Positions 1 to 64,000 of a DNA stretch of 64,000 bases are shown here, piece by piece. The notes beneath the pieces are model-generated. The model did no database searches and was not told the origin of the DNA. It saw only the letters and a list, made by a program, of their open reading frames with translations. A program made the translations under genes and the position numbers. Numbering within the stretch: position 1 is the stretch's first letter; every line of letters begins with the position of its first letter. Origin of the DNA: Nereocystis luetkeana (taxonomy: Eukaryota > Sar > Phaeophyceae > Laminariales > Laminariaceae). The stretch covers positions 9,797,848 through 9,861,847 of the forward strand of contig JARUPZ010000005.1 in NCBI GenBank assembly GCA_031213475.1, read 5' to 3'.

Positions 1-431
1 CCCTCGGTTCTATTTCCGGTTACTTTATCGCACCGTCTTGCGAAGAGGAAGGGAAAGGGAAAAATTGAGGCCTGGTGTTTGTGGGGGGGGGTCGTCGGAT
101 GCTTGGATGCATGTCTTGTCCGTTTGGGTGGGGGTGCCTCTGCCCGCGAGGAGGGCGTGGGGCTGGCGCCGCAGAGTGCTGTCCCCGCGTGCGTGTGTGC
201 GCGCGTTCAGCGGTTTATTCTCGAGTTCGTTCCTTCGGTAGAACTGACTGCCTGCCTGTGTCTTGTTGCTGGGACGAGAAGGAGGAAGGGATGGATGGAG
301 GGAGGGAGGGGGGGGGCGGGTGCACTCGATAGGAGAGATGTACTCGATTACATGCATGGCCGTAGTCGTATGCAGGGGGGGGGGGGGCACATAGTTACAT
401 AGCTTTGGTGTGGAGGCATTCGTTGGGCGGG
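1..431. other. GT-rich stretch without a recognised gene
   Basis: I see no splice-bounded coding exon here. Positions about 335-385 carry a fragment of the poly-C-tailed dispersed element (GGCCGTAGTCGTATG next to a G run). The rest is G/T-rich unassigned sequence. Confidence 0.5.
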
Positions 432-735
432 ATCTAGACAGGCAAGGCGGCTAGGCCTGTACTGGCATCAAGAAGATAGGGCTGTTCAGGCAGCTAAGTC
501 TTTACAGGCCTTGAGGCTGAGGCAGCCAGGCAGCCAGGCCTGTAAAGGCGGCTAGGCAGGCAGGCAGCTAGGCTTGTGCATGGCAGCTAGGTAGGTAGCT
601 AGGAAAGTTGTCGTTTAGGCAGCTAGATCTGTAGGTCTGTACAGGCAGTAAGGCTAGGCAGGCAGGTAGCTAGGCCTGTAAAGGCGACTAGGCCTGTAAA
701 GGCGGCTAGGCCTGCACGGCAGCTAGAAGGTACCT
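432..735. repeat. GGCAGCTAGGC-type minisatellite
   Basis: Degenerate tandem copies of a short unit built from GGCAGCTAGGC and CTGTAAAGGC fill this block. Unit length varies because AGGC and GGCAG sub-units are gained and lost. No coding signal is seen. Confidence 0.75.
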
Positions 736-1117
736 GGTAACTGGGAAGGTTAGCGCATGGGCCCCGGTGAGCCAGTCACCCCAACCCGTGTCGCGCGCCG
801 CGCCTACCATATGCTCATTCGTCCGTGATTGTCGAGTGGCGGCGCCAGACCAAGCAGAACCGCGGTGAATTTGCTCTGATTTGATGATAAATCGGGTGAA
901 CGAAATTGGAGGGAGGGAGGGAGGGATGCACGTAAGGATACCTTGCGTGGCCACTTGCTGGCTACGGTGGTGAGAGTATGGGCCGTGTTTGTTTTTGCCT
1001 TCGTGGTGTGAAGGGCTGTTTTTGTCGTTTTTTTGTTATTGCAGTAATGCGTGCTATTAACGGCGCACCTGACTTGTTGTACCTAGCATCTCTGTTTAAT
1101 TTTGGTGGTGCCTGTCT
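736..1117. other. No feature recognised
   Basis: Mixed-composition sequence with a short GGGA run near 910-925. Open frames are short, lack splice context and have no recognisable family. Confidence 0.4.
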
Positions 1118-1283
1118 CTCGCTGTCATCGTACTACACAATAGCAGTGGGCCCTGACTGTTGTAGAAAATCAGTAGTTTTCCTTGTTTTTTTCGTGTGTT
1201 CTTGTTTTTTTCTGTGTATGTGCTTGTTTTTCTCGTCTTCCTCGCGTGGGGGCGGAAGTAAGGGCGGCGGGGGGGGGGGGGGT
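1118..1283. repeat. Direct duplication, copy 1
   Basis: This segment (GCCCTGACTGTTGTAGAAAA, then T-rich, then a G run) recurs at about 1825-1978 in the same orientation with moderate divergence. The two copies flank the full-length poly-C element at 1268-1800. Confidence 0.7.
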
Positions 1284-1800
1284 ACTCGTTATCTCGTTAT
1301 CATGCGTGGCCGTAGTCGTATGACCTTAGACCCTCGCATCCCTGCAATGCCGCGACGGAGCACGTCGGGTTTTCACCGGCCAGTCAGATATTGCTTGCAC
1401 CAAGCGCGAAGCGCCGTGAGGTGTTGGGCGAGTCGCATAAAGGGTGAGCTGCATCCTGTCAAGGACCCGTTTGAGGCGGATTTTCTGGCGTATGTATGAC
1501 AGCGTCAATGAGTTGATTTATTTTCTGGTGTGGCCACTTCCAGAGACAGCAATGGGTTTAATATGTAACTGCCTCGTGGGTGTCTTACCGTATACCAGGT
1601 ACACACTACGTGATACGATCATCCCCCTTGTGCAGAGTGAAGGTTCTCCCCGCACAAGAATGATCTATAGCTCGACCGCCAGCCGTGGTGACCGCAAAGG
1701 AAGAAACAAAAACGGTTCCCGGTTATCTAGCTCACGCAGTGAGAGGCGTGTTTTACAGCGTCGTCGCCAGCCGACGCCAACCCAACCTATATATATATAT
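1268..1800 (-). mobile_element. Poly-C-tailed dispersed element, near full length
   Basis: Read on the minus strand, the element begins GGTTGGGTTGGCGTCGG and runs about 520 bp. It ends with a conserved GGCCACGCATGATAACGAG block followed by a C tract (G run on plus). A second long copy is at 33780-34340. About nine shorter copies in the window keep only the C-tailed end, which resembles 5' truncation. A TACCAGGTA micro-insertion sits inside it at 1593-1601. No protein is encoded. Confidence 0.65.
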
Positions 1801-1824
1801 TCCAGGTATATAATATAGGGGGGC

Positions 1825-1978
1825 TGTCGTGGTACTACACCAGCAGTAATGGGCCCGCCCTGACTGTTGTAGAAAATCAGTGGTTCTCTTGTTTTTTTTT
1901 TCGTGTGTGTTTGTTTTTTTCTTTTTCCTCGTGGGGAGGCGGAAGTAGGGGCGGGGGGGGGGGGGGGAGGGGTTATTG
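1825..1978. repeat. Direct duplication, copy 2
   Basis: Second copy of the 1118-1283 segment. It is followed at 1984 by a degraded start of the poly-C element (TCATGCATG next to a G run), so the duplication may be of a larger unit. Confidence 0.65.
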
Positions 1979-2699
1979 GATATCATGCATGCCCATACGG
2001 GCGGGGGGGGGGTATCATATTTCGGGGCGGCGGCACCCGGTTGGTTTTGAAAAAAGTAGAAGGAACGGGAGTGTGGTGCCATCATGGTTGCTTGGTGTGC
2101 GCGCTGGTAGGCTGCCGAGCTTGGGATGCGACCTAGCGCCGCCGCATTATCCTGTCGCTTCGAGAAAGCGACGAGAGGATCGCAGAAACCGCTTCGTAGG
2201 GCGAGAACGAGGCAAGGCGGATGTATTCCTCGCACGGCCCCCTTTGTTGCCCCGTTTCAAAACCGTCTCAAGTTACGCAGTGGTTTTGGTCTATTTTGAT
2301 TAGTTTTACTTAAAATTTCGAATATTTTTGTTCTGCGTAGTACACACATACAGAGTACCTGTGTGCAGCAGAAGAAGCAGAGGGGGCTGCTGAAAGGTTA
2401 CGCGTGGTGTGTGCATAGTAGGCTCAACACGCGTGAGGTGTACGTACCTATCTAAGGGTGCATGGAAATACTATTTAATGATGAAAGACATTATGATGAT
2501 ATCGCAAGGGTTAGATTATTACGTTTTTCTGGGTGTTTTCTGTACGGCTTGAAAAATGTAGATTTGTTTGGTTGCTGGAAGGCACAGACAGCAGTCAGCG
2601 CGTAATTGAAAGATATTCCATCGAGCGGCGTCGTTTGCCCCCCTTAAAAGCGAAGAGTTTCGGGGTCGAAGCAGCAGTTTTGTCGCCGGCACGTTGCGC
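1979..2699. other. No gene recognised
   Basis: Mixed and AT-richer sequence with G runs at its left end. No exon with convincing splice sites or family resemblance was found. Confidence 0.4.
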
Positions 2700-3960
2700 C
2701 GGTGCTTGGCCGCGTCGTGCCATGACCTGGAGGAGGGCACCCGTACACGGCCGCGGGACCGGTGGTGCATGGCCGCGGCGGCGCCAGCACATGACTGCAC
2801 ACACTATTACAGGCCGCGGCACCGGTCCTGCTCACGGCTCCTTTACATTGCCATGGTACTGGTAAGTGGCCAAGGCGCCGGGATAGTATGGTCGCGGCAC
2901 CGCCCTATGTCCGCGACGCTATTGGGCTGTCGCGGCACCGTTACGTGGCCACCGCGCCTGAAACCTAGTCACGGCGCTGTCTCATGGCCGCTGCTCCGTT
3001 GCATGGCCGCGGTACCATGGCGTGGTCACGGTGTTGTCATATGGCCACGGTACAGTCACATGACCGTGGCATCACTACGTGGTCGAACACATAAATGGAC
3101 ATTATATGGGCGTGGTGCCGCTCCATGGCCGCGGCACCGTCACAGGACTGCGGCACCGGCACATGACCGCGGCACCGTTACATGGTGACGGCGCAGGTGC
3201 ATGGTCGCGGCACCTTCACGTGGTCGGGGTGCCGTCGCATGGCCGTGGGCTACATGGCCGCAACGCCGTTGTATGGCCCATGCCAGTGGTGCCGTTACAT
3301 GTCCGCGACACCCGTCACACGACTGCGGCGCGGTCAAAGAGTCGCGGCGCAGGTACATGGCCAAGGCGCTTGTGCATGGCTTCGGTGCCTTGACCCGTGA
3401 TTCCACTACATGGCCGCGACGCCATTATACTTGGGCTTTACATGTATGTGGTGGCGTTGATGGCCGCGGCGCCGCCACTAGTCACGGTGCCCATGCATGG
3501 CTGCGGTGTTCTTGGATGATATCGGTTCTTGAGACATGGCTGTGGTGCCTATATATTGCAGCGCCGCCATAGTATGGCCGCGGACGACTGTACGGTCGCG
3601 GTACCATCACATGACAGAGTTGCCCTCACATGGTTGCTACGGGGCCGGTACATGACAGTGGGCCCAAATAATGGCCGCGGCACCGTTACGTATGATCAGG
3701 GCGCCGCCAAGATATAACGGCGCCGCAACATGGCCGCGCGGCGCCCTCACATGGCGGCCGCCCCATCTCACTTCATATCAGCGGTACCGCTACACGGCCA
3801 CAGCGCCGCCACATGGTCGCGACGGCCGTCACATGTCGGCGGCGCCCGCTGCACGGTCACGGTGCCGGCACATGGCAGCGGCAGCATAACATGGCCGGCC
3901 GCGACACAGTTACATCGTCACGGCACCGTCGCATACCAGCGGTGCTGTTACACGGAGGTG
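2700..3960. repeat. CATGGCCGCGGCACCGT satellite
   Basis: About 1.25 kb of degenerate tandem repeat with a unit near 18-21 bp and consensus close to CATGGCCGCGGCACCGTTA. The unit contains the palindromes CCGCGG and CCATGG. Open frames across it on both strands are by-products of the repeat and should not be read as genes. Confidence 0.85.
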
Positions 3961-4930
3961 GCCGCAGCACCCTACTATATAGCGAGCCAGGACCAACAGG
4001 TGTGCTCGTGCAGCTGCTGCTGTCGTTGCTTAAGGATGTATCCACAGGCCCGAAAGAATGCGCTCAACAACGACATTAAGATGAGTAATCCGTGCAAGTC
4101 CTGCCCCCCCCCCCCCCCCGCCCCTCCCCTTCCCGCGGGCGATCGGAAACGCACATAGAGCCGACTCAATACAGTGAGCCCAGGATGGTTGATGCCCAAC
4201 GCCTTCAACAATGGCGAGAGCGTTTTTCGGTACTACCTGGAAAGTACGTGGCAAACCCCAAAATATACTACTATATGCAATCCACTCGTAATCGCGGCTA
4301 CCCCTTCACTGCCAACAATGCAGTACGCGTCCCCACAGTCATTTGGCATGCATTTTGACCAAAATACTGTGGATGCAACCTCGATTAATTTACGCAATAA
4401 ATTCCTCGCCGCCTGTGTTAGTTCAAATCGGTTATGTGATGGGTAATATGCCCCCAGCAGCCCAGTCTCAGAGCGCGAGCTTCTCTGCCACACACAGTGT
4501 GAAGTAGAGGATATGTAGATATATTTGTTATCTACTGCAGTCCCGGATGCCGATAAGAGGGAAAGAGATGGGTGGGGTGGTCTGGTAGGCGATGCTACCA
4601 TGCTCAAGTGCAGCTACGATCCCCAAAACACTCAAACTATCACAATCCCACAGTGTTCCTAGGTTGGTTCCAACAGACTACAAAGGTATTCAGGAATATT
4701 CCACGTGGCATTCCTATACTACAGTATTCCGCAATATCCTGTTGGACAATCCGACGCAACCATCGTGTGTTCCTGCTTTATTCGTTGAGACAGCTATATC
4801 GGACAAGCCTTGCCCGACACGAAGCGAGGTGACCATGGGTTATTCATATCTCTCACCGCACACAGAGGAGCAGTACGTACTGTAGACCACGGCACCAAGC
4901 ACGCGTAGCTGCCGTATTATTACCATACTA
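3961..4930. other. Unassigned sequence
   Basis: Contains a C run at about 4105-4118 and otherwise unremarkable sequence. No exon could be supported. Confidence 0.4.
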
Positions 4931-5427
4931 AGGCCACTTCTTATGCAGTCGGATTTGCAGTCAGTTGGAAATGGTGCTATCGGCACATTCGCACGAGCTT
5001 TTGGACCAAAAATGTGCGAAACTGCTGTTTCTTGCCTCAGAATGACTTGGACTTTTTTTCCAAGACCTAACTAGAGCTGTTTTCCGCTTCTCCAGGTGCC
5101 CAGTTGCAGGAAATCACCTCCGGTACTTTTCCGATCCAACTGGGTCAAATACGATTAAAACCCCCGATTGGATCGGAAAAAACGTGTTTTCCGATCCGTT
5201 CCCTGATCGTAATCGTATTTGACCCAGTTGGATCGGAAAAGTACCGGAGGTGATTTCCTGCAACTGGGCGCATGGAGAAGCTTGAAACAGCTCTAGATAG
5301 GTCTTGGAGAAAAATCCCTGAGGCGAGAAGCAGCAGTTTCGCACATTTTCGGGGCAAAAGCTCGTGCGAATGTGCTGATAGCACCATTTCCAACTGACTG
5401 CAAATCCGACTGCATAAGAAGTGGCCT
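4931..5427. mobile_element. ~500 bp fold-back (long inverted repeat) element
   Basis: The left end AGGCCACTTCTTATGCAGTC is matched by its reverse complement at the right end (5408-5427). Complementarity continues inwards over most of both ~220-240 bp arms. For example, CCGGTACTTTTCCGATCCAA near 5120 pairs with the segment near 5230-5250. A short spacer lies at about 5165-5205. There is no coding capacity. This matches a fold-back or MITE-type non-autonomous DNA transposon. Confidence 0.85.
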
Positions 5428-6113
5428 AATGTCGATGTCCCGCACACAGCAGTTTGAACCGCATACTCGTACGTACCAGAGAATGAATCACATGATAATA
5501 TCTCAAAAGTTTCCGTACAGTATTACTCTGTCCCTAAATATATAGAACGCTTTGACTGAATCTTACAATCCAAACGGTCCGTATTATAGGGGCAGTGGTA
5601 CACTAGCAGTTGTCCTGTACTGCTATTATACTGTACCTGGTATAAAAGAGGAGACGACGGCGGTTGTACGTGATACCTCTCACCAGAGTTGGGCCGATCT
5701 TCGATTGTTGGACCGGAAATCGAGTCTCGATTTTCGATAACAAAAACCGGACGTTTTTAATCCGGCTATTATTATTCAGTTACTGAAAAAAGCCGAAATC
5801 CAATAACCCGCTCGGTTATGTCGTTATTTCCGGTCCTTACATATAGGCACTGAGTGGTATGACAGCATGACAGCAGCAGACAACGTTAAGTCCGACGTAT
5901 ACCTGGTACAGTCGCAGTGTGTGTCTGTCGTGGTTCATGGGAACAACGGTGTGCCAGGCCTATTATGTTGATTGAGGAACTTTGATCGCAACGTCACCGC
6001 GAGCTATACCTCCGCTCGCCACCCAGACGTAAACGACGAGATACAAGAAAAGAGGAGTCGTTTATCTTCGTTACCTTCAACATTCAACGAAACACAACAA
6101 TCAAAGCCAAATC
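5428..6113. other. AT-rich intergenic sequence
   Basis: Carries TACCTGGTA sites at 5634-5642 and 5900-5908. A block at about 5690-5845 resembles the AACCGAAAACCG repeat family seen at 53-55 kb. The last 60 bases are A/C-rich and could be a 5' leader for the putative exon at 6114. Confidence 0.4.
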
Positions 6114-6246
6114 ATGGCGTCTGTTAAACACGGCAATCGCGAAGGTAGGGCTTGGCGCAATCGGCTTGACTCCGTGTCAGCTGCTCCTCCTGCTCGTGTG
6201 GCGGCAACGTCGAAGCTGACGCCCCGCAAATTAGTCCAAAGATTTC
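6114..6246 (+). CDS. Putative first exon, unknown protein
   Basis: An ATG at 6114 follows an A/C-rich leader and opens a frame beginning MASVKHGNREGRAW, with even codon use. A strong donor-like GTGAGT follows position 6246. An alternative donor, GTAGGT, follows 6266. No downstream exon could be joined and no family is recognised. It may be a genuine first exon, or part of the decayed coding-like sequence that follows. Confidence 0.22.
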
Positions 6247-6899
6247 GTGAGTCACGCGTGGGGCAGGTAGGTGTGGTTTGCGGCGGGGCGTTCAAAGTTC
6301 GAAGCTTTTTTTGCTCGCCGGAGCGTTTGATATTTTTTTGTTTCGCTACAAGTTTAGTCCAGCTGGAGGTCCTATTCGCTTCACTCTTCCGTAGGAATGT
6401 CAACTCCCACATCGACGGCAATCTTCACGATAAACCCGACGGCAATGCCGTCCGCAGCAGCCGCCGGAGGCCCACCCAAACCCCTGATCCCACCCGGACC
6501 TAACCCCGCCCACGAGGTGTTGAAACAAAAAAGCTAGCAATCCGCAGGAGCCGCACCCGGTCCCCTGATTCCGCCCAGCGCTGATACTACACAGGACTAA
6601 TCCGACTCCCCCAGAGGATGGGTTCGGGTCGGGGTGGTATCAGGTTTTAGTGGGATCAGAGTAGCGAGCGTGTGGGGGTCGCCGTGGATATTACCATGGG
6701 TCCCGCCAAGGTGTGCCGTGGAGCTTCCCGTGGCATACCGTTGGCAATGCCGTGACATGCCGTGCCTTGCTAGGGGCACTGCAGCGGGGCTGTCGCCAAA
6801 AAATCAAAGAATGCGCATTCCTGGGGGGGTCCGGGTATTCGATATCCGCTGGATGTTACCGTTGCCATGTGCAACATCAAAGCGATAATATCTGACCGT

Positions 6900-8540
6900 T
6901 GCAATCTGCAACATACCCCTCTTGCTTCCATGTGCATGAGCACCATTGTTCGCTAGTCGGGACAACGTGCGCACGTTTCACGTAAAAGTGGTGAACACCA
7001 TACCTTGGCCGATGTCGTGTCGCGAAGGAAAACGCAGCAGGATATTATGTACGACGCTGCCCACTCATTACCGCAGAGCTCATCCCCAGAGCTACAAAGA
7101 CAGTTACGGAAAAAAATATTGCATGTCTATCCCCACGCGTGCAGCCAAGCGTTCTCGCGCGTAGTAGCCACCCCACCCAGCGGGGTGTATTCGAAGACAC
7201 AAGTGTTGCGCAATACGAGCCTGTGCACTAGCATGTTTGCACATCCCACGTGAGGCACCAGCAAAGTGAGCTATTCACGTTGACCTCGGATGAGAGAGGT
7301 GCAAGCATAACCTGTCGCAAGATTAGCAGCACGTAATGCGGACGCATCGTATGGTCAAATTACTGCAGTGTCGCGTGTCGAAGCAGTTAAGCCGCCGGCT
7401 GGGTTCGCGTAGAACGGGCTGCCAGGGGTACGAGTTGTTGTCTCGCTGGTTCAAAAAATTCGACGAGCATACATGGTGAACCCTATTAAGAGCCGTGCCG
7501 TATTACGTGCGAAAATGTGGATAACTCCCGTCGCTTAAAAAGGAACGCACCAGACTGAAGGATTGTGATTGGCGTGGATAATTTCAGAGCTGCCCACGGA
7601 TCACGACCCCAACTCGCCGGTCGGGCCTGCACTGATGATGATGTAGACGATAGTAGATCAGTTGGAATGGGCGCTTTTGGGCCAATTGAAGCTCATGGTA
7701 CTATGAACTATGGCCAGTACAGACGCGGGTGTGAGGAGTGAACAGGTGGGTGTGCAAACACTCCTGTTCTGCTCGTCCTCACGGCAATATCTACCAGCGT
7801 ACAGTGATAATCTATCCATACGGTAATCATACGCACGACACCCCAGTCAACACGCACGGTAGCATTCGGTACCTCAGTCAATCATTCGTTGCCCCAGGCA
7901 ATCCGTTGCTCGGTGGAACCTCGCTTCACACGCATATCCTCTTCGAGTACTTGACCAACTAATCGACGCGACAACGTAGACATCATGCACGACAATGTAG
8001 TCAGTATCCCGCATACCCTTGCTGACTTCCTGACGAACCTTTCCCGGTGCCTAGTGGATCTCTCGAGGGCACTCTTGAACATACCTTTACCGACTTTGTA
8101 CTGGACGTCTACTGGCGACGTCTCAATATATAACAACACAATCCAGGGACTCTTGCCTGGCCCGCAAGGGCTGAAATGCACCACAACCAGCGGCACCCAT
8201 CCCACCCAGCATGCAATTGTCCTCACCGTGGGCAACCTGGGCGTCTCCCTGCTGGTGCATACCACGGTTAATACACTCTCTTATGCGCTCGTGCGCTTAC
8301 GTGACGCGGAGAGATAGAGCTCTGTAGGTGTCCAGCATCCACAACTTCGAAGCGTGATCCGCTCCTCAGAAAACAGATTCGGACGCACCCCGCGGTAGAG
8401 GTGCACCTGCCACTTTCTCGGTCTCCTCGCGTGAGGAGCTCTAGACGTCACCCAAAACAATCCTCTTCGGGAAAAAGCGTACGCTTGACCCGATGAGTGA
8501 GTCTACGGCCTATAACCTCTCTATCTCGAAAGATGTTGTT
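6900..8540 (+). other. Decayed coding-like region
   Basis: Several plus-strand frames here have protein-like composition but are broken by stops. One at 7005-7253 contains QLRKKILHVYPHACSQ, others lie at 7738-7962 and 7985-8317, and a short one at about 8492-8545 reads MSESTAYNLSISKDVVVT. The last is cut by a MITE. This looks like the remains of an inserted or duplicated coding element. No domain was recognised. Confidence 0.35.
7985..8317 (+). CDS. Orphan 110-residue open frame
   Basis: ATG-started frame (MHDNVVSIPHTLADFL at the start) with protein-like composition: hydrophobic segments near residues 45-55 and 78-95, and few low-complexity runs. It sits inside the decayed coding-like region. 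No family was recognised and no splice partner found. It may be a remnant and not an expressed gene. Confidence 0.22.
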   Translation: MHDNVVSIPHTLADFLTNLSRCLVDLSRALLNIPLPTLYWTSTGDVSIYNNTIQGLLPGPQGLKCTTTSGTHPTQHAIVLTVGNLGVSLLVHTTVNTLSYALVRLRDAER

Positions 8541-8547
8541 GTAACCA

Positions 8548-8654
8548 TTACGGCGGACCATAGTAAATAGGACCTACGGTACACTCAAAAACCTATATAT
8601 TTACCTACTTTTACTAACAACGTTTGGTCCTATTTACTATGGGCCCCCGTAGTA
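8548..8654. mobile_element. MITE family A (TA target), copy 1
   Basis: Terminal inverted repeats of the TTACGGGGGACCATAGT type (here TTACGGCGG) bound a ~105 bp palindromic element with an AT-rich centre containing AACAATATTTGGTCC-like sequence. It interrupts coding-like sequence. Confidence 0.85.
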
Positions 8655-9177
8655 ACAAACGATATAGGGTAGGTACTCAGGTGAGAAGTCCCATCCGTCG
8701 TAAAATAAATGGTCGGCCAAAACAATGACGACCCCTGCCCCTAGAATGCATGTCCATCTTCGCCTTTGACAGACCTACCGTTCAGACAGCTAGCTCGTGG
8801 TAGCGTGGCCCCTTCGCCTGCGCGGTCCTCGACTTTCGACTCAAGCCCGCATCCCTGAACGCCCCAAACCGTACTGATCCTCCCGGAGGATGTACTCTTG
8901 TGGCATGGCTTGACTGCCCTGTCAACAGCCCAGGGCTCGATTCGGGGCTATGCCTCGCCTGAATGACTACAGGCGCGAAGATATGAGCGAAGCAAGAAAA
9001 CACGACAAAAAACAAAGCAAAGCAGCTGGCCCGCTAGCCAGCCAAGCCAGCCAACCAGCGGCTACACGGGGTCGTCTCTCCCCCTTTCCTCCCCCGGTTG
9101 GGGCAATCAGCGCCCCAACACACAAAAAATAACGGCGTTTTTGAAGGCCACCTTCGCCGAGTAGACAAAAACCTACC

Positions 9178-9516
9178 CTACGGGCACGTCTCCGCGGGCT
9201 GCAGCATTCCCAGCGCCTCGGCCCCCGACCCCGACCCCGCGCGTGAATAAACCCCGAGAGTCTCCCCGCTCGCCCTGTCCGTCACCGTCACGCCTCCCGC
9301 GCCGTCAGCTGCCTCGCTCTCGACAGTCCCCTCGTCTCGGAACTGGCATCTCCGCCAAGCGTCCGAGATCACCTGACGCACCCAATAATTGTTAAGAGTG
9401 TATATCTCCGGTAACAGACTAAAGAGTCGCCCCACGGTAGGGGTTGCACTTTGTGGGGCAAGGGTTTCTGACCAATTGAGTTCCTTACGTGAGGCACTAC
9501 CAGTGAGAATGAACAT
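9178..9516 (-). CDS. Orphan 112-residue open frame
   Basis: An ATG on the minus strand at 9516 opens a frame starting MFILTGSASRKELNWSETL. It contains a plausible helix-forming stretch (NNYWVRQVISDAWRRCQF) and a Gly/Ala/Ser-rich C-terminus. MITEs lie close upstream. No known family was recognised. It could be a small gene, a terminal exon or a remnant. Confidence 0.22.
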   Translation of the reverse strand: MFILTGSASRKELNWSETLAPQSATPTVGRLFSLLPEIYTLNNYWVRQVISDAWRRCQFRDEGTVESEAADGAGGVTVTDRASGETLGVYSRAGSGSGAEALGMLQPAETCP

Positions 9517-9544
9517 TTTACTCCTATATTCGTTTTAGGGACTA

Positions 9545-9649
9545 TTACGGGGGACCATAGTTAATGGGACCTATGCTATACATCAAAACCTATATATTTA
9601 ACCATTTTTACTGACAATATTTGGTCCTATTAACTATGGACCCCCGTAA
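9545..9649. mobile_element. MITE family A, copy 2
   Basis: Intact 105 bp copy with TTACGGGGG and CCCCCGTAA termini, flanked on both sides by TA. Confidence 0.9.
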
Positions 9650-9906
9650 TAGCGCATACAGGTGCCGGTCGGGTGGCACGAACGAATTTTTTTCCAAGTA
9701 CTTTATCGGGTTAGATATTGAACTCCTATTAATAATGTTAGGGGCTCAAGAACGTCTGGTGCACCCCTACGGTGGGATGGCTCTAAATGCATCAGAACCA
9801 ACGGACGGTACGAGTAGTCGTTACCTCTTCACAATGCGTATTCCTGTAGCAGTACTGCTGCGGAGCTGCGCCAGTGGAGCGGCATAAGCCGTATATTTCC
9901 CTTCTA

Positions 9907-10011
9907 TTGCGGGGGACCATAGTATATAGAACCTATGGTATACACAAAAACCTATATGTTTACCTATTTTTACTAACAATATTTGGTCCTATTAACTATG
10001 CTCCCCCGTAA
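9907..10011. mobile_element. MITE family A, copy 3
   Basis: 105 bp copy (TTGCGGGGG left end, CCCCCGTAA right end), TA-flanked. It lies about 260 bp from copy 2 in the same orientation. Confidence 0.9.
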
Positions 10012-11290
10012 TAGGTGTAGGTGTTCACATTCAAGGGTGGACGGAGGCATGAATGAACTGAAGTACTTACTGACAAAACGTGTTTATAAATATGAAAACG
10101 TATGCCGAGAAAAAACACAAATAAAAACCCGGCAGTCTACGAAAGATACTTGGGCGGGTAGAGCGTACTTGAAACGAGAAAGCGACCGGTACACGAAAGC
10201 GGAATGCCAACCAACACGGCATAGTGCGTGCCGGTCTCTCTATATAAATACCTCTATCACTATTACTTGCTATTGTCTCGGCATTATTGGGCAGTTTTAA
10301 GGCCTAAAAACTAGCATAATAGCGATTTTTGGGGGAGTTTATTGAGCATAGGCAGCACAATTGGGGGGGGGGGGACATAGCAGCACACTTTTTTGCGTCC
10401 CTTTTTCGTCAAAAAACACATACCAGGTATCTAAGAAGAAAACAGTAGCATGGATACAAACTTATCTATCTAGCGCCGTTCGTCCAGGCTCTACGACGCA
10501 AAGAGCGGGCACGGCTTCTTATGGTAGAACGTGTCTGCAAATCCTACTATCGGTTACACGTTTGCCGTGTACGCTCTGCATGCATTCATGTCTCCAGCAA
10601 GCGTTTCTTAAGGCCCTTTTAGCTGGCGAACGAAAAACAGGGGTTTTGGAGAACGGGTGTACCGGGGATGGGGAAGTCAGTCCACCTGCTCCTTCTGCGA
10701 GAGAGGCGACCGATCGTCACAACGACGACTCTTGGGTCCCGGGGGACGACAGCCCCCAGCACAAAACACGCCCCACACAGCGCTCGCTGCCGCAACGACG
10801 CTTGGCGCACACGGTTGATTTTCGGCCCAGCGCCGTGTGTCTAGGAGGTAGCCGTTCCCCAGAAGGGCCCGACGCCACCTATCCGCGCACCGCGCCCGCT
10901 AACGAAGGTGAGCGACTTTGCGCAAAGAGGATCACAAAGCCCCCCTTGTTCCCAGGTGCCCATGCTCTTATAGACAGCGCAGAACGCAGCTGTTCAGGTC
11001 ACGCCAAAATCAGAAATGAGGCGAATCGCAAATATTGCAAATTCAAGTGAGCGTGAGCAGCCCTCGCTCCCATCTTCGTAGTCTGTGCAAGCAGAACGTT
11101 GTTTTTCGCGACAGGCCCAGAAGAAACGAGTCTCCGCACGAAAAAAACGAAGTAAAACAAAAACAACGTAAAGCGACCTTCGCCCTCGTGGTCCTCTATT
11201 TTTCACGACGGGCTCCAAATCGAAAACACCGAAAATCACAAAACACACTGGCATACAAGGCTAGCGAAGCGAACAAACAAATTCAAGTGT
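10012..11290. other. Region downstream of the Nudix gene
   Basis: Holds a TACCAGGTA site at 10421-10429. A ~155-residue plus-strand frame runs from an ATG near 10580 to 11050 without recognisable domains. The 3' end of the Nudix gene may lie here on the minus strand, but I could not assign a terminal exon with confidence. Confidence 0.3.
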
Positions 11291-14200
11291 AGACGTGGTC
11301 CTCGCTCGCTCGCCCGCTCACCTTTAGGTGGTCGAAGGCCAAAGGTGGCAGACCTTCCACTGGGAAGAATTCCGCCTCGGCCGCGTCGTCCCCGGCGCGG
11401 GCGTTGCACGAGGACCTGGAGGGGGCCCACGTCATGAACGCCACCGTCACGGTGTGCCCTCGGGGGTCTCTGCCGCGGTCGCCTGGTCACAGAAGCAGAA
11501 CCAGATAATGCGCCCCCCCCCCCGAGACACGTCGGAAACCCACAGTCCGCCGACGGATGACGGTGCGAGATGGGTGCACAAGTGAACATGGAAGGTCGGA
11601 GGGGGAAGTCGGGGGGCTAGCGATAGGGGGGGGGGGAAGGGGGGGTGTGCTGATGTCATGCATGGTCGTCGTCGTATGACCATAGGCTCTCGCATCACGA
11701 CAAATGTCGAGACGGGGCACGTCGGGTTTTCACCAGACGAGGCAGGCCTTGCTTGTTGGCAGCGGGGGGGGGGGGGGGGGGGGGGGGGATGGTCTGACCT
11801 ACCGTGCCGTACCGCGCCCTATCGTGAGGGAGGGGATGGTTTTCTCGTGTTTCTCCGAGGGCCTGGTATACACCGTATAACGCGCGATGTACCACATACT
11901 CTAAAACGATAGTTTCGAGCCGGGTTTCTCGAAAGCAAGGGGGGGGGGGCACAACACAACCAAAACGATTGACTCTGAAAAGTATATTTCGACGGTGTTT
12001 TTCCATATAGACGCATCGCTCGTCGTTTACATGCTTTCCAAATTGTCGATAAAAACAGCTTCGAAGCTCGTCCGCGGGGGGGGTGTGCTATCCTATCACA
12101 CGGGTGGTACGGTACTATAGTGGGCATCTGTGTGGGTTGTTCGGCCGTCAAGCGTGGGCAAAGACGAGGTTCAAGACCGAGAGGAGGCCTCTTGCAGGGG
12201 CGGGGTGCCCCCCTCAATCGACCGAGTGGTCGTGATTCAAGGGGAGCAGGAGTTGGAGGAGGAGGAGTTAGGGGGGGAGGAGGAGGAGGAGGAGGAGGAG
12301 GAGGAGGAGGAGGAGGAGGAGGAGGAGGAGGAGGAGGAGGACGACGACGAGGAGGAATGGTGGTTTCCTCGTACATAGGAACAAATCCGCCGCACGAGCT
12401 AGCCTGGCACAACAAACATCGAGGGGCGAATTTCTCTCAGCGTCGAGCTCACCGCTATGCGACGGCAGGTAGGCGCTGGGAGCTCTCGCAACATCGGCGA
12501 GGCAACACCAACAGGAAACGTACTAATCGCCCAATATACTATCACTGTTTCCTCTTTTCAGCCTGTATCTGTTGAATCTCGACCACTTTGGTTGGACTCA
12601 AAAGAGTTTACGACCTCGGCTTCGGCACGACACTTTGACGGATGTCATATACTAGTGAAGCGCAAAATGTGCATCTAGGCAAGAGCCACAGTCCGGGGAG
12701 ACTCTCGACGCCACCTACACGCGCTGACGGCTCTCGCAGAACCCTAAGCGAACCACACACTACTGCATATTCCAGATAAAACAACACGGATTCGGGCGAA
12801 TAAAACCAAGCGACACGGAGCCGGCATGAACGTGTTGGGGGGGGGGCGGGGGGGGGGGGGGGGGGGCTGACGGTGACCAAATCCCCGCTTGCAACACGAA
12901 CGCTTTGCCCACGCAACGCCCAGACAGTGCGGCCGGGAGGGAAGGCAAACGAAGGAAGAGGTGAGGCCGTTACAAACCAGCAAAACGGAACGCCTACTCT
13001 CCAAGACCGCCGTCAACCCCAACCCACCATATGCCCCGGTCTGCACCAACGCGCGGCTCGTCACCCCCGTCTCTTCTTCTAGTTCTCTCCTTGCCGCCTC
13101 ATCGAGGCCCTCATCCTCGTCCACGAACCCACCTAAATCGGTGGGGGGAGGAAGGGCGGGGGTACTCATTTGTTGCTTGCCTTAAGTCATTCGACCATTG
13201 ACCACGCATCCCTTTCGAGAAGGAGAGGAGGGGGCGGGGCGGGTGTACTCGAAATTATGGGGGCGAGGGGGGGGGAGGGGGGGGGCGTACTCATTTGTCG
13301 CTTGTCTTGGTCATTTAACCATTGACCACGCATCCCTTTCGAGACGGAGCAGGGGGGGGGGGGGGGGGGGGGGGCTACTCGAGGAGAAGAGAGGACTGTC
13401 GGCATCCGCCTTTCGACATTGGATCGACGACAGGAGCCGCCTACCTGCAGGCAGCTTGTCAGTGGAGAAAGAGGCAGATTCGATTTGAATGACGGGCAGG
13501 GCATTTGGTGTCACATTGATAGTAGTTTTTCGTTCGGGTAGTTGGTACCAATCTGGCGGTCTGCCCTCTGATAGTAAAATGAAACGAAGCTCATGTTTAG
13601 TTCCGACCAGCAGGGTGGTGCAAAACGATTCGAGTACTGGGATCCCTACAGGTAAAAACTCGTGCATGTGTTGGTCTGTCTCGGGCTTCGGGTGGACGTG
13701 TACAGCTGACTTGCAGCTGTCGCTTCCTTCCGCCTTCCTCATGGCTCTCTCTTCCTTCCTCCTTTCGCGGGGAAGGCAAACAAATGTCACTGGCGCACAT
13801 GATAAAAATACTACTGTCTGCTATAAAATTAAGAGTGCACTACTGTGTTGAATGATGAGGCCATGGCTGTCTTGAAGCAGCACCTCCGGTGACGACAAAA
13901 CACAATACGCTGCAACATAAACAACTTGGCACGTTACGTTTTCTGTTTCCGGTTGTGTAAGTTTGTGTTCATAGCTCCGAGAAAATTGTATCAATGATAC
14001 GGCAGACAAATTCGTCAAGAGCAGCGGCAAGCAGCGAGAGAAAAACACCAACAACACCTCGGTATTGAGGCCGGCACGGATCAGGATGGCGTGATACTGG
14101 ACGAGACAAAAAGTCAACTTCGCGTGCGCCCGCTTTCCCGCCCACCCCCTCACCCGGAAGCGCCCATGACCCCTTGCACGGGTCGTTCTTGCGCTTGATG

Positions 14201-14328
14201 AGGAGTATCCACGGCTTGCCCTCGTCCAGCGCATACACGAGGCAATCGACGGTCACGGCCGGACGGGGCCAACGGTAACTATACAGAAGGTCGTCGCCCC
14301 CAGTGGCCGTCGACGTGGATGACGCCAT
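11291..14328 (-). CDS. Nudix hydrolase (three recognised exons)
   Basis: The family hydrolyses nucleoside diphosphates linked to another moiety. This sequence resembles the ADP-ribose pyrophosphatase-like branch (inference). Exons on the minus strand are 14328-14154, 13132-13028 and 11482-11322, joined by GT-AG introns of 1021 and 1545 nt with matching phases. The joined protein carries a complete Nudix box in exon 2: GFVDEDE, seven residues, then RELEEETGV. Before it is KRKNDPCKGSWALPG. After it come DPRGHTVTVAF and AEAEFFPVEGLPPLAFDH, the usual C-terminal signatures. The start ATG at 14328 gives MASSTSTATGG. After the last recognised exon a GTGAGC donor suggests another exon. Without splicing, the frame stops after 12 more codons at 11291-11293. 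Size (~147 residues plus) fits a complete Nudix domain. Confidence 0.88.
11322..11482 (-). CDS. Nudix hydrolase exon 3
   Basis: Begins after a GACCAG acceptor and encodes DRGRDPRGHTVTVAFM through PPLAFDHLK. It ends at a GTGAGC donor in phase 0. A cysteine/arginine-containing segment replaces the usual short loop in the middle. Confidence 0.85.
11645..11762 (-). mobile_element. Poly-C-tailed element, truncated copy
   Basis: About 120 bp of the conserved C-tail-proximal block (GTCGTATGACCATAGGCTCT on plus), preceded by a G run. It lies in Nudix intron 2. Confidence 0.65.
12253..12352. repeat. (GGA)n microsatellite
   Basis: About 30 GGA triplets in the intron of the Nudix gene. Poly-Glu and poly-Pro frames across it are artefacts. 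Confidence 0.9.
13028..13132 (-). CDS. Nudix hydrolase exon 2 (Nudix box)
   Basis: Bounded by a TTTAG acceptor and a GTGGGT donor. It encodes the whole catalytic helix: GGFVDEDEGLDEAARREL, then EEETGV. The metal-binding glutamates are intact. Confidence 0.9.
13187..13380. repeat. Tandem ~120 bp duplication with G runs
   Basis: The segment CATTGACCACGCATCCCTTT occurs near 13195 and again near 13320, each time followed by a G-rich run. It lies in Nudix intron 1. Confidence 0.6.
14154..14328 (-). CDS. Nudix hydrolase exon 1
   Basis: 58 codons plus one base from ATG to ALP. It ends at a GTGAGG donor and carries the VTVDCLVYAL strand and the KRKNDPCKGSW segment. Confidence 0.88.
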
Positions 14329-14335
14329 CGCCAAA

Positions 14336-14800
14336 GTCGTCGCCGGTGTCGTCGTCGTTGTCGAGGTCGCTGCCTGCTTCCTTAGCCTGTTTGTCCCGTG
14401 GGCGGCAGTGGCGGTGGCGGCAGCGGCGATGGCGGAGGTGGAGGCGGGGGGGGGGCGGGCGACGGCAGGGTTTCAGTGAGAGGGTGTATCTTAAAACGTT
14501 ACTGCGGCAGTGGCGGGGGTGGGGGCGGAGGCGAGGGTGCCGACGGGAGCGGAGGCGGGCGGCGGGCTTTCGGTGAGGGATGCGTTTGTTGCCCTACTCG
14601 TAGTCTACAGTAGTACCAGTATATAGCAGCAATGACGAAACGACTTTCTGCCAGTCTCTACATCAGATTGTTCTCTGACGAGTCGTGCTCAAGCTTGGGA
14701 GCCGTGGCTGCTGCTTTAGGTTTGGGCACGGGTGCGGGACTAAGCGTGATCGTCTGTGCCCAATGCGTATACGATACTTACCACACGAAGTGTTTGTGTA
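14336..14800. other. GC-rich upstream region of the Nudix gene
   Basis: G/C-rich triplet-like sequence (GGCGGTGGC repeats at 14400-14580) upstream of the Nudix start. It may hold the promoter, but no element was recognised. Confidence 0.3.
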
Positions 14801-15200
14801 TGTTCGTCCATGATGTGTACGGTGTGTGCGTCCATGATGTATTTGCGTGTCTATGGCGTGAATGTGTGTCCATGATGTGTACGTGTGTCCATGAGTTGTG
14901 TATTTTTTCAGATATGTGCGTGCATCCTTGATTGGTGTGTCCATAAGCCACCATTTGGCGTGTATCCGCAATTTATGCGTGCCCATGATTGTCCCGTGTG
15001 CGTCCATGATTGGCGCGTGTGCGTCTATGATTTGGGGCGTGGGCGTCCATGATTTACGCGTGTGCGTCCATGATTTGTGTGTGTGCCCACTACTTTGTTT
15101 GCGTGTTCGTGGTTTGCGTGTCCATGGTTGTGTGTGTTCATGTGCTGCGTGTGTCGATGAGCTTCTTGCGTGTGGTTTTGTGCTTGTGTACACGTGTTGA
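14800..15200. repeat. GTGTGCGTCCATGATT minisatellite
   Basis: Degenerate tandem copies of a ~14-21 bp unit with core GTGCGTCCATGATT. The apparent reading frames on both strands follow the repeat. Confidence 0.8.
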
Positions 15201-17864
15201 TGGTTTGATGATTGTTGAGAGATTTCGTTTTTTTTTCACGGCCCCCGCCAATCACTGGAGCGCATTCTGCATCTTGCGGGTCAGGCGTATGGTGGCATAT
15301 GGGTAGCTTCTGCAGGCGAGCATGACCCACGCCGTCCGAGGGCTGAATCGTGCGTGGTATGCGCTCGTCAGGGGGAATCCCGGGTGCATACATCTCCGGG
15401 TTTCCTACGTGGATATGGATCATAGCGGGCATGGCTCATACCGCTGCTTGCTGCTGCTGTATGAATATAGCATCAAACACAACGGTCACGTCGTCTCTGC
15501 AACTACAATTGAAAGCCACTTGTACCGTGCTCAAACGAACTAACACATCTCGCAGGGATAGAGGTAGGGCTTAAATAGCCTTGAAAATATTGCAAATCTT
15601 TTAGAGAATCTCGAGATTGGATGGACGGTCTGGCAGCGGATCTTCCAACCTAGATTGCGAATCGAAGATTGGTCAATTCAATCATTCAATCTCAATATTT
15701 TGGATCCCGCCCAAATAACGCCCTACAGTATCATTGGAAACCCTTATAAAACGCATCCCCACGCTCTACACCCCGCACAAACCAGCTGACAAGCACACAC
15801 AGCAATCGGAGGCAAAAACCTAAGCCGCCTTATGTAGAGTATTCGGCCCACGAATAAGCAACAATGCAATAAATAAGACAATAAGGCTCGCTGTTTGGCG
15901 GACGCCAAGAAAATTAGCCTCGGAAATCGTGCGGCAAGTGCTACACGAAGTCCCGGATAGTAGCCTATCCTCAAAACGAGTGCCCAAGCATAGTGTAACG
16001 GAAAGGTTTTAAGGCTTGCCCAGAGTAGGTGTTTCTTTGTGGCGGGCCCCACGCCGGCACGCAGCCATCTACACTCATCGTGGGATGTGATGAGCATTCA
16101 AAGGTTTCTCGAGGCTGCTTCGTGCCCAGTGCCTCGGCACCATCATGTTGTAGATACATACGTGCGGGTCCCTCCTTGCTGTAACGAGCTTGCTTGTCGT
16201 GTTTTATGCGTGGGAAGTGGGAAGCCGGAATATAAAACAAAGCCACTTGGAGCACCAGCCAGGTGGGAACGACAACACATGACCCATACCCCGAGTACAG
16301 TACCAGACACCCACCAAAGAAACAGGGAGGCTGGTCGAGGATGGATTTCTTTTTCGATAACGGGTGCGGTCTACACTGACTTCAGCACGACGACTCCCAA
16401 ATTTCGTTATCTTCCCGTCGATCTCAAGCTGCTTTCTCCTTGCTCGTTTTCTCATTAGGTGCCCCCTGTACTGTAGTCTCCTCATCTTTAAAAAAAAAAA
16501 AAACACGCGAGCTACGAGTATAAAACATCAACTACCGCTTAAATTTTGGCAAGATAATATCTATAGATTGAGGTCGAGACCGAGCTGCCTTTTCGCGAAG
16601 ATTGCCGAAAGCATCAAGATTGCCTTTTGTGGGGCTAACGTTTTTTCAAGAAACGAAACGTCGGCGCAAAGTTTCCGCAGGCAAGCTTCATCACTGGTTT
16701 CTCGCGTACGTACCAAGTGCCTGGTATTCTATAGGTGTCATCTCGGTGATCGCCTAGCTCCAGGCGCTGCAGCGATGCTGGCCTCAGTCTTCGTGGTTCA
16801 TTGAAGCGTGTGATCATACAGCAGGTACAAACGGCCGCAGGCCGAACGCTTTCTTCAACAAGGAACCAAGGGCAACTAAGAAAGCGCCTCGGTCTTTAGT
16901 CGGGTGGACCATTCCGTCGATTCGCTGTGTTCCAGCCGTTAGGGCGTGTCTAAACCCCCCCCCCCCAGAAGGGATTGGAAGGAACCGAATGGAATACTAT
17001 TTGCCGCACGAATTGGTGCTGATTGGTTGGGCGAAACGAACAGATTCAGTGCAGCCCGAGAAAAACAGTAAATATAGGAAGAGGAACAAGTGTTGCACCT
17101 CCTTTTCTTCTTTGAGAGGAGCAAACGGCCCGACCGAACGGGAACAGGTAGCGTATTATTTGGTGTAGATGGACACCACCGGAGAATGATGTGGACACCT
17201 ATTTGCCGTACCATGTGCAAAAGATACCGATCGTACTGATTCGGCTGGAAAGGCCCAGGATTCTGTATGGGCCCGAACACGTTTTTTTACACAGGCACGG
17301 AAAGAATGGCCCTGAGCAACCTCGCTCCGTTCCGCTCGTTCCCATGCTCTTTGGAGGGAGTTGAGACACGCTCTTACTCTTCACACACCAAGACAGATCA
17401 TCGACTTCCAGTCCATGATCTAGATATTCCTGATCTGCACTACCCAGCACACGTCGCCGGGTGCGACCCGCATGATCTGAAAAGGTCGTGGGGGTGTTTC
17501 CCGGGTGGGATCTGTACTGTACAAATCCTACACAGCGCCTCAAAGCGGCATTTCGGGATCTAGAATATCTGCAATAGATAGACAGACCGAGACAAATCGT
17601 GATCTGTCTGGTGTGTGTAACTGTTTCGAGACCCAGGTACAACGGCCGAACCTACAGTACGTCAGGTGCGGTCTTCAAAAAAGTATGTTTCGGGGGGGGG
17701 GGGGGGCATGGTAATCAGCACCCACGAGGGGCCCGAAAAGCTTGTATTCCCGGTATATACCTGGCACCTGGTAGCAGTCGGTCACCCCGGCAGGCTATGT
17801 ACTAATAACTACTGGGAGGAGCCACCGTGGGGAAGGGTCGGATGACGAGGGGGGGAACTATCAG
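15201..17864. other. Unassigned region
   Basis: Several open frames of 100-147 codons exist on both strands, for example 16039-16458 plus and 17199-17642 minus. None has splice context or a recognisable domain, and overlapping frames on opposite strands look equally good. A C run lies at 16957-16966 and a G run near 17693-17706. Confidence 0.35.
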
Positions 17865-17869
17865 GTGGG

Positions 17870-18085
17870 GGAGGGGGCGGGGTGTACCCAATATCATGCA
17901 TGGCCGTAGTCGTATGACCATAGACCCTCGCGTCGGTACAACGTCGGGGCGACGATGCACGTCGAGTTTTCACCGACCAGGCAGACATTGCTTGTTGCAC
18001 CAAGCGCGAAATGCCGTGGGGTGTTCGGCGAGTCGCATGGAGATTGAGCTGCAGCCTGCTAAGAACCGCTTGTGAGGCGGACTTG
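17870..18085 (-). mobile_element. Poly-C-tailed element, ~215 bp copy
   Basis: Conserved block with GGCCGTAGTCGTATGACCAT and TTTTCACCGACCAGGCAG on plus. The G-rich end lies at the low-coordinate side, as in the other minus copies. Confidence 0.75.
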
Positions 18086-18172
18086 TACACCTCGTGCGTA
18101 ACAGGGGGGGGGGGCGCACAGGGGGCGTTTGGATAAGGGAACAGCCTATACAAGACAGGGGTGGAACCGGAA

Positions 18173-18679
18173 CGGCTGTGAGCTGTGATACCCGAGGAAG
18201 AGATGCGATACGGTCATACTCCGCTACAACTCGACGTGTTTCACGCTCTCTTCGTATCATATGGAGACACACTAGAGGGCACTATACGAGCTTTGATCGG
18301 TCTACGAAGGATAGTGAATAACCTTGTATGTGTTAATTGGCGTTTCTCTTGCGGTTTGGCACATCATGCTGTCTCTATGTGTATGCCGACCGCTGATATT
18401 GGTGGCACGTCAAATTCAAACCAGGAATATTCGATCAACACTAAACTTACATTATCAGGCACAACAGCATACTGCTGTAGCTCTCGCTAGAGGCTCGCGG
18501 TGGTGGATATTTGTGACAGTCGTCAACTGCGTGCGTTGGTAGATGGTGGGCGGTACCTGTTCTTGTTGTTATCCTGTCGCCAGAATCTACTGCTGCAAGT
18601 CCGTGGTTGCTAGACAGGACGTCATAACCTACTGCTGCTGTAGGCCGTGGTCACGAGACAGGCCACAATACACCACGGC
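18173..18679. repeat. 507 bp tandem duplication, unit 1
   Basis: Starts GGCTGTGAGCTGTGATACC and is repeated from 18680. Unit 1 has a plain TA at 18327-18328, where unit 2 carries a TACCTGGTA insertion. Confidence 0.85.
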
Positions 18680-19200
18680 TGTGAGCTGTGATACCTGAGG
18701 AAGTTAGACGATACGGCCTTACTCCGCTACACCTTTTGACGTGTTTCGCACTCTCTTCGTACCGTACGGAGAAAAATCAGAATGCGCATTATATGAGCTT
18801 CGATCGGTCTACGAATGAATTGATAATTACCCTGTACCTGGTATGTGTTAATGGTGTCACTCTTGCGGTTTGGCACTTACTGCTGTCTGTGTGTGTATGC
18901 CGGCCGCGGACATTCGTTACGCGTCAAACTTAAAACCCGGGATATATACAGTAGACTCACCTTACCAAGTAAAACAACCCACTGCTGCAGCTCTCGGTAG
19001 AAACTCGCAGGGGTGGATATTTGAAACTGCTGTCGGCAACCGTGTGCGTTGGTGGGTGGTGAGCGGTACCTGTTGTTGTTGTTGTTGTTGTTGCTGTTGT
19101 CATCATATCGCCATAATCTACTGCTGTAGTCCGTGACCACTAGACAGGGCGTCATAATCTACTGCTGCTTGCTGTAGGCCGTGGTCACAAGAAAGGCCCC
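18680..19200. repeat. 507 bp tandem duplication, unit 2
   Basis: Diverged copy of unit 1, from GGCTGTGAGCTGTGATACC to about AGGCCCCAATACACTA. It contains TACCTGGTA at 18835-18843 at the position of a bare TA in unit 1. The end also carries a (TTG)n expansion near 19073-19093. Confidence 0.8.
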
Positions 19201-19844
19201 AATACACTATGGGGTACTCGTACGATTTGGTTTTAGTAACAAGCAGCGGCGGCGGCGGCGGCGGCGACGAAGGTGGGGGCGGCGGGGGCGACAGTGCCTG
19301 GTCTCACGGTGCTTGATCTAACGCCGACGATATCCTCCCAAATCGAGCATCGGTCACGGCCAACTGGTGTTACACGTGTATATATTTACCAAAAAGGTGC
19401 CTGGTGCTGCTGTAGGAGGCCGGATATCAGACGTCGTACAGATCAGATCACCTGTTCAGACCATGCAGACATTTTTCACGGATCTGATCATCTGTACAAG
19501 ATTCGAGATATCACAGCTCATCTTCGTACGAGTACAATGATCTGAAAGACAAGTGCATGTTTCCGTCGTGGTGATCGAGGCTCACAACCTCACGGCGCAG
19601 CAGCAGTAGTGACGAGCTGAGGCAGGAGAGCATGCAATAGCTGGCGCTGAGTACCGGTTCGTCCCAACCCACTAGTCTGCATGGGTATGCGGTAGGTCGG
19701 GCAGGCCATGATTTGCGTGCAGGGATAGCGCCGCTGCTGCACCTGGGTACACAACACGAGCAGACGAGCAGCAGCACCCACGGCAGTGCCTCCCCCCGCA
19801 TTCGCTAACTACGCCTCAGAATGTATCACACCCAGGACAGATCA
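19201..19844. other. No gene recognised
   Basis: Includes a (GGC)n run at 19246-19265 and otherwise unassigned sequence. Opposing open frames at 19511-19801 have no family resemblance. Confidence 0.4.
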
Positions 19845-20250
19845 GCTCACGGTAGCTCAAGCTAGCTTTTTAAGGAGCTATTAATAGCTCACCGGTGAAC
19901 TACGTGAGCTACACATGTTTTCCTGGCTTGAGCTATAGGAGGGTAGCTCGTCTGCATATGTTTTCCAAGCTTGAGCTATACACGATAGCTCATCTGCACA
20001 TATATGTCCTGGAGTGAGCTATATGAGCTACATGAGCTAGCTATTCTGCCCCCGAGATGAGCTATCGGAGCTACATGAGCTACAAATGTTTCCCCCGGCT
20101 TGAGCTATGGGCGGTAGCTCTTTTGCACATGTTTTCGAAACTTGAGCTATAGGCGATAGCTCATCTGCACATGTTTTCAAAGCTTGAGCTATAGGCGGTA
20201 GATCTGCACATACTTTCAGAGCTTGAGCTATAGGGGATATTTGAGCTAGC
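19845..20250. repeat. AGCT-rich satellite, block 1
   Basis: Repeats built on TTGAGCTATAGGCGGTAGCT and ATGAGCTACATGAGCTAGCT, with units of about 40-70 bp. GAGCTA and TAGCTC are mutual inverses, so the block is rich in potential hairpins. Confidence 0.85.
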
Positions 20251-20644
20251 TCATGAGCTGTATACCTGGTAGGTGGCCAATACAGGTACGCAGAAGATAT
20301 CAATACAAACAACCATATATACTTGTACATCCCAGGTACAGCAGTGGTACCAGGTATGTGATACTATATGAGATCGGATCTCCTTTTGTTCCGAACACAC
20401 ATTAGATCGACACTCAACATAATTTGAATTGTCGTCTACAGCAGCTGTCAGCCGTTACCATCCATACCACAAGAGGCACTCGAACAGAACAGAGCACAAC
20501 ACCGACGCACCGCACAGCAACACCCTAGCATGCCCACGACCCGGGGTAGCAGCTCCAGCGGCGCTTCGGCCGTAGACCAGGCTGGCGGCGGGCAGCAACG
20601 GGATCCATCGATGGATGTGGGCCCCACCAGTTACTCACATTTTA
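20251..20644. other. Spacer between satellite blocks
   Basis: Non-repetitive sequence with three TACCAGGTA/TACCTGGTA-type sites near 20264, 20330 and 20347. No exon was recognised. Confidence 0.4.
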
Positions 20645-21010
20645 CCAGGCTGAGCTATAGGAGCTACATGAGCTAGCTCATCTTCCCCCGAGATGAGCTA
20701 TACGAGCTACATGAGCTACACATGTTTCCCTCGGCTTGAGCTATACCAGGTAGGCGGTAGCTCATCCGCACATGTTTTCAAAGCTTGAGCTATACCTGGT
20801 ACACGATAGCTCGTAAGCACATTTATGTCCAGGAGTGAGCTATAGGAGCTACATGAGCTAGCTCATCTGCCCCCGAGATGAGCTATCGGAGCTACATGAA
20901 CTACACGTGTTTCCCCCGGCTTGGGCTATAGGCGGTAGCTCATCCACACATGTTTTCGAAGCTTGAGCTACACACGATAGATGAGCTAGCTCATGAGCTG
21001 TCCGGGGTGT
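20645..21010. repeat. AGCT-rich satellite, block 2
   Basis: Same unit family as 19845-20250. Two units carry 7-bp insertions (TACCAGGTA at 20744-20752, TACCTGGTA at 20793-20801) that sister units lack. Confidence 0.85.
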
Positions 21011-21598
21011 CAATATATATCAGGCATTGCCAAGGTGCCTGTGTGGTCGTACGCTGACAACTCAAAAACACGGGGTCGGCTGCAACACGATAGCGCAGAC
21101 TGCTACGTGGAAGGGGTCTCCCCAGCACACGAGAACGCCCTGTTATCTCATCATACGAGTATCACGAGTACCAGGTACCAGGTATGTGAAGGCATATCAA
21201 TGATAGGCGTGATGCGGAGTAAAGAGGTGTGTCTATTAATAGTGCCTTGTCACCTGGAAGGGAAAGCGTCGCAGAGTCGAGTTCTACTTGTTCCGATGAT
21301 CGGCGTCTCGAATTTCCCACCGCAGAGAGGGACGAACGCAGTCGAGTGATGCACGGAGCGGTGGGCTTGACCGGCGAAAGCGGTGGCCAAGAGATGAAGT
21401 GGGGCTAAAGCGCGCAGCATGGGGATGCCCAACGAACGTTAGACCTACGCAATTGATCGGAGATCGCGGAAGGAATTGTCGAAGACGGAGTTCCAGAAAG
21501 TTCTAGTTGGCTGTACATGGCGGGTGGAAAGCTGGAAATTCGAAACATACAAGCGTAGCAGGCGATCACCGCGATCACCGCAGTACAAGCGCGCTGCG

Positions 21599-21719
21599 AT
21601 GGAGGCCATGGGCGAGCAGCAAGCCCGCCAGAGACTTCTGGAGGGTGGATACTTTGTGGCTCTTGGAGTTCCGCCCGGAGTTGAGTTCGGGATCGACCTC
21701 AAGAGCTACGAGGTGCCTG
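21599..21719 (+). CDS. AAR2: AAR2 exon 1
   Basis: ATG at 21599 gives MEAMGEQQARQRLLEGGYFV. It includes the family motif VPPGVEFGIDLKSYEV and ends G|GTGAAG in phase 1. A second ATG three codons later is an alternative start. Confidence 0.92.
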
Positions 21720-24700
21720 GTGAAGTTTGAATGGATTGGATTGAATTGCCTCGCGATCCACTCCGCTACTGCTGCGCTGTAAGCTGTGAGCAGTCGCGCC
21801 AACCGACCTAGATTGCTGATGTTGTAGCAAGGGCGTGTTCCCCGGCATGCACCTCGAATTTGTGCTGCGAACGCTCCACGGCCAATGTAAGACGCGCAGG
21901 TGTCCTTCCGTGGCACTGCTATTGATCGTGCTTGGTTTGGGTGCGCACGATACGAGCACTCGCCTGCTACTCATGCTCGTAGGCAGCGTCATAGGTGGCG
22001 TTTTCGGGTGTCCACGGGACTGTCGGAAATCTGTGCGTCTTGTATCTATGTACGTACTGCTGTTGAGGTGTGTACTCGTAGTGCCACGACCGCGACGAGC
22101 ACAGGCACAGCGTACAGCAGTGCCCGCTCGTGGTCGGGGCCTCATCATAGCCAGCGCTCACGTTAGTAGCGTTCCTGCTGTTATTGCTGTGCCGGCGGTC
22201 CAGTTACGAAGCCCGTGGAGGAACAAACGACAGGTACGTACGTATAGCGACAGAGCGACTTTACAGCAGCGAAAGCGACAAGTGACGTACGGTCTAACCA
22301 GCGGTCTACAAGGTACGACCAGGTGCGTGCAAGTTGTCGTTGGGTGGGTGGTTGGGTCGTTGGGTCGTTGGGCGTCGTGAAGCGCGCGTGTCGCATACAA
22401 AATAATGTACGTATTAATATGTACCACCCTGAAAGGAAATGTAAGAGAGGTTCAGGGATTATGAACACTATTACGGGGGACCATAGTAAATAGGACCTGC
22501 GATACACACAAAAAACTATATAGAACTACATACTTGGATCACAACCCCCGAGCGTGCTCGGTTGGTGCATCCCTGGTAGAGCCTGGTATCAGTATAGGGC
22601 TACCCTATATATACCCCCTACCAGGTATACGATATGATATTTCCATAGTACTTAAGTCATGTTTTTTTTCGCCGGAACATGCGAAATATATCATACCAGG
22701 TATCGTATTACATCGCTATATATAGGGGTTTTCAGCACGATATGGCTAAAACGTGATATGATATTTGGTACTCCGTATATGATATATACGCCCGGTATGA
22801 AGCGATATATCGGCCTATATAAGGTGATATAAGATGATATATCGGCCTATATGAGGTGAAATACGTGATCTAGCTATCCGATATGTGGCATAATATGTCG
22901 ACTTTTGCTGTCTTGACGATAGCTCTTGCATTTTTCGGGCGTACATTTTGGGCGGAATATACGTGCAGTTTTTTTTTTTTTTCCCATCCCATTCATTATC
23001 TTCGCACATCTTCTTCTCTCTCCTTCCAACTCGTAACTCAGATCCGGGGTCACATAGCAGGCTCTTCTACCCCCTTCCCGCTACGGTACGTGCCTTCATT
23101 TTTATCGCGAGAAGATTTCAGCCTTTTCTTCCCTCGTCGACTCGCATCGAATTGTGCCTACCCACGCTGCAAGGCGCTCTCAACAATTGAATCCTTTTGA
23201 TTTTGATTTTTGCAAATAAAGTCAAAACCCACCTGGGGCTTGAACCCAGGACTCAAACACAAGTAGAATTCGAGGTTAACCACTTGAACCACCGGGGCGA
23301 CCGGCAAGAAGTATATACCTGGTACGTAGATACGAGTACGACTACGAAGCGTGACACACACAAGGGAACGCACCAGGGGTTTGTGCCCGCTGCTGTCTTC
23401 CTGTCGTGCGGTTTTGATCCGCGATGAGCGAGTCGAACGCGCCATCGCCTGCGGCCACAAGCGAGCCACAGCTACAGCACGCAGTTACCTTCGACATCGA
23501 TATATATATATACCAGGTATATATATATATGTGCCTACCTTGTACTTGGTACAAATACTACCGGCAGAGAGTGTACACAATGTTGTGGTCATCGCAATAC
23601 ACAAACTAACTGTTGTCTGCATTACACCACACATCTACAAGGCTTATAACCTCGCGGAGAAGGGTTGTCATATCATAATTCATGCATTTTGTGTATCGGG
23701 TCGTACGTACCGGGCACAATTCGCCAAGTACCGAGCAAGTGCTCTGCCATCAGTGTGGCACATGTCAGACCCCAATCATGAGCAAGTACCGATGTGAAAC
23801 GGCGGTGACGCACATATATAGGCGGCAACAGCTCAAGAAAGCACGACATATAGGGCAGATATGAAGTGATATATCACTATACAAGGTATATGATGTAAAA
23901 CATTATTTGCATATGATGTATCACAATATATATGTGATATGTCACACGATATCTGACATGATATCTCATATACCCTGCATATATCACGTCTCATAGCGAT
24001 ATATCGAAAAATACCCGTGATATGGACATGACTACCTGGTATGAAATATCAACTTTTATGACTTAGTCATGTTTTTTGGGGGGGTATATATATATATATC
24101 ATATAACCCCCCGAGTTATAGGTGATACCAGGCTCTAATCCCTGGCCTCTCAGAGCTCCCACTTCCAAACCGCCTCCTTTCATTGCTTGCCGGACCTTTC
24201 CAGCAGTTCTTTGTTTTCTCGGTCCTTTCTTCCTTTTTTCTTCTTTCGTTCCGTGTGCGTGCGTGTTCTCCGAGCACGGCATCGCGGGAGAACCCGGCAC
24301 CGTCGCGGGTGTCAGCGGGTGCTGGCGTAGAGGGGGGGTTGCAAGGAGCGCGGTCGCCGCTTTCGTGCCTAGGCGTCGCGTGTGCCTCGAGACACGAGGG
24401 ATGCATGAACGGGCTTTGTCTGGCTTCGATTTATGATTGTTGATAGAGTATGTACGAGATATGAAGGTCGTTCGGGAGGGCAAGATAATATTCAAGCGGG
24501 GCTTATTTTTGCGACCACGCTAAAGTTGAAAGAGGGAGGTGTGCAGTTTGAACACCAACGTTATCGAGCTGGCGAACGATGGCCACGGTGAGCACCGGGC
24601 TTCACGCGGGGCGGGCGACGGGGCTGATTGTGGCAGAGAGTGATAAAAGCTTTACCCGGACCGAATCGGTAGCGAGGTGGTCGCGAGAGGGGCGGGCGGC

Positions 24701-27700
24701 GTACGAGGCTGAGAGAGAAGCTCTTCTGTGCGATTTTTCTTTTCTTTTTTTCGACCGGGTGTAAGGTGTTCCAATCAGGCAGAAAAATATTACACGAGAG
24801 GGGACGGGGATTTTTTGTTCCTTTCCGAGTTTTGGGTTTCATTTTCATTGTTTTTGCTGCTGTGCCGTGATGTGCTTTCGCTTTCTTCGTATATTCAGTA
24901 CAGACATAGAGCATATCGAAAGAAGACGATAAGTACAGACAGTAGTACCCTACCTGGAGTATGTACGTACGTACGACATCCGCGACGCGAAGCGTATATG
25001 TGGCATCCAAGCTGACGTCGGAGCTGTTTTTTCCTGAAGCATGGCGGCGGGACTCTTGGCATTATCAAGTCGCCGGTTTGCAATTACGATCCTTGAAAAA
25101 CTAAACTCAATCGTGGACCTCTCTTCGCTTCGCATAATTTGATGTACTTTTTTCCTTCCTGAGCGAGTGTAGCGGGCGGCGTAGGCCGCCCGCGGAGCGA
25201 AGCGCCTTGTATTTACATATTTTCACTAACAATATTTGGTCCTATTTACTATGGCCTCCCGTAATACGAGGCACAGCAGTAGTAAACGCTTGGTTTTTTT
25301 CCGTCCCGAGCGGTGTGTTACATCTCCACGTATTATCGTACCAGGTACGTTGCAACTTTGGACACACGCCCTACCTACAAGCAGCCGCCAGGTTATGTGG
25401 CTAATTATTTACGAGTAGTCGACCTTTTTGTTGTTGTCGTCGACATTTGCCCCCCTCTGATGTCTCACTTCTTAAAAGACACTAAGCTTATAACTTCCGC
25501 CACTTCGAAAGTGGTGCCCCATCCCACTACCAGGTATCGCATAAACGTGGGGTGCAGTTGGAAAGGCACCTGTAGACCCCGGGGCGCTATGCGTACGAGT
25601 ACGAGTCCTTCTTTCGATATCTCGGCGCCAGGACCACCAAACGTCCCCGTGCGTTCTGCGGGAGTCGGATGCCCCGCCCCCGCCGATACGGCAGGGGTGC
25701 GCTCTCTAGTGCATACGGTTAGACTACTGCTGTGCCGTATTTTGAGAAAAAGGCTAGAGGCGAAATACGATGTATGTGCGTATGTATATCGCCCGGGTCT
25801 GACACGGTGTGATGACGATCGACACGCTAGAAGCAGGCCCGGAGGGTTGCATCTAGCTATGCGCAACACTGCTGCTCGCCTCTTTGTCTACCCAGGCACA
25901 CAGCAGCGCGCTGTTGCTATCACTGATGTGGGGAAATTCGCCTGTGGGCACTGGGTGATTGTTGACTCTGATTCTACCACCGCAGTAGACCTACAGGGTA
26001 CGGTACAGCGGTACACGAACAGGATAAGCAGCAGTCGAAAATGAAACCGCTCGCGATTTGTATCATGCTCTTCCTCGGGGGGCGGGGGGGCGTCATTTTC
26101 ACCCCTGCCCCCCCGTTCCCTCCTTCCCCCCGTGCCCCCCTTCCCCCTCCTCACTGCCCCTTCGATGCCAGCTAAAACCCACTTTCGCCCAACCTCCACC
26201 TCCCACCCCCCGTCCCTTGCCTGTCCTTTGCGTCGACATCATGGAAACCCCTACGGCTGGCGGCAAGCGCAGACAGGAAACCTGTTCAAGGGGGTTAAAA
26301 TGATCCCACCAGGCTTGCACTTCGTCCACTGTGGCACGGGCGAGGGCGAAAAGCAGGTTGGTGGCGGTTTCACCCTCCCTCTGGGAAATATTCTACCCGC
26401 CGGACATATCACGATCTAGATCATCTACAGATAGATCGTCGTCTAGATCCTAGCCTGCCGTTATGAGGCGTTATGCAGGAGCTGTACAGTACAGATCCAA
26501 CCAGAAAAGCACTGTTTTACTGTAGATCATGCGGGTTACACAGCTCCCACCGGGCAGCATGGGCATCTGCCCCTGAATAAGCAGCTTTTTACTTTAGTAT
26601 TCGACCAAAACGGTCCTTTTGAATAGGAACAAGAGTGACACTATTCGTGCAAATCAGGAATATACCAGGCATATGAAAGATCTACTACTGTATGTAGATC
26701 GTGAAGCAGAGGTATCAGTACCACTTTCTGTCGAAAACTATTTCTGCCTGACCGAGCTCCTTAACCCAACATTTTTGGGGTACCGAGAACGTTCTTCGCT
26801 ACGCTTTTCGTGACATGTATGCGCTTACAGTAGGCTTTGGTATCGCCCTCTAGGTCGCACCATTGCTGCTGTATTACGGGGGACCATAGTTAATAGGACC
26901 GAATATTGTTAGTATAAATGGTTAAATGTATAGTTTTTTATGTATACCGTAGGTCCTATTAACTATGGTCCCCCGTAATAGTGTTTATTTTTCAAAATCT
27001 GTGTTCGGAGTGAGGTACGGAGCTTCCTTAAGGTCAAGCGAGGACCCCAAGAAAAGTCTGTGTGCTACCTGTACCATGGCAGGACTCCTAGCGCCTCCCA
27101 AGGCCGGGGGTAGGGTTCACACGTTCGCCTCACGCAGCAGACGAGATCATCGATTTCCACGTCGAGATCATCGATTTCCACGTCGAGATCATCGATTTCC
27201 ACGTCGAGATCATCGATTTCCACGTCTGGACGACGTGCCGTGCTCGTAGATACCTCAGAGCAGGCATATCCCCCGAACGTTATCATCCATAATATATGGG
27301 AAAGCACGTGGGGGTTCCGCATACTCTTGCGTGGTCCATGGGACATGGTTTTTGGGTTGCGTGTTGTCGTGATGTGGCCTGCGTTTGGCGTGAGACGGCA
27401 ACGGCAAACCACGCGTTGTTTTGCTTGTGCCAACGAGGCGCGCGGTGTTTTCCTGCCTGGTCTGACTCGCCCGTTGACGAAGGACGGGCTATTTTCTTGT
27501 CGGCTATGTAGTGGCGAAGGCCTGTGAAGTGGTGGCCGCAAGATGCAGAAGAAGAAAAAAATAATGTGAAAAAAAAAAAAAATCGGGAAAGGTTGCGGGG
27601 TGGGAACACGGCTCTGTTCAGTAGAAAAAAGAAGCGGCTAAGGTGCGAATAGCCTCGAGCAACACCGAACTCACTTTTTGAAGACGTCGTACCAGGTAGT

Positions 27701-30700
27701 GTTCATGAATGCCTCGTGTTGCCGCGGGAGGGCTCCGTACTGCTCTTTTCATGATCTATTGTGACATGTTTCTTGGCTTGCAGTTGTACTGTATATACAG
27801 ACCCTGCACAGCAGATCGTAGCGGCAGGTAAGGATCTATGTAGATGGTCTAGACGATCTATCTTTAGAGGGTATATCTGTGGATGGATCGGGATCTATTT
27901 CTTCGACGTGCTATGGGGAAGTTAACCCTCTTTTAGGGCCGCAGTCCCGTAGCGGGGACAGGCCACTTAGAATTCGAGCAGCTTGTTCCCGAAAGGAGAC
28001 TGCAGTTTGCCCTATTAGTAAAAGGGTTTTCCAAGGAGGATACAACCCGTTTCGAGACCCCTATACCTTACAGCGACCAGACCAATGGTTGGTAACTTTT
28101 GGTGCCATATCAACCATCTACGAGCATCGCGAGGGGTACAAAAATGTCGGTAGAAACCCACGCCACGTCGCGCCCGTGCCACACCACACCCTCGCGTCAA
28201 CCATCGTAACTCGTAAAATGAAAAACACCAACCATTATTGCCATCCCCCAACCACGCGGTGGAAAACATTGACTTTTTTTTGTGTATTAAGTCAATTTTT
28301 TCGCTTCTGAAAGTCCCGCGAGGGTTGCTATCAGCAACACGCTTACGCGAAGAAACTCCCCGTCGGTATAATGACTCGGGTGTGATGCAGGGGCTCTTTT
28401 TTCGGGCGGCAGCGGGGTCGGTGGCCGTGGCGCAGTGGGACCCCGAGGCAGAGGACCTCGTGGACGCGCAACGGTGCCTCCCGGAGGGCGCGCTGCGAGC
28501 GCTGCGAGGGTCGGTGCTGCGACTCGAGATGGACACCAGTCTCGGGTGAATACAGGCCGCCACTTCATTGTTTTTTTTGGCATTTTGTTGTTCACATTTG
28601 TTCATTTTGGAGCGTTTAGTTTGAGTGGGGGTAGAGGGCGGCAAATAATGAGAGGGGGGAAGGGGGTGGTGGAGGGAAGGGAGAGGAGGGGGAGGAGGAG
28701 GAGCGGAGGGGGGGGGGGCGACCAGCGAGTATGTGTGTGCTGGTGTGTGCGCTTGTGCTGGGCTGAGCAGTGCTCGTAGGCTCAGGGGGTGAGGGAGAAG
28801 AGTGCTCAGAGCCATATGGTTGTGGCTCGCCCGCTCGAGAGCCCTGGCGTGGTTCGGTTCGGTCCGGTTCGGTTCGGTCCGGTCCGGTCCGGTAAGGGTA
28901 GTATTCGGTATGGCTCCGTAAGGGGCGATTCAGCACAATTCGGTTCAATTCGATTCGATTCGGTAAGGTTCGGTAAGGTTCAGTTCTACGAGGCTCGGGG
29001 TTCGGTTCGATTTGGTTGAACCTCGACATTTTTTTGTCGTTCGTATTGTCGGCATGATGTAGCACGCCAGGGCACCCCCCCCCCACACACACACCCCTGT
29101 GCCTTCCCCTGCTGCCCCCCCCCCCCCCCCCCCGCCCCCGCCCCCCCCCACCGCTGGTACCCACGTCTTCGGGGTTTTCCATGAGCAGGCCTTACCCGCT
29201 CGAGCAGCGGGCACCCTGGCTCAACCTCACTAACTGCATGACCGACTCGGTCCTGGAAAGGTGCGGGGTTCCCGTCGGAGCCAAAGTTCTGGCGGGCTCG
29301 TCTACGGCCGAAGAAGGAGAGCCGGGGGGCGCTGCCGGTGCCCTCGCCGGTGGGGGAGGGGGGGGAGGGGCCGGGATGGAGATTGTCCCCCATTTCCCGC
29401 ACGTGGGGAGGGTGGCCCAATTCTGCCAGCTTCCGGTAAGGCTGCTGTGGGGTGTGGTGGGAGGTAGGGGACGAGGGGAGGGGAGGCGCGGGGGCGGGGA
29501 GCTGTGGTGGTGTATGCGGAATGAGTCGATGTATATGTTAGAGGGTTAGACTCCAGGGGTGTTTGTGTCGGATGCCTGGCGGCCGGGCGATTGCGCCATA
29601 CGCGTAACTCCTTTTTCGCGACCCGGACGTGCTGATCAACAAAAAAATCAAAGCGCGGGTATTTGATTGCTTTCGCGCCCTTTTCCTTCGTCCGCCGCGG
29701 GTCCCATCCCCCTTGCCACCCGCCACGCCACGCGTCGCCGCGTTTTAAAACAATAAAACACGCTCGGGTGGGGTTTCTTGGGGCCGGGGGGGGGGGGGGG
29801 GGGGGGGGTTGGGGATGAGAACAGGTGCGGTCGGCGACGCGATCCTCGCTCGAAGGGGCGGGCGCGGCCTCGGGGGCGCCGATCGACATTGACCCGCAAC
29901 ATCTGACGAAGATTAACATGGACGGAAGCGAAGCGCTGCGCGCGTTGATAGCCTCCGGTTTCAAGGGAACCTGGGTGAGTGATCATATACCATATGGCAT
30001 TGTTGAGGGGGGGGGAGGGGGGGGGGGGGTTGTACTCGACATCGATGCCTGGGCGCAGTCGTATTGAGTGGGGGGGGGGGGTGTACTCGATGTCATGCGT
30101 GGCCGTAGTCGTATGACCTCAGACCTTCGCATCCGTACAACCTCGGGACGGGTTTTCACCGATCAGGTAGACATTGCTTACATCAAGAGGGGTGGGGGGA
30201 GGGGGGAGAGGACGGGGGGTGACTGTTAGCGGCTTGTTTGACAAAATTATTTTTGTAGTCGTGATCGTACGCGCTGTGTTGGAGTGGCCGCTATGGCGGA
30301 GCTCCCGCGAAAAGCGTTACATTTTTAAGGGTACGGGTGCGGGCAAACTCGTTGTTGTCTTCCTCCCTCCCTCCCTCCCTCCCTCCCCCCCTCTCTGCTG
30401 ATGCTACTGTGCTGTGCAAACCCTAAGGCCTTGTTCCCGCTCACAGAACGTAACCCCCCTTTGCCAGCGCATCACCTACTCCTGTTGTGACCCCCGAGGA
30501 TCATTTTCCCCCCCTCTTAACCCTTTTAGAACCGCAGTCCCACATCACCTACTCCTGTTGTGACCCCCGAGGATCATTTTCCCCCCCTCTTAACCCTTTT
30601 AGAACCGCAGTCCCACATCACCTACTCCTGTTGTGACCCCCGAGGATCATTTTCCCCCCCTCTTAACCCTTTTAGAACCGCAGTCCCATTTCGGGGACAA

Positions 30701-33661
30701 AATCAGTCTAATTCTAGGTAGTTTGTCCCCCAAAACGGGACCGCGGTTCTAAAAGGGTTAATACGTACGTAAAACACTCCCGGAAGTTTAGGTACTGAAG
30801 GACCAAATAGTATTATTAATACCCTGGTAGTTGAGAAGCACAGTTTCACTAACCGTCCCGAGTGGTGCTTCGTATATGACGGCCTCTGCCGTACGAGGGA
30901 CTCATAAGCGTCGGCGACATGCGAGTCCGTTGTGCAACACATTGTGGTACGAGAGTCGCTGCGCCATTGTGCGGCCGACGCTCTATTAACGTTGCGGGGG
31001 GGCATAGTAAATAGGACCGGATAGTTCTAGTGAGAATCGGTAAATATATATATAGGCTTTTGTGTACTGTAGGTCCTATTTACTATGCCCCCCCCCCCGT
31101 AATAATACGGGGGGCCACAGTAAATGGGACCGAATATTATTCGTGAAAATGGGTAAATATGTACCTGGTAGGTTTTTTGTGTGTACCGTAGGTAATATTT
31201 AGGACAAGATATTGTTCGTGAAAGTAGGGAAATACATAGATTTTCGTGTGTACCGTAGGTCCTACCTATTTACTATGGCCCCGCGTGATACCGTAGGTCC
31301 TATTTACTTATGGCCCCTCGTGATGGTCGTCTTTTTGAAGTTCCCGTCGCTTTTGTCTCCGCCTCTGAGTTGGGCGTGGTCGCGACTCCCGCAGCGCCGA
31401 GTTGCCGGGCGCGTTGCGGAGGCTCTCGTGGCTGCCCTTTCGCTCTTGCGTCCCTCTTTTTCGCCTCTGAAATCCCGAAGGGTTTGGAGAGCGGGCGGTG
31501 CTGTGTGTGTGTGTGTGTGTGTTCTTTCGACTTATTTAGTCTCTCCTTGCTCTCTTAAAGTCCCAAAAGGAAACAAGGAGAACAGAACGCCAATATCTAG
31601 ATCGTCTAGAATATCTAGCTCCTATGTTCGTTGCCCCCAGGAGACATGGCGCTAGGAAATAGAGCTGCAAACATACACGTCCCACCCCGGCCAAACACGT
31701 GCATACAGGTCCCAGCCGGCGGAATAATGACTGTGTTTCGGGGGGGGGGGCGTACTGTAGTAATCAGGACCCCCATCATGTACATAAAAAAACTTGTATA
31801 TTCCTGTATTTTTAGTGAGCATATTTTGGTCCTGATTGCTAGGCTCCCCCGTAGTTGTGCGAGTGGGGATTATCGTGTATAGCGCTATGCGTGTATCTGG
31901 GAATGTACTCTGATCTGATTTTGTTTCATGTGATATGATTTCATAGCATGTAAGATGATATGCTATGAGATGAGATGGTGTGAGATGATGTGATAAGGTG
32001 TGTCATGGTCTGGTATGATATAATATCGTATCACATGGGATGCTATGATATGAGATGATATGATATGATGTGTTTGGTAAGATATGATATGATGCTTTAT
32101 TATACCATGTGTTGTGGCATGATATGGTGTGGTAGCATATGATGTGATACGATATTATATGATATAATCTGGTATGGTCTGGTCTGGTCTGGTCTGTTCG
32201 TGTCTGATATTATCTTATCTTACGATCTGATCTGGTCTGATCTGGTCTGTTCTTGTTGGGCTTGTAGTCCGTTGGGCCACTGGTAAAAGCTTACCCAATC
32301 GCCTACCCAATCTAGGCCTTATAACAGTCTGGTCTGGTCTGGTCGGGTCTGGTCGGGTCTGATCTGGTTTTATCTTGTCCTATCTTATATTATCTTATCT
32401 TATCTTAAGATATGGTATGGTATGGTGCGGTATGGTAGGTTATGAGATGATACGGTACCATCTGATCTGATCTAGTCTGGTCTGGTCTGGTCTTACCGGA
32501 TCTGATCTGATCTGATCTGATTTTGTGTTCTCTTTTCGGGTCTTATCTTAGTTCATCTTATCTTGTCTTATCTCAAACCAGGCACGAAGTATTATCTGCT
32601 CTAATCTGATCTAGACGACAATACACCTATACCAATGTTTAATTTAATACAAGGGGAGAAGGAGTTGACGCTGTCGGCATGCATGCGTTGGCGTCGGGCC
32701 CTATAACCTGGCGGTGATACGAGCGATAACTCAAACTTGCGTCTGCTTTCGTTTTGCCCCATTTTTTTGTTTCTCGTTTTTTTTCTTCTATGCCTGTCCA
32801 TCTCTTTCAGGCGGAACTCCTGGGCGAGCTGCAGCTTTCCTTCGTTCTCTTCGTGTCCCTGTCTTCGCTGAGGGGGTTTCGACATTGGCAGGCGTTGTCG
32901 GCTTTGCTCTGCCGATGCGGGGACGCTCTGGCAACCAACCCCGCCTTGTTCACCGCCTTCATTCGAGTGAGCCGGAGGGGAGGGGGGGGTGGGGTAATTG
33001 TCTACCACTCTCTGGCCGGAAACATAACGCCCGTTTTCATTCCAAAGGTTAACATCGAACGCGTACTGTAAAGCGGGCCAGGGTGATACACATCTTGCAA
33101 CTACCCGGAACCATGGCTACCGACGGGACGGTTCTACCGACGGAACGATTATTTCGGGTTGCGGATTCGTGTGCGTTGTTTATAGAACATGGGGGGGGGG
33201 GTTCGGCTTCGTGGCCGGACTTGTCGGCCTTATTCGCGGAGATATCGGCCCCATCCGGGCGTGTGTCGACTTCATTCGGAGATTTACTGACCTCACTCGG
33301 AGATCTATATGGGCTTCTTTCGAGGATTTTTTGTCGACCTTGTTCGGGAATTTGTCGGCTCCATTCAGGGTGTTTTCGGCTACATTCGGGGATTTGGCTG
33401 GTCTCATTCGGGAATGCATCGGCTTCGTTCGGAAATGCATCGGCCTCATTCAGGGATTTATCGGCTTCGTTTTTCATGGAGAGTCATCGGCTATGTGCTT
33501 TGTTGAAAATGAGGTTTTGTTTTCGGGCGAAGGTTGCGTCCCCCCCCCATGGTCCATCTCCCCCACCGCTGCACTACCCAGCTCCACCTCAAGCGGTTAC
33601 ACTGCCACGCACGCTACCATGGTTGGGTCGGCCCCGTAGCTCTTGTGTGTGTGTGTGGGGG

Positions 33662-33694
<33 letters not shown>

Positions 33695-35726
33695 ACGGTA
33701 TGCTGTAGGGGGGCGGGTCAGTCAAGGTGTCAAACCGCGGTCTCCTAACCCCCCCCCCCCGCTCTTAATTATTATACGTATACACAATAGGTTGGGTTGG
33801 CGTCGGTTGGCAACGACAACTGTAAAACGTGCCGCTCACTAGGTGAGCTAGACAAACAGGGCACCGTTTTTTTTGTTTGTCTCCTTTTTTTCTGGCGGTC
33901 GGTCGGTCGGTCGGTCGGTCGGTCGGTCACAGCTGGCGATCGAGTCACTGTAGATCAATTGTACGGGGTGGAGAACCTTTACTACGCACTAGGGAATTGA
34001 TCGCATCACGTATACAGCGCTCATGGCAACGCGCCCACGAAGCAGTTACATAGTGCACTCCCATTGCTTGAATTCTCGATAGGGGCCACACCGAAAAAAC
34101 AAAATCATTGAAGCTGTCGTGCGTATGCAAGTCCGCCTCACAAGCGGTTCTTAGCACGATGCAGCTCACCCATCATGCCATTCGCCGAACACCTCACGGC
34201 GCTTGGCGCTTGGCGCAGGCAATGTCTTGCCTGGTCGGTGAAAACACGACGTGCTCCGTCCCGGCATTGTAGGGATGCGAAGGGCTAAGGTCATACGACT
34301 ACGGCCATGCATGATATCGAGCACCCCCCCCCCACACACACACACACCCGTACCTTACCGCCAACGCCTCTCTCCCTAACAACACCCCTCAACGTAACTC
34401 AACCCTAACCCCGTGTGTGATCTTGGCAGATTCTGCACGCGCACCTGAAGCTGGTACCTGAAGATTTTTTCGACGTGGAGCTGTCTAAAGACAACTTCCT
34501 CGTGCCCTGCCTGTCCGCCCTTGTACAGGTATGGTTATTGCCTCCCTCCCTCCCTCCCTCCCTTCGTTCCCTCCCTTCGTTCCCTCTTTGTAACCCCACT
34601 ATTGCGGGGGACCATAGTTAATAGGACCAAATATTGTTAGTAAAAATGGTGAAGTATATACCCTGGTAGGTTTTTATGTATACCATAGGTCCTATTAACT
34701 ATGGTCCCCCGTAATAGGACCGAACTCCCGGTTCGGGGAAAAGTTATTCGAAATGTGATCCAATTTTTTTCCCCCCCAGCAGTGCAGTTCTCGAAGGGTT
34801 CAGGAACGCAAGTAAGCAGTCGACATGGCCGCTGTACGTGTAGAAGAACAATGATATAGTCGCATTTTTTTTTGCCGTTCGTTTTTTGTTGTTGTGGTCC
34901 TCCTCGCAAGCGGCTCTGGCTGACTCTCCGGCCTCTCTCCCCCCCCTCCATCCCTCCCTCCCTCCCTCTCCTCCATCCCTCCCTCCATCCCTCCCTCCCT
35001 CTCCTCCTCGTGCACATGCTATTTTTCTTTGACTCTCCGGTCCCCCAAAACACAACAAAACCGTGGGTGCAATGTATCGGTGCCGCGCCGCAAAAACCTC
35101 CTCGCGCTTTTCTTTTTCACTCTTTCTTGCTTTTCCTTTCTCTCTCTTTTTTCTTATTCTTTCTTTCTTTATTTTTCTTTGCTTTCTTTCTTTTCCTGCT
35201 TTCTTTTTTTATTTCTCTTTTTTTTTATTTTTTTGTTATTCTTTTCTGTCGACAATACATTTTGTCATTTTTCAGAACGTCCTGCCCGACAAGTCCCTGG
35301 ACCCCGCCCTCACCGACGCCGGCAAGAGGCTCCTGAAGTTTCTGCGCCAGAGGTTCGGGCTGTTCGCGGAAGTCGGGGGGGGGCATCCATCTCCGCCACC
35401 TCCTCCACAGCAGCAGCAGCTCCAGCACCAGCACCAGCACCAGCACCAGCAGGATAAGACTTTGCATCGAGCCACCCTGCGCGAAATCGGTAGCGACCTG
35501 CGCGGCGGGGAGGAAGTGGGCGGGCTTGGGGCAGGCCGGAGGAGGCGGGCGGCTTCGGGGCAGCGAGAGCGCCGGTGCCGGGTCGACCACGGGCGCGAGT
35601 GGGGGAGCCGGTGGGAGGGGGGGCGGAGTCGGGGGGGGTGGGGCAGGAGGAGGAGGAGGAGGATGGGCTGAGCCTGATGCAGCTGGAGCTGAGCGAGGAG
35701 GATTTGCCTGCGGTGGTTCCGTACGA
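21599..35726 (+). CDS. AAR2: AAR2 family pre-mRNA splicing factor
   Basis: AAR2 is a U5 snRNP assembly factor. In yeast it binds Prp8 and holds it in a form that excludes Brr2. Eight plus-strand exons join in phase: 21599-21719, 26277-26356, 28391-28545, 29189-29435, 29825-29974, 32811-32966, 34430-34528 and 35276 onward. Family hallmarks run in order: GVPPGVEFGID near residue 25, FKGVKMIPPGLHFVH, GPYPLEQRAPWLNLTN, LLGELQLSFVLF with a histidine/tryptophan helix (FRHWQALSALLCR), then VPEDFFDVELSKDNFL and NVLPDKSLDPAL. Introns are 389 to 4557 nt and hold MITEs, satellites and SINEs. The C-terminus is unclear. After NVLPDK the frame enters Gln/His-rich sequence and would stop at 35669, but the acidic tail (DGLSLMQLELSEEDLPAVV) lies in another frame, implying a small intron or an indel. 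The 3' boundary is approximate. Confidence 0.93.
22471..22530. mobile_element. MITE family A, left half only
   Basis: TTACGGGGGACCATAGTAAA left terminus is present. The right terminus is missing. It lies in AAR2 intron 1. Confidence 0.75.
22600..22880. repeat. GATATATC-rich block 1
   Basis: AT-rich sequence with repeated GATATATCGGCCTATAT units and two TACCAGGTA sites. Confidence 0.7.
22969..23308 (-). mobile_element. tRNA-derived SINE, full length
   Basis: On the minus strand, a tRNA-like head at 23308-23228 has an A-box-like TGGTTCAAGTGGTTAA and a B-box GGGTTCAAGCC, plus D-arm and T-arm stems. A ~240 bp body follows and ends in a poly-A tail (T run at 22969-22982). The acceptor stem does not pair, so this is not a functional tRNA. 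A 5'-truncated relative is at 58817-59034. Confidence 0.8.
23840..24060. repeat. GATATATC-rich block 2
   Basis: Same AT-rich motif family as 22600-22880: TGATATATCAC and related units, in AAR2 intron 1. Confidence 0.65.
24061..25205. other. AAR2 intron 1 sequence, no feature recognised
   Basis: Unassigned sequence with overlapping open frames on both strands at 24067-24495 and 24561-25010. None is splice-bounded or recognisable. Confidence 0.35.
25206..25266. mobile_element. MITE family A, right half only
   Basis: The AT-rich centre and right terminus (GGTCCTATTTACTATGG, then CCGTAATA) are present. The left half is absent. Confidence 0.75.
25313..26044 (+). other. 243-codon open frame in AAR2 intron 1
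   Basis: Long uninterrupted plus-strand frame. Its complement also has a 134-codon protein-like minus frame at 25465-25869. Neither shows a domain I recognise. It may be a transposon remnant. The direction of coding, if any, is undecided. Confidence 0.2.
26277..26356 (+). CDS. AAR2: AAR2 exon 2
   Basis: Acceptor GACAG. It encodes NLFKGVKMIPPGLHFVHCG, the most conserved AAR2 segment. Donor GTTGGT after EKQ, phase 0. Confidence 0.93.
26405..26530. repeat. Dispersed repeat (CCTGCCGTTATGAGG type)
   Basis: GATC-rich run followed by TGCAGGAGCTGTACAGTACA. A related copy is at 49985-50140. Confidence 0.65.
26874..26978. mobile_element. MITE family A, copy in inverse orientation
   Basis: 105 bp, TTACGGGGGACCATAGTTAA to CCCCCGTAA, flanked by TA, in AAR2 intron 2. 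The internal AT-rich core is inverted relative to copies 1-3. Confidence 0.9.
27142..27227. repeat. Perfect 21-bp repeat, four units
   Basis: Four identical head-to-tail copies of CGAGATCATCGATTTCCACG plus T. Too few and too contiguous for CRISPR, since there are no spacers. In AAR2 intron 2. Confidence 0.92.
27908..28028. mobile_element. MITE family B (TTAA), degenerate copy
   Basis: TTAACCCTCTTTTAGGGCCG at the left and a diverged ...TAAAAGGGTT at the right, with CCCGTAGCGGGGACA inside. In AAR2 intron 2. Confidence 0.6.
28391..28545 (+). CDS. AAR2: AAR2 exon 3
   Basis: Acceptor GATGCAG, then GLFFRAAAGSVAVAQWDPEA through LRLEMDTSL. It matches the family's GFF...V..W strand region. Donor GTGAAT in phase 2, weak polypyrimidine tract. 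Confidence 0.88.
28852..29012. repeat. (GGTTC/GGTCC)n pentanucleotide array
   Basis: Repeated CGGTTCGGTCCGGT units in AAR2 intron 3. Confidence 0.85.
29189..29435 (+). CDS. AAR2: AAR2 exon 4
   Basis: Joins exon 3 to create LGPYPLEQRAPWLNLTNCM, matching the family GPYP...W..LTN block. A Gly-rich low-complexity loop follows before EIVPHFPHVGRVAQF. Donor GTAAGG. Confidence 0.92.
29825..29974 (+). CDS. AAR2: AAR2 exon 5
   Basis: 50 codons between an ACAG acceptor and a GTGAGT donor. It contains LTKINMDGSEALRALI, matching the linker between the two AAR2 domains. Confidence 0.85.
30066..30192 (-). mobile_element. Poly-C-tailed element, truncated copy
   Basis: G run, then GGCCGTAGTCGTATGACCTC and the GGGTTTTCACCGATCAGG block. 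In AAR2 intron 5. Confidence 0.7.
30471..30686. repeat. 73-bp tandem triplication including a MITE end
   Basis: Three near-identical 73-bp units (ATCACCTACTCCTGTTGTGA start, period 73 at 30471, 30544, 30617). Each unit carries the TTAACCCTTTTAGAACCGCA left terminus of MITE family B. Only the third continues into a complete element. Confidence 0.92.
30662..30761. mobile_element. MITE family B, complete copy
   Basis: 100 bp palindromic element between TTAA tetranucleotides. TTAACCCTTTTAGAACCGCA is mirrored by CGGTTCTAAAAGGGTTAA. TTAA flanks are typical of piggyBac-type elements. Confidence 0.88.
30992..31102. mobile_element. MITE family A copy
   Basis: TTGCGGGGGGGCATAGTAAA to CCCCCGTAA with an expanded C run. 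It directly abuts the next copy. Confidence 0.85.
31104..31325. mobile_element. Rearranged MITE family A cluster
   Basis: Two or more partial copies joined: a left end at 31105, internal GAATATTATTCGTGAAA repeated near 31210, and right ends near 31270 and 31315. It contains TACCTGGTA at 31162-31170, where the neighbouring copy has plain TA. Confidence 0.75.
31737..31857. mobile_element. MITE family A-related subfamily
   Basis: Diverged relative: a G run with CAGGACC near the left and TTTTGGTCCTGATTGCTAGG, then CTCCCCCGTAGT, at the right. Confidence 0.65.
31890..32600. repeat. TGATATGATA / TCTGGTCTGG pentanucleotide satellite
   Basis: About 700 bp of pentamer-based repeats (GATAT, GGTCT, GATCT variants), broken by a ~75 bp unique spacer at about 32255-32330. 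In AAR2 intron 5. Confidence 0.85.
32811..32966 (+). CDS. AAR2: AAR2 exon 6
   Basis: Strong TTTCAG acceptor after a T-rich tract. It encodes 52 residues starting AELLGELQLSFVLFVSLSSL and including the helical FRHWQALSALLCRCGDAL. Donor GTGAGC. Confidence 0.94.
33220..33480. repeat. 21-bp minisatellite (TTCGGGGATTTGTCGGCTTC)
   Basis: Degenerate tandem units of about 15-21 bp. They give spurious repeated peptides such as NEADAFP on minus and FGNASAS on plus. In AAR2 intron 6. Confidence 0.82.
33780..34340 (+). mobile_element. Poly-C-tailed element, near full length
   Basis: Begins AGGTTGGGTTGGCGTCGG and continues through GGATGCAGCTCACC-like and TCACGGCGCTTGGCGC blocks. It ends GGCCATGCATGATATCGAGC plus a C tract. 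It is co-linear over its length with the 1268-1800 copy in reverse. In AAR2 intron 6. Confidence 0.75.
34430..34528 (+). CDS. AAR2: AAR2 exon 7
   Basis: 33 codons, ILHAHLKLVPEDFFDVELSK to PCLSALVQ, matching the human segment around PADFF and DNFL. Acceptor TTGGCAG, donor GTATGG. Confidence 0.94.
34602..34714. mobile_element. MITE family A, copy with micro-insertion
   Basis: TTGCGGGGGACCATAGTTAA to CCCCCGTAA, in the intron between AAR2 exons 7 and 8. It is ~8 bp longer than standard because of TACCCTGGTA at 34659-34668. Confidence 0.9.
35276..35726 (+). CDS. AAR2: AAR2 terminal exon(s), frame change unresolved
   Basis: Begins after TTTTTCAG with NVLPDKSLDPALTDAGKRLL, then a Gln/His run from (CAGCAC)n. 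The start frame is open to 35669-35671. The acidic C-terminal motif (ELSEEDLPAVVPYEE, ending about 35726) lies in a different frame. The switch must occur between 35493 and 35668, by a micro-intron or an indel. A poly-C element starts about 95 bp downstream. Confidence 0.75.
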
Positions 35727-35817
35727 GGAGGTTCGTGTGTCGTGCGGCCGGCAGTCGGCGGTAGGGTTGGGGAGGATAAGCGGCGGCGGCGACCGGGGGG
35801 GTACTCATATGATGCAT

Positions 35818-35822
35818 GGGAA

Positions 35823-35853
<31 letters not shown>

Positions 35854-36030
35854 ATTCATGCCATGCATGGCCGTAGTCGTGTGACCATATACCCTCGCGT
35901 CCCTACAAGGTCGGGACGAGGCACGTCGAGTTTTCACCGACCAGGCGGCCGTTGCTTGCACCAAGCGCGCGAAGCACCGTGAGGGTGTTCGGCGAGTCGC
36001 CCGATGGATGAGTTACATCCTGCCAAGAGG
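35818..36030 (-). mobile_element. Poly-C-tailed element next to the AAR2 3' end
   Basis: G run of about 30, then GGCCGTAGTCGTGTGACCAT and TTTTCACCGACCAGGCGG, followed by an (AGG)n tract. It starts about 95 bp after the last AAR2-like codons. Confidence 0.75.
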
Positions 36031-36759
36031 AGGAGGAGGAGGAGGAGGAGGAGGAGGAGGTAGATTGCGTCTGATCGAAGTAAAAAACATTTGTCTTGTT
36101 CGTGTTGGCCGGCAAGGCGCCTGCCTTCTTCCTCCCCCCACCCCCCCCCCCCCCCCCCCCCCCCCGCTGTTTTTTTTTCTCTCTGCGGTTTATTGCCCGT
36201 TTTTCCTTCTGATGTTGCTCCCGCCCCCCTCCCCTCCCTTCCCCCTGACGATTGTTCCCTCCTCGTGTGGTAACCCGAGCCGCGCTATCGCGCTTCTGTG
36301 TCTCCTTGGCGTCCCTTTTCTTCGAATGACAGCACATTCCCGACGTCTCTTGCGCAGCGCCGAGTCTGATCTCAACATTCGTTTTTGTTTTTTGTCAAAG
36401 ACGCTCTTGCTCGGTCGATGCACCCACCTGTTATCAATACCGATTATAGCATAGAGGGGGTAAACTGACACCGTCCGAACCCGTTTTTTTTTTTCTCTCT
36501 CGCGTGATGCATGTAGGTGCTTATGTTTATCAATTTGGCGAAAATCGTGAAACGTGCCTTTGTTTTACGATTTCGCGACGTTTTCGCCGAAACGAAAAAG
36601 GCGGTCAATTTAGTTACGATTGGTGACGTTTCGCGAGAACTTTGTCGGGTTTTTTTTTGTTGCGGTTCGGGGACGTGTGTGTTTTTTTTGTATTTGTTAG
36701 AACCAGCAGTTATATCGGCATGCCAAGCAATGGCGACACCCGAAAACCGGTCGATTCGC
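36031..36759. other. Convergent region between AAR2 and the RA/PH gene
   Basis: An (AGG)n tract at 36029-36061 and a C run at 36142-36166, otherwise AT-richer sequence. No exon is supported. The 3' ends of both convergent genes probably lie here. Confidence 0.35.
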
Positions 36760-48906
<12,147 letters not shown>

Positions 48907-49127
48907 CTGCGTGTGGCGCGGAGGGAGAGGGAGCGGCGGGAAGAGCGAGTGGGGAGAGGGAGGGGGGGGGGGAGAGACCGTGAGGGAGAAAGGGCAAGCG
49001 GAACGGGAAAAATGTCCACAATAACCATTGTACCGCTGAGAGAACATGCTGCCGCAGTTGTGTTTTCCGTTGACCTATCGATTTCAGCGCCACAAAAGCT
49101 TCGAAGGGACGACTGCTGTGTTTATTC

Positions 49128-49245
49128 GTGAACAGGCCAACAACCCCTCGTTCTCTGCAATGTTTGATTGACGGGAAAAAACCCGACGTGCTCCGCCCCG
49201 GGATTGTAGAGATGTGAGGGTCTATGGTCATAATATTACGGCCTA
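49128..49245 (+). mobile_element. Poly-C-tailed element fragment
   Basis: AAAAACCCGACGTGCTCCGC through GGGTCTATGGTCATA, then it ends without the terminal C run. Confidence 0.6.
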
Positions 49246-49984
49246 CAAAAAATACACCCAGTCTTTCAAAGCACACTCCATCCAATCCAACACACCCCAC
49301 ACCCCCTAAAAAGTCCCTCCCCTGCCCACGTAAATACACGGCACCCGTAAAATACACCTTGCCAAAAGTACGCCCGGTGCATGGAAGCACACCCCTCCCC
49401 GAAAAGAACATCAGCACCCCTAATCAACCTTCGGCCGAATAACCCGCGTTCGTGTCTGAAGCAGAGGCACCTCAAATGGGAAACGCGCGCGAATCATGAT
49501 CACCATCATCAGCCACCACCCGCACGACCAGCGCGACCAGAACGACCAGTACCCCCGGCACGACAGGCACGACCGGTTGGTGGCGATGGTGGTGGTTTCT
49601 GCCTCCCCGTGGCGCTTAGTGATGACCGCGGTTTCAGCTTTCTGGCGACGCTCTGCGGCAGACCGAACGGCACGTTCGGTTGGGGCGTGCGACGCCGACG
49701 ACGGCGCCAACGGCGCCAACGGCTCTTTCCGTTTTTGAAAGTCTGCCGTCAACGGCTCTTTCCGTCGCTGAACGTCTGCGTCAGACCTACGCAGCAGTGT
49801 TTTGTGTGTATGAGTAGGAATAACAAGTGTGTTTCTGGCTGTTGTGTTCGGTTGATGCGTTTGGAGCTTTTAGCGTGTTTTTGTGTGTTTTCGGTGTGTG
49901 CGCTTGTACATGTAGTGTGTTTACGTTGGGTGTTTGGTATGTGTGTTTCTCTGCGTTTAGTATACGTACGCCCACACGTCCAAC
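49246..49984. other. Upstream of the RA/PH gene, unassigned
   Basis: A minus frame at 49420-49752 includes ERAVRSAAERRQKAETAV and could be an upstream RA/PH exon, but no splice match was found. Plus frames overlap it. Confidence 0.25.
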
Positions 49985-50140
49985 AGATAGATGATCTACA
50001 GATGGATGATCTACAGATAATCTACAGATATATCATCTGCAAATAGATAATCTAGGTCATAACCTGCCGTTACGAGGTGTTGTGCAGGAGCTGTACAGTA
50101 CAGATCCCACCCAGGGAGCATGTCCTAGATTAAGCAGGTT
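49985..50140. repeat. Dispersed repeat (CCTGCCGTTACGAGG type)
   Basis: Second copy of the 26405-26530 repeat, with GATC-rich ATCTACAGATAGATGATC-like units. Confidence 0.65.
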
Positions 50141-50159
50141 ATATACGGCTCCTATCGGC

Positions 50160-50400
50160 GTCCCCGGTCGCTCGGTAGGTGGTCCGCGTGCCTACTAAAA
50201 TCAATTCCTTCGGGTTCGATTCTCGACGAGTGCATACTCGTGGAGAGGCTTTTTCTTGCATAAAATTGATTGGCGCGAAGCGCGAGAGCGTGACATAGCA
50301 GCATTTCGATGAAAGTCGACGAGCAGTGGGAATGCTGAACCGTATGCGAGATAAAAATAAAGGCACGTACCGGGGGGGGGAAAGGGAAAACACCTGCGAC
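50160..50400 (+). mobile_element. tRNA-derived SINE, second subfamily
   Basis: The head has A-box GGTCGCTCGGTAGGTGG (50166-50182) and a canonical B-box GGTTCGATTCT (50213-50223). The body shares GATAAAAATAAAGGCACGTA with the 22969 and 58817 copies but has a different head. The acceptor stem is not convincing, so a functional tRNA is unlikely. Confidence 0.7.
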
Positions 50401-51640
50401 CACGGCTTGTCTAGAAGATTGCTGGGGGTAAAACCTCCAACGAGTTAAGCTGGAGAGTGAAGTGATGATGAAAATATGTATAAATACCCGGCAACAATAG
50501 GTAGATAGTAGAAATCAGGACATCATCTGCCCTGGAAAATCTAGATCATGAAGTGGGAATGATCTGTAGGTATGATCTTTTGTGGGAATAACCTGTACCA
50601 TGGTCTGATCTGCCCGAGGTTTGGTATGTTTTGTGTGGTCGTATTTGTGTGTGTGGTTAGTGTCTGTGTGTGTTTTTTGTAGTTGCACGTATGTCTGCGT
50701 CCGTGTCTGCGTCTGTTTCTTGTGTTTCTCGTGTCAGGGATTGATGGCGTCTGCGTATTCAAATTTGAGTTCGAGCTGCATTTGCGTTGGTGTTTCACTC
50801 CTCGAGTTTGTGTGTGTGTCGTATGCCGCGCCTACACCGGCGAGCCTCGTGCCGTTTTACTTCACCAGTTGTCAACAAAACCAGGCACCGGGTACATTTT
50901 GACTACGCGAGACTACCTATTCGTGTACGTACCGCCACATAATATTTTATTTCTTTCAGAAAACCAATATACTGATTTTCCCGGTTCTTCAGCCTCAAGG
51001 AACGCACCCCTAGAAAACGAATACGACTCCGGCCGGAAACATTGTAACCGTTTGGACCCTGATACGGGTATCAATCGGAGGTTATACTCACGGCCAGAGT
51101 GAAAAAAAAAAAACAAGCCCAAATGCTTACCAGAAGACCGCGGTTTGGCTCCTTGATCGCGGTTTGGCTCCTTGATCGACCGCCCCCTCCACACTCTTAC
51201 TGCGAAAAACTAGAAACTTTGAGGCCAAAATAGGTCTTGACGCGTACAAAAAAGCGGCATCCCATATACACCATATTATATTCTACAGCAAGTAGAAATG
51301 CAGCCAAGCCGTCGTCGCGGCGCGGTGAAAATGGCCAAACAACTGAAAAACACGCCTGCGATCGCCGGTGCGAAAAAAATTGCAAGGAATTTTCTTGTTG
51401 TTGAAGAAAAAACCGAAGATTCCCCCGCCGTCACTCGGTGAACACGGCAACGTCTACTGGTTGGTGCAGTCCCCACCCAGGTACTGCTGTCTAAAGAGGG
51501 CAGATGCAACATGGCGATATGACGACGGTCGACGTATATTGAGTTCGGCACCGCCCACGGTGGCGTGCGTGATTGGTGAAAGCTAGCCCGTTTCAAGACC
51601 AAGGGTCAGAAGCGCTTTTCATAATAGCTCGAAGGACCAA
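50401..51640. other. Unassigned region
   Basis: A plus frame from 51297 (MQPSRRRGAVKMAKQLKN) of about 47 codons, then stops, and a 108-codon minus frame at 51276-51602 overlap. It may be a decayed coding element. No family was recognised. Confidence 0.3.
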
Positions 51641-52010
51641 CAACACCAAGAGCGAGAGCACTGTTAATGAGCGCACTACGGTAATGACTGAGAGCACCAA
51701 GGTCACTAGAACCACGACAGCATCAAGAGCACAGATAGTACTACGAGCACGAGCACCAAGAACACTAAGACCAACAGGAACACCAAGACCACTAAGAAAG
51801 ACCACTAAGAGCCCTGAGCGCGCTGAGAGCACCAAGAGTGAGGAGGGCACGAAGCACACCAAGAGCACTTGAGAGCGCTAAGAGCGAGGAGGGCACGAAG
51901 CACACCAAGAGCACTTGAGAGCGCTAAGAGCGAGCGTTGTCGATGAGATCATCAAGAACACTAATAACACCAAGAGCATCCAGACAACAGCACCGAGAGC
52001 ACTCAGATAC
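51640..52010. repeat. ACCAAGAGCAC-type minisatellite
   Basis: Loose tandem repeats of ~9-12 bp (CACCAAGAGCACT variants), including a ~50 bp direct duplication at about 51838-51930. Confidence 0.75.
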
Positions 52011-52976
52011 AAGCACACCCAGGCACGAAGGTACGATAAAGTGACACCGTTTGCGTTCGTCGGGCCATCAATGCTCACAAGCGGCAGCGGCAGCGCAGCA
52101 GCGAAACACCACCAGAAACAGAAGCAACAACAGCAACAGCAACTCTGCTGGCTGCGATGGTTGGTCGCGAGTCGTGACGCGAGGGACGTGGCTTCTACTT
52201 GTGCGAAAGGGCCTCTCACACTCCGCTCGCCATCTTCAAGCATGAATACCGCTACTCGTAACCCCGCAGGGCTGCATAAGTGACACCATGCAAGCCCACG
52301 CATTCATTGCACCTAAACTGAGAGGGCGTCCGAGAAGCTAAAGGGCTCGCGCATATGCTCGTACAAACGCACGATAGAAAAAAACGATTGTGAGTACGTA
52401 CACGAGCCCATCGGTACACCTGGTATACGGTGACGCGAGCGTGCCCGTCAAAGCAGTGACGGGGGTGTCGCTCCCATCCCGCGACCGTTCACCACTGACG
52501 ATAGACTACTGAGCACACTACCCGTGCGGTATATGCGAGGGACTCGTGCGCGAAGGGCAGTAGCGTGTACGCGCGTATCCCGCAGCTAAGGAGGGGGTAT
52601 GAACTACGTATACACCAGGTAGATGATAGGGGGAAACAAAGACGGCGCGCAAAAGACCACATTGTTCGTTGCTGCTGTCGTTGTGGTCACATCTCACCGT
52701 ATCACACGCGTTGATAAGACAGCACATCTCCTCGGACGAGCTTCCAAGCTGATTTCTTTTTTTTTATCGGGGAGAGCGCAAACGCCGAGCGGGCGATGCA
52801 TGCGTCTATGGAAACACTCCAAGACCCGTCCTTTCCGTTGTGTCTGCCCCCCTTCATCTCGAGAAAACCGGCTCGGAAGTCATCACAGGGGGGGTGTTAC
52901 CTCGCGTGCTACCGTATGTATGAGACATGTACGGTGGCTCATGGCCATCATCTACGGTAGCCCGTCATCACCCAGG
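52011..52976. other. No gene recognised
   Basis: Overlapping short frames only. Two near-matches to the TACCWGGTA motif lie at about 52420 and 52613. Confidence 0.4.
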
Positions 52977-53095
52977 GTTGTGAAACGAAAACCGAACGTC
53001 GACTTTTTCGGTCGATTTTTTGTCCATTTTCGCTAAAACCGAAATCAGAAGACCCGCTCGTTTTTTTGTCGGTCGGCCTTTTCTCCCCTCTCCCC
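52977..53095. repeat. AACCGAAAACCG family, copy 1
   Basis: Begins GTTGTGAAACGAAAACCGAA and ends in a T-rich block with TTTTTTTGTCGGTCGG. It is internally self-complementary through CGGTTTTCGGTT-type words. Confidence 0.65.
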
Positions 53096-53514
53096 GACAC
53101 CAATAACGTCTACACAGGTATGGCAATCCCGTTATGTATGGACAGGTAACATATACCCCTAGGACACAGCAGACAGCAGCACACAGCACGCAGCAGAGCA
53201 CTACGGCGACAGTATAAAGCGTTTTTTATCCAGGACTTAGCATGGCTTCATACTCCCTGCGTACCTGGCTTCTAAATCTGGCAGGATTTAGTACCGGCTA
53301 CACACCAATATAATTTATGTGTAGGAATTAGTATGGCCTCGTACCCCCTAACTGGTCTATACTACAGCAGTAGATGTGTAGTACTTAATATTTATATACG
53401 TACACGTGGTATTGCAATTACAGCAGTATTAATAGTGTGGCCTCGTACACCCTACGAGTATCTGGTTTACACACAGTAGGATACCAACTATTAATACCAA
53501 CAAATCAACGTCCT
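53096..53514. other. No gene recognised
   Basis: Repeated GTATGGCCTCGTAC-like phrases near 53240, 53335 and 53437 suggest another diverged dispersed repeat. Confidence 0.35.
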
Positions 53515-53705
53515 CTAAAATGTCGACTTTTTCATTGTTTCGGTTTCAACGAGAAACCGACCGAGCAAGCGATCGGTTTCGCGGGTTCGTTTCTTTTCGT
53601 TCTCGTTTTTTTAACGATCGAAATCGACCGACTGTTATTTAGGGTGGAAAACCGAAAAGCCGATCCGACCCATTCTTATTTTCGGTTCACGACCCCGGTC
53701 ATCAT
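53515..53705. repeat. AACCGAAAACCG family, copy 2
   Basis: GAGAAACCGACCGAGCAAGC near the left and TTTTCGGTTCACGACC at the right end. Confidence 0.65.
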
Positions 53706-53938
53706 AAAAAAGAACACATAATCTACGTGCAGGGAGGGCGGAAACATGCCGCAAGAAATTCAGTCGGGGTCTGAGGAAAGTAACTATTAATAGTTATACC
53801 ACAGGTATGAGATCATACTACTGCTAATACATGCGAACACAAACCAATGATACATGGCACATGGCATGTCACTACTATGCACAGGCTCGGCTGTATATGG
53901 AGCCGAAAACACAACACGCGCCTGCATTGCTGTTACCA

Positions 53939-54090
53939 GTGTTGTGAACCGAAAACCGAAACTCGGTTTTTTCGGTCGGTTTTTTGTCGGTTTTTCCAAC
54001 CGAAAACCGACTTTTATTTGTCGGTTTTTCGGTTGGAAAAAAAAAAACGAAACCGAAAAACCGACTCGGTTTTTCTCGGTCGTTTATTTT
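53939..54090. repeat. AACCGAAAACCG family, copy 3
   Basis: GTGTTGTGAACCGAAAACCG, then alternating CGGTTTTT and AAAACCGA words, giving extensive hairpin potential. Confidence 0.7.
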
Positions 54091-54727
54091 TCTCCCTAAC
54101 CCCTACCCCAATAAAGCCTTCATATCTGTACGGAAACCCCTTTGTAACTTTTGGATACATGCGCCACACGCGACACAACCAGCACACAGCCCATAGCCAG
54201 CACGCAAGCCCACATCTCGCAACAGCATAGCAGTACGTATAGCAGCACGGCACACAGAGGCACAGCAGTGGCAGCCGGCAGCAGCCGTCGCACAGGGCAC
54301 AGCGCACTGTGCGCCGCGAGACTGCGAGGGATAAATCATGCCGAATGCAGACGGCGGCAGTGCGGGCTTCTTCGTTTGCTGCACCGCTGTCGCACTGCGA
54401 CAGTTGCCCTCTGCCTACAATAATAAGAATGTTTTTTCTACTTCACGGCCCCCCCTTGAGCAGCGTAGGTTTCCTCACGGCTCATGGCGCTAGCTGTAAG
54501 CTGCAAATTGTGTCTTCACAATCCTAAAAAAAAGTTTTATTGCAGCAACTAACTGCCGTATCTGTAATTAAAGTTTGCTGCAAAATACCCGTCTGACGTA
54601 CCAGTGCAATAGCTTCTGTCACTGGCGTAGCAGACGCGGGTACTGCAGGAGGACCATATGACACCATACGATCATATGTGTCATTATGCCAACACCTGCA
54701 CATCGAACCCTTCGAAACACTGGCCTT

Positions 54728-54824
54728 TCAACCCCTTTAGAACCGCAGTCCCGTTTTGGGGACAAACTATTTGAAATTTGACTGGTTTGTCCCCAAAACG
54801 GGACTGCGGTTCTAAAAGGGTTAA
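54728..54824. mobile_element. MITE family B, complete copy
   Basis: 97 bp near-perfect palindrome. AGAACCGCAGTCCCGTTTTG is mirrored by CAAAACGGGACTGCGGTTCT, and the right end is TTAA. It abuts copy 4 of the AACCGAAAACCG family. Confidence 0.92.
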
Positions 54825-54825
54825 T

Positions 54826-54998
54826 TGGTTTTGGCGAGAAACCGACCGAGAAACCGACCGAGAAACCTTCGGTCGACCGAGAAACCTTCGGTTTTGGTTT
54901 CGGTTTTGTTCGGTTTAAACCGACCGAAACCGACCGACGTTTTGGGGAAAAACCGAAAAACCGACCGAGCCACTTTTCAATTTCGGTTCACAACAATG
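54826..54998. repeat. AACCGAAAACCG family, copy 4
   Basis: GAGAAACCGACCGAGAAACC repeated, ending ATTTCGGTTCACAAC. The terminal TTCGGTTCACAAC is the inverse of the left end of copy 3. Confidence 0.7.
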
Positions 54999-55536
54999 GC
55001 TGTTACATACTTGCGCGCCACTGGCCACGTACGTACAGCAGTGTTGCTGTTTGGAGTGGTCCTGTATCTGTGCTCTCAATGCCGCCGGTACCCGGCATGA
55101 ACCAGCACCCTTTTCTGAAGGGCTGCCGGTATCTACTACCAGGTATTAATATTAATAATTGTTGTTAAAGCGACGAAAAAAACAAAAGACAACCAGCCGT
55201 CTCAAATGCAGCCCGCATGGTCTACTCATAGGTCTATAAATACCGCACACACAGTGGAAGCGGAGGGGAAAGGCTTGCAAAGCGTGACGCTGCGAGCTGT
55301 ACAGCAGCAGCAACAAGCTGGTCAGGTCAGCGGCGTCGCGATGAGAAAAATACTGCCGTACAACGATACCTGGTATCAACCAATAAAATCACCCAAATCA
55401 GTAACATCAACCAAAGAATGAGAAACGCGATCAAACCAAACCAACCATGGGAGCACAAAAATGACGCGGCGGGGCAAACCGACGCATAACCCCGGGCACG
55501 ATATGTACCGGCCACAGGTATCAGGCAATAACCTGG

Positions 55537-56133
55537 TCACAAGAGCAATAGTATCACGAAGGATGGGTTGCGCTCGGGGGGGGAAGGAGAGGCGAGAGGA
55601 CGAAACACCAGGCCTCGTAGCTTGAAATGCAACAAGAGCAGGGGTACGATTGATTGCGGATATGCATCCTCGAGAGAGGCCAGATTCAGGGGCACAACAT
55701 AGTGAGTCGTGAATGCTTCAACGTGGGCGTTCCAGGCACGCTCGGCTACGGCCATACGACCGCTTATAGCAACAATGTCATACGTAAGCAGACAGACAGC
55801 AGGAGCAGTGCAACGCAGCACTAGGCTGCTGCTTGTCCCACGACCCACGACGTTCGTAGCAAGAACAACGTCCCGAAGCAGCGAAACAAGTACCCCCAAA
55901 AAAATGCAAGGTGGGATTTACGCCGAAATCAACACAGTGTGGCGCGCTTAATACCTCGGTGGCGCGTACTCTTCCTCCACCGTGGTAGCCTGCGAAGGTC
56001 TCACCTCTTCCCAGCCGGTGCTGACATCGAAGGGCAGACTCACCATTCTATGACCATCTTCCCACAGGAGGCAACCTAGACTCAGAAGGTTTGCTATAGA
56101 GTAAGAAGCTGTACTCATGCGGGATGGTTTCAT
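55537..56133 (-). other. Coding-like minus-strand region with stops
   Basis: Two protein-like minus frames lie close together. One, at 56133-55948, reads MSTASYSIANLLSLGCLLWE then FPFDVSTGWEEV-like sequence. The other, at 55899-55537, reads GVLVSLLRDVVLATNVVGRG then NAHVEAFTTHYVVPLNL. Stops separate them and no splice pair fits. This may be a decayed gene or transposon, head-to-head with the coiled-coil gene. Confidence 0.3.
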
Positions 56134-56211
56134 CCGTTCATAGGACTGAAAGTGCCAGAAGGGCGGGCGCTCGCAGACAGCACAACAGGTTGCTGTTGCT
56201 TGTGGCCGTGG

Positions 56212-56598
56212 ATGGCTGATATCCAGAGCTCGCTGCGGCGTCTCCAGGAGTCAATCCGCGGTCTTTCGGATGCAAGTGCGCTGGTCGGGGCGGCGGCCGT
56301 CAGTGTGCATTCTGAAGCAGACGAAGCTAGCGATCCCGGCCGAAGCATCTTTGAACATGTAACGTCTCCAGGCAACGATCGAGGTGGATCGCCGTCGATC
56401 GCTTCTACGCCCACTTTCAACAAAGCTGCCCGTCACCAGCACCGCAGCCACCGCCACGACGAGCGAGAAGGCTCTTCGTCGAGAGAGTCGATCAGAGAAG
56501 GCGGTGGGGTTCGCGGTGGGCCGCCTAAGCAGCAGCAGCAAGAGCAACAACAGTCCTTCTTGTCATCTATCGGTGGGGATCTGAGAGAATCAGCAGAG
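56212..56598 (+). CDS. Coiled-coil protein exon 1
   Basis: ATG at 56212. 129 codons ending GGDLRESAE at a GTGCGA donor. The N-terminal helix is followed by disordered sequence with His/Arg and Gln runs. Confidence 0.72.
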
Positions 56599-57742
56599 GT
56601 GCGATCTGATTTTGGTTTTTCGAAGGTTTTGGCGGGTTGGCAAACGAGACGCAACTCAAAATGCCTTGAATCCGAAAGGCTGCCGTGTGTGGCTAGTCTG
56701 CGGTGCCTGTACCTACGGGGTAGCCTGTTGGGGGCGGGTGCTGCCTGTGGGGCGCTACCCTGCCGCGGCAACTATTGCTGCCCATTCCGTGTCCATCTGA
56801 TTCGTCGATAAAGATATCGTGGGACGACGACGATATAAGTTCTGACCTGCAGTGATGGCAGTACGTACCACGTAAAATATTCGTTTTCAAATCGACAGCA
56901 GACAGCAGTCCCCAGTACACGCGTATCGTAAGAAGGGCATTGGCACAAGGAGCAGTCGGCGGTACTGCTGTACTGCTGTACTGCTGTACCTGATGGGTGC
57001 ACTAAAGCCACTACGGCAGTACAATATTAGTTATAGTGCTGCGGTTGAAGACTTTATTTAGACCATCCTATAATACATACCAGGTACCTGGTACCTGGTC
57101 AGGTACTTGGTACCACGCTCATAGAATGTGTGTGTCGTGCCTGTCGTGTCCAGTACGATGAATTTGTACCAGGTACCAGGTATTGCATTTGTCTACTCTG
57201 CTTACTGCATACCAGGTAGTGATGGAGTTTCTCTGAGTCGCAGTATTAGTATTGTGGCCACAGAGCTTGTTGCATTATACCAGTACCAGGTACTCGTATC
57301 TCTCTACAGTCTAGGATTGAAGAATCGGCACGGGCATTGGTTTTGCTGCATGTCGAAGTGGTTTGTACCGGTAGAAAATAGCGGGTACACACACCCCACT
57401 CCGTCCGAAAATCGGCATGTCCGGAAATGTAAGGACTATTTCGGTATTCATATTCATAGCGGAACGGTCCTTACGTATGCAGACAGAGTGATGCCAGGCC
57501 CATGTGTCCCTGCACCGACCTTGTCAGCAGTGCCATGCGCGGCCCCAATGTAGGCGGCAGGCATGTTGTGTTGCTGCTGCTGTTGGTCCTGCTGCTGATA
57601 TGGTGCTGATGTCGTGATGCTGCGTCTTGACATCTCCTTGATGTTTGTGGAGAGCAGCTAAAAGCAGTAGCTACTACTGTACTCGTGAGTCTAGCATCCT
57701 GGTGAAGCCAGGTAGGTATACACGTATATACAGAGTACAGCC

Positions 57743-57788
<46 letters not shown>

Positions 57789-57803
57789 CAGTAGTAGTAT
57801 TAA

Positions 57804-57881
<78 letters not shown>

Positions 57882-57882
57882 C

Positions 57883-57944
<62 letters not shown>

Positions 57945-57952
57945 TAGTAGTA

Positions 57953-57985
<33 letters not shown>

Positions 57986-60900
57986 CGGGGGGGGACATTA
58001 AATAGGACCTAAGGTATAAACAAAAACCTACATATTTCGCGATTTTTAGTAACAATATTTGGTCCTATTTACTATGGTCTATGGTCCCCCGTAATAGTAG
58101 TAGTGGTAGTAGTAGTAGTGGCAGTAGTAGTAGTAGTAGCAGTAGTAGCAGTAGCAGTAGTAGTAGCAGCAGTAGCAGTAGCAGTGGCAGTGGCAGTAGC
58201 AGTAGCAGCGCAGAAGCAGCGGTAGCAATAGCAACAGCAGCCAGCAGCAGCAGCAGCAGCGGTTAGCAGTAGCACCAACAGCGGGCGGGCGCGTATTACG
58301 TGCCGCGTGCTCCCGCTCCTACACCATGCACAAACAACGAACGAAGTAAACTTTGCGACAAGCGACCAACCAAGCGCGCGCACTTCCAAATACGTCGAGA
58401 CCAAACATGTCAAGTCGACGGCACGCCTGCCCCTTGGCGGACAGCCGTCGAGCACGCTAAATCTAGTACATTACAGCTAGAGAGGCCTTGACGGACGAAA
58501 CTTAGTTCAATAGACCGTCGCCGACCGGCCTCTCGCATACGTTCTTCGTGTTGTGCTGGTTCTTGCTCCTTTTTGTGCTATTGTTCCTGTTGAAGGTGCG
58601 TGCGGCTCGAGAGCTGGAGGACTTGAGGCAGGAGAAGGAGAGCCTGGTGCTGATGAAGCAGCAGCTAGCGGCGGTGCACCAGCTTCGTATCGACCTGCAG
58701 AGGAAGGACTCTGTAATACAGGTGACCAAGATACCCCAGCCTCAGCTAGCTCATGTACTGCTATACCCTGGAATGCAATAGGGCAACCTCAATGGCTGCA
58801 AGGTAGATAGGATGAGAGCGCCTTGCAGCGTGGGTAGGCACAATTCGATGCGAGTCGACGAGGGAAGAAAAGGCTGGAATCTTCTGGCGATAAAAATGAA
58901 GGCACGTACCGTAGCGGGAAGGGGGTAGAAGAGCCTGCTATGTGACCCCGGATCTGAGTTACGAGTTGGAAGGAGAGAGAGAAGAAGATGTGCGAAGATA
59001 ATAAATGGGATGAGCAAAAAAAAAAAAAAAAAAAGATAGGATGAGAAATATTGCTAATGCCAGGATAGTTGTTACCAAATACCATGGTAGAAACGATTTC
59101 TTGTTTAAGCCCTGTTCACTGCTACTGGTATGTACTTTTTTTCAAAATCTCCCAATTTCCAAAGTTATCGCCAAGGGCTGCAGGTGAAAATATTAAACCT
59201 CTACCAGGTAAGACCTGTGCCAATGGAAACGCAAAGTTCCCATAAAAAGTTTGAATTCCAAGGATACCCGTCAGAACTTTTCAGTTACAGCTTGCTATGG
59301 GCACGTTTCCCAAAACGGAAAGTTCCAAACGTTTGAAAAAGCCCGTAAGAAGCAAATTTGGGGCCGGTGTTGGACCAAGATCGGCTTGAGAACAACTCAG
59401 ACGGCTGTATGATTCGAAGCGGCGAGATTCCGAGTCCTCGACAACATCGACCGACGAAACCAACGACTGCGTCGTGAATTCTGAACGGAGTGAGGGGCTC
59501 CGACCCACTCTAGGGTCACCATGTTCACACAATGGCCAGTGTCATGTGGCGGGAGCTGGCCAGGCGTATGAGAAAAGAACAACGGACCGCCGGTGTCCAC
59601 AAAACAGAAGACAAAATTTCTCCATCCGTCTCCAATGGCAAAAAATATTTTTTTTTTCAAGGTTTGGGAGGATACCGTAGGACGCCGCCGGCAAGCCCTC
59701 GCCCCGTGGACCATGAAGCCACCTGATATCTTCGAGGCCGTCATCTATACTCGTTGGCCTTGCCGGACACCGAGCGGGTTGGTCGTGGGCTGAGTCTATA
59801 CAAACGTCGAGCGTCGAACGTCGCACGAGCTGATTTTTATTAGCGTGTTGACAATTTGCAACGGAAGAAAACAAATTGCGCCTCCTGCAGCCGTTAGAAA
59901 AAAAAAAAAAAACACAAAGCATTTTTTCTTTTTCATCCCATAGCGGCAGCACGAGGATATTTTTCGGCTGTTCTTTGAAATCAGGATTTTTGAAAGAAAA
60001 CGTTTTGGCTTCGCGTTTCCATTGGCGTAGGTCTAAGATCGGGCACACAACTGTCAGAAAAATTAGAAATTAGGAAATATTTGAAAATTCGGAAAAAAAA
60101 ATTGGAGGGTAAATGCCACAGCAGTTTGAATAGCAGTGCGCACGGCTCTGTTTGCGGTCGGACGATCAGGATAGCAATCGCAAGGCTGTTTGGGGAGCAT
60201 GGACAAGTGGTACCTGGTACTTACATAATACTGATGATGAGAGTGTCAACGAGGACAAGGACCGGAGTGTAAGTAATGCCAGTTTTTATGGGATGCCAAT
60301 GATAAGAGAGCTAAATAACAGAGTGGGCATGATCAACACCCGGTATAGGTGCCCTAGGATAAGCGGAGTACAGCACGATAATAGGAGGGACTTCCGTGCG
60401 CTGTTTTTCGTTTTCGTTTTCGTTTGTGTGGACGAATTTTAGCCCCCGACCCCGCTCCCCTCCCCCTGGCCTTCTTTGTGCCTCGTATGCTTTTCTATGT
60501 GGCCTCTGTGATACACCTGGCACACTGCGATTTTTTCGTACCAAAACGTGGGCAGTCTTTGCAGTTGAAGGTGCTGGAAGGACAGGCCGCGAAGGACAGG
60601 GAGGGCCGCCTGGAGGCGCACTGCCACCTCCTAGAGAAGAAGTGCTCCTACCTCGTGAGTTGCTTGTCGCGCGTTCCTTGTCTCTCCCATGCCCTTCTCA
60701 GTGTGTTTCTCTCTCCTCCCCCCCCTCCCCCCCCCCCCAAGTCGGCCTCGCAAACGGTTCTTAGTAGGATGCAGCTCACCCTTCATACGATTCGCCGGAC
60801 TCCTCACGGCGCTTCGCGCTTGCTGCAAGCAATGTCTGCTTGGTCGGTGAAAACCCGACATGCCCCGTCCCGGCATTGTAGGCATGCAAGGGTCTATGGT

Positions 60901-62692
60901 CATACGACTACGGCCATGCTTGAGATCGAGTACGTACATCTCTGCTATCGAGTACCCCCCCCTCCCCCCTTCCTCTTTCCTTCTCTTGCACGCTATTGTC
61001 TCTTATCTACCTCTCTCTGCCAGCCGTATGGAGCTGGGGATTTTTTGCTCGGTATCATGCCAGGTAGACGTTTTTTTAACGAAGTAGTGGCCATCTCTCC
61101 GAGGATAAGTGTTGTTACTGTTTTTAAAAATCCGTACAACACGGGTGATAAGAGAACACCCCCCCGGGGGGCGATTTTCAACGCCGATTTTCTCGAAAAC
61201 ATGCCTTAAGGCGTCTTATAACCCTTTTAGGACTGCGGCCCCGTTTTGGGGACAAACCCCTCAAATTCCAAGTGATTCGTGTTCAAAACGGGACTGCGGT
61301 CCTAAAAGGGTCATGACACACACAACCAAAAGGGCGGCTTTGGGAATTTCTCGTCGAGCTGTAATCATAGACGCGCCGCTCGGCGTTTCATACCGTTCCC
61401 GGTCGTCGAAAAAAAGCAGCTACCACTCTGTCCTAAAATATAGGGAGCGCTTGTATACTAATATTCAATCATTTTTCTTTCCCTTATATTTAAGGACAAA
61501 GTGGTATGAAGTTCGTCCAAGGGGTGCGCTATTAAGCGTGTTATAGCCGTCGTCGAAAAACAGCAGCTTTCATGTCCGTGGCAAAGGGTATGTTCTCCAT
61601 GCGTGTTATACTGTAGAGTACGACCTGGTGCGAACAAGCGAGTGGGTCGTCGCGCGCACGCTCACTCGTCTTTCCTGCCAGCGGTTGGGGTGCTGTTCTT
61701 GTGTGGACCGGTTCTACGTTAGAGGTAGCACATTTCCGCTGTTTTGCTTCTGAAAGACGGGGTTCCTTGGCCCGAAATCGTCGGAATGCCAATCTTGATT
61801 TCGAAAAAAAAAAGTTTTGTAGACTCGGGCCATGGGATTATTCGCCGCGATGCGATTTGATTTTTGCTGAAGTCAGTTTTCGGGTGAGGTATGGAGCTCC
61901 TCAAGTGAGGAGCCTCAGCATTTTTAGGGTGAATCTCGATCGTAAAACGCCTCTGTGTGTGTTTGGAGGCGCGTCGTGACGCTAGGAGATGCAACAGTAG
62001 CAACAGTAGGAGGAGCAGAGGTAACAGCGATAGTACCAGGGTGCCGGTCTTTTTTTGCCCCGTAAATACCTCTTTGGTCCTTGCTGTACTGGTTTCAGTG
62101 CAGCGAGCGGCCAGTCAAGGGGCCAAACCATGGTCTCCTATTAGTACTATATGTGCCGTTCAGCTGCATGGACAGCAACATCAACAGCAACAGCACCGGA
62201 AGGATAGTGTATAATGCTGCAGCGAGTCTCTCCGTCGGGTGTGGCCCTCGCTGCTACTCCAACCCCCCCGGTCATACGACTACGGCCGTGAATGATATCG
62301 AGCACCCCCCCCCCCACCCCCCCCCCACCCACCCACCCACCCCCCCCCGGGCGCCCGACCTCACCCCCCCTCGGCTCGAGGCTAGAAGCGGTGTCGCAAA
62401 AAATCGCACGATATACTGCTGTGTAAACAGCATCACCCTTCTTCCATCCATGGATTGAATCGATCGACAACAACTAATCATTTTACATGCTGAAAAAAGC
62501 GCCGTGCGCCGCGCCAGCTAGAAGGCCAAACACGAAAACCTAGGCATCCACGGCTTGTGTGTGTCGTGTTTCGTCGTGTTTACCCTGTGTGTCCTGCTCG
62601 TGTGGCGCTTAGGAGTCAGCGAATGTGGACTACGCGGAGAGGCTCGGCGCTCTCGACCAGGAGAGCAGGGTCAAGGTCGACCAGCTGCTGCG
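56212..62692 (+). CDS. Coiled-coil protein, 5' part (continues past window)
   Basis: Four plus-strand exons join in phase: 56212-56598, 58596-58721, 60565-60654 and 62613-62692. The 129-codon first exon starts MADIQSSLRRLQESIRGLSD and continues with a Ser/Arg/Gln-rich disordered region (QQQQEQQQ). Exons 2-4 encode a continuous heptad-rich coiled coil: ARELEDLRQEKESLVLMKQQ, then DREGRLEAHCHLLEKKCSYL, then NVDYAERLGALDQESRVKVD. The last donor (CG|GTAAGC) leaves the gene open in phase 2, so at least one more exon lies beyond 64 kb or in the repeats after 62.7 kb. About 227 residues are seen. No specific family is recognised. A scaffold or cytoskeletal role is only a general inference from the coiled coil. 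Confidence 0.78.
57078..57114. repeat. Clustered TACCWGGTA sites
   Basis: TACCAGGTA at 57078 and TACCTGGTA at 57085 share their TA dinucleotides. They are followed by degenerate copies up to 57114. Nested insertion into the TA of an earlier copy would give this pattern. Confidence 0.75.
57743..58260. repeat. (TAG)n / (CAG)n microsatellite
   Basis: About 240 bp of TAG triplets, interrupted by a family A MITE, then a further TAG/CAG tract. In intron 1 of the coiled-coil gene. Confidence 0.93.
57983..58094. mobile_element. MITE family A inserted in a TAG array
   Basis: TTACGGGG left end and CCCCCGTAA right end, with uninterrupted TAG repeats on both sides and TA at each junction. The repeat context makes the TA target-site duplication explicit. 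Confidence 0.93.
58596..58721 (+). CDS. Coiled-coil protein exon 2
   Basis: 42 codons after a TTGAAG acceptor, VRAARELEDLRQEKESLVLM to RKDSVIQ. Donor GTGACC. Clear heptads. Confidence 0.8.
58817..59034 (+). mobile_element. 5'-truncated SINE with perfect target-site duplication
   Basis: Body starts CGCCTTGCAGCGTGGGTAGG, matches the 22969-23308 SINE, and ends with an A tail (59016-59034). GATAGGATGAG occurs at 58806-58816 and again at 59035-59045, immediately flanking the element. The tRNA-like head is missing. Young insertion in intron 2 of the coiled-coil gene. Confidence 0.92.
59046..60564. other. Coiled-coil gene intron 2, unassigned
   Basis: Coding-like plus frame at 59593-59793 (WEDTVGRRRQALAPWTMKPP) after a T-rich TTCAAG, with competing minus frames up to 168 codons at 59542-60048. 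Strand and reality are undecided. TACCAGGTA at about 59202 and TACCTGGTA at about 60209. Confidence 0.3.
60565..60654 (+). CDS. Coiled-coil protein exon 3
   Basis: 30 codons after TTTGCAG, LKVLEGQAAKDREGRLEAHC to KKCSYL. Donor GTGAGT. Confidence 0.82.
60735..60962 (+). mobile_element. Poly-C-tailed element, ~220 bp copy
   Basis: AGGATGCAGCTCACCCTTCA through GGTCATACGACTACGGCCAT, followed by ATCGAGTAC and a C-rich tail. In coiled-coil gene intron 3. Confidence 0.75.
61217..61314. mobile_element. MITE family B copy
   Basis: AACCCTTTTAGGACTGCGGC left arm, GGACTGCGGTCCTAAAAGGG right arm. Both terminal TTAA tetramers are mutated (TTAT, TCAT). Confidence 0.85.
61315..62261. other. Coiled-coil gene intron 3, unassigned
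   Basis: Includes an imperfect inverted repeat near 61425-61510 (CACTCTGTCCTAAAATATAG against TATATTTAAGGACAAAGTGG). The phrase GGCCAAACCATGGTCTCC is near 62122. No exon was recognised. Confidence 0.4.
62262..62312 (+). mobile_element. Poly-C-tailed element, terminal fragment
   Basis: Only GGTCATACGACTACGGCCGT, GAATGATATCGAGCA and a C tract remain, as expected of an extreme 5' truncation. Confidence 0.6.
62613..62692 (+). CDS. Coiled-coil protein exon 4
   Basis: Acceptor GCGCTTAG, then ESANVDYAERLGALDQESRV to DQLL. Donor GTAAGC in phase 2. Confidence 0.78.
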
Positions 62693-62719
62693 GTAAGCTC
62701 AACCGCGACCCCCGAGACG

Positions 62720-63700
62720 AGCCTTAACCTTAGTGGCAACCTCCACGTAGACACCAACCTCAACTGCAGCCTTCGCTTCAACATCAAATGTAACCTCGAC
62801 CTCAACTCCAACATGAACCCTCACCTTCACTTCAATGTTAGACTAAAACTTCAACTTCAACTTCAACACCAACCCTAGAGTTAACTTCTACATTTACCTC
62901 ACCTTCAACCACAGCATCAACTTCAACATCAACCCTGACCTGACAATCAACATCAACCTCAAAATTAACCTATGCCTTAAACCTCGACTTTGGCATCAAC
63001 CCTAACATCACCTTCAACATTAGTCTTAGCTTCAACGTTAACCTCAACTTCAACTTCAATACCAACCCTGACGTTAACGTCTTCATGAACCTTCTCAATA
63101 TCGACCTCAACTTCAACTCTAACCCCAACATTAACTTCAACATTACCCTCAACTTCAAGTGCGAACTCAACTTCAAACATGAACATCAACCCCGACATTG
63201 ACTTCAACATTAGCCTCACCTTCAACATCAACCCTGGCCCCAATACGTTAACCTCAACTTCAACCCCTACCTCGAACTCAACTTTAACGTCAATCTTGGC
63301 CTTAACTTCAACTCCAATCTAAACTTCAAACTCGACCTCGACTTGAACATCCACCCTAGCCTCAAGTTCAACATCAGCCTTGACTTCAACACCAATACCA
63401 ACCCTAACGTTAAGTTTTACGTTTACCTCACGTTCAATCTCTACATCTACCTCAACTTTAACAGCTGCCCCGCCCTAACCTTCAACGTTCACCTCCACTT
63501 CAATCTGTATCTCGACCTCAAATTCATCAACCCTGACCTTAAATTTAACTCGAACCTCAACTTCGATCTCGACCTCAGCTTCAACCTCCATACCAACCCC
63601 GAACGTCAACTTCAACAAACACCTAAACTTTGACGTCGACGTCGACCTCAACTTCAACATCAACATCAACCCAGACCGTAGCAGTTACATCGATCTCAAC
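62720..63700. repeat. (AACTTC/AACCTC)n hexanucleotide satellite
   Basis: About 1 kb of CAACCTCAACTTCAACATC-like hexamers downstream of coiled-coil exon 4. It encodes spurious NLNFN and VEVEVE repeats. The array continues after the MITE to about 63915. Confidence 0.9.
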
Positions 63701-63701
63701 C

Positions 63702-63821
63702 TTAACCCTTTTAGGACTGCAGTCTCGTTTTGGGGACAATTGGGGACAATTGGGGACAAATTACTTGGAATTTTTTGAGTGCCTTGTCCCCAAAACGGGA
63801 CTGGAGTTCTAAAGGGGTTAA
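63702..63821. mobile_element. MITE family B inserted in the satellite
   Basis: TTAACCCTTTTAGGACTGCA to GTTCTAAAGGGGTTAA, with TTAA at both ends. The internal ATTGGGGACA is triplicated. Flanked on both sides by the hexamer satellite. Confidence 0.92.
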
Positions 63822-64000
63822 CATCAGCCCTGGTCTCAACGTCGACCTCAACTTCGACACCAACATCGACCCTGGCATTGATTTCAACGTTCATCTCAAC
63901 GAAGACCTCGACCTTGCTGCCGTACCGAAAAGGCATGAAAATAGGCCACAGATACTTCCATCTATCGTAAAAAAATAATCCCCAACTGGGGAAACCCTGT

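Follow-up and report, generated by a model that had tools for sequence, protein, structure and literature searches.

Abundance of the palindrome TACCWGGTA in the genome of Nereocystis luetkeana and its probable origin as a transposon excision scar

The nine-base palindrome TACCWGGTA is present in 182,395 copies in the genome of Nereocystis luetkeana (465 Mb in 1,987 contigs), against 1,744 copies of the reversed pattern, and most of these copies are probably scars left by the insertion-excision cycle of a cut-and-paste transposon that is specific for TA and whose ends begin with CCWG(G). The genome-wide count is far from expectation, as the original prediction of an over-represented palindrome required, and 182,395 insertions of 7 bp amount to approximately 1.3 Mb of the genome. 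A reading frame of the window has an Ectocarpus protein among its 17 protein matches, most of which are unnamed, at 86% over 25% of the query, in line with a brown-algal source. In viral contigs, nine stretches with the tandem form were found to contain at most three copies of the 9-mer each, which is not above a rough chance estimate.

The window (the whole 64-kb stretch of contig JARUPZ010000005.1 that was analysed) contains 31 exact copies. In one hundred dinucleotide shuffles the count averaged 0.22 and never exceeded 2, and a second-order Markov model gave an expectation of 0.48, which makes the excess 64-fold; the original prediction had come close with about 30 copies, an expectation of about 0.5 and an excess of about 60-fold. 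The runner-up among 9-mers of the window with palindromic arms and a free centre reaches 8 copies. Tandem copies with a 7-bp period, absent from the original prediction, are also present. A copy-free region that had been placed at 34.7-52 kb does lack the exact 9-mer and is even wider (31,171-55,136), but contains the variant TACCCTGGTA at 34659; this 24-kb stretch without exact scars (31171-55136) overlaps a stretch with many low-complexity reading frames. The scars and variants of the window are as follows.

731..739, strand., scar TACCTGGTA
1593..1601, strand., scar TACCAGGTA in a dispersed repeat, the paralogues of which are shorter here, with other small gaps adjoining
5634..5642, strand., scar TACCTGGTA
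5900..5908, strand., scar TACCTGGTA
10421..10429, strand., scar TACCAGGTA
18835..18843, strand., scar TACCTGGTA in one unit of a tandem pair, with plain TA in the other (18327 region)
20263..20271, strand., scar TACCTGGTA
20348..20356, strand., scar TACCAGGTA
20744..20752, strand., scar TACCAGGTA in the AGCT satellite, with TA in other units
20793..20801, strand., scar TACCTGGTA in the AGCT satellite, with TA in other units
21169..21184, strand., tandem scar TACCAGGTACCAGGTA, two overlapping copies
22619..22627, strand., scar TACCAGGTA
22694..22702, strand., scar TACCAGGTA
23316..23324, strand., scar TACCTGGTA
23511..23519, strand., scar TACCAGGTA within a (TA)n run
24033..24041, strand., scar TACCTGGTA
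25339..25347, strand., scar TACCAGGTA
25528..25536, strand., scar TACCAGGTA
27690..27698, strand., scar TACCAGGTA
30820..30829, strand., 6-nt core variant TACCCTGGTA
31162..31170, strand., scar TACCTGGTA in a MITE copy, with plain TA at the same place in other copies
34659..34668, strand., 6-nt core variant TACCCTGGTA, occupying the MITE site that is also filled at 31162, with plain TA in the L028 copy (8477)
55137..55145, strand., scar TACCAGGTA
55367..55375, strand., scar TACCTGGTA
57078..57093, strand., tandem scar TACCAGGTACCTGGTA of mixed W, followed by another TACCTGG
57167..57182, strand., tandem scar TACCAGGTACCAGGTA
57210..57218, strand., scar TACCAGGTA
57284..57292, strand., scar TACCAGGTA
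59202..59210, strand., scar TACCAGGTA
60211..60219, strand., scar TACCTGGTA

A sample of 276,036 bases was assembled from the window, twenty 10-kb stretches of contigs C1 to C5, and four 3-kb loci (L001, L002, L003 and L007) that were fetched for containing TACCWGGTA; L004, L005, L006 and L008 were excluded because they overlap other loci. The motif occurs 96 times in this sample: 31 times in the window, 61 times in the position-chosen 200 kb, and four times in the motif-selected loci. Among TA-N5-TA strings of the sample, the CCAGG/CCTGG core is found at 96 sites against 2.4 expected, with the runner-up core at 19, and the middle base is predominantly A or T (96 CCWGG versus 7 CCSGG sites); a quasi-palindromic insert with one ambiguous middle base is characteristic of an IS630-Tc1-mariner excision footprint. 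Variants of the 9-mer with one base changed outside the centre, of which there are 24 kinds, add up to 103, or about four of each. A W-centred palindrome with such strong over-representation might instead be a functional or uptake-like sequence under selection, such as a binding or methylation site, but this is very unlikely: the inserted 7 bp are present in some paralogues and absent from others, copies are found in satellites and MITEs as well as in a (TA)n run, and a flank signature (described below) is partly kept in one-mismatch forms.

Alignment of paralogous repeats placed plain TA opposite the 9-mer, as had been foreseen, and the filled form is the rarer of the two. For each scar located at least 45 bases from an end, an empty-site string (flank, TA, flank) and a filled string were built and compared with similar places in the sample, and comparisons with a best score below 25 were dropped before counting. 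In 34 of the 141 comparisons scored, TA exactly replaces the 9-mer with no gap nearby, so that TA is duplicated around the inserted bases as in IS630-Tc1-mariner footprints. The remaining comparisons are three empties without TA, two filled (probably self matches that passed the filter), one filled with changes, and 101 unreadable at base resolution, which among the matches listed are mostly diverged MITE copies with nearby gaps. Nine scars account for the 34 exact empties: L018:7419 (10 rows), L003:1501 (six), L021:3808 (four), window 20793 (four), L009:5266 (three), window 20744 (three), L014:6350 (two), L002:1501 (one) and L026:7306 (one). In the L018 array, a single filled unit stands against 11 others that read plain TA. 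One MITE site has nine copies that match an exact empty pattern and three that are filled (two with CCWGG, one with CCCTGG). Because the filled form is rare among paralogues, the 9-mer is an insertion and not the ancestral state; for a dozen scars at most, these comparisons demonstrate a 7-bp insertion (CCWGG and a second TA) at TA.

The pairs on which the original prediction had relied behave similarly. On re-reading of the letters, 20744/20929 and 20793/19979 differ by exactly 7 bp at TA; 18835/18327 also differs by 7 bp at TA, with a few substitutions adjoining, and was unreadable in the automatic comparison due to a nearby gap. The change in the MITE at 31162 is likewise 7 bp, but is accompanied by one extra T in the following T run, so that the aligner drew 8; a nearby gap made this pair, too, unreadable in the automatic comparison. 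One MITE copy in L026 possesses two scars (7306 and 7320), the TAs of which are 7 bp apart in the empty copy (7320 by reading). Two other sites are not plain 7-bp insertions, because the MITE family has TACC(A/G)TA at the scar position of L026:7520, and the net difference between L014:6350 and most MITE copies is 5 bp rather than 7, although two copies score as exact empties. The presence of some copies within repeats, and of a CCAGGG variant eight times at one MITE site (perhaps a subfamily), could indicate that the 9-mer was spread inside larger repeats such as satellites or MITE subfamilies and not by insertions of its own; this is extremely improbable, given that sampled flanks are diverse beyond a short signature and that most of the repeat copies compared are without the 9-mer.

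The repeats that host scars include a MITE family of about 109 bp (for example, window 26872-26980) with TA-flanked ends TTACGGGGGACC/GGTCCCCCGTAA and more than 20 copies in the 276-kb sample, in which several scars and TAGGWCCTA sites are found. TAGGWCCTA was rejected as a scar class in its own right: its 17 sites in the sample have strongly fixed flanks and are located in this MITE family. An AGCT-rich satellite (window 19850-21000), with the units GAGCTA and AGCTAGCT, forms two blocks and has scars both within and alongside it.

The insertions are not distributed uniformly among TA sites. In the flanks of 84 non-tandem scars, with the two sides pooled, the position immediately preceding the first TA holds A at a frequency of 0.46, G at 0.33 and T at 0.05, and positions -8, -7 and -6 favour T (0.40), T (0.46) and A (0.46), respectively. 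Statistically, preferred TAs are flanked by R...Y and are A/T-rich 6-8 bp away on both sides, a palindromic target preference of the kind associated with IS630-Tc1-mariner footprints. Such centring on TA would be expected of a dimeric transposase that is specific for TA. The signature separates held-out scars from other TAs with an AUC of 0.80 in five-fold cross-validation; the AUC is 0.71 for 53 sites with cores one base off CCWGG, as expected if part of these are decayed scars, and 0.48-0.55 for cores two to five bases off. Pairs of scars 51-100 bp apart number 9, versus 2.4 under a target-preference null (2.8 under a stricter null), and pairs 1,601-3,200 bp apart number 61 versus 43, with p 0.016 under the looser null only and p 0.15 under the stricter one. 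The other distance bins show no excess over the target-preference null, and local hopping was set aside. TACWGTA, the form of scar left by Sleeping Beauty, is 3-fold enriched in the sample (105 versus 35) but lacks the flank signature, and therefore was not counted as a second scar class.

Existing scars attract new insertions, in most of which the central A or T is drawn independently, as the statistics of tandem scars demonstrate. Genome-wide, 15,917 tandem scars were counted, against 2 for the control. A target model trained without tandem sites, with the TA count of the genome extrapolated from the sample, weights the two TAs of a scar 6.4-fold over an average TA and predicts 8,763 tandem pairs, versus 1,371 for uniform targets; the number observed exceeds the model 1.8-fold. 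By middle base, 4,800 pairs are A-A and 4,739 are T-T (9,539 with the same W), and 6,378 are mixed, comprising 4,522 A-T (by subtraction from 15,917) and 1,856 T-A, a 2.4-fold difference. In the model, the half of a scar with A three bases from TA weighs 3.32 and that with T 1.77, for a predicted A-T:T-A ratio of about 1.9:1; the direction of this prediction was not blind, as 14 A-T and 5 T-A had been seen among the first 59 pairs before the weights were obtained, and the genome count came later. Pairs with the same W make up 59.9% of the total, versus 50% if the middle bases were independent, and together with the 1.8-fold excess this indicates that about one fifth of tandem scars may arise otherwise, for example by slippage. 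Most tandem scars look like separate events.

Tandem arrays with a 7-bp period, the moderate over-representation of arrays with the same W, and the failure to see an element in the places searched would also be accounted for if the 7-bp unit TACCWGG were added directly by a templated or enzyme-specific reaction, whether telomerase-like or by a polymerase at breaks. Such an addition is an unlikely source of the motif, since the target preference is symmetric about TA, 40% of tandem pairs are mixed A/T, unlike the product of one template, and the order within mixed pairs obeys the target model.

If the scars are instead products of excision, a TA-specific DDE/D transposase of the IS630-Tc1-mariner type would insert, with duplication of TA, an element whose inverted ends start with 5'-CCAG(G) or 5'-CCTG(G). 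Nicks placed 4 or 5 nt inside these ends upon excision would leave behind 3' overhangs able to pair with each other at all but the middle base. A 4-nt CCAG overhang would pair through CAG, a single base then being filled in on either side, and for both lengths end joining would seal the overhangs and the mismatch would be settled to A or T, resulting in CCWGG. We infer both the identity of the transposase and the length of the overhang. The original prediction of a mariner-like excision is well supported indirectly as to class, by empty TAs, polarity, symmetric targets and re-insertion, but not in its detail of 3-nt overhangs, since CCA has no self-complementary register that gives CCWGG; 4-nt overhangs (CCAG/CCTG, of which the inner three pair) or 5-nt overhangs (CCAGG/CCTGG, with one central mismatch) do yield it. 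Minor products in the sample fit imperfect joining: TACCCTGGTA/TACCAGGGTA at 9 sites versus 0.7 expected, and TACCATGGTA with six strand counts (three sites, as it is its own complement) versus 0.5 expected. The CCAGGG form occurs eight times genome-wide at one MITE flank class (by matched letters, two of them read), and these copies possibly represent a subfamily that carries the variant.

Footprints of similar design are known from other transposons. Excision of Minos, Tc1 and Mos1 leaves a TA duplication and terminal nucleotides of the element in the scar, with overhangs of 2-4 nt; the scar described here shares the TA duplication and terminal element bases with these examples, the overhangs and footprints of which are shorter than its 5-nt core. 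The footprint of Sleeping Beauty and Frog Prince is reported as C(A/T)GTA (PMC3878927), and Sleeping Beauty is reported to nick three nucleotides inside its ends (PMC7827188); its CAG overhangs, by pairing, fit each other except in the middle. As described in those sources, the two systems resemble the present one in their TA target duplication and in a middle base settled to A or T; in contrast, the scar here is one base pair longer on each side (CCWGG, 5 nt), the nick would be 4-5 nt inside, and there are 182,395 scars of an element that is unseen. The footprints reported for Tc1/mariner elements are of 2-4 bp (PMC7913693), so the 5-nt core differs from the 2-4 nt of the known IS630-Tc1-mariner members covered by that source. 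In the brown alga Ectocarpus, 17 Mariner-Tc1 families (including TcMar-1, TcMar-2 and MITEs) with almost 12,000 copies are reported (PMC12477816), which makes it another brown alga with resident families of this kind, but the main text of that report contains neither the word footprint nor the word excision. As a whole word in three spellings, TACCWGGTA is absent from the literature searched (most subscription papers and all preprints being outside), and no description of a comparable mass of scars was recognised in the literature searched on footprints, brown-algal transposons and kelp genomes. Three features set this scar apart from known footprints: a core longer than those reported, an extreme copy number, and an element that was not seen.

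The original prediction had reported that the element itself was not to be seen in the window, and the 276-kb sample, which includes the window, likewise yielded none with TACCWGG ends. Pairs of TACCWGG...CCWGGTA 25-8,000 bp apart number 572 in the sample, and the best inner similarity among them belongs to a tandem scar array; the best non-array pair matches at 12/18 positions inside, compared to a control maximum of 10/18 among 489, scar pairs sharing TA by construction. Among 106 non-scar TACCWGG sites of the sample, no pair was alike inside yet different outside: five pairs continue alike, and all five share their outer flanks and therefore sit inside repeats. Among 322 TACCWG sites of the sample, 19 pairs continue alike, of which nine differ outside; as element ends these nine were rejected, two being from a GATCTG-rich tandem repeat (L009/L010), one a local duplication in L009, and the other six, which match at only 13/18 positions, being taken for chance. 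TACCWGGTG appeared enriched, but has no common continuation. A genome-wide search restricted to a single exact class of flanks at the MITE hot site returned ten matches and no element: eight are the CCAGGG variant, the ninth is a MITE copy carrying CCTGGAA, and the tenth is located outside the MITE, the latter two not being element ends by eye. A 29-bp inverted form (TACCTGG...CCAGGTA) with scar-like ends and 15 bp between them, TACCTGGCATAAATAATATAAACCAGGTA, is present at L007:2208-2236 and could be an end-to-end remnant of the element.

A search for the DDE/D transposase that had been proposed gave at least 28 DDE_1 matches in the genome, none of them tied to CCWG ends, and no CCWG-ended element was found where examined. 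Twelve DDE_1 loci (about 3.5 kb each) contain no convincing TACCWG-ended inverted repeats (12/24 at best), and 8 kb around one DDE_1 locus contain no TA-flanked inverted repeat at the threshold used. Pfam DDE_3 had no match among 30 candidates scored; Transposase_1 had none either, but that search detected no control and is uninformative.

A single family of 4,000 copies would be expected to place 4.7 ends in the sample. Because none was found, one well-conserved family probably has fewer than about 4,000 resident copies, or at least 45 scars per copy, a bound that would miss old elements whose ends have diverged, or numerous small families. Cut-and-paste transposition relocates elements and does not copy them, so a small or vanished population could leave very many scars. 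A nearly uniform scar without any resident element in view would also result if TA-bounded elements were removed by a developmental programme, so that the sequenced tissue is without them. To our knowledge, no such programmed elimination is known in brown algae. TA-bounded programmed excision is known in Paramecium (PMC3464196), but for N. luetkeana this origin is exceedingly improbable, as nested tandems and one-mismatch scars with the signature suggest that many scars are old and inherited.

In its fullest form, the preferred reading as an excision footprint is more tentative: the kelp may possibly have harboured a TA-specific transposon with an unusually long stagger of 4-5 nt, which relocated about 180,000 times and then dwindled or vanished, its own scars being preferred targets. 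If this is true, few short sequence features of the genome are as common as these scars, and the transposon is known by its scars alone. Excision footprints are usually studied singly. As many as 182,395 like scars would give a census of transposition that is independent of resident copies, in which target preference, target re-use, the outcome of mismatches and age could all be followed over a great many events. They would show that cut-and-paste transposition can leave far more scars than elements, and that repeat annotation misses most of transposon history. Each 7-bp event is a frameshift if located in a coding exon.

Several DDE_1 loci have features of their own. A TA-flanked stretch of 2,188 bp at one such locus, L043:235-2422, has exact 11-bp inverted ends, CAGTACCGGCC, and L040 and L044 are its close relatives over much of this length, at approximately 87-92% identity in the longer pieces. 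The DDE_1 loci L033:1659-2053 and L035:1503-1897, both from contig C1, share 99.7% identity across 395 bp, which suggests recent movement or duplication.
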